Assembly (NCBI RefSeq): GCF_000346465.2 | Contig: NC_034015.1 | Location: forward strand, 7,083,980 to 7,147,979 | Source: Prunus persica | Taxonomy: Eukaryota; Streptophyta; Magnoliopsida; Rosales; Rosaceae | Length of the DNA: 64,000 nt | Reading direction: 5' to 3' | Shown here: piece by piece, positions 1-64,000 of the stretch | Layout of the letters: every line of letters begins with the position of its first letter | How positions within the stretch are numbered: the stretch's first letter is position 1 | Made by a program: the position numbers and the translations under genes | Notes under the pieces: model-generated | The model's database searches: none | Seen by the model: only the letters and a program-made list of their open reading frames with translations | Told to the model about the DNA's origin: nothing

Positions 1-1000
1 ATAGTTAGACGACGTTCTTTGAACAATTGAGTCGTTATGGTTTACACATCTTCAATTTCTTAAGGGTTCAGGGTATCATCGACGACGTTTATGTAACGAC
101 AGCGGTTAAGTCGTTGATATATATATTTTACGTCGTATAGTTAAATAGCCGCCATGGTTTCTCATTTTAACGACGTCATTTTAACGACTTAGTAGTCTAT
201 TACAATTTACAACGTCTACAATTTATTAACACCGACGTGGTTTGTTGTTGTGGTAAGAATATTTTATTATTTTTATATCAAAATATTCAAAATAAATTTA
301 AAATAAATCAGAAAATTGAAAAGTCAACTCCTATGAAGTCATTGATATATTTTCTTCCACATAAACCTTGAAAAAATTCATTTTGAATAACAAAAATTTA
401 AAATGACCATCCAAAACAAAATTGTTTTGATGAGTCATAAAATCACTTCTAGTTTTATGGTTTAGGGTTTAGAGTCTAGGGTTTAGAGATTAGGGTTGTT
501 ATTTATTGGGGTTTATTTTTAAAGTATAATTTTTGGGTAGTCTAGGGTATATGTTAGGCTTTAAAACCATAAAACCTTTTATAAACTTAATTTTTTAAAT
601 TGTATAATTTAGTTTTATGGGTTTAGGGTATTAATTTTTAACGACGGTGGTTGCGTCGTGGAATACATATTTTACGTCGTACAGAAAAACATACGACATG
701 GTTTACGCTTTAAACGACGTCATTTTAATATGTAAGTCGGTTTATATAATTTACAACGTCTTTAATTTCTTAACACCGACGTGGTTTTTCAGTCGTCGTT
801 ATATAAAAAATTCAAAATAAATTTAAAATTAATCCGAAAAATGAAGCTTCAAAATGAACGGCCTTACGTTCTTAATCCGAAAAATGAAGTTTCCGTCGTG
901 GAATATTAAATTTACGTCGGTACGTGTAGAACTTTCGCCTTGGTTTTTCTTTCGACGTTTTAAAACGCGCGAACTCTAAAAATTTTCGCGCGACCTAAAT
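1..1000. repeat. Left subterminal repeat region of the CACTA element
   Basis: Short words ACGACG, CGTCGT and CGACGT recur about every 20-60 bases on both strands, separated by AT-rich sequence, mirroring 5538-7060. Similar phrases recur around 60-180 and 640-780. In En/Spm elements such subterminal motifs bind the element-encoded protein. An AT-rich, less repetitive stretch at 300-600 contains several copies of GTTTAGGG/GTCTAGGG. No gene is seen here. Confidence 0.75.
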
Positions 1001-1079
1001 TTTTTTAGATTTGGCTCTTATTCTTATACTTCGAACCCTGAAACCTAAAATTTTCAGATTTCGCGCGACATAACATTTC

Positions 1080-1447
1080 GCTCTCTCACTTCTGCTCTAA
1101 TTAAAAGTTGCACTCTCCAGGCTCCGTCGAATCTGTGAGCTCGTCCAACCTGTAAGTATAAACCCTATCTTCCCCTTGTAAATTCATTGAATGATATTAG
1201 GTTCTTTTGTTAAAGGCTTTTATGTGTATGCTTTGCGATCTGTTAATAATGTGCTTATAGGTATGGGTTCATGGATTTTCTGTTTAATGGGTTCATGACA
1301 AGATCAAATAAAGGTGTACTTTTGCCTGGAAATCAACACAAAAAGACACAGATCACCAACTTCCAAATGATTTCCAAGCAAAAGGTACCACCTTTATGTG
1401 ATCTTGTTATTGACCGCTCTGAAAAAAATGTTGGCGAGCAACTCTGA
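1080..1447 (+). CDS. Possible 5' leader and first exon of a CACTA element gene (uncertain)
   Basis: Downstream of the left repeats the sequence becomes gene-like. A CT-rich leader at 1080-1150 ends in a good donor (CCTGTAAGTA at about 1150). An ATG at 1271 opens 58 codons to a TGA at 1445-1447 (MDFLFNGFMTRSNKG start). CACTA elements usually carry a second gene besides TNP2, and this is where it, or TNP2's 5' leader, would lie. The assembly gap at 1536 removes whatever followed. No domain is recognised. It could equally be an untranslated leader of the transposase transcript. Confidence 0.3.
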
Positions 1448-1535
1448 CACACGAATGAGTACATTGATCCTGATCATGGTGGATGCGAGTGGTGAAAACA
1501 AGGAACCGATTCTGGTTCTAATAAGGTTGTCTTTG

Positions 1536-1635
1536 NNNNNNNNNNNNNNNNNNNNNNNNNNNNNNNNNNNNNNNNNNNNNNNNNNNNNNNNNNNNNNNNN
1601 NNNNNNNNNNNNNNNNNNNNNNNNNNNNNNNNNNN
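1536..1635. other. Assembly gap of 100 N
   Basis: Exactly 100 consecutive N, the usual placeholder for a gap of unknown length, inside the CACTA element between the leader region and the transposase. Any reading frame drawn across it is not real. Confidence 0.99.
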
Positions 1636-1818
1636 CATATCTGTTATGTGAATGGGGAATGGATTTAATTTGTCGTATCTTTTAATCACCCTATGTTATG
1701 TTGAATTGGGAATGGATTTATTGTTTTCATGCTTGGTTTCATGTATATGTTGGTTTCTTGCTTGGTTTCATATATATGTTGTGTTCTTAATGGGTTTTGT
1801 GTTCTTGAAAATAAACTG

Positions 1819-2012
1819 AGACACGACGAATTTTAAGGCTTACGACGACGATTACACGACGGTTTTTTTAAACTACCGTCGTTGTATTACTTATACACGA
1901 CGGTTTTTTCATAAACCGTCGTTTGTATTACTTATAATAGACGACGTCTGTTGAAAATCCGTCGTCTATATATGCCAAATACGTCTGTTTTTGTTTAAAA
2001 CCCGTCGTCTCT
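1819..2012. repeat. Cluster of imperfect palindromes inside the CACTA element
   Basis: At least three consecutive inverted repeats built on ACGACGGTTT...AAACCGTCGT lie here, only about 100 bp before the transposase ATG: one near 1855-1885, one near 1897-1923 and a weaker one near 1930-1970. The motif matches the subterminal repeats at 7031-7053. They may be extra transposase-binding sites near the gene's promoter or the remnant of a small nested relative. Confidence 0.6.
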
Positions 2013-2113
2013 GTTGTGTATTACTTGCGATTAGATCATTGTATAATCTGCTATAGTGATGGTCATTGCCTGTATTTTCACTTTATTATAGATAATAGGT
2101 TATAGTGTCGGAG

Positions 2114-5100
2114 ATGGATAAGTCATGGATGCACTCGGATAGAAGATCGAAGGCATATGAATTTGGGGTGGAAGCATTTTTGAACTTTGCTGTAGAAAAT
2201 CTTCTAACTACAACACATATCCGTTGTCCATGTGTTAAATGTGTTAATTTGAAGTTGTTTGGGGTTGGAATTATAAGGGATCACTTATACTTTAATGGAA
2301 TTGACCAAAGCTATAAGAATTGGACATTTCACGGAGAACCTTGGGAAGCAACTACTAATGCTAGTAGAAATGTTGAAGAAGATGATGGCCATAGTAGGTA
2401 CAGTTTTGTGTCTGAAGAAATTGATATGGATGATAATGATTTTGGTGATTTTGGTTCGGATCCGTATGAGTTTGCCAATGTGATTGGGGATGGAGATCAA
2501 CCAATGTACCCTGGTTGTAGAAAGTACACGAAGTTATCGGCATTAGTGAAGTTGTATAATTTGAAGGCAAAACATGGGATGAGTGATGTCTGTTTTACAG
2601 AATTATTGATACTTCAAGGCGATTTGCTTCCAGAAGGAAATACAATACCAACCTCCATGTATGAGGCTAAAAAGACTTTGTGTGCATTGGGGCTGAGTTA
2701 TGAGAAAATGCACGCATGCCCCAATGATTGCATCTTGTATAGGAAGGAGTATGAGGATTCAACTAATTGTCCTACTTGTGGTATCTCAAGGTGGAAGGAA
2801 GGCAAAGATTCAATCTTGAAAGAGGGTGTGCCAGCGAAGGTGGTGTGGTATTTTCCCCCAATTCCAAGGTTTAAAAGGATGTTTCAATCACATGAGACAG
2901 CTAAGAGTTTGACTTGGTGGCATGCTGCTAGAAAATCAATTGACGGTCAGATGTCTCATCCGGCGGATTCCCCGTCTTGGAAACTTCTTGATGATAAATG
3001 GCCTGAGTTTGGTAATGAGCCGAGAAACTTGAGATTGGCTCTTTCATCTGATGGATTCAATCCCCACAGTTCTCTAAGTAGCAGATATAGTTGTTGGCCG
3101 GTTATCTTAGTTACATATAATCTCCCTCCATGGCTGTGCATGAAACGAAAGTTCATGATGTTAACCTTATTGATTTCCGGTCCTAAACAACCCGGAAATG
3201 ATATAGACGTCTACTTGGAGCCTTTGATTGATGATTTAAAATCCTTGTGGGTTGGGATTAGAGGAGTGTATGATGCACATAATGGAGAATACTTTACACT
3301 CAGAGCTGCATTAATGTGGACAATTAATGATTTCCCCGCCTATGGAAACTTATCTGGTTGTGTTGTTAAAGGATATAAAGCTTGTCCAATATGCGGCGAT
3401 GATACACCTAGTCACAGGTTGAAAAATGGCCACAAAATTTGTTACATTGGGCATAGAAAATGGTTACCAATCAATCATCCATATAGGAGGCAACGTGCAG
3501 CTTTTAATGGGAAACCTGAATATGGCATACCTCCCGAGCCATTAACCGGAGAAGAAGTGCTGCATATGGTTGAAAATGGTGACAGAGTTTGTTGGAAGAA
3601 GAAATCAATATTCTTTGATCTCGAGTATTGGAAATACCTTCCTGTGAGGCATGCCCTAGATGTTATGCACATTGAGAAGAATGTTTGCGATAGTATCATT
3701 GGTACATTGCTGGAGATCCCTGGAAAAAATAAAGATGGGATTGCTGCTCGATTAGATTTATTGAACATGGGGGTCAAAACTGATTTGCAACCCGAGTATG
3801 GAGAAAGACGTACTCGTTTGCCTCCTGGGCCTTGGAATTTGTCAAGAGCAGAGAAGAGAGAGGTTTGCAATTCTTTCTATGGTATGAAGGTCCCTGAAGG
3901 TTATTCTTCAAATATTAAAAATCTTGTATCTTTACAAGATTCAAGACTTCTTGGCCTTAAATCACATGATTGTCATACCTTAATGCAACAATTGCTCCCT
4001 GTGGCAATTCGTTCTGTTTTGGAGAAGCCTGCAAGGTATGCAATAACTCGTTTGTGCTTCTTCTTCAATGCTATATGTGCAAAGACTGTTGATGTTTCCA
4101 AGCTAGATAAGTTGGAAGAAGATGTAGTAGTTACTCTGTGTTTGCTTGAGAAGTACTTTCCCCCTTCATTCTTTGATATCATGGTTCATCTAGTAGTACA
4201 TCTTGTCAGAGAAGTTCGTCTATGTGGGCCAGTATATTTTAGGTGGATGTATCCGTTTGAAAGATATATGAAAGTGCTGAAGGGGTATGTTCAGAATCGT
4301 ACTCGTCCCGAAGGTTGCATTGCTGAGCGGTATATAGCTGAAGAAGCGGTAGAGTGTTGTACTCAGCATTTATCTGATGTTAGTACAGTTGGAGTGCCTT
4401 CAAGCCAAAAGATGGGACTTTCAAAGCCATTATCAGGTTGCACAGTGAGCGTAGTTGATCAGGACCTGTTGAATCAAGCACATCTATATGTCTTGGAGAA
4501 TACGGAGGAAGTCCTACCTTATATCGAGTACGTATGAGCTTTATTCTTTAAGTTTCCATTTTAAATTATTTCTTATGTTTATCTTCTATATTTAGGACCG
4601 TAATGCTTGAATTTTTCGTGTCATGTAGGCAACATATGATTCACATCAAGACTGCTTATCCAAAATTTAGAAAGAGAACAAAGTGGCTGCAGGATAAGCA
4701 CAATAGCACTTTCATTCAATGGCTACGCTTCAAGGTATATATTGTTGAATAACATATTTCTCTTTTAATTTTCTTCTTGTTTATATGTTAGATTGAATTA
4801 AGATATGATTAATTTGCAGGTTCAAAGTGAACTTGAGGAAGACAATCATGGCGTATCAGAAAATTTAAGGTGGCTAGCAGCTGGTCCAAACATGTCAGTG
4901 CCATTATATAGGAGCTATCTTATTAAAGGTATTAAATTCAATATCAAGGCACAAGATGATGTGCGGACAACTCAAAATAGTGGAGTTTATTTACTTGCAC
5001 ATACCATGCAAGTTGCTAGTGCCAAGGATAAAAACCCAATTCTCTCAAATATGGGTTTCTATGGTGTCATTCAAGAAATTTGGGACCTTGACTACCAAAA

Positions 5101-5464
5101 GTTTACAATCCCAGTCTTTAGGTGTGATTGGATAGATAGTTCTGGTCTTGTAGTCGACGAACTTGGATTTACCCTTGTAGATTTGAGTAAAATTGGATAT
5201 AGGAATGACCAATTTGTTTTGGCTTCTCAAGTCAAACAAATATTTTTTGTTGACGACCCGATGCATCGTGGTTGGTCGGTAGTGTTATCAATGCCTAATA
5301 GAGAATATAATGATGTTATTGGTGATGAAGTCTTAGGTGATGTGATAATTGAGTGTAAGCCATTTACTAGAGGGATGCCAAATGTTGACACATTTGATGA
5401 ACTGGTGGGTGAGTTAGGCGGTCAAAATATTCGAGATGGGTGTGAAGATATATGGATTGAATGA
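2114..5464 (+). CDS. TNP2: TNP2-like CACTA transposase, three exons
   Basis: The transposase cuts and moves CACTA elements in the nucleus. Exons are 2114-4527, 4629-4734 and 4820-5464, with donors GTACGT and GTATAT and acceptors TGTAG and TGCAG. The phases agree and give 1054 residues without a stop. I start at ATG 2114 (MDKSWMHSDRR), the usual family start; the frame is open slightly further upstream but has no ATG. Visible in order: an N-terminal transposase-associated domain with CPCVKC near residue 38; the tnp2 (Transposase_21) domain with SSDGFNP near 312 and the YGNLSGC region near 409; a DUF4218 region about 625-742; and in exon 3 a DUF4216 region about 915-990. Order and length are typical of an intact gene. 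Palindromes at 1819-2012 lie just upstream. Activity cannot be judged from sequence alone. Confidence 0.93.
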
Positions 5465-5537
5465 TGCTTATGTAATTGGCAGTGTATGACATTAATTTTG
5501 TAATATATTGTAATGTGATTTCTTCACTTTCTACGTT

Positions 5538-7060
5538 CAAATAAAACACGACGTTATTGTGAACCAGTTATTCAGCATATTTACCGACGTCTTAAAGCAA
5601 CGTAACAATGAAGAACCACGACGCAATTGTGAAGCAATTATTCAGGATATCACGTCGGGGAAGGATTAAGAACCGCCATGTAATTCAAAATAACACGACT
5701 CCAATCCCATAATACCGACGTCTAAAAAACGAGATATATAATCTGAACGTTAAAAAATACGACGTCATCATACATTTTCCACGTCGCAAGTTCTTTTATA
5801 AACGAAGAGGAACGAAATGAATTCCGACGGAAATTCATTATAACCGCCGTCTAATAACAATTAAACGACGTTATTTGTAATACGGCTCTCATCATAATCA
5901 ACGCCGTCTATATGTTCTGTAATACGGCTCTCATTTATTTGGAACCGACGTTGTTTAGAAGTTCAACGTCGTCTATATTATTAAGTGCGTCGTGAGTAAT
6001 GATGATAGATATAAATACAACGTCGACTATATAAATTCCACCGACGTTGTTTCGCATTTCAACGTCAACTGTATAAATACATACGTCGTAAATAATGACA
6101 CTGACAACTATTTCCACGTCATCTTTTTTAGAAAAATCGAAGTGGAAAATTTATTTCACGACGGTTGTTTGTAAATAAGAGACGTAGTATATTTCAATAA
6201 CGTCGTCTTCTCATGTATTTAAAGACGTCATATTTTTTCTTGTCGTGTAAATTATATTTAACGGCGTAAAATTTTAGTTGTCGTCGTTGTATGTATATCT
6301 TGCGGCCTTTTTCTTTTAACATGTGTCATATTTTTCCTTTTTAACGACGGTGATTTGTTTGAGTTGGTCGTCTATTCTCATCCTCGACTATTTTCTAGAA
6401 CTTTAGCAGACTAAACACGTCTGTTTTTATTATTTTCCGACGTTGTTTTATTTAACAACGTCTAATATTTATCGTCGTTGTTTGTTTCTGAAAATATGAC
6501 GTATAAATTTTGTAATACGACTCTCATATATTTGTAACCGACGTTGTTTCGTTTTTCAACGTCTACTCAATAAATACATACGTCGTAAATAATGACACTG
6601 ACAACTATTTCCACGTCATCTTTTATCGAAAAATCGAAGTGGAAAATTAATTTTACGACGGCTGTTTTTATATATGCGACGTAGTAGGTATCAATAACGT
6701 CGTCTTCTAATGTATTTAAAGACGTCAAATTTTTTATTGTCGTGAAAATGATATTTAACGGCGTCGTTTTTTATTTCCGTCGTTGTATGTCTATCTTGCG
6801 GCCTTGTTCTCTTAATATGTGTCATATTTTTCCTTTTTAACGACGGTTTTTTTAGAGAGTTGGTCGTCTATTCTCATCCTCGACTGCTTTTTTAGATCTT
6901 TTTGCAGTACAAAGACGTCGTTTTGTATTTGTTGATGACGTTGTATATTTTAACAACGACGGTGATTTAGCGTCGTGGTATATGATGGAAAAGATGACGG
7001 TGGATTCCACGACCATTGAAAAATCGAATACACGACGGTGATTTACCGTCGTCTTTTTGC
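5538..7060. repeat. Right subterminal repeat array with a large tandem duplication
   Basis: About 1.5 kb between the transposase stop and the terminus is packed with ACGACG, CGTCGT and CCGACGT words. A block of roughly 390 bp occurs twice in direct orientation, about 497 bp apart: near 6025-6415 and 6522-6912. Shared phrases include AATGACACTGACAACTATTT, CTTGCGGCC and GTTGGTCGTCTATTCTCATC. No coding potential is seen. Confidence 0.85.
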
Positions 7061-7108
7061 TTTTTTGTAGTAGTGATTGGAGCTTCAAATGTTTAAAACT
7101 TGAACTAA

Positions 7109-7365
7109 GGGCACATTTGTTGCCTATGATTGAATTGGATTGAATAACTCACTAGATTCAAAGTATGATGGAGATTTTGTCCAACGCAAAGGTAAAAGAT
7201 GGATTAGTCATGAAGAAAAACTTATCCATCAACAACATATTATTGATCCCTTCTAATCTTCACAAAATGAAAAATTTGTCAACGCTACCTTTATTTCTTA
7301 CTTCAGCATAAGTTGAATCTCATGAGTTATTCAGTTTAATTCAACCTTAAGCACCAAACACGGCG
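7109..7365. mobile_element. Harbinger/Tourist-type MITE with TAA target duplication
   Basis: 257 bp flanked by TAA at 7106-7108 and 7366-7368, the 3-bp target favoured by PIF/Harbinger elements. Imperfect inverted ends of about 43 bp run from GGGCACATTTGTTGCCTA inward to GAATAACTCA on the left, matched by the reverse complement of 7323-7365. No ORF. It lies 31 bp beyond the CACTA terminus. Confidence 0.8.
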
Positions 7366-7539
7366 TAAAGGAAAATGCAACCACATTAGGTATTGTTGAA
7401 ATTTGTGTGAGATACTAAGCCATGGATGATAGTCTTATATTGTTGAGAGTGAACTGAACTTAGTTTAGGGATTATGGCAGCAGAGAAAAGGGTTTGTTGC
7501 AGCATGTGGGTGGTGATTGTGGTTGGGGTTGGTGGGTGA

Positions 7540-10518
7540 TGACAAGACCCGACCCAATTTTCACTTTGGAATTCGAGCCAAGTCCTGTGCGTGTCCGACA
7601 CCTGGCGAATGTCGGGCACAAAAGACCTTTTTATCCCTCTCGTTTCAAATTCTTTTTACGCTTTTCCTTAGACTTCTGCCGAAAATTCGGCAGAGTCTCC
7701 CCTGTATTTTGACCAAACCAAAAGTTTTCCACCTGTTAAACAATCAAATAAGTCCACACCAACTGCCAGAATATCTCAAATAACAGATCTCAACTCCAGT
7801 TTTTCAGTTTCAAATAGATATCAGAGCATTTTCTAGAGTTTTCAGGGTTCTAAGGATTTTCCACAAAACTCTACCTTATTTGGTGGCGCGGAAGCTATGA
7901 ACGGCCCGGTGGTGGATCCTGCGCACTTCTACGGCCTGGGGGCGAAAAACAGGTTAAAAACGTGAGTGGACAAAAATAAGGTTCTTAAAAACAAGCTAGA
8001 ACATAATAACCCCCGTTTGAAATACATAGGGATATAAATCGCTAATTTATCTCTATGTCAAAACAAGGTATTCAAATAAGCATGTAAAGCGTGTTAACGA
8101 ATATACTCGTATACTGAACAAATATATAAGGATATAAATGCGGGAATATCAAAGAAACTGATATAAAATAACTAAAAGTCATAATTGAATAAAAGAAAAC
8201 TCAAAATCCTTTGAAAATACCACCTATTTGTACCCCTGTCATGTCCGTCAATTCCCCTGGTAGGTCTCGGGCGCCACGCAGTCTACCTGAGCCGCAAACT
8301 GGCAAAATCAGGGGACTATGATCAGCCTGATCAGCCGGCAAGTCCTCGATGACACCAAGTCAGCTCGAGTCGCTCTGGCAGGATGCAGGGGACCGTAGTC
8401 AGCCTGATCCGCAATCCTAGCAGGTCTCGGGGACACAGAGTCAGCCGAGCCGCAATCCTGGCAGGTCTCGAGACACCAAGTCTGCCGAGCCACAAATCCT
8501 GGCACTCACGGTCCGAGCGTCCCCGTAACTCGTGAGGCAAAGTCAAGTGCACTGACGTGAACTGAAATCGGACTGGATGTCCGTAGACATCGGTCCAACT
8601 CTGGGTAATCACCAAATAAAGGGTGGGTACATGGTGGTTCTAAAATAAACTATATTTAGAAAAATCTAATAGCTCACTGCCTTTTTGTGAAACTGACATT
8701 TAACTGCTGTCTCTTCTGATAAAGTTCTCAAACTCTGCTTTTTATATTACTTGAGCTTCAGTAACTAAACAACACGTAAATCAAAGCATTGTACCGCTCA
8801 CATCACGTTTGAAATAAATAGTTCATAAAATTTCTTCAAAATCAATAATCAAATTAACCCATATAAACTGACTTATAAAAGCTTATTTGTATAAAATCAT
8901 TATAAAATCATTTAAGTAATCTCATTTATATAAATCATTTATATAACTCCTGCATATAAAATCGTTTATGAAAGAAAGTCCACTCATTGATGGTCCGAGC
9001 TAATTCGACCCTTCGAAGGTCCCTCCTGCGGGTCGACTGGATCTCTGGGGCCTGATTATCCATGAATAATAAATCAATAAACTGCTGAATAAAAAGAATT
9101 TAAATTAAACACCCTGCCCCCGGCTCCTAGAAATACGTGCACTCGTTTCAAGTTACTCCTATGCCCACATTAGCCTTTCAGACTCTTAGATCAGTTTTGG
9201 AAGACTCAACGCTTGACTAAGCGATAAACCACCAGACCGGCCAATCCGGGACCCCGTGGGTCCATGGTCTCCAATGGCCAATCTGGGCTTCTATGAAGGT
9301 TCCTGATAGAGAAGGAACCATGTTCCACGAGTTTGGTCCGAAACGGACGGTCGGATTAGCCGAAATCGCGGTATCGCTTAAAATCCAAACCCTAGCCCCA
9401 GGGTTCGCGATTTCGGAGTATTCGGGACTCCGATTCGCAATCCGTCGAATCCTACACGATCCTGAAATCATGTAGACCGACATATCCAAAATTCAGTGTG
9501 ATCCAACGATTTGATGACACTGCACCCAAGGATCGCGCGATATAAAAAATCCGTTCGGGGCTCAAACGGACTCCGAATCGAGATCCGCAAAATCCTACGC
9601 GCTCGTGACGACACGAGGGTCACAAAACTGTATAGAATTACTTCACCACCCTCGCCCACGTGCCCCAGCACGCGCTGGCAGATTTGGGTGTCTTAAACGA
9701 TTTCGGGTGGTCGAAAAATCTCAGAACCAGGACTCCAAACTCCTATCCTAGGTCAAACACCCCATTTGGAGTCACTTTTGTTCTTGGACATACCCCCAAA
9801 AAGTTACCAGAAACAGTAGATTACGGCAGCCGAAGTTTCGGCCAGATTTCAAGTCGAAAATTAATCGCTTTAGAGCTAAACTCGATCGAAACCCATACAT
9901 CCATCCACTAGAACACGAAAAATAGCTAAGAAACCATACCTTACGCGATCGATTTGGTGGAGAATTGAAGGAGAAAATTGAGCTGGAAGTTTGAACACGA
10001 AATCCAGCAAAAATGGAGTTTTCCGGCGAGCTCCGGCCACGGCAACTCCGCGAAGGGTCAGAAAATGACGGCGGTCGAGTGGTGGTTCGTTTGGTACCAA
10101 CGGCGGAGATCGGCTCCAAGTGTGGTGGCCGTGGCGACAATGAGAAGGGAGGAAGGTCGGCTAGCGCGGGCTGATCGGGAGGAGAGAGAGAGAGAGAAGA
10201 GAGAGAAATGAGGAGAGAGAAGGGAGGAAGGGATAAAAATCTGACTTTTTGATCAAATTACCATTTTGCCCTTCGCGGTATTTTGATATATTTTCTTCGT
10301 TACAAGTCTGATTCGGGTCTACTCCTGTGTCTACGGACTCGTTTCGCCGTGCTCTACGTAATGGCGTAAGCGGAATTGCCAAATTCTTTTCCGATCAAAA
10401 AGTCAACTTTTTCCCTATTAAATAATACGAGGGCAAAATTATCTTTTTGCTAGAAGATATTAATCCTACTTTTTAGATATTTTATTTCTTTTTAGATATT
10501 TTATTTTGGGTTATTACA
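7540..10518 (-). mobile_element. Solo LTR, 2979 bp, probably Ty3/Gypsy
   Basis: On the minus strand it begins TGTAATAACCC and ends GGGTCTTGTCA (TG...CA). It is flanked by a perfect 5-bp target duplication GGTGA at 7535-7539 and 10519-10523. No gag or pol sequence is present, so it is most likely a solo LTR left by recombination between two LTRs. Long LTRs with a TGTAATAACCC-like start occur in plant chromoviruses such as the Tekay/Del group, but I cannot assign the lineage. Short reading frames inside (for example 8331-8615 and 9772-10140) match no known domain and are treated as chance. Confidence 0.88.
8250..8505. repeat. Degenerate GC-rich minisatellite inside the solo LTR
   Basis: Four to five diverged units of about 40-55 bp share AGTCAGCC, GAGCCGCAATCCTGGCAGG and TCTCG...GACAC. 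The clearest three are consecutive from about 8398 to 8500. Base composition is much richer in GC than the surroundings. Confidence 0.65.
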
Positions 10519-10523
10519 GGTGA

Positions 10524-11559
10524 GTTCTCATTTCACTAATTATTCTTACTTGACGCTTTGGACGAGTATTTTCAAAACCTTACGAGAACTTCTTATATCG
10601 CCGCTTTGTGTCTTGTCTTAAGGCAACGGAAGGCATACACCTTTACTGCTCTTCGATACATATATATATTTATTTATTTATTTATAAAGTTTTTTTATTT
10701 ATTTAAAAAAATCAACAATTACACATTTTTATTAATTTTAAAGTGGTTTATAATTTTTTAAAATTATTTTTATAAAATTTGTGAAATATAGTGATTAAAT
10801 TAACCAAATTTGAAACGCAATGATAAAATATACATTGACCAAAAAGGTATTGAACTCACCCAAAAAAACACAGCCAAGAGTATGGCTGCAGATATTTGAA
10901 ATTTGACTTGAGGCTCATAATATTCAGGTGGTCATTTCATGTGGTACTTAATGAAATTATTGTGAGGAGTGAGGACCATGCACAAGTGGTGGACACTGAG
11001 CAAAGTGGTAGGGGAAGAAACTGCATTGAAGAGAGCGAAACTCGTTTGGCTTTTTCTAGGAAAAATACAAGATTTGGAAACCCCCAAAAGCCATGGATTT
11101 TAACCTTTTCTGCTTTTTCACATTCATATATAACTCTTTTAGGGGGCATTTCCTATAAATAGAACTTTCATATTGTGTTCCATGTATGGTGTCAAATTCA
11201 TAAGTGCGGGATAACTAATATAGCATATTGTACAATAAGGCAGTGATTTTTACACTCCACTTTTATTCTCATGCACTCTTTCTTCCTTTTAAAAGTATTT
11301 TATATCATTTTCTTGTTTACATTCTCATTTATGCTTCATTTTTTTTTAAAATTTTAAACTTAATCATTTTTACGTTGACTGGGTTATTGCAGTGAGACGT
11401 GAGACTACCATCGGACTCAGGGATGTGGTTGGGTAATTTTTATGCACTCACAAGTAGAGTCCATAAGGATAATATAGGAGTGTACCGATGGGGTGTTAGC
11501 TGGATTGGTCCATGCTTTTGGTTTGATTCCAAATGGATGAGAAAAATTCTCATGCAACG
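10524..11559. other. Spacer without recognised gene
   Basis: AT-rich sequence with a TTTA-rich stretch at 10660-10780. A TATA-like CCTATAAATAG lies at 11151-11161, but no convincing reading frame follows. The 88-codon frame at 10896-11162 has no recognised domain. Confidence 0.5.
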
Positions 11560-11667
11560 GAGATAACACTTTTTGCTATATCAGGCCAATAACACAATGA
11601 CACGTAGGATAACTTTTCCACATATCATTGTGTTATTGGCCAAGAATAGCAATACAATGCTATCTCT
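11560..11667. mobile_element. Short foldback MITE, about 108 bp
   Basis: Two arms of about 48 bp form an almost complete hairpin. The left arm runs GAGATAACACTTTTTGCTAT...CCAATAACACAATGACACGT. The right arm (11618-11667) is its reverse complement with a few mismatches. Related copies appear at 19349-19455 and, truncated, at 16931-17010. Confidence 0.75.
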
Positions 11668-11892
11668 ATTATATGTAAGTTTTTTCCTAAGTGGACGTGG
11701 GTTCAAGTCCCTATAGTACTCGTGTATGTGAGTTTCTCCTCCCATTTCTAACTTTAACCCAAAAATAAAAATTAAAAGGATAACAAAGGAGTGTTAAAGT
11801 TTATTGAAAATTAAAGGATAAAATTGGTAAGACAAGCTACAAAAACAATTAATTCAAGTTTGGTGGTCTTAGGGGAGTCTTCATTTATTAAC

Positions 11893-13213
11893 CGTATCTG
11901 GCTAGAAAAAAGAAATTTTTGAGTTTGTAGAAATTGATAATTAGATAAATTTATTTTGAGAGTGAATTTTATTGTATCTCAAAATTAGAAATTATGGGAT
12001 TGGCTAAATTAATGAAGTATCATTTTTTTTTCCCCCATTGCAGCTTGGCTAAAGTAGAGCATTGTGGATGAGAAACCATCTCATTCATTGCAACTGCAAC
12101 TGCAAGCCTGAGGACGAGTTAGGAGGCCCCCCACCCTCCTTATCGCCCATGCTTTCTTGGTATTTAATTCCTTCTACTATACGGCAGATGATATCTTTTT
12201 TCTGTAGAGCGGCGGCTTTTTAGTCTGTTTATGCAACTTGGCTTCACACTCAATAATGGAACATCACTTAAAAAAAAAATGAAAAAGAAAAGCCAACTTT
12301 AAATAATTATGTTTAATCTATATCCATCAACAGTCACAATCACTTCACACCGAGGCCGAAGTCATAGAAGTGCAAGGAGGTGCAATACAGCTGCACTCTT
12401 TATTCATCGAAAAAAGCCTTAGAGGTGTCAGAATTTGCCCTTCTTCTAGTGCCTATTAACTGTTCGAGTAAACGCCTTATCAAATATCTTCTTTTGTTGT
12501 GCGCAATACGAGATTCCTCAAATAAGTGAGGGACACCCTTATAAGGTCTACTTCACATTATATTTCACTAATCCAAACCGTCTGCTTTTTAGATCATCTT
12601 TATAAAAAAAATCACTTTAATTCGATATCATTTGACCACTCAATTGAGTTATTGAAATTTTAGTAATTTCTTGAAGCACCGTGTTCATTAATTTTGTAGG
12701 ATATAATTGGATGTCGAAACGGTTTCGATTTGTCTAATTTTTTTGCAAAGATGATTGATCTATGAATGTAGACTTAAAAAAATAGATATTTTGGATTATT
12801 AAAAAAAAATTGTAGGAAACCTTAAAGGGTGTTCCTCAAATAAACACTATTTGAGGGATTGGGAGCTCAACTATTGAATCTCGAGGTATGATCAATTATG
12901 ATTTATTTATTTAATTGATAATTTGATATGTATTTTGATTAAATTAATTGATATTAATTTTCGTTAGATGAATTGATATTGATTTTTGTTATATTGAAAA
13001 TCCTTAAATGAAGGGTGAGATATACACACACCCATACAACTCATGCACATGCACCCATACAACTCGTGGATCCGCCATTGCTTCACGCAAGCTCTTGGCA
13101 TAATGGTGAAAAATGGTCGAAGCTTGAATTTTCATTTTCTCAATAAAAAATTATAATAATGAGTAAAGAAAACACCAAAAATTTGAAATCACATGACGAA
13201 CATTGGATCAGTA
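11893..13213 (+). repeat. Direct repeat, copy A (upstream of the VQ gene)
   Basis: Collinear with 17022-18496. Both start at GTAT(C/T)TGGCTAGAAAAAAG and end at GAACATTGGAT(C/T)AGTA. They share the phrases CATTGTGGATGAGAAACCAT, ATACGGCAGATGATATC and AATGGTGAAAAATGGTCGAA. Both contain a hAT element at the same site. Copy B is longer, partly through an extra segment of about 130 bp near 18236-18350. The 5.1-kb spacing and the presence of a host gene in between argue for segmental duplication rather than LTRs. Confidence 0.85.
12351..13080. mobile_element. Non-autonomous hAT element in repeat copy A
   Basis: About 730 bp flanked by CTTCACAC (12343-12350) and CTTCACGC (13081-13088), an 8-bp hAT-type target duplication with one mismatch. 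The right end GGATCCGCCATTG is the reverse complement of the CAATGGCG-type start seen in copy B; the left end (CGAGGCCGAAG) has drifted. No ORF. Confidence 0.8.
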
Positions 13214-13303
13214 CCTCGAGCCAACTCGGCAAGTTCTGGACGCCGAGCCGAGTGAAGCCGACGGACCAGTGCAAAATCTGCTGGTTATTAACTCTTACTC
13301 ATG

Positions 13304-13371
13304 TGACGTCATTGTGTCAGGAGTCGATGACGTCACGACATCTAACCAGGGATTTGGATGATGCCACGTGG
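13304..13371 (+). promoter_or_regulatory. TGACGTCA pair plus G-box upstream of the VQ gene
   Basis: Two perfect palindromes TGACGTCA lie at 13304-13311 and 13328-13335, and a G-box core CACGTG within CCACGTGG at 13364-13371. All are about 375-440 bp before the VQ-gene ATG. TGACG sites are the known targets of TGA bZIP factors in salicylate responses, and CACGTG is bound by bZIP, bHLH and PIF factors. A TATTTAT sequence at about 13627 is a plausible TATA box. Regulation by these factors is inference. Confidence 0.6.
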
Positions 13372-13745
13372 TCGAATTATTGGCACACTAATAGCACCGA
13401 AATCCCGCCCTAGTACACGTATCCCACGCTCTTCTAAGCGCGTGTTATTGTTACATTTTCCAAGGCATCTGTGAGAAAATTGTTTCAAACGCGCATGGGG
13501 CGATTGGGGCAAGTACGAATTTGGCACCCCTATGATTTTTTGGTTAGTTTCCAATTAAATACATCCATCAAAACGTCCACTTGATTTTTATTTTCATTTT
13601 CCTTCTAATTTTCCTTCACTTTCTCTCTATTTATCCATCCAAACACTTTCTTTCCGGGAAAGTCCAGGAAAATAATAACCTACTTAACCCCCTCATAATC
13701 ACCATCTCGTACACTTTCGAGCTGAAGCCCTTTTGCCCACTAGAA

Positions 13746-14201
13746 ATGAACAACAATTCCACCCAACTAAGCAATGGCCATGGCCGCCAAATTTCCAAGC
13801 CCAACAAAAAAAGCAAAACCAAGAAGCAGGGGATCAAAGTGGTTTACATCTCCAACCCAATGAAGGTGAGGACGAGTGCCTCAGAATTCAGGGCTCTGGT
13901 TCAAGAGCTCACTGGCCAAGACTCTGAGCTCCCGGACCCAGCTAGGTTTTTGGAGCACTCATCTGCAGAAGACAACAATTCGACGGCCCAGGTTGGTGGA
14001 CATCATCATCATGATGCATTGGATCTAGTGGTGGCTGATGCTGCTTCTCCTCCTGCTCAAGAGCAGCCTGCTGAGAGTTCGAGCTCAAATGTGAACACCC
14101 AATATCCTGATGATGAGCTTTATGATGATCTTTTTGTGCCTGAAATGATGGATAGCTTTGGGGGGTTTTTGCCCTCCAGTGTCTTGTATGGATCCTCTTA
14201 A
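13746..14201 (+). CDS. SIB1: SIB1/SIB2-like VQ-motif protein (sigma factor-binding protein)
   Basis: Intronless gene of 151 residues. VQ proteins are small cofactors, many of which bind WRKY transcription factors. SIB1 and SIB2 of Arabidopsis bind WRKY33 and plastid sigma factors and act in nucleus and chloroplast in defence. Visible: a basic stretch at residues 18-31 (KPNKKSKTKKQGIK), then KVVYISNPMKVRTSASE, and the VQ motif FRALVQELTG at 48-57. The C-terminal half is acidic, Ser/Gln-rich and low in complexity, with HHHH near residue 90, and ends in a hydrophobic LPSSVLYGSS. I start at ATG 13746; the upstream open frame would add a leader unlike the family. Length and layout match SIB1/SIB2. 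TGACGTCA sites upstream fit a salicylate-responsive gene. SIB1 versus SIB2 orthology is not resolved. Confidence 0.9.
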   Translation: MNNNSTQLSNGHGRQISKPNKKSKTKKQGIKVVYISNPMKVRTSASEFRALVQELTGQDSELPDPARFLEHSSAEDNNSTAQVGGHHHHDALDLVVADAASPPAQEQPAESSSSNVNTQYPDDELYDDLFVPEMMDSFGGFLPSSVLYGSS

Positions 14202-14275
14202 CTGCTCCTTTAGCTTAATGTTGATGTGTGTGCTTCAAAATTAAGCCACCCATATGCAATGTAATTTGGTAAGTT

Positions 14276-14312
14276 TTTCTTTTTCTTTTTCTTTTTCTTT
14301 TTCTTTTTCTTT
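14276..14312. repeat. CTTTTT microsatellite in the 3' flank of the VQ gene
   Basis: About six repeats of CTTTTT some 75 bp after the stop codon, probably in or just after the 3' untranslated region. Confidence 0.85.
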
Positions 14313-14623
14313 TAATGGATTTACTAAGCTTATTTATAACTCTTGTGCTGTTTGTTTTGTTGAATCTTAATTCTGCTAATTAATTATTTAATTGTCTATA
14401 TATATATATATCTATAGTTCTACCTGTCTTTTTTTTTTAATTGAATCTAAATATATCCATGTATTTGTTGATAATGATAGTTTGTGGGATTTTGTTAGAA
14501 ATTTAAACAAAAGAACTAGGAGTTCAATAAATCACTTAGCTAGGTCTCAAATAAAAGCTTCACAGCCCTTCCAGTGCTGGCATGAAGATCAACACTGGAA
14601 CTCACTCACTCAGATATACATAC

Positions 14624-14656
<33 letters not shown>

Positions 14657-16191
14657 ATATTGCAGTGCTTGGCTACTTGCATTCGTGTGGTGATGGATAT
14701 ACAGGCACTAGCTATTTGAGTTTACCATATATATATTTGTCGTTTACATATACTTTCCAAGGGTTCCTTTTTCTACTTTTGGCTTGTTGTGTGATTATAT
14801 GGTTTATCAGCCTTAATCAATCCTTTTAATTTATGTACTATAAGGATGTTTTACATCATGAGCAGGAACCATAAAATTGATGCACCAACCAACACGCATG
14901 AAAGAAAATGTCTCTCTAATTAATCTGCAGAAAAGACAAGTAATTTTGAATTCAGTTCATGGATTAGAAACCACAGATTGATAACAGTGATAGGATGTAA
15001 ATGGTCATAAACACATCATGCCCAAAAAGTATAAAAAAAATCAAAAACATCATGCCCCAAAAAGTATTAAAAATTCAAGTCTGAGGGTAACCATCGCTAT
15101 AATTACATGAGAGTCGTGTCTGATGTGACCATGAGACAAAATCAAACACATCATGCCCAAAAAAGTATCAAAAATTCCTCTTCATCATGCCTTTTTTTTT
15201 CTCTGCACATTTTTACCCTTTTCTACTGATCCAACTGAGTTCATAGACATGTATTAGAAAGCAAAACATTAGGAGAGAGAGAGAGGTCGTTCTCTACCTT
15301 GTGCCCCAAGATGCAAATATATAATATTCTGCCCTAGGGAGGATATTATTAGCACAGAGAATTTGAAGTAATAATGGTAATTCTCCTAAAGGTTAAAAGG
15401 ATTTATTTAATCTTTATTCTCACTATCATGGAAGTTTTGCACATATCAATAACGAACTATATGAGTTTCTCCAATTGCATTTTCTGCGAAAAAACTGAAT
15501 CCAGCCATTAGAAGATAAATTGATTATAGAAGGCTGAGGTGGTTTACATGATATTAGATAATTTAATTTCTATTTCTGTTAGAATAATTTGGTTTACTAA
15601 TGCGAAGCCTTGGGGTGTTGTTTTATAGCTAGCATAGATTGGTGTTATCAGCATTGATCTATACTAATCATATATGTTGCAGGATTTTTCTAAGCTTAAA
15701 CGTATGTAAAATCCTAGAAAGGAATGCTTAAAATAGAGAATGCACGCAAGCATGAGAGAGAGAGAGAGAGAGAGAGCTTTTCAAATTCAAGGGGAAACAA
15801 TGTTCTTTGATTTTTGCCAGATCTATGTCAATCTGCTCATGTTCATTATCAAAGAGAACTTCATCAACTTCAAAAAATAGGCACACATTGAAATCAACCA
15901 AAAATATCTCTAAGAATGTGATCATAAACCAAAAAATTAGTGCAATCCTCTTCACCTCCCAAGGCATCTCATCCTATTCGACGTAAGAGCTAGCATATAT
16001 TAGCGCAATTCTTCTCATTTTAGGACATTTATGTCATTTTTTAGGTCCATCGTTGTTTTGATTTTGGACTTTATCTGTATTTCTTTTAGGCTCTAGCTCT
16101 GGACCCTTATGAGTACTGTCTTAGGGAGAACTTATTCAAGCAAATATTTCTTCAATACGTAAGAGTTAGGTTATTCTTGTAAAACTCTTTG
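14313..16191. other. Spacer with simple repeats, no gene seen
   Basis: TA-rich microsatellites lie at 14396-14412 and 14610-14657, and a GA run at 15755-15777. The phrase ACATCATGCCC(C)AAAAA occurs three times, near 15013, 15047 and 15147. No reading frame with recognisable domains was found on either strand. Confidence 0.6.
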
Positions 16192-16638
16192 TGAATTGAA
16201 CATCTAAGGCTTTTTACCTAGATTGATCTTGGTCCCTTCATGCATTCATGTCATATATGAAAATTTGTTTTATGTAAAAATATTGGCAAGTATAAAAAAA
16301 ATAGTTTTTTGGAATTATCATTTTCTCAAGATAATTTTTGGCAGCTTTATTCCTTACACATCGAATAAGAAAACATGATTTTATGGGATTTTAGTATGAA
16401 GTGTATATTGACTTAATGGGCCATCAATTTTAGCCTAAATCGTATTTTGCACTAAAATCGATTTTTCATATTTTGATTTGGTGGGAATTTGATTTTTTAG
16501 TATTTTTATTTGAATCCAAATGAGGGGTACTTCCTTATTTACATTATAAACTTCAGTAAATTGAGTAATATAAAAATAAAGGAAAGTTAATAGACAAAAA
16601 CATTTACTTAAATGCTGAAAATGGAAATAAGGTAATCT
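16192..16638 (-). repeat. Old repeat, inverted paralogue of the Tat insertion site
   Basis: Its reverse complement is collinear with 41660-42062 plus 56390-56425, the two flanks of the large LTR element. Shared phrases include TTGGCAGCTTTATTCCT/AGGAATAAAAGCTGCCAA and AATCGTATTTTGCACTAAAA. This copy is uninterrupted, with the insertion point near 16230-16236, so it acts as an empty-site reference. The repeat itself is not identified. Confidence 0.8.
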
Positions 16639-16881
16639 ATACAATGTCGTTGTTTTGACGTCAAGAAAACAAAAACAAAGGAAGCACTGAGTGAAAGCAA
16701 CCTGCACCTTCCTGCTGTGTTGCGCCCTCTGGAGCATTTCATCAAGCAGTTTGTGGGCAATTTGCAGGAGTCAACATCTTCGCCTCCAATGATGGATTCC
16801 GAGCTTGAAAAAGGTCAATTGACCCCTCTTGCCCCTATGTGGATTCGCCCCTGCACACACACAATATGTACATGTGAAAAA

Positions 16882-17010
16882 AGTTTGGGGGCCATGTGTC
16901 ACTCACACCCCAGGATCGGGAAAAACACTTGTGTGGAACAAGGATAACACTATTTTGCTATCCCTAACCAATTACGGTGTCAAGTGAAAAAATTATCACT
17001 CATTACGTAT
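16882..17010. repeat. Repeat segment with truncated foldback MITE
   Basis: AGTTTGGGGGCC...ACACTTGTGT(G)GAACAAGGATAACACTATTTTGCTATCC is closely similar to 19288-19420. It ends where direct-repeat copy B begins. The MITE part matches the left arm of the 19349-19455 foldback, but the right arm is missing. Confidence 0.6.
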
Positions 17011-17021
17011 CTTGATTGATT

Positions 17022-18496
17022 GTATTTGGCTAGAAAAAAGAAAATCCGAGTTTGTAGAAATTGATAATTAAATAAATTTGTTTTCAACGTGAACTTTGTT
17101 GTATCTCATAATTAGAAATGATATAAATTATGGGATTGGTTAAATTAATGAAGTGTCAATATATTTAATTTTTTACCATTGGAGCTTGGCTAAAGTTGAG
17201 CATTGTGGATGAGAAACCATCTCATTCATTGCAATTGCAAGCCTTAGGACGAGTTAGGAGGCCCCCCACCCTTCTTGTGGCCCGTGCCTTCTTGGTATTT
17301 AGTTCCTTCCACTATACGGCAGATGATATCTTTTTTATGTAGAGCGGCGGCTTCTTAGTCTGTCTATGCAACTTGGCTTCATACACTATATTGAAACATC
17401 ACTTACAAAATGAAAAAGAAGAACCAACTCTAAATAATTTGCTTCCCTCGACTGTTAATTTATGTTTAATCTATATCCATCAATAGTCACAATCACTTCA
17501 CACCAATGGCGAAGCCATAGACATGCAATGACGTGCAATGTAGTTGTACCCTCTCTTCGTTGAAAAATGCTTTGGAGATGTCAGAATTTGCCCCTCTATT
17601 AGTGCCCACCAACTGTTTGAGTAAACGTCTCATCAAACATCTTCTTTTGTTGTGCACAACACGCTTATATATATAGGGAGTTTCAGTTGAGGAATCCCTC
17701 AAATAAGCTTATATGTGGAACACCCTTATAGGCCCCACTCCATATTGTATTTAACTAATCCAAACCGTCTATTTTGTAGACACTCATTCAAAGATCATCT
17801 CTACAAAAAATCACTTCAATCCGATATCATTTGACCACTCAATTGAATTATTGAAAATTTAGTACTTTCTTAAAGCACTATGTTCATTGATTTTGTAGGA
17901 CACAATTGGATATCGAAATGGTTTCCAATTTGTCTATTTTTTGTAAGGATGATATATGAATGTAGACTTATAAAATAGATAGTTTGGATCGTTGAAAAAA
18001 AAATCATAAGGGATCCCACGAATAGTGTTATTTGAGGAATGGAGAGCTCAATCGTTGGATCTCGAGGTATGATTAATTATGATTAATTTGTTTAATTGAT
18101 AATTTTATATGCATGTTGATTAGATTAATTGATATTAATTTTTGTTAGATGAATTTATATTGATTTTTGTTATATTGAAAATCCTTAAATGAAGGGGGCA
18201 ATAAACTCACACACCCTTACAACTCACACACAAATGCACATACCAGGCCTCTAACCTAAGACCAGCTTGGGGGAAGTCAATTGCCTCAAACCACTACACT
18301 AGTGAGGCACTGAGTAGCCCTTTTCAATTTTGCCCTTATCCTGAAAAAGTTGTGGATCCGCCATTGCTTCACACTCTTGGCTTAATGGTGAAAAATGGTC
18401 GAAGCTTGAATTTTTATTTCCTCAATAAAAAAATTATAATAATAAGTAAAGAAAACACCGAAATTATGAAATCACATGATGAACATTGGATTAGTA
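17022..18496 (+). repeat. Direct repeat, copy B (downstream of the VQ gene)
   Basis: Collinear with 11893-13213 (copy A). It carries the hAT element at 17504-18366 at the same position and an extra stretch of about 130 bp near 18236-18350. Confidence 0.85.
17504..18366. mobile_element. Non-autonomous hAT element with perfect 8-bp target duplication
   Basis: 863 bp beginning CAATGGCGAAGCC and ending GGATCCGCCATTG (inverted ends). It is flanked by identical CTTCACAC at 17496-17503 and 18367-18374. No transposase reading frame. It is the better preserved copy of the element at 12351-13080. Confidence 0.87.
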
Positions 18497-18987
18497 ACGG
18501 GGGGAAAACAGTATTCTTTAATTTTTGCTGGATCTATGTCAATCTGCTCTTCTTTGGCAGTTGTTTTTTCTCTACCACTAATTTGGGCTGGTTTTGGTTG
18601 TGCCTCATCTTGTTATTATTTGGTTATAGTGTATTTACTGTTCATTAGTGCATTAGGGCCATGGAATAACTAGGTAGCACTCTTTATGTCATGCATTGAG
18701 AAAGATTAGAAGCGGTTGTTATTCCTTTTGTTTAGTTTTTTAGTTTTGGTCTAGTTTGTTCAGTCAAGTCTAGAAATTTTATGAGTTCTTTGTGTTGATT
18801 TTCTTTCATAATTCTAGAAACTTGGTTAAGTTTGTTGAGTGTTAGTAGTCTCTTTAAGAGAGTCATGCCGATTAGTGGTTGATTTGTCTTTGATGTAATT
18901 GGACTAAATTTGGGAAAACTATGGCTGCAAATGTGTACCTTGAGTCCAACAGTAGAAAAGGGGTACATAGAAGTTATTTTTTAGAGT

Positions 18988-19053
18988 GATTATCTCCAAA
19001 TCATTTCAGTTGTTGACTTAGATTATCTCCAAATCATTTCAGTTGTTGACTCA
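18988..19053. repeat. 33-bp tandem duplication
   Basis: Two adjacent 33-bp units beginning GATTATCTCCAAATC, differing only near the end (TTA versus TCA). Confidence 0.9.
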
Positions 19054-19348
19054 GGTCACGTGGAAAAGTTTTACATATGTTCATTGTATAGTAAATGAGA
19101 TAGCTCCCTTTACAGTCTTTGTCATTAGTACTATTTTTTCCTGTTGATCAAATGAATTTATCTTGCCTTTACTCTCACCTTTATAAAAATATATATACTT
19201 AAAAAATTAAAAAAAAAAAAATCAAAGCTGCAGCTATCTATGGGTATACTAGGAAGTATGTTGCGCATTTAACATACATATATATAAGTTTGGGGGCCTG
19301 TGTTGTGGCACTACTCACAACTCTTTGGAGAAATACTTGTGTAGAACA

Positions 19349-19455
19349 AGAATAGTATTGTTTTGCTATTTTTGGTCAATCACGATGTCAAGTAGAAAAA
19401 TTATCAGTCATGGCATACCGTGATTAACCGAAGATATCAAAATAGTACCATCCTC
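19349..19455. mobile_element. Short foldback MITE, same family as 11560-11667
   Basis: The left arm AGAATAGTATTGTTTTGCTA...GGTCAATCACG pairs with the reverse complement of CGTGATTAACCGAAGATATC...ATAGTACCATC. It is preceded by the same phrase as the 16882 copy, so the two share ancestry that includes flanking sequence. Confidence 0.6.
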
Positions 19456-22154
19456 ATCTCAAACAAGTATAGGCTAGGTGGTAGCCATATTTCTCTTTAA
19501 AGAAAGATGCCTCAAGTTTCAGTTTCCCCATAATACTTAACTACTCATTATATAAACAACAAAAACTGACAAATTGTATTCGATAAATTTAAGGTTTGAG
19601 ATGATGAAAACCCATTAAATCAAATTAGATATCCTAAAAGAGAGCGGTTAAATCCTAAAACTTATGATTGAACAAAAAACAAGTGTTTTTTTTTTTTTTT
19701 TAAAGTTCTAACGTAGTGTTCAGATCGACGGAGGAACCAAACCCTGTCACGTTTGGATGAAGTATATGTATTGCTCATGTTTTCAACAGGTTTTTTCTTC
19801 TTATTATTTTTAGAAAAGTTGATATAGATTCAAATTTTCATCAAGGAATTGGGTTTAATCCTCGGATTTTGTGACTTTGATCCAAGTTCTTTGACTTTTG
19901 TGCCACATAGGATTACATTCTTTTTTTAATATTTTCTGATGTAATCTTCTTTTTTATTATTTTTAAAATCATTTTTAGTTCCAATGTTGTCCCTTATGAC
20001 TTGAATCAAGTAATAGTTATTTATGTTATAATAATTAGCCATTTTTGGTAGGTAACATACAATTTTATTTATCTATTTTTATATATGACTTACCTATCTA
20101 ATTTATGTTCCTAACTTATAGGTAGTCTTCTAATTTGTATTCCTAATTCATAGGTAACACGATTTGTCACTAAGTTTTTTTCATTGTTAATAATAACATT
20201 ATTTACCTAGATGTCAGGTACATAATCTCATGTGGGTGCTTGTCTGATCAATTGCTATATTATGTGGGTCTTTACTTTTCATTTATTAAATTATATTTTA
20301 TCCATATATTAGGAATATTATCAAGGAAAGAATTCAAAATTTAAATTCTAAAATTCAATTACAAGGAAATAATGCATTAAATTTCAATTTTCAATGCATT
20401 TTTCTTATTTACCTCTAAGGGTAAAATCGACACCATAAAAAAGTAATAAATTTCTAAGGACCTATATCTAAAACTAAAAACGTGTGGACTAAACCCAATG
20501 ACAGCTAATCGTTTTGGACCTAGATCTAAGAAGTCCTATTATTTTCTAAGCTGTTTGCAGATCAAATTTCTATATTTATGTTTGTTGTTCTATACGATTA
20601 TAGAGAGATAGAATATAAATGTTTTTATGTTATTTTGTTTAGGAGGTGTAGTAATACTCTTTTTCCTAAACCAAAATTTTCTCTTATGGGCATTTTTTAT
20701 GACAAAATTTTAACAAGCCCAAATTGTTGGCCTCGGTTTGTTGTAAACGCTTCTTGTTTGTAGTTGACAGTTATGAATGAAGTCTTCTATTTTCATAATA
20801 TATAAAAATTAGTAGTTGTTTAGCATATATGTCAAGTCACGATTTATTAAGGGGCATGTATAACAAATTAGTAGTTGTTTAGAATAACAAATTATGTATT
20901 TAATTAAGATTTTAAATTATTTCAAATGAGTTATAAAGTTGATGGAGTTTAATTGAGTTTGACTGTATTTCACAAACTCCACATAAAATTTGACTGAATT
21001 CATGTATAAATTTTAATTGAGTTTTTTAGACTATTATTATTGATTTTAATGGAGTTTATAGCATTCAAAAAATAAAATATTTTTAAAATCAATAATGCAA
21101 TTATTTAGGAAAAAAAAAAAAAAACCTTGGTGGCAATGACGGTAGTGGTGGTGGCGGTGGCGGTGGTGGTGGTGGTGACATTAGTGGGGGTGGTGGTGCT
21201 GGTGGTGGTTGTGTCTGTGGTGGTGGTGATAGCCATAACAAGATGGTGGTAGTAGAGGTGGTGAAATAATATTTTGACAATAACAATAATATATCTATCA
21301 AAATCTCTTGGGGGAAGCAAAAATTTGTCATGGCCTAAAATAAGTTTAGAATCAAACGAAATCCGCCACTTTTTGTATTTCCTTAAAAATCAATGAGTTT
21401 TTGCATACACTCAAACTTTTATTGAGTCTTTTAAAATCACGATTGAATACATCAAAATTTAGTTGGAGTTTAAAATGTCTAAATTGAATATAACTAAATT
21501 TTTTTAGGCTTTTATAAAATCATGATTGAATATACCTCGACTTTTAAATTTCTTTAAAATGTTTTAAACTTTCAATTATATACACCCCCTAAATTTATGT
21601 TCTAAAACATATTTTTTCCTTAGCAAAAGTACCAATAGTTCTTCAATCTTCTCTAATTAGATTTTATTTTGTACGTAAATTACTTTACCTATATATTTTA
21701 AAAAAAAATATAAAATCTAATACATCAATTTTGTTAAACAATTTTACTTATCCTAGTCATCAAATTTAAGCTAAGAAAAATAAATGACTCATATGGGTAT
21801 GGAATTCCCGTGTAGGGGAAATTTCATACTTTTGAATAGGACTAGGCAAGACAGAAAAATGGCCAAACCGACTAAAGCAGACCGATCGATCTAGTTTACA
21901 GTATAAAAAATAGTGACAACAATCACCATTATTTGGTGACATTTGCTAAGACTGTTGACACTTTTTTTTTTTTGGCATACTAAAATATCTGAAATATTAC
22001 AAAATAGCAAAGGAGATTGGAACCCACACCCTCTCCAACTTCTCAACTCTTCAACATATCCCTGCAGTAAGACCTTTACTTGTGTTATGGTTTTCTAATT
22101 AACATATTTATTGCTTCTCCCTTAAACTTCAAAAAAATTATTAGCAGCCGCCCA

Positions 22155-22230
<76 letters not shown>

Positions 22231-22349
22231 CACACACACTTCATCTTCATCTTTTTTCATTATTGCCTCTGCACTCGCTCCTACCCTTTCTTTCTCGAGC
22301 GGCTCTCCTTTTTCTCTTTTTCTCCTCATCTCTCTCTCAACTCCTAGAT
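19456..22349. other. Spacer with poly-T, GGT and CT repeats, no gene seen
   Basis: Poly-T at 19687-19703, an imperfect GGT/GGTGGC array at 21127-21262 and a CT array at 22160-22228. The stretch near 20640-20790 (TTTTTCCTAAACC...GCTTCTTGTTTGTAGTTGACAG) loosely resembles 3' ends of decayed plant retroelements, but no protein domain can be read. Reading frames over the repeats are low-complexity artefacts. Confidence 0.5.
22160..22228. repeat. CT dinucleotide microsatellite, about 69 bp
   Basis: Uninterrupted TC repeats. Translation gives only alternating Leu-Ser or Arg-Glu. Confidence 0.98.
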
Positions 22350-23469
22350 CAGTGGCGGATCCAGAGCTCTTAAGTTATAGAGTCATAGTGTAAAAATGTT
22401 GAAATTTTTTTAAGACAAACTGTTGAGGCATTTTTTAGGATAAATGAGTCATTTTCTATCCAATTATTTAAAACTAATGTAAAACTAATAATAATTTATT
22501 TATTTTTTTAAAATACAGGCAAACACGCACACTAATACTCTACCATCAACCCCAACCTACCCTAGAAACCCTCTACCTAATACCAAAAAGAAGAAGGGTT
22601 TTTGAAGACTTTATGCATATTTGCTGGGATTTCATTGTGCATATTTGCAGCTTGCACGGAGGTAGAACAAGTGTGAAAATTGGAGTATGGAAACACAATT
22701 TTTGCATGTGTTGTTTCCTAATTTGAAAAAGGAGCAATGGATAAATTCAAATATGTTGAGGCTTCATGAATCAAAGGGAACTCCATTTTTGATTGATTTA
22801 TGTTTTCTCTCTAGTTTGCTTTTGTTTTCAGATTGAAGGACATCCTGGTTTAAATGGTAAGGAAAGCATCAAACGTCCTTGAATAACGAAAGCATGTTGG
22901 GATCTCATCCCTTGTTCCTAATACCCATATTTTTTGGCTTTCTACCTCGAATTACACACCCATGTTTTCTGGCTTTCCACCTCGACCCATTTAATTATAA
23001 AATAAATAAAAAAAGAAAGAAGGAAAAGAAAGAAAAAAGAAAAAAATAACAATATCAATTAAAAAAAATATTTGTCAACAAACAAAAATATAACAATATC
23101 AATTAACAACAATAAAAATATAACAAAAAATAAAAATAAAAATTGAGGTTTTAGATGGAAGTATCGATGCTGGAGAAGATAGAAGGATACGCTGGGCATT
23201 TGTTGTTTTGTTTTGTTTTTTTAAGATCTGACCAAAAACGACGTCGTTTTGGCCAGGTCATTTAAAAAAATTTCCCTTGCTTTAAAAAAAAAAAAAAAAG
23301 GACATGCGCATTGTGCTGCGCGCACAGCCTTCTCCTTCAGCCAATTCGTCGAGCACTTGGTATGCAGCTCCAAGAGGTCGCACCAGCAACTCCAAGGGAC
23401 CTCCAAGCCTATTTCCATGGCTTCCAAGAGGTTGTGTGACCCACTGACCTCACTGTAGCTCCGCCACTG
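22350..23469. mobile_element. Non-autonomous hAT-type element, about 1.1 kb
   Basis: The ends are CAGTGGCGGATCC (22350) and, reverse-complemented, CAGTGGCGGAGC (ending 23469). The flanks TCCTAGAT and TTCCAGAT match at 6 of 8 positions, consistent with an old 8-bp target duplication. The interior has A-rich tracts and no transposase frame. Confidence 0.7.
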
Positions 23470-24696
23470 TTCCAGATATGCTCAATGGTGAGAAAACGTT
23501 GCCGCCAGTATCACGTGGCTAGATCTTCTGATCTACTCTCACTTCTCTTCTTATCATTCTCTCTATGTCTGGTGCGAAGCTATCAAAGTCCAAAATAGGA
23601 ATCGAGCCGCACCAAATTATTTGTTCAGTGAACTGGCGGCCTCTCCTTTTTGAGGTGTGGTGGTTCGGCATCGACTTTGAGTTTCCCTCTACAGAGGAGA
23701 TCGATTTAGCATACGATTTTGGCTCAACACTGAACCAAACCAAACAAGCCCACCCATAATTGGCTCACCTTGGGAAATTTTTTCCCCCCATTTGGGAAAA
23801 CATTTAATGCAGTTTTTTTGAACTAACTTAACCAAGTTATTATTTTTTAATACCATTTTTTACCACTAAAAATTTAAGAATTTTAATAATAATAAATCAA
23901 GGGTATTGTTAAAAAATTGAACTTCTCATTTCTAATACTGAACTAACCAAATGGGAGAAAATAACATTTCCTAGTCTTCATTTTTGAGTATTCCAAAATA
24001 TGGAAATGAATATATCCTTTATTCCCATATCGTGGGATTAGACATGGGAAGTTTATTCCCAAAAAGTTCAATCCGCGAACTAAACATACTAGTGCATATA
24101 AGAAATAAAGAAGAGAAAACTCGCAAAAGGCTCGTAACTCAAGTGATCAAGAACATTTATCCCTACATCATAGATTCTATATTCAATTTTCCCCTCCCAA
24201 TATCACTTTGTATAAATAAATAAACAAACTCAAATTTTCTCTCTTAATATGAGGATCCCAAGGAGCATTAAATAAACTTCTCTCTTTCTTTTAATATTTG
24301 GATCTCAAGTGAATCTCAGTCCAGTACTAATTAACTCTGGTATGTTTGAATTCAGAAATCCACCCAATTGTGTATTTATTTGTCCATTTAATAAATTGTC
24401 AGAAAAACCTAACAACAAAACTAAAGCTGGCTATAAAGCTGTTGCCTTTATCGCTTGTGCCGGGCTTTTAATATACTCGTTTATACAACAACAACAACAG
24501 AAAGTACAGCTGACATCAGCCGAAAAAAAAATGTCAGTAGCATGAATAATTAGTAGAAGCCAGAAGGTATGAAAAGAACTCTAAAAGCAATGGCTACGAA
24601 TTGGAACCACACCTTAGGTTTGGGCTTGTGCAATACGCGTTGTATCACATAACGTTTTTAAGGTATGTGAAATTATCAGATTACGTCTTTTATGTG
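23470..24696. other. Spacer, no recognised feature
   Basis: A 64-codon frame at 23565-23759 and a 78-codon frame at 24309-24545 show no known domain or gene structure. The rest is AT-rich. Confidence 0.4.
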
Positions 24697-25117
24697 TTTT
24701 TTTTGTGCCATTTGTGATTTTTAAGGTTAATATGTGTTCTCACAAATAATACTTGCCCTCAGGTTCCATCCAAAAATCTGTTAAATTGATGACATGACAT
24801 ACATGTGAGTCTCACATATCCAATGATATGACACCACGTGGATTAAATACAAAAAAAAATTTGTAAAAAAAAAATTTAAAATTATAAACCATTAAAAAAA
24901 CTTTAAAGAAAAAAAATTTAAAAATTTAAAATAAAATCACCACATCCTCCATTGCAACAAACCCCCACATTTATGTGGAATTATGTCATTGGATATGTAA
25001 GACTTATATGTGTATCACATCATTATTTTAATAGATTTTTGGACGGAACTTGATGTCAATGACTATTTGTGAGCATACGTATTAACCTTAATGACCACAA
25101 CAAATGACACAAAAAAA
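24697..25117. mobile_element. Foldback MITE, about 420 bp with arms of about 140 bp
   Basis: The left arm (24697-24840) and the reverse complement of the right arm (24965-25117) share GTTTTTTTGTG(C/T)CATTTGT, TTAAGGTTAATA, CTCACAAATA, TCCAAAAATCT and ACATATCCAATGA in order. The centre is A-rich. Long arms suggest a Mutator-like or foldback type; no clear target duplication was found. Confidence 0.72.
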
Positions 25118-25513
25118 CATAGAACAAATTCAACCTGATAGTTTTACAAACCTCATAAACATTTTGTGATAAAAAGCATATGTGATATGATATTATATGA
25201 GATGCTTTCTTTGTCTTTGATATAGATTGCTTCTTTTGTCCATGACCATCTTCTTCAGGAACAGTTTTGACGTGACCCAAATCCAATTACAATATAAGTC
25301 ACTATCTATAAATAAATTATTTAAATTGAAAAAAAAAAAACACAAATCAGCTAACACGTGACACGTCTACTGGAGGTGGGAATTTGATCTGATGAAAAGT
25401 CTGTGTACGTACGGACTATACCGAACAGATTATTTGGTTTGATTTCGTCAAATTAATTTTTTTTTTACATTAAAATTTCTTCCAATACGTACCGAACAAA
25501 AATTATAAAAAAA

Positions 25514-27265
25514 AGTTAAATATTTTTTTGGTCATTGAAAAAAAAATTTAGCTAAATTAGTTATTATATTTTTTAAAATTTACAATTTATAGACATTCCA
25601 GTAAGTGTAGTTTTTATTTTGGCAGCACGTTTAGTTTCTTCCTCTAACTCAATGAGTTAGGGTATTGTGGGTTTAACAAATTGGGGGAAATCTTAGGTTG
25701 AAATCGAAATTGTGAGGTATAAGGTCACATATTGAATGCTATATTGTTAGTATGAAAATTGTATTGTCATTTCCTAGACTCTAGCATAGGTTGGGAATTA
25801 GTGTGTGAAAATGTTTTACTGGAAGCTTTGGCGCAACACATTCATTCTGGATCTTTGAGGCATGACTTGACCGATATGAGAAACTGATTTCAGGTAACTC
25901 ATGACATCATCATGCATTCATTATAGGATTCCTAATTGGAGTTATTTTCACTCAAAGTATTTTTATCTTAATCTTATTTTTAATAGGATTAGATTTTATC
26001 TCTTAATATTACTTTCCTAGTTGAACTCTATTTTGATTTAGATTAAGAATATTACGTTTTCATTATCTTGGACTTGGAAAGTATGTTTTAATTAAATATC
26101 CTATTTGGTTCCGTGTTTACTTCTTGATATATATTGTTTCATTGAATAAACAATTGATTGGAGTGCAATTGAGAATATGACGAAATCATATAGGATTCTA
26201 TGACCTTCAAATTAAATGCATGGCAAGATATTGAGTTATGGTTGTAGGTCCTCTCGTGGATTGTGGAGAATAAGTTTTGTATAAATCATTGTGTGCATCT
26301 CTTAGGTTTTGTACAGCTTTTGATATTTGTGTTGAGCATATAGAATTCTTAAGCAAAAGCTGATGTGCATATATTTGAGATAAATCATCAAGTGTTCCAT
26401 GTTTACTTGGTGATTTATCAAACACTTTAATCATTCATATTGCATTCATATGCATGTCGGTGACTCATACGGTTGAGTGCACCAAGACCGTGGTGGCGGT
26501 TTTCCTCCGGCGAGCTTGAAGCAATCGTGGCCAGTATTGCGTTCAACATAAGGAGTGTCGAAGATCATCCCGTGACAGAAGTTGAGTTACGAAGAAGTCA
26601 GTAAACATTATCTAGAATGAGTCTAGGATAAGTGTGTGAGTACTTCTTGTAATCATCGTTCTATAGTGGATTTGAGTTGGACTGAGGAGTCCCGTGGATT
26701 TTACCTAGAGGTGGGGTTTTACCACGTAAAATAATTCTCTGCGTGTTCTTTTATTTTAAGCTTTGCACATCTCAGGATTGATAACTAATATCAATCCTGC
26801 TTCAAAGGTTGATCATTATTTATTGCAAAAAATTCGAATTAGCTTATTTAACCTTCTCCAGGCATATATAGATATCCTACAGGTATTCTCATATATTGAA
26901 GCCTAAATCGATTTAGTGAGAACTATATTGTGACTTTGGATGGCAAGGAGACGTAATCGCACCAAAATATGTTGGTAAGTTGTTGATTTCATTTTAATTT
27001 GGTTTGGCTTTTTGATTTCGTACAATTTATTAGGCCATAATAGCACAATATACCCTAATTCGTTGAGTTAGAAGAAGACTGAAGATGGTTTCTAAAAAAA
27101 TAAAAATAAAAGCTGTACTTAACAAAAGATAACAAAATGTCTATAAATTGTAAACTTTGGGAAACACAGTGACTAATTTGGTTAAAGTTTTTTCTTAGTG
27201 ACCAAATTGAATTTTTGGGTGAAACCCAGTGACAAAAAAAAAGAAAAAAAAAGAAAGTATTTAAC
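25514..27265. mobile_element. Mutator-like foldback element, long form (about 1.75 kb)
   Basis: The ends are GTTAAATA(T)TTTTTTGGTCA and its inverse GAAAGTATTTAAC, with arms of about 200 bp at 25514-25745 and 27055-27265. They share ATTTACAATTTATAGACATT and its inverse, and GAGTTAGGGTAT. The interior (25750-26880) contains LTR-like sequence (near 26680-26780) but no recognisable transposase. Confidence 0.6.
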
Positions 27266-27278
27266 ACTAAACAAATAT

Positions 27279-27853
27279 GGTAAATACCTTTTTGGTCACT
27301 GCATCATATGAAAATTCAATTTGGTCACTGAGAAAATTTTTTAGCAAAATTTGTCACTGTATTACCCAAAATTTACAATTTATAGACATTCTATTATCTT
27401 CCGTTAACTTCTTTTAAGTGTAATTTTTATTTTTTATCTTTTTATGAGTTAAGGTATATTGTGTTTTAGGGTTTAACAAACTAGGGAAAATTTTGGGTTG
27501 AAGTCAAAATTGTGAGGTATAAGGTCATAGATTTGATGCTATATTGAAACTTGAATCAATTGAGTGAAAAGTGTATTATGACTTCAGATGGCAATGAGAC
27601 GTAATCAAGGTGATAGAGCACCAAAATATATTGGAAAGTTGTTGATTTCATTTTAATTTGATTTGCCCTTTTTATTTTCCTTATACCTCAAATTTTCAAT
27701 TTCAACCCAAGATAAAAACTATACTTAACGGAAGATAACAAAATGTCTATAAATTGTAAACTTTGGAAAACAGTCACCAATTTGAATAAATATTTTTCTC
27801 AGTGATCAAATTAAATTTCCATGTAAAACCCATAGACTAAAAAAGTATTTAAC
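27279..27853. mobile_element. Mutator-like foldback element, short form (about 575 bp)
   Basis: Starts 13 bp after the long form and has the same ends (GGTAAATACCTTTTTGGTCA...AAAAAGTATTTAAC) and arm sequence. Its inner segment GAGACGTAATC...GCACCAAAATAT...GTTGTTGATTTCATTTTAAT matches 26950-27000 of the long form. It therefore looks like an internal-deletion derivative. Confidence 0.65.
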
Positions 27854-28613
27854 TCTTAAAAATATTATATTTGTAATATATGTGTCAACATATTTAATTG
27901 GTTGCATGAGGAGCCATTAGTGGGCCATAACACAACAGATTATCCCACAACCCTCCTTGTTCCTTTTTTCTATCACATAAATAAGTACTTAATATTTTTT
28001 TTTTCTTTTGACAAACGAAAGGGAGATTATATTCATAAATCACGCTACAAAGACAACACAAATACAATAACCACAATGACCAGGACAACTACTCACAAAG
28101 GGTTACAATCAATACAGATAGATCCAACGATAATATCAAACTCATATGGCATACCTTAACGTAGGGTTATAACCAATAACCAATGCAGAGGGATCCAACG
28201 GCAATATCAAACTCATACGGTATATCTCCCGCTCAAAGTCACACATAACCAAAGACAGGAGTTAATTCACTTATTACAACACAAACAACTCCACCTTCAC
28301 AAGTCTGGTAAAAAAATAGAGAAGGGCAGAAATAATTCATGCACTTATTTTTATAAGAGAAGTTTATTTGAACTCATTTTTCAGCCCCTTTATCTATTAC
28401 ACACTTTACACGGGATTTCTACTCTATCCCAGAGGGCATGACAGCAATTCACATGGTCGTGGTTATTAACTGATATGTTTTGCACATCATGTTGTTTTAG
28501 TGCTTTTATTATTAAATTGCTCATCATAACCAAAATTAGTCTTATTCAACCAATAAATAAAATTTTAAAAAATTGGGCTAGTAAAAATTCTATACCCCTA
28601 ATAAAAATAAAAA
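27854..28613. other. Spacer with a weak tandem repeat
   Basis: Two imperfect units near 28098-28160 and 28165-28230 share GATCCAACG(A/G)(T/C)AATATCAAACTCATA(T/C)GG. No gene was recognised. Confidence 0.45.
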
Positions 28614-28734
28614 GGTAATGCTAGGAACACCAAATTTGAATCTCAAATTATGTGTATGCACCAAATTTAGATCCCAAATTATGTGGCATATTCCACCTCA
28701 TCAATACTTAATAAACCTATTCCAATTTGGATTA

Positions 28735-29095
28735 TGTTGTAAATTAGGCAGAGTATGAAACTACCATTGAATATTAGGGTGGAATCGTATTTGCTTTTGT
28801 GGTTTTACACTGATAGAATTTTCTCTCTCAGATAAAGCTTTCTAACTTTCAGATTTCTCTCTCTCTTTTCTCTTCGGAGTAGTGTGTCTCAAAGCCTGAA
28901 GATTGTCTCTATTTATAGGCAGATGATATATGCTTTACAACCAGAGCGTTCACTCTACAACATTAACTCATAATTGCTTCTTACTATTTGTAAATAGTGA
29001 CTAAACCTATAAGTCTTCAACTTTTCGTAAAACATGGTATTTCACTCAATATTGCTCCTCATTTTCAACATGTGGGTCATCCATCATTTACAACA
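28735..29095 (-). repeat. Copia 3' LTR
   Basis: 361 bp; starts TGTTGTAAATTAGG and ends TTTACAACA on the plus strand. It matches 34887-35246 with many substitutions. Confidence 0.9.
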
Positions 29096-29362
29096 CTCCC
29101 TCTTGGATGCCTACAAGTCTCTTGATTGGTTGCCTCATTAAATCCTTGCTCGGAAAAACCCAGTGGAAAAAAACCTAAGCGAAGGGAAAAGAGTACAACT
29201 TCATTTAGGACATTAGAACTATGTTGAATGCACTCATGTTGCCTCATTAAAATCTTGCTAGGAAAATCAAGTGGGAAAAATCCTAGTCAAAAGAAAAAGA
29301 GTACAACGTGCATGTGTCCTGTGTTAGAGGACTCTTGAATGCTCCCCCTGATTTTGCATGCT

Positions 29363-32300
29363 TCAATTCGGTTGCTTGCAGAGTCGACGTAATTTGATAT
29401 CATGCGCTAGCTTTTGGAATGTACATTTAGGCAAAGATTTGGTGAATAGGTCTGCCAGGTTATCACTTGAACGGATTTTTCTAACTTTGATTTCTTGACT
29501 CTTCTGAAGCTCGTGTGTGTAGAAAAACTTTAGTGATATGTGTTTGGTCCTGTCACCTTTGCTGTATCCTCTTTTTATTTGAGCAATGCAAGTTGCATTG
29601 TCTTCATTCAGGATGGTTGGAGTTTCTGTTGCTGACGGTAGGGCACATGTGCTCTGGATGTAATGGATCACCAACCTTAACCGAACACATTCACGACTGG
29701 CTTCATGAAGGGCAAGTATTGCTAATTGATTGAAAGATGTAGCGACCAACGTTTGTTTTGTTGAGTACCATGAGATTGTAGTATCTCCACATATAAACAC
29801 ATACCTAGTTTGTGAGTGACCTTTATGCTGATCAAAGAGGTATCTTGCATCAGCATATCCAACAAAACTCAGGGAATTGGTCCATTCACTGAAATAGACA
29901 AAACCCATGTCTGTTGTCCCACGAAGATATTGTAGAATATGTTTGATGCCGTTCCAATGTCGACTTATTGGAGCAAAGCTGTATCTTGCTAACAAATTTA
30001 CTGAAAATGCTATGTCTGGTTTGGTACATTGTGCTAAGTACAATAAAGCACATATTGCACTAAGGTATGGTATTTCTGGACCAAGGACCATTTCATCATC
30101 CCCTTTTGGAAGATATGGATCTTTCTTAGTGTCAAGGGACCGAATGACCATTAGAGTGTTAAGTGAATGAGCCTTGTCCATGCCAAATTGCTTCAATACT
30201 TTTTTAGTATAAGTTGATTGATGGACCAAAATCCCACTAGCACTATGCTCAATCTACAAGCTGAGACAATATTTTTTCTTTCCAAAGTCTTTCACCTCAA
30301 ATTTACGTTTGATATATTCAGCAATCTTTTGGAGCTCTTCAAGAGTTTCGACTAGATTCATGACATATACTACCACTATTGCAAATCCAGACTTTGATTT
30401 CTTAATAAACACACATGGGCAAATAAGACCATTTTCGTATCCTTCCTTAAGTAAATATTTACTGAGACGATTATACCACATTCCCAGATTGCTTTATACA
30501 ATGATCGTCTCAATTTAATTGAGAACATGCCTCGTGGTTTATTCCTCGCTGCTTTAGGCAGCTTAAGTCCTTTTGGGACTTTCATGTATATATTTGTATC
30601 CAATTCTCGATACAGATATGCAATAATGAAATCCATAAGTCTCATGTCAAGTTTTTTTGAAATCGCCAAACTTATTAAGTAACGAATGTAATTGCATCCA
30701 TTACAAGATAGTATGTTTCTTCATAATCAATCTTAGGCCTTTGTGAAAAACCTTACTCAAAGAGTCGCACTTTATACCTTGCGATCTCATTTTTCTCATT
30801 GCGCTTTCTTGTAAATACCCATTTGTAACCTATAGGGTTCACATTGGGTGGAGTTGTTGCAACAGGTCCAAAAACACTCTTTTTTTCAAAAGAATATAAT
30901 TATGCCTGGATTGCATCTTTCCACTTGGTCCAATCTTGTCTCTGTATGCATTCATCAACAGAGCGAGGCTTAATATTGACATCTTTTGTGATCTTAGTAG
31001 CCATTGAGAATGAAAATATATCATCAATGGTCATCTCATTTCTATTCCACAATTCATTAGTTGATGTATAATTTATGGAGATTTCTTGACTTTCAGGTAC
31101 CACAACCACTTCAGGAGCATTTGTCTCACCAAAGACATTTTCCTTTTCAGGAAGTACCTATGCCTCTTCGGGGGCATTTGAATCATGAATTGTGGGTTCT
31201 CCATTCATTTCATTTGAATTCATTTTGGCAATCGAGTTCCTATTTTGAGGAATTGAATCCTTTGACCTAGTGGCCTGCCACGCTTTAGGCGTGCAATAGA
31301 TGAATCATTTGTTGGCACATTATTTGGCCCATTTTGGACATCAATCCTTGCAGGTGCATTTGCAGTTGGGATATGTGATTTTGTCACTTTTGTTGCATCA
31401 TTAAATGCATTTGGCATTTGATTGGCAATACTTTGAAGATGAATGATCCTCCTCACTTTGTTTTCGCATTGAGCGATCGAGATGAGACAAAGTGGATACA
31501 TCCCACAATAATTCATGTCATTCTTCAGGAACGAGTTTGCCTTGTTGTTCTTTAAGAACATATTTTTCTCTCCCTAATGGTTGGAAAATTGTCTTATAAA
31601 AATGACAATTCTCAAACCGTGCGGTAAAGATATCACCCTTCAGGGGCTCCAGATATCGAATGATAGATGGTGAATTAAAACCAACATAAATTCCCAAATC
31701 TGCGTTGAGGACCCATCTTAGTACGTTGCGGTGGTACAATAGGCACATAAACCACACAACCAAAAACTTTTAAATGCGAAATGTTTGGCTAATTATCAAA
31801 CAAGAGTTGTATTGGAGAATATTGATTATTGGGAATGGACCTCAACTACACCAGTGATGCTGCATGTAAAATGACATATCCCCAAACAGAAATTGGCAAC
31901 TTTGTCTTCATGAGCAAAGTGCGAGTTATCAATTGAAGACGCTTAATCAAAACTTCAACCAAACAATTTTGAATATGAACATGAGGAATAGGATTTTCAA
32001 TGTCAATGCCTAGTGACATGTAGTAGTTGTCAAAAGTCTGAGATGTAAATTCACCAGCATTATCGAGTTGAATTGACTTAGTGGGATAATCTGGGAATTG
32101 GGCTCGTAATTTAATTATCTAAGCCAAGAGCCTAGCAAATGCTATATTCCGAGTGGACAAAAGGAAAATATGTGACCATCGTGTAGATGCATGAGCCAAG
32201 ACCATAACGTACCGAAATGGTCCATAAGGAGGATAAATAGGCCCACAAATGTCCCCTTGGATACTCTGTAAAAATTATGGGGATTCAACATCAACCTTTG

Positions 32301-32961
32301 GCTGAGATGACATGATTACCAATTTCCTTTGTGAACAAGCTTGGCAAGAGATATCACTTGACAACATAATGTGTTTGGTCAACAATGGATGTCCTTTAGA
32401 ATTGATAATGATCCTACGCATCATGGTGGATCCAGGATGACCCAACCGGTCATGCTAAAGCTTAAAAGCATTTGAGTCAATGAACTTCTAATCCATGACA
32501 TTAAGTGCCTCAATTGTCCGTATGGTTGTATGGTACAATCCTTGTCCATATGATTGTATAGTACAACCCTGAAAAGAGTGCACAAAGCTTCTCCAGTATA
32601 CGCTTCTGGGTATCACTGGAGGTAATGCAAAGATATTCCATATTTCTCTTCTTCTTTTTTGTTTCAATGTGGTAGCCATTCAAACTTATATCTTTAAAAC
32701 TCAATAGATTCTTTTTGGAGTTAGATGAATATAAAACATCTTGAATGAACAGTATTGTTCCATTGGTAACATAACTTGGGCTGTTCCTGAGCCTTCAATC
32801 AGATTTGCAGGACCTGATATGGTTGTTACCTTTGCTTTTGTAAGCATCAAGTTTGAGAAATGCTTTCGATCTTGAAGGATCATGTGAGTAGTCGCACTAT
32901 CTGCAAGACAAATATCTTTGCTAGTGTTCTTGTTTTGGCAACATCCATAATTTATATCCAT
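29363..32961 (-). pseudogene. Copia pol remnant (protease, integrase, RT, RNase H)
   Basis: Frames are broken by stops and shifts. Readable pieces on the minus strand: protease around 32701-32961 with LADSATTHMI, where the family has a D-S-G active site; the integrase region in pieces at 31518-32340; the RT start near 30900-31109 (PRSVDECIQRQDWTKWKDAIQA); more RT at 30254-30669; and an RT tail plus RNase H frame of 288 codons at 29363-30229. In that frame GYADA is kept, but the conserved acidic residue of the usual SSNHAE motif has changed (TSFNQLA). It cannot make functional protein. Confidence 0.88.
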
Positions 32962-33173
32962 GCCTTCAAATAAAAAAAATAAGCTGAATCAATGAACAAT
33001 TATTCAATGTGAAGGAAAAACACTGCCACTTTTATTGAATAGAAATGAAAATTAAAAACAATACTTTAAATAATGAAAGTGGTACATAAGGGGATTTAAT
33101 CTAATTTGGACCCATAAACTTCATTCCCCCTTTTAATGATAAAGTCGAAAAAATCCAGATGCATCATGTCTAA

Positions 33174-33990
33174 CTAATGGAATATTTTCAATGGGTCATG
33201 TGTGGCTGGTGGATCTAGTATATTCATTGAATCAACATGATTAATATAATTTGTCTCCACTTTCTTATCCTTAAGTGAAGATTGATAAAGATTCGTCAAA
33301 TGCTTCGGTGTACTACAGGTACTGCCCAATGTCACTTCACGCCACATCTGTGACAAGCGCCCTTAACATTTCTAGGCGTATGTCTTGTCTGAGCTTTCTC
33401 CTTATTCCAGGATGCAAATGGACACTATGGTATTTTCTATTCCCTTGCCAGCAGTCATGCCTGTCTCCTCACCCATATCTGTGGGTATTGCCACGAGAGG
33501 AGGTGGCATTAACTTCCTTAGATGCATCATTCACTTTAGAGAATGGTGCTGAGCCTGTTGGGCGAGATTGGTGATTTTTCAAAAGAAGCTCATTATTTTG
33601 CTTGGCCAATAAGAGGTAGGATACCAATTCTGAGTACTTTGTAAAACCACTATGTCTATATTGCTGCTGCAGAAGCACATTTGAAGTATGAAAAGCACTG
33701 AGGGTATTTTCAAGCATATCCTCCTCAGACCCTCAGAGATATTCTCCCCACATAACTTCATTAGGGAGGTAATTCTGTGCATCACCGAGTTGTACTCGGA
33801 CACTAACTTGAAATCTTGGAATCTCAAATGTGTCCACTCATATATGGCTCTTGTGAGGATCACCGTCTTTTTGGTGATTATACCTTTTGCATAAGGCTTT
33901 CCACAAAACCAGTTGTATCAACTATTCGCTTTTCAGCGCTTCATGGATGTGACGGCGAAGAAATATCATGGCATTTGCGTTTTCTTCTAG
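33174..33990 (-). pseudogene. Copia gag remnant
   Basis: Overlapping broken minus-strand frames (33579-33863 and 33469-33717) carry typical Copia gag phrases: LRFQDFKLVSEYNSVMHRI and LLQQQYRHSGFTKYSEL followed by LLAKQNNELLLKNHQSRPTG. A frameshift separates them. Confidence 0.82.
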
Positions 33991-34886
33991 GGATGCATCA
34001 CTTTCATCCACAATGGTTTTTCCAAGGCTATTGGCCTACAGATGGATCTTGGCATCTAGGACCCATGATAGATAGTTGTTCCCAGATATGTCCATTCCAG
34101 CTTTGCTAAGTTTGCCATCTTCAAAAGAAAATGTGATGTATCAGAATTTGCAATGATCTGTTTGCACTTTGTTAGAACTTCAGGTTCTCAACAAGATTTT
34201 ATTTTTGAATTTAATGCCAAAAATATTTTTGATTTAATCAAAACTTCATGTTAGAGATCTGGGACATTAAGCTATTTCTTAATAGGAACTTCAGATCCTT
34301 AATTGTTTGAGGAACTTCAGACCCCATTGTTCATATATATTAACTAATGAATTTTTTTTCATAAAAATAAAGTACGGCAAAATTAAAAAAAATTAAATGG
34401 TATATTAATAAAATATTATATATTGGGTTTACCACACCACGCATTGGTATTTACAAATGCTTAATTGCATTGTCCAAGGTGTGTATATCATTGTGACATT
34501 TATATATCTAGTAAAGAATAAGTTATATATTATGGGCAATATAACTGCTCCACTAAGATATAACAAGATAGGTTTTAAAATCACACCACTCTTTTTATTA
34601 CAATAATATATGTGACAACGTGATGGGCAATGGAACTACACCGCCATAAAATAATAGAATAGGGGATAAAACAGCGCTGTTCCAAATTACAATATGAAAA
34701 AATAAATTAAACAAACATGAACGAAACAACATAAAAATTGTGAGAATACAAAAAAGAAAGTTTGCATGTCATCATAGTAGTAAAGTGAGAGTAAACATAT
34801 GACAGAGAGGAGACAGAGAAATAACCACATAATATTTAGCTAGAAAAATTTAGAGGCAAAGAAAAGAGACTATTGTGCTAATAACG

Positions 34887-35246
34887 TGTTGTAAAATAGA
34901 CAGAGTATGAAGATACCACTGAATATTAGGACGGAATTGTATTTACTCTTTTGGTTTTACATTGATAGAATTTTCTCTCTCAGATGAAAGTTTCTAACTC
35001 TCATATTTCTCTCTCTTTTTTCTCTTCGAATTGGTGTCTCAAAGCCTGAAACTTGCCACTATTTATAGAGAAATGATATATGCTTTACAAGCAGAGCATT
35101 TACTCTACAACATTAACTCATAATTGCTTCTTACTATTTGTAAATAATGACTAAGCTCATAAGTCTTCAACTTCCTGTAAAAACATGGTATTTCATTCAA
35201 TGTTCCTCCTCATTTTCAACATGTGGGCCATCTATCATTTACAACA
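34887..35246 (-). repeat. Copia 5' LTR
   Basis: 360 bp; TGTTGTAAAATAG...TTTACAACA on the plus strand. It adjoins the primer-site region on its left side, as expected for a minus-strand element. Confidence 0.9.
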
Positions 35247-36014
35247 TAATCTAATTAGTTAATTTATTTTATGGACAAAAATAAAAATCTGCAGCCACGT
35301 TCTTGAAACCATTGCCGTCGTCATACGGACGTACAACAGCCAAAGCTTTGCGTCTTTTGCTCGGGATTATTTTCAGGCTAAAGCACAGCAACCAAAGTTC
35401 TTCGTACAGCAGCCAAAGCTCTTCGCTGGGATTATATGCGTCTTCTCCTTCTCCTCCTGGAAATTTATTAATTCTTTCTGAAAAAATCAACTTAGGCTCA
35501 AGAAACGACTCATTAATTCTTTCTGGAAATTTATTCTATGTTTTTGCAGTTAGATCGTACCATTTCTTCTCTGTTTTTGCCACTGGATTGCACCATGTTC
35601 TCCCTTATCCATGAAGGAGAAGGAGAAGATGCAAATAATCCCAAGGAAGAGCTTTGGCTACTGTAGTTTTGGCTCTTGTACGTGAGTATGATGCCGGCTA
35701 GGGTTTCAAGAACGCGGCCGCAGAATTTATTTTTTTTACTGTTTAAATTTTATGTTTTTTTATTTTATTTTGCCCATAAAATAAATTAACTAATTAAAAT
35801 CCAAGTTGGAATAAGTTTATTAAAATCCAAGTTGCAAAAGTTTATTAAGTATTGATAAGGTCGCATATGCCACATCATTTAGAATCCAAATTTAGTGCAC
35901 AAATTTAGTGTCCCTAGTATTATTAAAAATAAACAAATAAAAAATTGGCCAACGCATGGGGTACATGAAAACCTTACCCCTTATAAAAACAAATCAAAAA
36001 AACTTTAACCAAAA

Positions 36015-36400
36015 ACCAGACAACTGAAAACTCAACGAAAGCACTCCAAAGTTGGCCAACGCATCAATCACTCTATTACCCTCACGATAGATATAAGAGA
36101 ACACAGAATCTATATGCCACAAGCAATGCAGAATAAATCTCTAACCAAATATCGGGCCACTCCTGGATCTAAGCAACCTGAACTGCCTCGATCACGGCTA
36201 GGACCTCAACAGCCACAGAGCTTGGCAAATTAGAGCAAAAGCACCCAAAACAAAACCAGCATGGTCTTGATGAGTTAACCAAAACCCATCCCCAAGTGCT
36301 CCCAAGAACCGTCCATATTGACCTGGATCCAACACAGCATGGGAGGACGCCATGTCACTTTGGGATAAATTCAGGAGTTGATGCCAAAAGAGGGGAGATA
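36015..36400 (-). pseudogene. Decayed RNase H (RVT_3-type) fragment
   Basis: Reading the minus strand across several frames gives WRPPMLCWIQVNMDGSW, AVEVLAVIEAVQVA and YREGNRVIDALANFG. These are the D-G, A-E and N-x-x-D-x-L-A signatures of the RNase H domain at the C terminus of plant non-LTR reverse transcriptase-like genes. Stops and shifts separate them. It is a fragment; the rest of the retroelement is not visible nearby. Confidence 0.7.
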
Positions 36401-36709
36401 CCCCACAAAGCAAAAATAGGCCACAGAGAAGGTGGGCGGGAAGGAAACAAAGAGAGGTAGAATCCCTAAAACAAGATTAAGTAGAAACCGAGTCAAATGC
36501 GAAAATTCTTACTATCACACCAAACTGCTAGCTGGTTTCCAATCTCTTTTTTAGCATGTTAGTAGGACAGGTACATTTGCTAGTCGAGCTTGTATTAGCT
36601 CCTCCGACATGTTTCTCTAAGGTGGCCGTCAAAGCCTCGGGGTATGCCTGAACCCTGAAAACGGAAAGGAAAAGGCACTGTAATCAGTTTTAGTCAGGTG
36701 ACTTCTTAG

Positions 36710-38827
36710 TTAATCCTGGTGTGCGGATGTGTCAGGCGAAATTACATGGTTCTCTTTCTTTGGGTTGCTCAGCATCTGATCTGCATACCACCTTGAGAAG
36801 GCCTCAAGAGCCTCTTTCATCCATTGATGCCTGCAAAGTCCTATAGCTTCAGGAATAGTAAGCCAACTTCTTTGACGAGTATTCTGTTCTGGCCAAAACT
36901 GGAGCTCTTCCTTCACAAGCAAAGGGAACACGGCAGCTTTGCACAAACCTTCAGGACTCAACTCGTCTTGCAGAGTCTTGCTTTTAAAAAAGTAGTGCCC
37001 CAAAAAATCCTGAAACACACAAATAATCAAAGATTGAAAGATAAGGAACTGCTGGCAGAAAGAAGTCTTTTTCTGACCATAAGGCATAAGTCATCTTTGA
37101 TAGCAATAATTATATTAAGTCCGGAAGCAGTTTTGGGAGTGGGAAGGGAAAGGGCAATCAAAATCAGAGAACAAGTTTTCATATATCTTCCAAAGACACC
37201 CAAGAAAAAATGTTTAGCCCAATATCTATCTCAGAATACTTTGTTGGCCATTACTTACTAGGAACGGTGGCAGGAAGAAAGGAATCCAGTATTACACTTT
37301 CAAAAGTCAGAAAAGCAGGGAAATAATACTGAAGAGTAAATAACACTTTTAAAACTCATGCTATGCTAGTCAATCTTCAAAAAATCTACATGCGCATAGA
37401 TAAACCTATTTATTAATTTAGAAACAGTACATGCTAAACTTGGACAATAAAATGGCATCAATCACATCAGGCTCATAATTCTATCCATGATCATTTCTTC
37501 ATTGACTACCTGGTCATATTTCCATGAATACAATAGCTCGTTACATTATTTAACATCTATTTCATCCATTATAGACATCGTAATGATCATATATAGTCTT
37601 TGCTCAATCAAGAAAGTGAATGCAAAACTGACAAACATATAACTGAAACATTCATGGTGTTCGATGACTTTACTGGCACTACTAGCATTAACTCATACTC
37701 ATAGACAGGACAACACAATCCAACAACACATACCACACGGAAGAACTTAACCACGCATATATGAAAGAAAGAGGCAGTTCTTACCATTATATCTCCTCGT
37801 ACTCCAGCTTCTTCTACAGCTTCACGTATTGCTGCTTCCTCAACGGTTTCATCATTTTCCCATCCACCCTAAGATTTAAAATAGATGTCATAATTGCAGG
37901 TATGACATATATAAATGATAGCTGATTCAAGTATTACCACTCGTGCATCAAAATTGAACTCAATAGCAACCCTAGATTTCAGGCTTTGAATATATCACTG
38001 ATCTCAGTGACATAATTTAAAAGGACAAAACCTGTGCACAGCAGCAGAAAAATATATTTTAGCCTATATTAAACAGAAGAAAACTAAAGTTACATGATAA
38101 ATTGTTATGCAGGTGAGAAACGGAGATGGTTTTTAGATCAGAGTTGGATGGAACTTTTCCATTATCAACAAAGGGTAGGGAGAAGAGAAGGCCTTATCAC
38201 GTGAAGTCACTCAAAAAGCAAATGCAGACTTGCATTGAATTGGTTTCTTTTGGAATGAATTATGTGTGGATTCACTCTAAACGGAAGGTAAAGTTTTAAG
38301 ATTTGTAAGTCATGGTTTCCTTTAAAGAATTCAAAGTGTATAGCAGATAAAATTGAGGAGTCATAAAAATTTACAAATTATAATACATCTAAGAGATTTC
38401 AATCATTAATCGATGGCAGCTAAAAAATTGTTGGAAAGGTATCTTGGGAGAGCAGTTCAAAGTGGTAATACATCTGAGATAGCTAGTTTTCCTTAACATC
38501 TTTGATTTGAAGTCTTTTTTCTGGGCAGGAGCCAGAAGGGACTGCAAAATGGAAATTCCAACGAAACAAATCACAGGTTTCAAAGTTTTTTTTTCCTAGG
38601 TGACTCATTTCACATGGAAAGCTCTAATAAAAAATACTCATCCTAGATTTCCATGCTTGAGAAAATACCGAAAATTTCTATAGTCACTTATATCCTTATC
38701 CACAGCAATTAAGACTTGTGTTTTTACAATTTTGGTGCTAGTTGGGTATGAAAATGAGTAAGCAGAAATTCGCATGTTCCCTGTCCCATACAAGAAAAAA
38801 TTCTTACACATTTCCAATCGTCCATAT

Positions 38828-38869
<42 letters not shown>

Positions 38870-39403
38870 TCAAATCTCAATGTTTTTTTTTTTGTTTTTG
38901 TTTTTTTTTTGGAGTTTCTTGTAGAAAGAGAAATGAAAGATCTTGAAGGATCCTAGTGTTTCTTTCACTAAGGTTGTTAGCATTTTTAAGTGCTTCTAGG
39001 TGCTGGCATTGTTACCTTTTGGGGCGGTCTTCATTTTCTACATCAGATGTAGTGGGGTTCCTTCATTTTTAAGTAAGATAAAACATTACTGCTGAAGGAG
39101 ACATGTGGTGAGTTAAATTCCATCTTCTGTGGATTCACAACAGCTGAATGGAAACTCCAAAATAAAAAGAGAAATATGGCAGTCATACAGTCAAGAGTGG
39201 TCATATATTATTGTTTTAAATTAAACAGCCATACAGTTAAGAGTGGTCATATATTATTGTTTTATATGCCTTTTACACATTCAATAGCCTTGAATATCGT
39301 ATTAAGCAAGTAAATTTGTTCATAGATATTTGTGGCCATTATGGTTCCAGATCTATTTAGTATGTGTGCTTGTGGTATGTGCATATCTCAAGGGTCTGGA
39401 ACT

Positions 39404-39436
<33 letters not shown>

Positions 39437-40905
39437 AATAAAGATGAGAAACACATAAATATAGATGAGAAACAAAGGAGTGGTATGTGCATATCTGAAG
39501 GGTCTGGAACTTAACACACACACACATAAATATAGATGAGAAACACATAAATATAGATGAGAAACAAAGGAGACCTCTTTAGCATGAAGTTATTAATATG
39601 TTTACACAAATTGTATTTGTAAAAGAATTAACAATGAAAGGAAATAAATTCTACCTTCGGAAAGACAAGCCCAGGTCCACTAGTTGAGTTGATCATTAGA
39701 ACTTCGACAACCTTCTCATGTGTCCCATCACTATTTTCAACAAGATTTGTATACTTGAAGGGAATACACCTGTGCACAACTGAAATTAGATGAAGAGACA
39801 TAAATAAACATATGCTCTCAATATAATTTGTGATATGTGCTTGGCAGGGTAAGTTCTAAAAGAAATACATAAATATATATGACAAGATACAAAAGTTTGT
39901 CAACTCTTAAAGTAGCATAATCTGATATAGAATAGTTCTGAAAAAAGCTGATGCACAAAATAACTAGTTGTTAGCAACAAATTATGTACAGTACAGACAC
40001 TGGCAAGGTCAACTGCAGTAACAATTACATACAGTACAGAATGCATACATTTACCAACTCAGAACTCACCAAGTCCAGGCATTTGAGGGTCTGTAAGCAT
40101 CAACCGTCTACAGAATGACAGATGATTGTGGCATGATCCAGTGTTGTTTAAAGATAATTGTGACATTTGAGAGTCTCTCTTTTCCTTTAGTTAGACAAAT
40201 GACAAAAAAATAAAATAAAAATAAAAATCCCTCAACGGGCGCTAAGGTTCTCATAAATTAACGATCCAGTCTCGTCTAAAGGCTAATTCAACATTTTGCG
40301 AAAAACCCACAAGCCGACCATAAGTGGTTTAATAGAACTGCAACCCCTGGTTCTAAATTAGGAAAAATACCACTTTTCTTTTTAGTTTTATAAGTAAGAA
40401 ATTTGATAACACGTTAAGGAATAAGCAGAGTTCCAAAGACATAAAGCAGAGTTCCAGGAGCAGCAGTGATGCTTCTTATTAACAACAACCCAGTCTCACA
40501 CTCACTCTCACTGTTATGAAATTTGGTTTTGATGGGTAAGAAATTTGGCAACGGGTGGAAGAATGAGCAGAGTTAGAAAGACCAGAATGCCTGATCTATA
40601 GAATGCATATATATGTATATTGAACACCCTAACAAAAGCAACACCTTGGAACTTAGGAGCTGCGAATTGAAACATAAAATACAAACAAACTCAGAACAAC
40701 GAGACAGGAAGAGACAGTGGTTATGATGCCGTTGTCATCACAATCTTGGGTTTTCCAAACCCAACACAGGCATAAAATTTCATTACCATGTTCACAAAAA
40801 TTACCAGCATCAGTGAATCTAACGAGACACATACCCCGAAACGAGGCGGTGACCGCCCTCGTACCGCTGCTGATGGCGGCCAGTGCGAGCCACCAAGGCT
40901 GACAT
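36710..40905 (-). CDS. NUDT16: NUDT16-type Nudix hydrolase, four exons
   Basis: Nudix hydrolases cleave nucleoside diphosphates linked to another moiety; plant NUDT12/13/16 proteins are predicted or shown to be mitochondrial. Minus-strand exons in order: 40835-40905, 39655-39769, 37785-37868 and 36710-37009. All introns are GT-AG (GTATGT, GTAGAA, GTAAGA donors) and phases agree, giving 189 residues, close to the family's roughly 180-200. Exon 1 starts MSALVARTGRHQQRYEGG; exon 2 ends GPGLVFPK; exon 3 holds the Nudix box GGWENDETVEEAAIREAVEEAG, matching Gx5Ex7REUxEExGU; exon 4 has FKSKTLQDE, LLVKEEL and WPEQNTRQRSWLTI. No stop interrupts it. Only exon 4 lies in a long reading frame, so ORF scans miss the rest. 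Assignment to NUDT16 rather than 12 or 13 rests on FPKGGWENDETV and SPEGLCKAA. Confidence 0.93.
38829..38863. repeat. GA microsatellite in Nudix intron 2
   Basis: About 17 GA units, followed by T-rich tracts at 38884-38911. Confidence 0.95.
39180..39575. repeat. Tandem duplications and CA microsatellites in Nudix intron 2
   Basis: A unit of about 50 bp with CATACAGT(C/T)AAGAGTGGTCAT occurs twice near 39183-39262. A unit of about 100 bp starting GTGGTATGTGCATATCT and running through CA repeats to GATGAGAAACAAAGGAG occurs twice at 39373-39572, the first with a longer CA run. Confidence 0.85.
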
Positions 40906-41659
40906 TTGGCGCCCTCAAAAAGCCCAATTCGCTTCTGCTTGGGTTCTGGTGGTTGCGTGTGGCTATGGGGTTCGAGGTGCTTGGTGCTATAACCATAAGC
41001 TTCCAATTCCAAGCTGCAATTGAACCATTGTTGTTTTTGTGTGTTGGGCTGATATTCCTATGCCACCAAATCCAAATATGCAAAAATGCCCAGCGAATGC
41101 CTTGCTGTCTTTCTGTCTTTATCTTTTTTTTCTTGAATAAATCTGCTGAGGTATGTTAATGATGATGTGCTGTGGTTTCTCTCTACTTCTTCTCTTGTTC
41201 TTCAACCGCATCATCATCACTCTGCCATTGCACTGCCGTCAACCGACATAGACCCTCTTTTTCCTATTTATGTCGATTGTTTTTGGGTCGCCTGGAGCTA
41301 GTCGGTTAAAAAGAGGCTCTACTTCTCTCTCGATTTCTCTTTTATAAATAACCGCTTAATTACACCAATTTACTCTAAAATTCGGTTAAATCTCACTTTA
41401 CTCTTTCAAACTAAAAATTGTCAACTTTCATCCCTTCATCCAAATTTGGTGACCTACTTTGTCTTCTGTCATCAACTCCATCTAAAAATATGTTAACTTT
41501 GATGACGTGATTGAGGTATCTGTGTAATAGGAGCTCAAGGGTGGAACCACACTAAGGGCTACAGTGGGTTGTAGCCTAGTGTGGTTTTTTAAGAAAAAAA
41601 TTATAAAACCTATATATTTAACTTACTTTCAATGTTAGTTCAATCATTGGCACAGTACA
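40906..41659. other. 5' flank of the Nudix gene and spacer
   Basis: On the minus strand TATA-like sequences occur near 41262-41275 (CATAAATAGG) and 41338-41352 (TTATTTATAAAAG). Either could serve the Nudix gene, with a leader of about 330-410 bases; neither is proven. A short palindrome, ACCACACTAAGGGCTACA...TGTAGCCTAGTGTGGT, lies near 41550-41586. Confidence 0.4.
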
Positions 41660-42062
41660 GATTACCTTACTTTCATTTTCAGCATTTAAGTAAATGTCTT
41701 TGTCATTTTACTTTTATTTATTTTTATATTACTCCATTTACTTAAGTTTACAATGTAAATAAAGCAGTACCCCCTTTTGGATTCAAATAAAAATACTAGA
41801 AAATCAAATTCTCACCAAATCAAAATAAGAAAAATTGGTTTTAGTGCAAAATACGATTTAGGCTAAAAATGATGGCTCACTAAGTCAATATATACTTCAT
41901 ACTAAAATCCCATAAAATCAAGTTTGCTTATTTGATGTATGAGGAATAAAAGCTGCCAAAAATTATCTTGAGAAAATGATTATTCCGAAAACCCATTTTC
42001 ATACTTAGTCAATATTTTTACATAAAACAACTTTCATGTATAATATGAATGCATGAAGGAAC
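41660..42062 (+). repeat. Left part of an old repeat interrupted by the Tat element
   Basis: Inverted match to 16230-16638. The repeat resumes after the LTR element at 56390-56425. It ends with GGAAC, the target duplication. Confidence 0.8.
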
Positions 42063-43552
42063 TGTTTGGGCCTAAATTTGACACACCAAAGAGATCCAGA
42101 AACAGGCCCGTGGTGAAATACTTATCCGGTCCCAAAAAAACCCAAAACGTAGAAAGCTGTCATATTGGGCCTTTGAAGATCAACCCACAAAATATTGTTT
42201 AAACTCAAGCCCAAGAGACTAAAGACACATTCACGTGGCTACCTCACCTCTCTGGAAAGTCAGCAATTCCAACTAGAGTTTTTATGTGAGAAGGGACGTT
42301 TCTGAAAACACTGCCGAGAAAGAAAAATCAAAGGGGCGTCTATGATCAGAGACTTTTTGCTCCAAAGCAACACACTATCTTCTAAAAAGATTTCGCAAAT
42401 CACGTTTTCAAGAGCAAGAAACAGGGAGTTGTTCAGAAAATACAAAAGAAAAATCAAAACCGCCATAGGATCAGCTCACACAGACGGTGGCATTAAAATA
42501 GAAAAAAACGTCAGCCAGGAAACCAGGGAAGGGATCGCTATAGGAAGTGACCACTGGGAGTCTATCTGCCATAATTGATAAAAATCTTTCCTGCTTTACG
42601 TTTTGAGAAATCTTTTGCCGCCCATTATTAAAATTTAAAACCACCTTCAAAAGGAGGGTCTCTTATAAAAACAGAAGCAGGCAAGAAAGAAAGGACACTC
42701 AACTCATCAACCAAAAAAAACAACAGCAAGAAAAACAGCCAAGAGCTCACTTAAATTCCAAGAGGAACCAACCTTAAATCAGAATTCCAAGGTTCAGACT
42801 TAGAAAACAAATTTCCTAGAACGAGATCCCTCGTTACAAATTTGGTTCAGCAAAAGCCAAGACAAACATAGTTTGAGTTTTCACAACTATGAAAACCTTA
42901 ACAAATTTTACAGCATGGTTCCAGCTTGCTAAATCCTCGAGAATAGCCACTTCTGTCCCTTCAGACTGAAGAAGTCACAGTTCTGCCCGCTCAAGAGCCT
43001 CCCAAGGCTTGAAGTAGATTGAAGCTCTGCCAAAATCGAACTTTGGTATCGATTTACAGCTGAAGCCAAGCAGCTAAAGTTGTTGACAGTACAGTCCAGC
43101 ATAGACATACCCAGTCCAGCCCGGATCAGAAGTTTCTACCCAGGCAGAAATGGGATTCCAACCATCCTTTTGCCTTCCTAGAGTTGATTTCTCCCTTCTT
43201 AATTTTGTAAAAGGCAGTTCTGCCTGAAACAGTACTTTATTATTATCTATTCTGGCCAGAACAACCATTTTTGGTACTGAGATAAATTGTGAAAGTCCTC
43301 ACCAGTCTGAGGCAAGAAAAGAACTTACTTGGGAGATATTCCTCACCCAAATTCACAATCGTTTGTTTTAGAAGTCAGTAACTTGAGGCGCAAGTTATCC
43401 ACTCTAAAAATAAGTCTGCTAGAATTTACATTGCTAGCAGTGGCACGCTCGCACACCAAAGAAAGCTGACTTGTCGACCAACAAGTGGTCTCCAAGCCAG
43501 TGGGGAACTTCGCCCTTCCACATCAGGAGTTAAACACGAAAACGGGTGAACA
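42063..43552 (+). repeat. Tat element 5' LTR
   Basis: 1490 bp. A TATA box TATAAAA lies at about 42664-42670, so transcription probably starts near 42695. Reading frames inside (for example 42342-42578) are repeated in the other LTR and match no protein. Confidence 0.96.
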
Positions 43553-43575
43553 ATTTGGCATGCCCAGTGGGACTT
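43553..43575 (+). promoter_or_regulatory. Primer-binding-site region
   Basis: ATTTGGCATGCCCAGTGGG directly follows the 5' LTR. It resembles the TTTGGCGCC...GTGGG start of the internal region in other Tat elements. The primer tRNA was not determined. Confidence 0.6.
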
Positions 43576-43651
43576 CTCAGTATACATACTCTGACAGAGT
43601 CATTCACAGATTTACAAAAGCCGGAAGATCTAGTCAGAACCCACACCAGAC

Positions 43652-46381
43652 ATGGAGAAAAACAAGATGGTTCTCAGAGAAGGCCTCGAATCGGAAGAAA
43701 GCGACGCTAGGCAGTCTGCCCACGGCAGTACAGGAAGCAGACGTTCCAGGACTGGCTCCAAAAGGATGAGCCAAATAAAGGAGTCAGTACTCCGACAAGA
43801 GATCACAGTACAAAGGAGCCAGGACACTCTCGATAACATGACAGCCATGATGCAATGGCAGGTAAACAGGCAGTTCCGGAAGGACCGAGAATCCGCCATG
43901 GCCAGAAATCCAAACCCAGATCCTGTAATCCAGCAGTTGGATCTTCCTTATGGCCCTCCGCCAGGACTAATATGGCCATATCAGGAAAATCTTCTAGTTG
44001 CACAGATGGCTGGAGTGCCAGGCCACACAGAAGTTCAGGCTGATCCGAGGGAGAGAGCCCTTCCTAATCAAGAACATCAGGCCCCAGCCCAGCCAGATAA
44101 CCTGACACTGGCTCAGAACCAGCTAGGACCTCAGCCCAATTCACATCATGCAGCCCCGCATGATCAACCTTTGGCGCTTCTGCCTGAACCACCGGCAGTA
44201 TTGCCATATAGACCCAGAAGGATGGACCCTAATCCATTCCCTCCACCTGCAAGAGGGAGGAGAGGCCGAGGGGGAAACAACCTTTTTGCTAATCATGACA
44301 GGAATAGACAGGGGGCAAACTGGAGGAATCATCCAGAAGTCGAAGAGCAGGAAGAACACAGGGAGGAAGTTCCACCCAGACCACTCAGGGCAGAACCCAG
44401 GTTTGATTACGTTCAGCCAGAATAGGGACAAAATTTTCCCCCAGTCAATGCTTTAAATGACGTAGGGGCATTGCGAAGAATGGTCAGAGAGATCATGGAA
44501 CCCGAGGCTAGAAGAGGGGAAAGGCCTACTTACAGAAAGCCATACCCAGCCTACATCGATCAAATACCGTTGTCTCCAGGTTTCAAAGTGCCAAACTTCA
44601 CTTTGTTCAACGGGGAAGACCCTCATGCTTCCTCAGTCGAACATATAGGCAGGTTCTCCGTCCAATGCATAGCTATAGAAAACAACCCTCTGCTGAAATT
44701 AAGGCTTTTTGGCAACTCTCTCTCTGGGCAAGCTTTTACCTGGTACACCAGCCTGCCAGCTAACTCTGTTCAAACCTGGGAACAGATGGAAAATGTCTTC
44801 CATGACTACTATTACAGGATTCAGCCAGAAGTCACCATCAGTGATCTAGCTGCCCTCAAGCAGAGTGAAGATGAACCGGTGCAAGATTTTATAACCAGGT
44901 TCAGAAGGCTCAAGATGAAGTGCCGAATCCCAATGGAAGAAAGACACTTCATCCAGATGGCCCAAGCCGCCCTTAAAATCTCCCTCAGGAAAAGGTTCGA
45001 CGGGATATTGTTCGGAGATCTGGCAGAACTGGCTGATAAGGCATCCAAATATGAAGAGCTACTCAGGGAAGAGCAGCAAAGGAGGAACTCCTCCAAAGGT
45101 ACATACTACAAAACCCCTTCTTCTTCAGTCCACCTGATCGAGGTGGAGTCGCAAGAAGATACAGAGGAATCAGAGGAGAAAGAGGTTTCAGTGGCAGAAA
45201 TGGCAAAATTGAAACATCCCATCAGTTGCAAAGCCCTCACAAAGCCACCCAAAGACCAAAAGCCACCATCATTCACAGGAGGATTCGTTCCAAACAAACC
45301 AACACAAAACAAGGTTTACTCTTTTAACTTAACCAAGGTCGATGCCTTGTTCAACGAAATGCTACTGCAGAAGGCAATAGAGACGCCTCACAGAATACCG
45401 AAGCCGGAAGAACTCAAAGGCAGACAGTACTGCAGGTGGCACAACTCTTGGAACCATTCTACCAATAGTTGTGTCGTTTTCAGGGACGTAGTACAAGAAG
45501 GAATAACGGCAGGAAGGTTGAAGCTGGCAGAAAAACCACCATCCGTCACGACGGATCCTTTTCCTCAACCGCAAGTCAATATGGTCAACTTAAATTGGCC
45601 AGAACAGAGGAAAATCGACCCTATCACAGATGCTTGTTGCAGCAGAGGCAGAAGAATCATAAGGGAGACCAGTCAGATACCAAGAGCGACCATCTCGGCT
45701 GGGGTGGTGCTCTGCAGTAGGTGCAAGTGTGAAACAGAGCTAGAGGTGGTCCTAGACAAGCAAAATCAGCCCACATCTAGTGTCTTTGACAGAATTGGAA
45801 CTATATCCCAAGACAAGACAAGGCAGAAGAGCTGTCTTAGGCCTACACACTACAGCGAGAGGAGGATGGAGCAACCCAGGAAGGAAATATCAGTCAAGAC
45901 GCCCGGAAACGAAAGACCCTTGGCAACGATCATAGAAGGGAGGTGGTATTCCGTAGGAAGAAGCGGTAGACCGACTCTGGAGCTGACCAGAACCCAGAAG
46001 AGAAGAATCCAGAGCCAATACTGCACATATCTTAAAAGCCAAGACAATACGCAGGTACGTCCACAACCCAGTTCTGCCAGGAAAGGAAAGAATCCTGAAA
46101 CACTTCCCCAGACAGAACAGAAAGCTTGCCAGTCAAGGGAATTGCTGAAAACAGAGCAGCCAGCCAGGTCTCCTATCCATATAGCCTCGTCGTCCGGCAG
46201 CCATCCTGACACCACGCGGACATTAGAGAAATCCGGGTCTACCCCGTTACAAAAAGAAGACGACTACGCTGAGGAATATGAAGAAGAGCAATTAGACTAT
46301 GAACCTTCTGCAGATGATCAGAAAGAGCCCCTCGAAGTAGCAGAACAGGAAAGAGCCCCTCGAAGTAGCAGAACAGGATGA
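43652..46381 (+). pseudogene. Tat element gag, interrupted
   Basis: Gag forms the particle that packages the element RNA. The frame starts at ATG 43652, about 100 bases after the LTR. It is closed by an in-frame TAG at 44423-44425 and continues in the same frame to 46381. The part after the stop contains the retrotransposon gag domain (about 44640-45110: FTLFNGEDPHASSVEH, TWYTSLP, FRRLKMKC) and a zinc-binding-like YCRWHNSWNHSTNSC near 45430. The tail is acidic and repetitive. A 28-bp tandem duplication at 46321-46376 shifts the frame and ends it at 46381, before the protease. The stop could be a mutation or, less likely, a readthrough signal. Confidence 0.88.
46321..46376 (+). repeat. 28-bp tandem duplication that shifts the gag-pol frame
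   Basis: Two identical 28-bp units starting GAAAGAGCCCCTCGAAGTAG are adjacent at 46321-46348 and 46349-46376. As 28 is not a multiple of three, the second unit moves the frame by one, exactly accounting for the change between the gag frame and the protease frame that follows. Confidence 0.95.
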
Positions 46382-46409
46382 CTGGACGGAAGAATATGGG
46401 GAAGAATTA

Positions 46410-47297
46410 ATGGAATTTGGTGAGGAATTGGACCCAGAAACAGAAGCTTTTGGCGCAGAATTAGAAGACCTCCTACAGGGTGATCTGGGAATTAACATGG
46501 TATTCATCCTACCAGGTGAATTCAGGGCTACCGAAGGACAAAAAAGCACTCTGGAAGGGGACGTTTTCTCCCAGGAGAGCTTTGAGTGTAGGTTGGCAGA
46601 AGCAGAGGAGCCGCCAGAACCGCAAGCAGACGGCCCTAGGACAGGCAGAACAGCCAATAAACCAGCTACAGAGCAGGCTTGTTTCGCCAAGCTAACCAGA
46701 GAAATGGCAAATCACCTCAGACCGTTGTTTATAACGGCAAATCTTGGAGGTATTCCTATCTCCAATATCATGGTAGATGGAGGTGCAGCCATTAATCTAT
46801 TACCCCACAGAATGCTGACCAAGTTGGGCAGGACAGAGAGGGATCTAATTCCAACACGATTAACCGTCACCAACTTCGCTGGGGGCATCACCAAAATACA
46901 CGGCATCTTAGATGTAGATGTCGTAGTCGGAAGCAAAGAGTTGAAAATAGCATTCTTTGTTATAGACACTACCTCCACCACCTACAATGCACTACTCGGC
47001 AGGGATTGGATTCACCAGAGCCTTTGTATCCCTTCCACCCTCCACCAGCAGTTAGCAATATGGAATGAAGAAGGCTGCATGGAGATTATAGAGGCCGATC
47101 CACGGCCATTCCTACCCTCTGCCATGTGCTTTGAAGCAAGGTATTATCATGATGACCTCGGTCCCTACACTTTCCTTGGAGTCAATCAGAACGGCCGCCC
47201 CCATGGTGTCACGGCCCAAAGACTCATTGAAGAAGGTCTAGCCAGTTCTCTAGAGGACTGGAATAGACTTTCTTGTGCCGAACTTCCAGAATTCTGA
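46410..47297 (+). CDS. Tat element aspartic protease region
   Basis: A 295-codon frame in a different phase from gag. It carries the retropepsin-like motif MVDGGAAINLLP at residues about 120-130, in which the second active-site position is Gly as in many Tat proteases, then a typical YNALLGRDWIH near residue 195. The first 70 residues are acidic and continue the gag tail. The ATG at 46410 is probably not a natural start: the frame is likely expressed as part of a polyprotein in intact relatives. It overlaps the RT frame by 25 bases. Confidence 0.85.
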   Translation: MEFGEELDPETEAFGAELEDLLQGDLGINMVFILPGEFRATEGQKSTLEGDVFSQESFECRLAEAEEPPEPQADGPRTGRTANKPATEQACFAKLTREMANHLRPLFITANLGGIPISNIMVDGGAAINLLPHRMLTKLGRTERDLIPTRLTVTNFAGGITKIHGILDVDVVVGSKELKIAFFVIDTTSTTYNALLGRDWIHQSLCIPSTLHQQLAIWNEEGCMEIIEADPRPFLPSAMCFEARYYHDDLGPYTFLGVNQNGRPHGVTAQRLIEEGLASSLEDWNRLSCAELPEF

Positions 47298-50200
47298 TGC
47301 TTAGTCCCAATCAACTGGACAAGGATCGAGCTGCAACAATCCGATCCATCACAAAAAGATTGTTGATATACTGGGGAGAAATGAGACTTTTCATACAGAA
47401 TCCAGCCATTAATATGGCAGAATTCACCCATGAAAGCATAAAAGAACAAGAGGAAGAAGTTTTACAGGAGGAAGTGTTGGAATTTGCACCGGCAGCACTA
47501 GATGACTCCCTGCCAGAAGTAGAGGACCCTCTACAGGAGATAAACTTAGGGACAGAAGAAGATCCAAGGCCTACTTTCATCAGTACACTGTTAAAGGAAC
47601 CACTCAAGGCTGAACTCACGGCACTTTTGCAGGAGTTCAGAGATTGTTTTGCCTGGCATTACCACGAGATGCTAGGATTGGACAGGCAGTTAGTGGAGCA
47701 CAAGCTGCCAATTAAAGATGGCTACCTTCCAGTCAAACAGGCCAGAAGAAGAATGTCTATGGACACAGAACTAAAGGTCAAAGAAGAGATAGAAAGGTTG
47801 CTCAAGGCAGGATTCATCAGGCCAGCCGTCTATGCCGATTGGTTAGCAAATATTGTACCTGTTCTCAAAAGAAAAACAGGGGCAGTTAGAATCTGCGTAG
47901 ATTACAGGAATCTGAATGAGGCATCTCCTAAAGACGAATATCCTATGCCAATGGCAGACATGTTAGTGGATGGAGCCGCTCATAACCAGATGCTATCTTT
48001 CATGGACGGCAATGCAGGTTATAACCAGATTATGATGGCAGAACAGGACATCCACAAGACAGCCTTTATGTGTCCAGGACATATAGGTGCTTTCGAGTAT
48101 ACTGTAATGCCTTTCGGTTTGAGAAATGCGGGAGCTACCTACCAAAGGGCAATGAATTCTATTTTTCATGATATGATAGGACATTCTTTGGAAGTATACA
48201 TAGATGACGTGGTGATTAAATCCCCTGAGGAAGGAAATCACGTAGCAAGTCTGAGAAAGGCATTCCTGAGAATGAGGCAGCACAAGCTAAAAATGAACCC
48301 CAAAAAATGTGTTTTTGGAGTCCAGGCAGGGAATTTCTTAGGATTCTTGGTCCACCAAAGAGGTATAGAGGTTGACAGAAATAAAGCAAAATCCATCATA
48401 GAAGCTCTACCACCTCGGAACAAGAAGGAACTTCAGAGTCTCTTAGGAAAAATCAATTTCCTAAGGAGATTCATATCCAATTCTGCAGGAAAAATCCAAC
48501 CCTTTTCCTCCCTGTTGAGACTGAAGCAGGAACAGACATTCAAATGGGAAGAACAGCACCAACAGGCTTTCCAGGAAATAAAGCATTACCTCTCAAATCC
48601 ACCAGTTCTGTCCCCACCAAAAAGGGGCAGACCCCTCAAACTTTATGTATCTGCATCAGAAGTATCCATTGGAAGTCTGCTAGTTCAAGATAACAAAGAA
48701 GGAAAAGAACAGGCGGTCTACTATCTAAGCAGAACGTTGACAGAAGTGGAAAGAAGGTATTCCGCAATAGAAAGGCTTTGCCTAGCCTTATATTTCACTG
48801 CTGTGAAGCTCAGGCACTACATGCTGCCACATACTATCTACATCATTGCCAAAACCGACTTAATCAAATACATGCTAACAAGACCAATGCTGAGGGGCAG
48901 AATTGGGAAATGGACTTTGGCTTTGACAGAATTCACCCTCAGGTATGTCCCCCAGAAAGCTGTCAAAGGGCAAGCTGTGGCAGACTTTTTGGCAGATCAC
49001 CTGGGAGAGGAAATTGAAAACATGGATTCTTTGGACATAGCAAATGCAGATCTGTTAACTAGAGCTCATGTTTGCCTTAACAATCCAATTTACTCGATTC
49101 ATCTCACACCTTGGAAATTATATTTTGATGGATCGAAGACAGACAAGGCTTCAGGAGCAGGGATTGTTCTGGAAGAACCATTAGGGGTCAGGCATTGCTA
49201 TTCTTTCCAGCTAGATTTCCAATGCACCAACAACAGGGCCGAATATGAGGCTTTGATTATAGGGCTCGAAATGTTGGTAGAATTAGGAGTCCAGTCCGTG
49301 GAAATCTTGGGAGATTCCATGCTTGTCCTAAAACAGATTGCTGGAGAATATAAGTGTCTGAATCCCTCTCTGGCTGTATATCTAGTGGCAGCTAGAAATC
49401 TGCTAACAGAATTTAGAGAAGCTACTTGGGAGCACATCCCAAGGGAGAAAAACTTTGCAGCCAATGAACTGGCTCAGGTGGCATCAGGCATACAAATGCC
49501 CGAAGACTGCGTCCAAAGGATCATCAAGATAGGAAGGAAAAGTCTACCATCTGTTTTGACGAGAGGAATGGAGATAGAAGTCAATTCTGCCTCGATCACT
49601 GGAGATGAGTGGAGGGAGCCTATCATGACTTACTTACGATATCCCACTCTGCCCTCTGAGAAAAGAGTCAGAATCATGGCTACAAACTACCTCATGTGGA
49701 ATGAAGATTTGGTCCGAAAAAGTAAGGATGAGGTACTATTAAGGTGCCTCGGGAAGACAGAATACATGAAAGTCATGGGAGAAACCCATGAGGGGGTCTG
49801 TGGAGCTCACCAAGGGGGAAGAAAGATGTGCTGGTTAATCAGAAGATATGGCTACTTCTGGCCAACCATGATGAAGGATTGCATCGACTATTCCAAAGGA
49901 TGTGAAGCCTGTCAAAGGCACGGCCCAATCCAGCAGGCTCCTTCGGTTCCCATGAATCCAGTAGTAAAACCATGGCCTTTCAGGGGATGGGCAATGGATC
50001 TCATTGGCAAAATCTATCCAGCCAGCAACCAGCAGCACTGTTTCATCATCGTTGCCACAGATTATTTCACCAAGTGGGTAGAAGCCAAGCCAGTAAAAAC
50101 CACAACATCTCAAGAGATCATCACCTTCATAGAAGAACAGATCATACAAAGGTTTGGCATTCCAGAATCAATCACAACCGATAGGGGTTCTTCTTTCATA

Positions 50201-50776
50201 TCTAGGGACATGCTAGATATGGCAGAAACATTCAAGTTCAAACTGCTTCAATCTACTCCTTACTATGCTCAAGCTAATGGACAGGCAGAATCAAGTAACA
50301 AGGTGATTATCAATATCATTAGAAAGATGCTAGAGAAAAATCCAAAGCAATGGCACGAGAAGTTGTCAGAAACTTTGTGGGCATACAGAACTTCGAAGAG
50401 AGAAGCGACTGGCATGACCCCCTATGCTCTAACCTACGGCCACGATGCAATTCTTCCCATGGAGATAGCAGTCCAGTCCCTTAGAATTGCTCACCAGCAT
50501 GGTCTCACTGGGGAGGATTACTCCCAAGCCATGTTACTGGAATTGGAAGGATTGGATGCAAGCAGAATTGATACCCTCAACAAACTCTTAGCAGGAAAAC
50601 AGGCTGTATCGAGAGCCTACAACAAAAGAGTCAAAAACAAGAGTTTTGAAGAGGGAGAGATAGTCTGGAAGGCAATTCTGCCCCTTGGAGCACACATAGC
50701 TGGGTATGGGAAATGGTCACCTACATGGGAAGGCCCTTTTATAATTAACCAAATCCTCGGAAAGGAACAACATTGA
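47273..50776 (+). CDS. Tat element reverse transcriptase, dual RNase H and integrase
   Basis: 1167 codons. In order: RT with the YIDDV catalytic motif near residue 309; the connected RNase H (LKLYVSASEVSIGSLL) near 460; a second, archaeal-like RNase H (YFDGSKTDKASGAG near 617; NNRAEYEAL; GDSMLV); a zinc-binding HHCC region (about 830-881); and the integrase core with D in AMDLIG (about 908), D in TTDRGSS (about 969) and E in QAESSNK (about 1005). The C terminus stops at EGPFIINQILGKEQH, somewhat short of the usual family end. The start in this frame overlaps the protease frame, so the true junction involves a frame change near 47273-47297. Confidence 0.93.
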   Translation: MCRTSRILMLSPNQLDKDRAATIRSITKRLLIYWGEMRLFIQNPAINMAEFTHESIKEQEEEVLQEEVLEFAPAALDDSLPEVEDPLQEINLGTEEDPRPTFISTLLKEPLKAELTALLQEFRDCFAWHYHEMLGLDRQLVEHKLPIKDGYLPVKQARRRMSMDTELKVKEEIERLLKAGFIRPAVYADWLANIVPVLKRKTGAVRICVDYRNLNEASPKDEYPMPMADMLVDGAAHNQMLSFMDGNAGYNQIMMAEQDIHKTAFMCPGHIGAFEYTVMPFGLRNAGATYQRAMNSIFHDMIGHSLEVYIDDVVIKSPEEGNHVASLRKAFLRMRQHKLKMNPKKCVFGVQAGNFLGFLVHQRGIEVDRNKAKSIIEALPPRNKKELQSLLGKINFLRRFISNSAGKIQPFSSLLRLKQEQTFKWEEQHQQAFQEIKHYLSNPPVLSPPKRGRPLKLYVSASEVSIGSLLVQDNKEGKEQAVYYLSRTLTEVERRYSAIERLCLALYFTAVKLRHYMLPHTIYIIAKTDLIKYMLTRPMLRGRIGKWTLALTEFTLRYVPQKAVKGQAVADFLADHLGEEIENMDSLDIANADLLTRAHVCLNNPIYSIHLTPWKLYFDGSKTDKASGAGIVLEEPLGVRHCYSFQLDFQCTNNRAEYEALIIGLEMLVELGVQSVEILGDSMLVLKQIAGEYKCLNPSLAVYLVAARNLLTEFREATWEHIPREKNFAANELAQVASGIQMPEDCVQRIIKIGRKSLPSVLTRGMEIEVNSASITGDEWREPIMTYLRYPTLPSEKRVRIMATNYLMWNEDLVRKSKDEVLLRCLGKTEYMKVMGETHEGVCGAHQGGRKMCWLIRRYGYFWPTMMKDCIDYSKGCEACQRHGPIQQAPSVPMNPVVKPWPFRGWAMDLIGKIYPASNQQHCFIIVATDYFTKWVEAKPVKTTTSQEIITFIEEQIIQRFGIPESITTDRGSSFISRDMLDMAETFKFKLLQSTPYYAQANGQAESSNKVIINIIRKMLEKNPKQWHEKLSETLWAYRTSKREATGMTPYALTYGHDAILPMEIAVQSLRIAHQHGLTGEDYSQAMLLELEGLDASRIDTLNKLLAGKQAVSRAYNKRVKNKSFEEGEIVWKAILPLGAHIAGYGKWSPTWEGPFIINQILGKEQH

Positions 50777-50964
50777 CCTTTTTGTTTCTTGAAAGGGAAT
50801 CTTGTTTAGATTTGTTTTTACTTTAAAGTTGTTCTGTTTTTACTGTACTTTCAAAACCGTGTCCGGTTATTGCATCAAGAATAAAAAGCAGTAAAAATGC
50901 TTTGAAAGCTTATATAAAAATAGCCACCTTTACGGCAAATTATTCAAACAAAAGAAAGAAGAAG
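50777..50964. terminator. Convergent intergenic segment between pol and the antisense gene
   Basis: 188 bp separate the sense pol stop from the antisense gene's stop. An AATAAA occurs at about 50881 on the plus strand. Transcripts from both sides must end or overlap here. No structure beyond AT-rich sequence is evident. Confidence 0.4.
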
Positions 50965-53900
50965 CTAAAATCCTAGCTTTCTAAGAGTCTCCTGTAGGTT
51001 CGCTTTCTTGACAGACAGTTCTTTCTGGAGCAACACCCCCTGGTGAATTGAAGCCTCTGCAATTTCCAAAGCTGGCCTGGAAGCTGCAACCATACTTTGC
51101 ACAAGGAAGGTGGCCTTAGTTTTGGAACTCAGTCCAGCCCCAAGTTTGTTCTGCACCTCCCTACACTCTGCCAGCTGTTTTTGGAGTTCTTCAATCTGCT
51201 TCTCCAACTTATCCGCGGTAGCCTTAGCCTCCTTATATCCAGCCACCATCTGATCCAGTTCTGTTTTCTGCCTGGCAAAGTCAGCCAGATTAGCTTTATG
51301 TGTGGCCTTGCAGAACTCAGAAGTTTTGAACGTAGGCCTAAGATCTTCATAGCGATCATGCAGATTAAGCACATCTCTGGCCAGGCTTAGGCCCATCTCA
51401 AGAATAGGCCTCGGAGCCATGTTCTGTCTATGCAGCAGGTCCAGGTCCTTCATCAGCTGATCAAGAGCCCCTGTATCTTCATCAAATTCCAGCTCAGTGG
51501 ACTGCCAGATTTTCAACCTCTCCATGGCTTCCTCCACCGCCCTAGATTTTGCCTTGCCTGGAGGAGAGCTGAGTTTCTCCAGTCTGTCCAATTGGGCATC
51601 CAGATCCATGGCTTCAAACTCTTCAAGTTCTGGATCAGCAAAAGAAGCCGTGACAGATGATCCTGGAAAGGAATGAATAGGCATCTGCAGAAGAGAACAT
51701 AAGCTAAGACCAGGCAGAAAGTGGAAGATAAAGGAGGCTCGAAAGTTATGAAAACTTACAACGACAATGGGAGGCTTCAGAGGGCTGGACACCGCAGCCA
51801 GGGCACCAGTAGCTTTAGGCACTTCCACCTGGAAAGACTGCAAATGTTAAAAAGACAGAACAGACAGAACAGCAGGAAAACATGAACAGTTGAAGGGGAA
51901 AATTACCACAACCACAGGAGCAGCTGCAGTCGTTCCCACCTCAGCCTCCGGGACCACAACGGTTAATTCTGCCTGATCCACGGGGTCTGATGCAGATGGC
52001 TCCACCTGATCCTCGGCCTCTGGAGCGGCAGTAGAGTGTTCTGCCTCAGCATCCTCAAAAAGAGCCAGTTCTGAGCTGGTCAGCTCAGCACTCGGACCCT
52101 TTTGTTGCTTCTGCGCCAAGGCAATGCTCTCCGCTATCACCTCAGCAGGAATTTCATCCTACAGGAAGGGGGTCAGAACAGAAGGAATGAAGCAAAAGAG
52201 GAACTAATGCGAGTCACAAACTAAAACTCACCTCGTCTTCCACCGCTGCCACCTTCTCTTGGGGCACCTCCTCCAGCTCTTGCAGCTCTTTTTCCTGCTC
52301 CACCTCCTCAAAGGCTTCTCGCAGCTCATCGTCCGTCCCAGAAGTAGTGGCTGGGATTGCTGCGGCTTCTTCTGCGGCAAAGTATTCCACTTCACCCCTC
52401 TTCTTAAGCTTTTTTAACTTAGTAGGAGGAGGAGAAGGACTCCCAGCTGGACAGAACAAAAGGAAAAGATTAGAAAACAGAAAACAGAATAAATCTAGAG
52501 AGAACAGTTGGAATGCTCCAAACTTACCAGGAATGCCAGGCCGCGTGGTATTATCCAGAGGGGGAGCAGGCCCTTTTCTTTTTCTTCTACCAGAAGGAAC
52601 AGCCTCGGCAGGGGTTTGTTCTGCCTCAACATCATCCTCTTCATCAGCAGAAGGGAGCTCCAAATCCCCGGCGGCAATGACAGAAGAGACTTGAGGACAA
52701 TCCAACAGGAAAAGACAGAAGAAAAATAAAAAGGAAAGGCTTACCAATCACTTCTCCAGCCTGGACAGACTGTCCACCCACGTTCTTTGTCAGGGAAGGA
52801 TCTAATAACAGGCAGAACATAGGTTAAAAACAGATTATCAAGACAGAACAAGTCCCAGACAGAATCAAGTATCTACCTTCTATAATTTGTGCATTAATGT
52901 CCTTGATGGTCTGGATCATATGCGCTTTGGCCTCCCCCTCCGCAAAAAGATGCCAGTTCTCCCAGCCGTCAAAAAGCGTCTTGAGGACAGTAACAGAAGC
53001 TGGTAGATTTTGGAATCTGGTTTGCCACCAGGCGTCAAAATCAGCAGAACTCCAGGAATTTGGCTCCCATGAGGGATAGAGGGCATCCGTGCTATTATTT
53101 ATCTTGTTCACTGCACACCGGGCATCCTTGTGCACCTCCAGATCATCTACATCCCTCCAAGAAGAGGCCCGATTGCAACTCCGATATGATTTCAATGGTA
53201 TGAGCTGAGGGCAGCCAAGCTGCCTTGCACAGAAGTTGGGATGATAGACTTCTGCCCCCAGATGATAGTTTGGAGGTTTGCCCCCGCCATGGGGCAGATC
53301 TCTGGGCAAAGTAATGCTCAGAAATTTCTTCCTGAAACCTGTTCTGGCAGCCTCGTCTTCTGGTTCTTTCTCGAAAAGCCGAGATCCAGTCTGGAACCAA
53401 GGATAGGTCCTTCTGATCACCACTTGCCACTGAGCAGCCGACCTCTTGGTACAATGCCTGAAGAGCATCAAATACTCCTCAAGAGAGCGCTTGGGCACTT
53501 CTGCCGATATCAGGGGAAGGGCCAGAACTTGGTCTTCAGGCAGAACTATGTCTGGAAACCTTAACTCGGGGAAATATACCTGCAGCCAGATCTGGATCAT
53601 CCAGAATGCGCCAGGAGCAGACAGGTTCAATGGATTCTCAAGAGTGGCAGTATACAGATTCTTGAAAAGGTGGGCCAGAACTGTTGGTCCAAGCCCCACA
53701 TCAGTGTGATTGTGAAGTGCTTCTGCCAGATGTCTGTATTCAAGCAGAACTGCCGAAGACCGATTGGGGAAGACAAATCGGTTCAGCCAATACAGAAGGA
53801 ACAACATATGTTGCTGATCCTTGTCCTTCTCAACGCTGAATCTCTTCAGATAGTTGGAGAAGGAGCAGTTCTGGTTGATCGTGGCTGGAGGGATAGTGAA

Positions 53901-54539
53901 GGGAGTGGCCACTTTCTCCTGGTTCTTTCGCCTGTGATAATCCCCAACAGCATCAACAGGTCTGCCATGGGGCCTAAACCCAAAAATCTGAGCCATATCC
54001 AGCAGAGTTGGAGCCATGGGACCCACACGGAAATCAAATGTGTTGCTGGCAGAATTCCAAAAACACAAGGCAGCAGCAAGCAGGTTCTCATCTCTGTTAA
54101 TCGACTGCTTGGACAGAAGAATGGCGTCATAGAGCCCAGCTCTCCTCCAGTGACCCCCATATCTCGGGAGAAGTCTGTCAATCCAGTCTGCCCATTTGAC
54201 TGGACTGTTCCTCACCTCGCTGGACGGGAAAGATCGACTCAAATTCTTGCTAACCCAAGAATGAGAAGCCAGGGCGGAAGTACTCTCGAAGCACAAAGGA
54301 GCCTCGGCGTCCTTTTTCAGCAGTTCTGCCGCCTCAGCCGGAACAGGGCCAAACCAGTGAGGCCCCAGCACCAGGGTATTCTCGAACAAATGAAGAACAT
54401 TTTCATCCAGATTCTTCTGAGCAAAAGGATGGAGCTTGCTCCTAACCTCTATTGCGTGGGCATCAATCCCGCTCCCAGTGATGTAATCAGGAGGGATTGA
54501 AGCTGAAGAAGACTGAGCATGGGACCTTGGGGAAGACAT
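50965..54539 (-). CDS. Antisense seven-exon gene for a plant mobile domain (PMD) protein inside the Tat element
   Basis: Minus-strand exons: 52877-54539, 52745-52801, 52528-52689, 52232-52446, 51907-52158, 51760-51837 and 50965-51684. All six introns are GT-AG, with pyrimidine-rich acceptors in most. Phases agree throughout and give 1048 residues without a stop. Exon 1 is a PMD (aminotransferase-like plant mobile domain): WADWIDRLLPRYGGHWRRAG, LYDAILLSKQSI, ALCFWNSASNTFDF, GPMAPTLLDMAQIFGF. Exons 3 and 4 are acidic with basic clusters GRRKRK and KLKKLKKR, possible nuclear signals. The last exon is helical with a coiled coil (about FARQKTELDQ to AECREVQNKL). PMD proteins occur both in transposons and in host silencing factors of the MAIL/MAIN group. 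Function here is unknown. Extra antisense ORFs have been described in Tat elements; the intact multi-exon structure is what I see here. Confidence 0.85.
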
Positions 54540-54834
54540 TTCGGATTCAAGGAAGGAAGCAGAGAGAAAAGGGGGAAGTTCGAAGGAAACGATGAAAACC
54601 CGAAGAGAAGTTCCAAGTTTGAAAGGCTAAGAGGCAGTGGGTCTGAAATTTCTTTTAAAAGGGAAGGCTCGAAACGTGAGAGGAAGAAGAAGATACGGCA
54701 GCTGGTGATTATTGGCTAGTAACTAGCCAAATAAATAGCCGTTTTTCTTCTCCCACGAACTCTAGATCATTATGGGCGGACGTGACAGACGCACGAAGCG
54801 GAAAGGACTGGCGCGCAAATTCATGGCAAAAACA
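54540..54834 (-). promoter_or_regulatory. Probable promoter and leader of the antisense PMD gene
   Basis: On the minus strand a TATA-like CTATTTATTT lies at 54731-54740, about 195 bp before the ATG at 54539. A perfect 19-bp palindrome TTGGCTAGTAACTAGCCAA occupies 54712-54730, just downstream of it. A second AT-rich candidate (CCCTTTTAAAAG) is near 54655-54666. Transcription is not shown. Confidence 0.45.
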
Positions 54835-54884
54835 TTAAGTCTGAAAAACCGTTCCAAAAACAAGTTCAGACTTAATGGGGGCAT
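54835..54884 (+). promoter_or_regulatory. Stem-loop and polypurine tract before the 3' LTR
   Basis: TTAAGTCTGAA (54835-54845) and TTCAGACTTAA (54865-54875) form a perfect 11-bp stem with a 19-base loop. The polypurine tract TGGGGGCAT follows at once and abuts the LTR. The tract primes plus-strand DNA synthesis in LTR elements; the role of the hairpin is unknown. Confidence 0.7.
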
Positions 54885-56384
54885 TGTTTGGGCCTAAATT
54901 TGACACACCAAAGAGATCCAGAAACAGGCCCGTGGTGAAATACTTATCCAGTCCCAAAAAAACCCAAAACGTAGAAAGCTGTCATATTGGGCCTTTGAAG
55001 ATCAACCCACAAAATATTGTTTAAACTCAAGCCCAAGAGACTAAAGACACATTCACGTGGCTACCTCACCTCTCTGGAAAGTCAGCAATTCCAACTAGAG
55101 TTTTTATGTGAGAAGGGACGTTTCTGAAAACACTGCCGAGAAAGAAAAATCAAAGGGGCGTCTATGATCAGAGACTTTTTGCTCCAAAGCAACACACTAT
55201 CTTCTAAAAAGATTTCGCAAATCACGTTTTCAAGAGCAAGAAACAGGGTGTTGTTCAGAAAATACAAAAGAAAAATCAAAACCGCCATAGGATCAGCTCA
55301 CACAGACGGTGGCATTAAAATAGAAAAAAACGTCAGCCAGGAAACCAGGGAAGGGATCGCTATAGGAAGTGACCACTGGGAGTCTATCTGCCATAATTGA
55401 TAAAAATCTTTCCTGCTTTACGTTTTGAGAAATCTTTTGCCGCCCATTATTAAAATTTAAAACCACCTTCAAAAGGAGGGTCTCTTATAAAAACAGAAGC
55501 AGGCAAGAAAGAAAGGACACTCAACTCATCAACCAAAAAAAACAACAGCAAGAAAAACAGCCAAGAGCTCACAAGAGCTCACTTAAATTCCAAGAGGAAC
55601 CAACCTTAAATCAGAATTCCAAGGTTCAGACTTAGAAAACAAATTTCCTAGAACGAGATTCCTCGTTACAAATTTGGTTCAGCAAAAGCCAAGACAAACA
55701 TAGTTTGAGTTTTCACAACTATGAAAACCTCAACAAATTTTACAGCATGGTTCCAGCTTGCTAAATCCTCGAGAATAGCCACTTCTGTCCCTTCAGACTG
55801 AAGAAGTCACAGTTCTGCCCGCTCAAGAGCCTCCCAAGGCTTGAAGTAGATTGAAGCTCTGCCAAAATCAAACTTTGGTATCGATTTACAGCTGAAGCCA
55901 AGCAGCTAAAGTTGTTGACAGTACAGTCCAGCATAGACATACCCAGTCCAACCCGGATCAGAAGTTTCTACGCAGGCAGAAATGGGATTCCAGCCATCCT
56001 TTTGCCTTCCTAGAGTTGATTTCTCCCTTCTTAATTTTGTAAAAGGCAGTTCTGCCTGAAACAGTACTTTATTATTATCTATTCTGGCCAGAACAACCAT
56101 TTTTGGTACTGAGATAAATTGTGAAAGTCCTCACCAGTCTGAGGCAAGAAAAGAACTTACTTGGGAGATATTCCTCACCCAAATTCACAATCGTTTGTTT
56201 TAGAAGTCAGTAACTTGAGGCGCAAGTTATCCACTCTAAAAATAAGTCTGCTAGAATTTACATTGCTAGCAGTGGCACGCTCGCACACCAAAGAAAGCTG
56301 ACTTGTCGACCAACAAGTGGTCTCCAAGCCAGTGGGGAACTTCGCCCTTCCACATCAGGAGTTAAACACGAAAACGGGTGAACA
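54885..56384 (+). repeat. Tat element 3' LTR
   Basis: 1500 bp. It differs from the 5' LTR by eight substitutions and a 10-bp tandem duplication (AAGAGCTCAC twice near 55562-55581), which accounts for the length difference. Confidence 0.96.
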
Positions 56385-56389
56385 GGAAC

Positions 56390-57185
56390 CTAAGGTCAAT
56401 CTATGGTAAAAAGTCTTAGATGTTCAATCCACTATGGTGTTAAACCTTATTTGGTTATGTTAAAACTTATTGAGAATTAGTCTATGGAGCTATGAACTAG
56501 TTTGGTTTACATGATTTAATGTTTACTTTTATTTCTAGAAAGACTATAGAAATTGTAAGTACCAAAAAAAAATAATTATTAAATTTTAAGCTAATAACTT
56601 TAGCTAGCCCACCTGTTGAAAAATTTATGGTTCTGGCCTTGTAGGAGCTTCACTATTATACCAAAAATAGGAGATGAATTTATAATTAAAAAAACCACAT
56701 ATAATGCACTTTAAAAACACACCCAAAATTCATTTACTATATAACAAATTGGTGTTGAAGTTCCTATAAATTACAGGACTGCAACTGATCAAGCCTAACA
56801 TAAAAAATAAAAAATAAAAAAATAAAAAAAAGAAGCTCAAAAAGCATCCAAAACAACCCTAGCCCATTCTCATAAAAAAGCCCAAACTTTTTTTTTTTTC
56901 GGTTACAAAAACCCCAAACATTTTACCATCTCGAAAATCATAACTTTACTTCAAACACGCTGCTTCATTAAATCATCTTTGCAAAACGTCTCTTCATTTC
57001 ACCGTCTTCATCAAAGCGTCTTTATCATTTATGCAAACCGAAACTCCATAACTACCACCAACCTTGATCTACTTTCAAAAACAGACACCACACACTGACC
57101 TCCACCTACAAAACCAACACAAAAGTTAAGAGAACAATTTCAACAAGAAAACGCTTCAAAGGTAAGACATTTACAAACCAAACCT
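56390..57185. other. Right end of the old repeat, then spacer
   Basis: 56390-56425 continues the repeat interrupted at 42062. The remainder is AT-rich with A and T tracts (56560, 56800-56835, 56888-56900) and no gene seen. Confidence 0.5.
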
Positions 57186-57189
57186 TAAC

Positions 57190-58065
57190 TGTAATGTTGA
57201 TTAATTGCTATAAAGTTCCAGTTTAGGGTAATAGTAGTATTTTAAATTCGAATCAAGGACAAAATCTTGAAATTATATTGGATTTTCACTATTCGACTGC
57301 CTGCATAGGACCATAAAATAGTCGGTTTTCAGCAACTCAAAAAAGAAAGAGATATTTAGTCATATATCCATTCTTACCACCGGTAGTTTACTGTCATGTT
57401 GATTAATGGCTGTAAAGTTCCAGTATAGGGTAATAACACTACTTGTTTCATATGAAATCCTATTTTCTAATGCATGTCTACCACTATAAAGTTCCAGTCT
57501 AAGGTAATAATATTGCTTGTTTCCTATGAAATCCTATTTCTAATGCATGTCTACCACTATAAAGTTCCAGTCTAAGGTAATAACAGTACTTTAAATTTGA
57601 ATCCAGGACAAAATCTTGAAACTATAATGGATTTTCACTATCGGACTGATTGCATAGGACTATAAAATAGTCGGTTTTCAGCAACTCAAAAAGAAATAGA
57701 TACTTAGTTATATACCCATTCTTACCACTTCTAGTTTACTATTATGTTGATTAATGGCTGTAAAGTTCTAGTATATGGTAATAACACTGATTGTTTCCTA
57801 TGAAATCCTATTTATGATGCATGTCTACCACTGTGAAGTTCCAGTATAGGATAATAACACTACTAGATTCCTATGAAATCCTATTTCTAATGCATGTCTA
57901 CCCCCTGTAAAGTTCCAGTATAGGCTCATAACACTGCTAGTTTCATATGAAATCATATTTCTAATGTATGTCTACCATTGTAAAGTTTAGGGTATTAACA
58001 CTGCTACTTTATTGTCATGTTGATTAATGGTTGTCTGTTGCTATTTCTAATGCAAGTATACCAAA
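57190..58065. repeat. Nested tandem repeat array upstream of the Ulp1-like gene
   Basis: A unit of about 85-90 bp (TAAAGTTCCAGT(A/C)TA(A/G)GGTAATAA ... ATGAAATCCTATTTCTAATG ... CATGTCTACCACT) recurs about seven times. Within it a longer block of about 190 bp (AGGACAAAATCTTGAAA ... AAATAGTCGGTTTTCAGCAACTCAAA ... TACCAC) occurs twice, at about 57250-57385 and 57600-57735. Confidence 0.85.
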
Positions 58066-59144
58066 GAAAGGATGAAGAAAGAACAAACCAGACCAACCTC
58101 CAAACAAAAGGCAAATAGTCATCATCCAAAACAAAAACAAACAAGAAGCCAAACAGATGGGATGACCCAAACTATGTGCAGATCAAGAGCAATATGCTCA
58201 CTTTTGCAACAACAATTGACAACAGCAGAGACAGACTTGAACAACAGAACGATGCCTTGACACTGCTATCGAAGACACCTTTTTGGACATTGATAGAAGC
58301 ATATATCCAGAAAAGGTTAACAAAGGTAGAGTGCATGAAGTCTAATTATGACATTGTGAGACTCATACAAGACTATGACAGAAAGACAAGGAAGTTCAAG
58401 TTTAATGATGGTGACAGTGAAATGAAAAGCCAAGATGTGGCTGAAATTTTTGTCTTGCCAAACAAAGGCAAGAAGCTACCAAGCACAACAACCTCAACAA
58501 GGCTGGATTTCCATTTTGTGAAGAAATACTTTATGGGTTATAAGAAGATAACAAAGACTTCAATTGATAAATGCTTGAACTTAGCACTTGAAGATGAAAC
58601 AAAAGAGGGTCCTATGGATAACAAGATTGATAATCCTACAACTCTTCATGACCAATCTCTTCTGCAACTCTGGTTGTACACTTGCTTGGACATATACAAC
58701 CACAATAGACACCTTAGAAGATATAGGGAAATATAATTGGGCTCAAGGAGTTTTGGACTACATGTATTTTGGATTAGAACAAGCAAAGAAGAACAAGAAG
58801 GACAAAAAAAAAAAAGCAGTCAAGCGTGAGTGGCTGCCTAATCCTAATACCGGTAAGAACACAAATCTCCCAACTGCAAATTTGTAGCATTATTCTAATG
58901 ATATGAATAAACACGTGATATTGCCAAAAAAAAAAATTTATAAAAATTAAAAAATTGTGTAGTATTGGTTGTGTCAAAGATCTAACATGCTCACTTTAAT
59001 TCCTGGAAGAGAACAAATGACACCAGGGGCTGTCAAATGGAGTCTTCAACAACTGAGTGCGAAGCTTCATCATCTAAAGAACAACCACGTAAAGGTACTC
59101 TTCCTTTCAAATAATCTGCAGCCAATATGACAACATTGTTAATA

Positions 59145-59308
59145 ACATGTCATAGACATACATTCTTAATACCAAGTCATAGAAGTAAACTATTAATACC
59201 ATGTCATAGAAGTAAACTAGTAATAATATTTTAAAGAAGTACACTATTAATACCATGTCATAGAAGTACACTCTTAATACCATGTTATAGAAGTACACTC
59301 TTAATACT
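59145..59308. repeat. 30-bp tandem repeat, about five units
   Basis: Units of ACCATGTCATAGAAGTA(A/C)AC followed by T(A/C)(T/G)TAATA, in an intron or spacer of the Ulp1-like gene. A diverged relative occurs near 63595-63650. Confidence 0.8.
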
Positions 59309-60659
59309 AACTCTAATTAACAAACAGATAAAAGCACTAAAGTTCAAGAGGAGGAGGATGCTGCTGAAGAAGTGAATGAAGAGTATGATGATGTTGCTGA
59401 AGAAGAAAATGAAGAGGAGGATGATGCCTTCATTATCACACTTAAAAATTGGGTAAGATAACCTATAATGATCTAATATTTATATTTGAAAACTGAATTG
59501 AGGGTGTACTAACACACACACACACATATATGTATATATATACATGTATATAAATTTGCTAATCTTATTTTTTTGTTCCGTTATGATATTGTGGAAAATA
59601 TAACACTGTTATTATCCAAAAAAAGAGGCTCAACGTCACTGATAAAGGAGAAAGTGATGACCTTGCTGCGCAGCAAAAGGAGCAAGAGAACCAAGAACAT
59701 AAAGTCCAGCAACACCACCAGCTACAAGATGACCTCCAAACTGAAATCCCATAATATAAGAATTCAACGTTGTTTGAGTAAATTGTTAGATCAATCCCAT
59801 AATACAAGGAGGATGAAATATAGCTTACAAAAGAGTATATGATGGAGATCAATAATGCTGCTAAATATTGGACAAAGAAAGGAGAGCATCAAAAGATCCA
59901 TGATGCAATAGCATCCTCCATAAAAAAGAATAAATTGATTCAGATGCTATACAATGAAAAAGAAGAATTAAGGAAGCAGCAGCAGCAATTGCAGAAGTTG
60001 GTTAAGGAAGAAGCATATCACAAGAATTCCATACAACTTGATGTTTATGAGAAAAATCCTACAAGACAAAGTACAGTTAGAAAATGATCAACTTCTTGCA
60101 GAGAAGATTTTCTACTTGGAGATTATAAATGAAAAGGAAGTTGTCATTGCCTTGTTGAGAGATAAAAAATTAGCACAAGAACTGCAGAGTGAAGAGGATA
60201 AAGGAGAAAAGCAAGAAGGTGAAGTAGAAGAGATAAAATCAAGAAACTTGCGTCTGAGGGCCAAAAAAATCCAAGAAACAATATCTCAAAAGATCGGAAA
60301 GCAAATCAAATTCCTCATTCTCTAAAGCAGAGATGAGAGCACAAAAGAGAAAGGCACAAAAAAAAAGGTCAAGAACTAGCCAAATCAAAGAAAAGGGCCA
60401 AAGGTTCATTCCTGCAATGAAATACATATTAGATCTACAACATGCTGGATGAACTTTCAAAAGAGAAGCTGAAAAATTCTGGAAAGATTCAGTTGATGGG
60501 TAAGGCAATGTGTTTCATTCATTTTCAATGGAAGACACATTTATGGAACAGTTCTTTCACTTTTACTGACATTTTTTTCTAACTACAAATACTGTTGTCG
60601 CCCTGCTTTTTGACAAGGGGAAAGCATTTTGTTCAAAGATGACATACAAAGCTTATTAA

Positions 60660-61365
60660 GGCCCCGTTTGGTAAAAATAAAAAATCCTAATTATTTTAAA
60701 AGTAGTGGCCTTTTGACAGCAACTTTTAAAAGCAGGCTCTAGGTTTCTTTTCAAAGCTGCTTTTAAAAGAAGCAGAGATGAACCTTTAATGAATTTTTTT
60801 CATTCCCAAAATACCATCATTCATTTGAAAAAATGACACCACCTCCACTTCCACATCCCACTCCACCACTTGCACCCCACATTCACTACCTCCATAACCA
60901 GCACCACCACCACAACCACCACCTCCTCCACTACCTCCTCCTCCACCTCCACCTCCACAACCACTACCAACACGACCACCATCGAGACCACCACAACCAC
61001 CAGCACCTCCAGATCTCCCGTCCACCACCACCACCTCCAGAAGCGCAGCGAAGGGGTCTTTCCGGAGAACGGGCAGTACGACAACCGCGATCATTATCTT
61101 CATAACAACATAGGACCGCCACTTTATGACTAGCGTATGATTAGTACATAATACTTCCAACATCATGTCTATTTTAGTCATTATTCACAGTTACAACAAT
61201 TTTATATTAAAATTTACCAAACGGTTTTGACATTGCTTTTTGTGCTAACAGCACTTTAAAAATATTGTTTACCAAATATGAAGCTGCTTTACTTTATAGC
61301 TAATTATTTTCAAAACACAGCAGAAGTAACTTTTTTGAAAAGTGACATAAATCCCAAACTGGGCC
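60660..61365. mobile_element. Harbinger-type MITE inserted in the Ulp1-like coding sequence
   Basis: 706 bp with ends GGCCCCGTTTGG and (reverse complement of the right end) GGCCCAGTTTGG. It is flanked by TAA at 60657-60659 and 61366-61368. The interior includes a CCA/CCT-rich stretch (60838-61045), whose long reading frames on both strands are low-complexity artefacts. Without the insert and one TAA the Ulp1 reading frame is continuous across the site. Confidence 0.85.
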
Positions 61366-62070
61366 TAAGAGATATTGAAATTTTTGGACAAATCATAGAT
61401 GCATATGGGGAGATACTTCATCATGATGAAAAGAAGGATCGTAAAAGATAACAAAATGCATACATCACGTGCTACACTTACGTAAGATCATAGCTATCTC
61501 ATTAATTCTAGTAAATATCACAAATTTTTCATCTTGTTATACTTTTCACGTTCTTTCTAATGCCAAAACTATTAATTTTGCAGAGGTATCTCACAAGTAA
61601 AATGCACACAAGAACATTCATTGAATATTTTGTCAAACTCCAGGAATGCATAGGGAAAATTTCAAAGGTATTTATACCAATAACAGATGGCGGTCACCAC
61701 ACCCTGCTTGCCTTTGACACCAATTCATTGCAATGGACGCACTACAACTCATTGAGGGGGAAAACTGAGCAAAAAGTTGAATACTACAACAAAACAGCAG
61801 TAATTTTGGTATGACAGACTCCTACTGTGAACTGTTAATACAAGGCATCAACAAAACAGTTAAACAAAAATCAGTGAAGCTAACAACATACTTGCCTACA
61901 ATGCAGACAGACGCATCAAATATCGTCCTCAATAGAGTCAAGGAATGTGCTCCAACAATTTTAAAAAAAACAGCTTCACACTTCTTGAGTTCAAGAACCC
62001 TGTCTACAATAAAGAATTCACCAAAGAGATTCCAAAACTTCTTTCGAACCTGAAAGTTATGCCATGAATT

Positions 62071-63928
62071 GCTTAAACAATACAATATCTAATGAAACAT
62101 GATCCCACCAAATTCAACTTTAAGGAGGACAGGGAATGCGCCCAACAACCCAAAAATTCATGTCACAATAACACTTTTCTTCCCCCGATTCAAATTAAAC
62201 TATGATTCACTAAATATTGCATATATGTGTGTGCATTTGCAGAAAAGATTGTGGTGTATTTGTCATATACTACATGCAACAGTTGTCACAAGGAAAAAAA
62301 TTTGAAGAAAGCTTAAGTACAGAGCATGTGTGGGAAATGAGAAAAGAAGTTTTATTGAAGACAATGAAAAGTGAAAAAAGTTGGTATTTCACATAAGAGA
62401 ATAAAGGATGAATGCATGGATTTCACAGATTTTAGAACTGTCAAATAGTAAATGTCCAGCTTCTAACTTCCAAATGTCAAATTGTTAATATGTATTTTCT
62501 AAACAAAATGTTTTGTTGCTTCTTAACTTTCAAATGTCAAATAGTTACAGTGTAGTGACATTCAAATGTAAAAAATTGTTACTATGTAGCTTCTAACTTT
62601 CAAACTTCTTAATAGTGGGTTTCAAAATGTGCATTAACAGTGACTTTCAAAAAGCCCAGCCCAAGTTGAGAAAAACAAGGTTCGAAACGAAATAAAGGCC
62701 AAAAAAATCAAACAAGCCATCACAAAATATAGAAAAAAAGGCCCAATCTAATTTGAGCAAAAAAAAGTCCAAAGAACTAAAACATGCCAATGCTAAAAAA
62801 AAAAAAATCACAAAATGTCTCATAAAAAAAAAAAAATTTAAAAGCCCAGAATACTCAACAAGCCCTACTAGAATAGAAATTTAGAAAATAGCAAAAACAA
62901 CCCAATTTGACCAAGCCCATCGAAAAAACAATCTAAAAATCCAAAGACACGACCCAAATAGTGGAAAACCAACTCAGCTCTCACTCCTGATCACTGTGAC
63001 ACTGACTCCAAAAGCAGGCTACAAACTCCATAACCACCAATCAGGCGATAAACTCCATAACCACCAATCAGACAACAAACTCCATAACTACAAAGCCAGC
63101 AACTTGAAGTTACAATCTGCCATAGCCACAAGTCTTCAAGATCGACACTACAAAAATCCTAAAAAAAACAACTGAGCACAAGGACAACCCAGGAAAAAAG
63201 GAAGAAAATTTCATCCATAAAGATCGACAGGAAGGTACAATCTCAAAAACCCACACTCACTTTCCACTTTTGTCTTAAGATTCGGCTAACTAATGCAAGG
63301 GTACCACGTTTCATACAGGTAACCAACGAAAAGGTCCAACAATGACAGAATCAAAGACCCAACTTGCAAAAATACTGACCAACAACCAGAAACAAACACT
63401 CAAGCTGCAAAAAGCACCGAAGACCATCAGAAATCAAACAAAGAAGCTTGAGAAATGACTAACAAAACATAAGTATCAAACTCCGAGGTATTACAAAATT
63501 TCTAACTTCAAAGCCCAATAGCAATGTTTTGACATGTTTTGAAGAGAAGCATGTTTTGACTGCAATGTATATATTGCACAACTGTAAAATACTATCAAAG
63601 AAGTAGACTGTTAATACTATATCATAGAACTTCAACTGTTATTAATTATGCTAATTGAATTCTCATTTAATTAGCCTACTAATGGGCCTAAAAAAAGATA
63701 ATACATCCACAAATCAAATGGATATTATCTCCACAAATCAAGAAATCCTCATTGCACTAAATCTCCAAGATATCCTCCATCTCCTTGAGAAAAGATGAAT
63801 TATTCCTTTTATTATTCTAAAGATGGCACAAGATAATTCTCCTATTTACATCCAAAGAAACACACCAAACAAGCTAATTCCGAAATCCGAATATTATTGG
63901 AAAATTGGGAAGAGCAACCATTAACTTA

Positions 63929-63930
<2 letters not shown>
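62071..63930. other. Downstream spacer, no gene seen
   Basis: Repeated phrases CTTTCAAATGTCAAAT(T/A)GTTA near 62460-62620 and AACTCCATAACCACCAATCAG near 63025-63090 suggest decayed repeats. A-rich tracts are frequent at 62690-62840. No coding sequence was recognised. Confidence 0.5.

Positions 63931-63992
<62 letters not shown>
63931..63992. repeat. CT dinucleotide microsatellite, 62 bp
   Basis: 31 uninterrupted CT units at the right edge of the window. Confidence 0.99.
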
Positions 63993-63993
<1 letters not shown>

Positions 63994-64000
63994 AGAAAAT

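Follow-up and report, generated by a model that had tools for sequence, protein, structure and literature searches.

An intron-bearing antisense gene with a plant mobile domain is kept under selection in a peach LTR retrotransposon

A young LTR retrotransposon of peach was found to carry, antisense between pol and the 3' LTR, a gene of seven exons that encodes a protein of 1048 amino acids with a plant mobile domain (PMD). Its splice sites are conserved among copies, indels are rare in its exons, dN/dS is low and the two exon junctions searched occur in the genome in unspliced form only, and we therefore describe it as a selected antisense accessory gene with travelling introns. What was computed is the structure of the gene, the purifying selection on it, the persistence of its introns, a predicted VANC21-like fold and an excess of the motif TTCTGYC. 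Whether the protein binds this motif and shields the copies of the element from silencing is a proposal to which we give an even chance.

The retrotransposon and its antisense gene

The element occupies positions 42063-56384 of the window, the stretch of 64,000 nucleotides of Prunus persica DNA analysed here. As in Ty3/gypsy LTR retrotransposons, it has paired LTRs flanked by a target site duplication (GGAAC). The 5' LTR of 1490 bp (42063-43552, plus strand) precedes the primer binding region, and its 3' counterpart of 1500 bp lies at 54885-56384 (plus strand). The two LTRs differ at 8 of 1490 aligned positions (1482 identical) and the spliced frame is open, which bore out the view of the initial annotation that a young element carries an intact antisense gene. 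The plus strand encodes gag (636 amino acids, 44471-46381, PF03732), an aspartic protease (46410-47297, a weak match to PF13975 below its cut-off) and pol (47273-50776), in which reverse transcriptase, RNase H, a second RNase H and integrase were recognized in the Pfam order PF00078, PF17919/PF17917, PF13456 and PF00665. A dual RNase H is described as a trait of the Tat lineage (PMC9289625); the element is a young Ty3/gypsy element, and its domain order matches that lineage. An ORF of 257 amino acids and gag share a frame that is broken by one in-frame stop (43652-46381), the protease lies in a different frame, and a perfect 28-bp tandem duplication is present at the end of gag (46321-46378). 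Tandem repeats of 73 and 348 bp lie just downstream of the element (57208-58011), and an Rfam search over 41500-57000 gave nothing at gathering score.

The antisense gene extends over 50965-54539 on the minus strand. The spliced model, rebuilt from the sequence, contains six GT-AG introns of 55-81 nt and no internal stop, in agreement with the seven exons and 1048 residues proposed before. Exon 1 (52877-54539) holds the start codon, the PMD and the VANC21-like predicted fold, and is followed on the same strand by exon 2 (52745-52801), exon 3 (52528-52689) with the basic cluster RRKRK, exon 4 (52232-52446) with a second basic cluster, exon 5 (51907-52158), exon 6 (51760-51837) and exon 7 (50965-51684), which encodes a conserved C-terminal part and the stop codon. 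The acceptor of exon 6 is ambiguous, since an AG 9 nt downstream (51830-51829), which would move the exon start to 51828, is present in 33 of 35 rows of the copy alignment described below; three aligned Prunus models have 3 residues absent at this start. In exons 1, 5, 6 and 7 the coding frame is stop-free and both other frames hold stops. By its position and divergence, the stretch 54540-54884 (minus strand), which is hypervariable among copies, presumably contains the 5' UTR and promoter of the gene.

Pfam placed the PMD at residues 135-328 (E 4e-38), so that the domain claimed at the outset was recovered, as were basic clusters: RRKRK (residues 608-612) is conserved in all 37 aligned rows, and a second cluster (about residues 637-645) varies slightly but remains basic in every one of them. 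Both look like nuclear import signals. Independently annotated proteins cover 100% of the query in Prunus brigantina (1038 amino acids, 80%) and P. armeniaca (1048 amino acids, 79%). Exon 3 residues are absent from another P. armeniaca model (P0003), by alternative splicing or the predictor's choice, and Prunus dulcis matches (e.g. P0016, P0018, P0019, P0027, P0034) are named 'autoinhibited Ca2+-ATPase 11', apparently through an error of annotation.

Copies, selection and the persistence of introns

The peach genome contains 120 PMD matches. Forty places with the window's type of match were fetched in order of falling score, two near neighbours being passed over, and the sample is therefore biased to good PMD frames. 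In 37 of the 40, the fetched stretch included a match of at least 600 bp to the 3' LTR of the window. Thirty-six were aligned with the window, the coverage of L026, L037, L041 and L042 being too low; large gaps led to the removal of L024 and L031 from the counts, which left 34 copies, or 35 rows including the window.

Among these 34 copies, splice dinucleotides were conserved in 401 of 408 cases (donor GT in 201 of 204, acceptor AG in 200 of 204), whereas intron dinucleotides were conserved in a mean of 22.7 copies, although 24% of them, too, were conserved in at least 33. On the tree, a splice base had changed 0.29 times on average, compared with 1.28 for an intron base, and 20000 random draws of intron sites yielded no set as quiet as the splice sites. 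Indels were about 40 times rarer in exons (0.44 per kb per copy) than in introns (18.2).

The comparison of dN/dS across copies, which had been suggested as a check, was computed over 594 of 595 pairs. Between distant copies (dS>=0.3, 390 pairs) the median was 0.105 (range 0.081-0.142), as expected from purifying selection on the antisense frame; among the closest pairs (dS<0.05, 18 pairs) it was 0.53, a higher value because of decay after insertion. Alternative frames of exons 1 and 7 gave values of 1.5-2.4 (10 of 34 copies), except for the complementary same-phase frame, which gave 0.14 (exon 1) and 0.13 (exon 7) but contained 23 and 6 stops. Resolved by part in 26 distant copies, dN/dS was 0.06 in the PMD, 0.06 in exon 7 and 0.15-0.20 in exons 2-6. 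The value for pol, from the one distant copy fetched, was 0.12, and the antisense protein is thus under selection as pol is. The spliced frame was open in 8 of the 35 rows, 5 of which also had all splice sites (window included). In L037, at 77% identity in exon 1, the same exons were found, with GT and AG placed in introns 1, 2, 4 and 6; the donor of intron 3 was shifted and that of intron 5 fell inside a deletion.

In the most distant bin, dS exceeded intron divergence by a median ratio of 1.76, for which mosaic copies may be partly responsible. The copies appear mosaic, in a way that template switching could produce. Compared with copy L048/L053 in 150-bp steps (47300-50750 and 51800-55400), the window showed 94-100% identity in pol, 76-84% in the gene centre and 73-78% in U3. 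Upstream of the antisense start (54500-54799), identity to L025, L009 and L015 was 69-82% in two such steps; steps within the gene (51200-54050) were 91-100% identical to L025 and 89-100% to L009, and the adjoining LTR U3 of L025 was 93-98% identical. The antisense promoter seems to have been swapped or to evolve on its own.

That the introns survive retrotransposition, as had been suggested, held for the two junctions searched. A pattern search with up to 3 mismatches found no genome match to the joined ends of exons 1 and 2 or of exons 6 and 7, compared with 63 intron 6/exon 7, 51 exon 6/intron 6 and 17 intron 1/exon 2 boundaries. The antisense introns are copied intact because they are not introns in the sense RNA that is reverse transcribed. 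Export of the mRNA, its shielding and the motif sites that the introns hold are candidate reasons for their upkeep. Plant LTR elements are described as generally intron-free, with Ogre and EVADE as notable exceptions (PMC12786077); these share with the peach element the presence of introns within a retrotransposon, but theirs are spliced from sense transcripts, whereas the six of the peach element are antisense. L049-L052 represent other families of PMD elements in peach, with long PMD ORFs, and since the PMD of L049 and L050 is a single ORF (934 and 979 amino acids), intron number varies among such families.

Predicted fold and the TTCTGYC motif

The predicted fold of exon 1 residues 63-521 matches the solved part of VANC21. 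A first structure prediction (10 rows) had a mean pLDDT of 35.8 and was discarded. A library of viral structures gave no match at E<=0.001; the PDB searched with a first sequence profile returned none at E<=1, and with a second profile 81 rows at E<=10, of which the best 60 look like coiled-coil chance rows. At E<=10, PMD and a weak DUF7763 were the sole matches of the exon-1 protein, DUF1985 being absent; the 149 DUF1985 matches of the genome include none in the window.

VANC21 and VANC6 (PMC5735166; structure 9lnj) resemble the peach gene in predicted fold, in being an intron-bearing gene inside a transposon and, if TTCTGYC is the target, in the accumulation of a short motif in the element, introns included. 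According to PMC5735166, VANC21 binds the motif YAGTATTAY and its signals in VANDAL21 include introns and further non-coding stretches, hypomethylation spreads beyond, targets of VANC6 have AGTTGTCC/AGTTGTAC, and VANC genes have diverse introns. VANC proteins carry DUF1985 and belong to VANDAL elements, whereas the peach gene has a PMD and lies in an LTR retrotransposon; since it is without DUF1985 and outside any VANDAL element, it is not a VANC member, although it probably works like one. Unlike in the VANC case, the peach motif is also found in coding regions and is without tandem repeats, and its binding is putative.

TTCTGCC was the most over-represented 7-mer of the element, with 32 sites against 6.4 expected when one LTR was counted. 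Of the 39 sites in the window, 35 fall inside the element (42063-56384, both LTRs counted) and 4 in the rest. The coding parts together contained 25 sites against 5.1 expected, a statistic of 19.7, whereas in 300 synonymous shuffles no 7-mer exceeded 8.7; the observed motif was reached in 0 of 300 shuffles of gag-protease-pol alone and in 5 of 300 of the PMD coding sequence alone. When dinucleotides were also preserved, the excess persisted in gag (6 vs 1.4) and in the PMD gene (10 vs 3.7; 0 of 120 shuffles each) and, for TTCTGYC, in pol (13 vs 6.5; 0 of 120); in the protease alone it was not significant. The gene region of all 37 aligned rows held 8-14 TTCTGCC sites against 1.9-2.8 expected, counts that are not independent because the rows are homologous. 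Ala-Glu pairs were written GCA-GAA 18 times (6.3 expected) and GCT-GAA once (6.7 expected). The motif was absent from the presumed promoter patch and from 50777-50964, and the element contained no tandem arrays of TTCTGYC.

As a yardstick, the same count returned ACGACGK repeats as the top 7-mers of a CACTA-type transposon in the window. Subterminal repeats of CACTA elements bind the element's own protein. This transposon (window 1-7080) has ORFs with Transposase_21, DUF4218, Transpos_assoc and DUF4216, dispersed ACGACGK repeats on both sides and a run of N at 1536-1635. The idea that each PMD element family has its own motif was not borne out: CACGTGA in the L049 ORF beat the shuffles (0 of 300) but was counted twice per near-palindromic site, and of 300 shuffles 34 equalled the top 7-mer of the L051 ORF and 18 that of the L052 ORF. 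The ACTAGTC signal of L037 was tandem-rich and judged a local repeat. CGGCAGC and GCTGGAA were over-represented in L051/L052.

The motif excess might instead stem from bias in codon pairs or in composition, or from a signal for splicing or at the RNA level, with no relation to the protein, a real VANC-like fold then binding other sites; we hold this to be possible, at roughly one chance in three. Such an explanation is favoured by the 15 of 20 coding-strand GGCAGAA sites that share one frame, by pol alone, where TTCTGCC was not significant under the strictest shuffle (7 vs 4.1; 10 of 120), and by an excess of the core TTCTG itself (135 vs 91.0). A further caveat on the motif is that the intron sites, judged by eye, seem to read along the gene strand. 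The explanation is at odds with the excess in introns (8 TTCTGYC vs 0.42 expected; 0 of 2000), in the LTR (3 vs 0.4) and in the coding frames of both strands. Among the 21 single-letter neighbours of TTCTGCC tested, moreover, only TTCTGTC was raised more than 2.9-fold (3.75-fold, 18 vs 4.8), and L049-L052 had 1-2 TTCTGCC sites each, near expectation.

Possible functions, kinship and significance

In the reading that we give an even chance, the accessory gene would be transcribed from its own promoter and its transcript spliced from the seven exons, while the sense genomic RNA carries the antisense introns unspliced through reverse transcription. The protein, with its N-terminal PMD part, basic clusters and conserved C-terminal exon 7, would enter the nucleus and bind the TTCTGYC sites spread over the element's own copies, and this binding would prevent their silencing, as VANC21 does for VANDAL21. 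We infer transcription, splicing, nuclear entry, TTCTGYC binding and anti-silencing. The PMD as a possible tool of counter-silencing is already in print in general form (PMC8616336); the suggestion of the initial annotation that this gene counters host silencing gains support from the predicted VANC21-like fold, and is not thereby shown.

Less probable, though still worth weighing, is a conserved accessory protein with another job, such as nuclear import of the pre-integration complex, integration-site choice or transcription control, its PMD being an interaction domain that binds no motif. The selection and splicing data fit this equally well, the basic clusters are conserved, and suggestions of like kind have been published for antisense ORFs (PMC7264820), but the VANC21 fold match and the element-wide motif excess would be left unexplained. 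A regulatory antisense RNA forming double-stranded RNA with the genomic RNA, with the protein incidental, is very improbable; it has been suggested for antisense ORFs (PMC7264820), and tea PMD genes are reported to give phased siRNAs (PMC10673657), but dN/dS of about 0.10 and the conserved splice sites indicate that the protein itself is selected.

In a tree of the element PMD, Prunus and Malus PMD proteins and peach PMD genes, a split with support 100 separated the element PMD and the Prunus/Malus proteins from MAIN of peach and its further PMD genes, so that a recent capture of a host gene is not indicated and the earlier description of the gene as host-like was not supported. Passive carriage of a recently transduced host PMD gene, which would draw on the occurrence of the PMD in host genes such as MAIN, is hardly credible in view of this split, of copies that share the architecture at exon 1 identities as low as about 77%, of the relatives that P. 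armeniaca and P. brigantina have over the full length and of the selection over many copies.

Gypsy-encoded PMDs form clades PMD-A1/A2 (Ikeda et al. 2017, PMC5418596). Like PMD-A genes, the peach gene is encoded inside a Gypsy element and stands apart from host MAIN/MAIL; it differs in its antisense orientation, its seven exons, the conservation of its six introns, a predicted fold that resembles VANC21 and a motif specific to the element, and the main text of that paper uses neither 'antisense' nor 'intron'. The antisense ORFs of Grande (gene23), RIRE2 and Retand likewise lie between pol and the 3' LTR (PMC11963269, PMC7264820), and the Grande protein is described in review as nuclear and expressed from its own promoter (PMC11963269/PMC7264820). 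TRP28 is given for 97% of surveyed Retand clusters, whereas the peach gene has a PMD (PMC11963269); the 20 genome matches to TRP28 (PF04195) include none in the window. That 2025 survey relied on ORF Finder, and its main text nowhere uses the word 'intron' (PMC11963269). MAIN and MAIL1 share the PMD and a role around TE silencing (PMC7156037, PMC9899485), but form a separate clade. Their DOWN motif CATGCAGTTT had no exact site in the window or in L009-L053, and one-mismatch sites in the window numbered 5 against 6.2 expected, 1 of them inside the element.

Gypsy PMDs, antisense extra ORFs in retrotransposons (PMC7264820, PMC11963269) and the counter-silencing idea are thus known. Our literature search found neither conserved introns in an antisense retrotransposon gene nor an element-wide motif for such a gene; nor did it find the link between the PMD and VANC folds, which may be in print, as papers named for VANC were outside the search.

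The peach element offers a natural and clear case of spliceosomal introns that survive retrotransposition through antisense placement, and it suggests that surveys of unspliced ORFs truncate genes of this kind. The PMD has been called a domain of unknown function (PMC9289625, PMC8616336). We propose tentatively, at clearly less than even confidence, that PMD and VANC proteins form one fold family of sequence-specific DNA binders and that an antisense, intron-bearing PMD gene frees the copies of an LTR element through a motif that, on the same tentative footing, synonymous choice would have written into the LTRs, the introns and the coding sequences of both strands. Should the PMD of the Gypsy element share the fold of VANC21 and have a target motif, a single DNA-binding assay could test the counter-silencing role already guessed at in print for TE-encoded PMD proteins. 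If the proposal is true, the silencing proteins MAIN/MAIL of the host would be kin of transposon anti-silencers, and the question whether MAIN and MAIL1 originated from transposon proteins would gain a concrete form.
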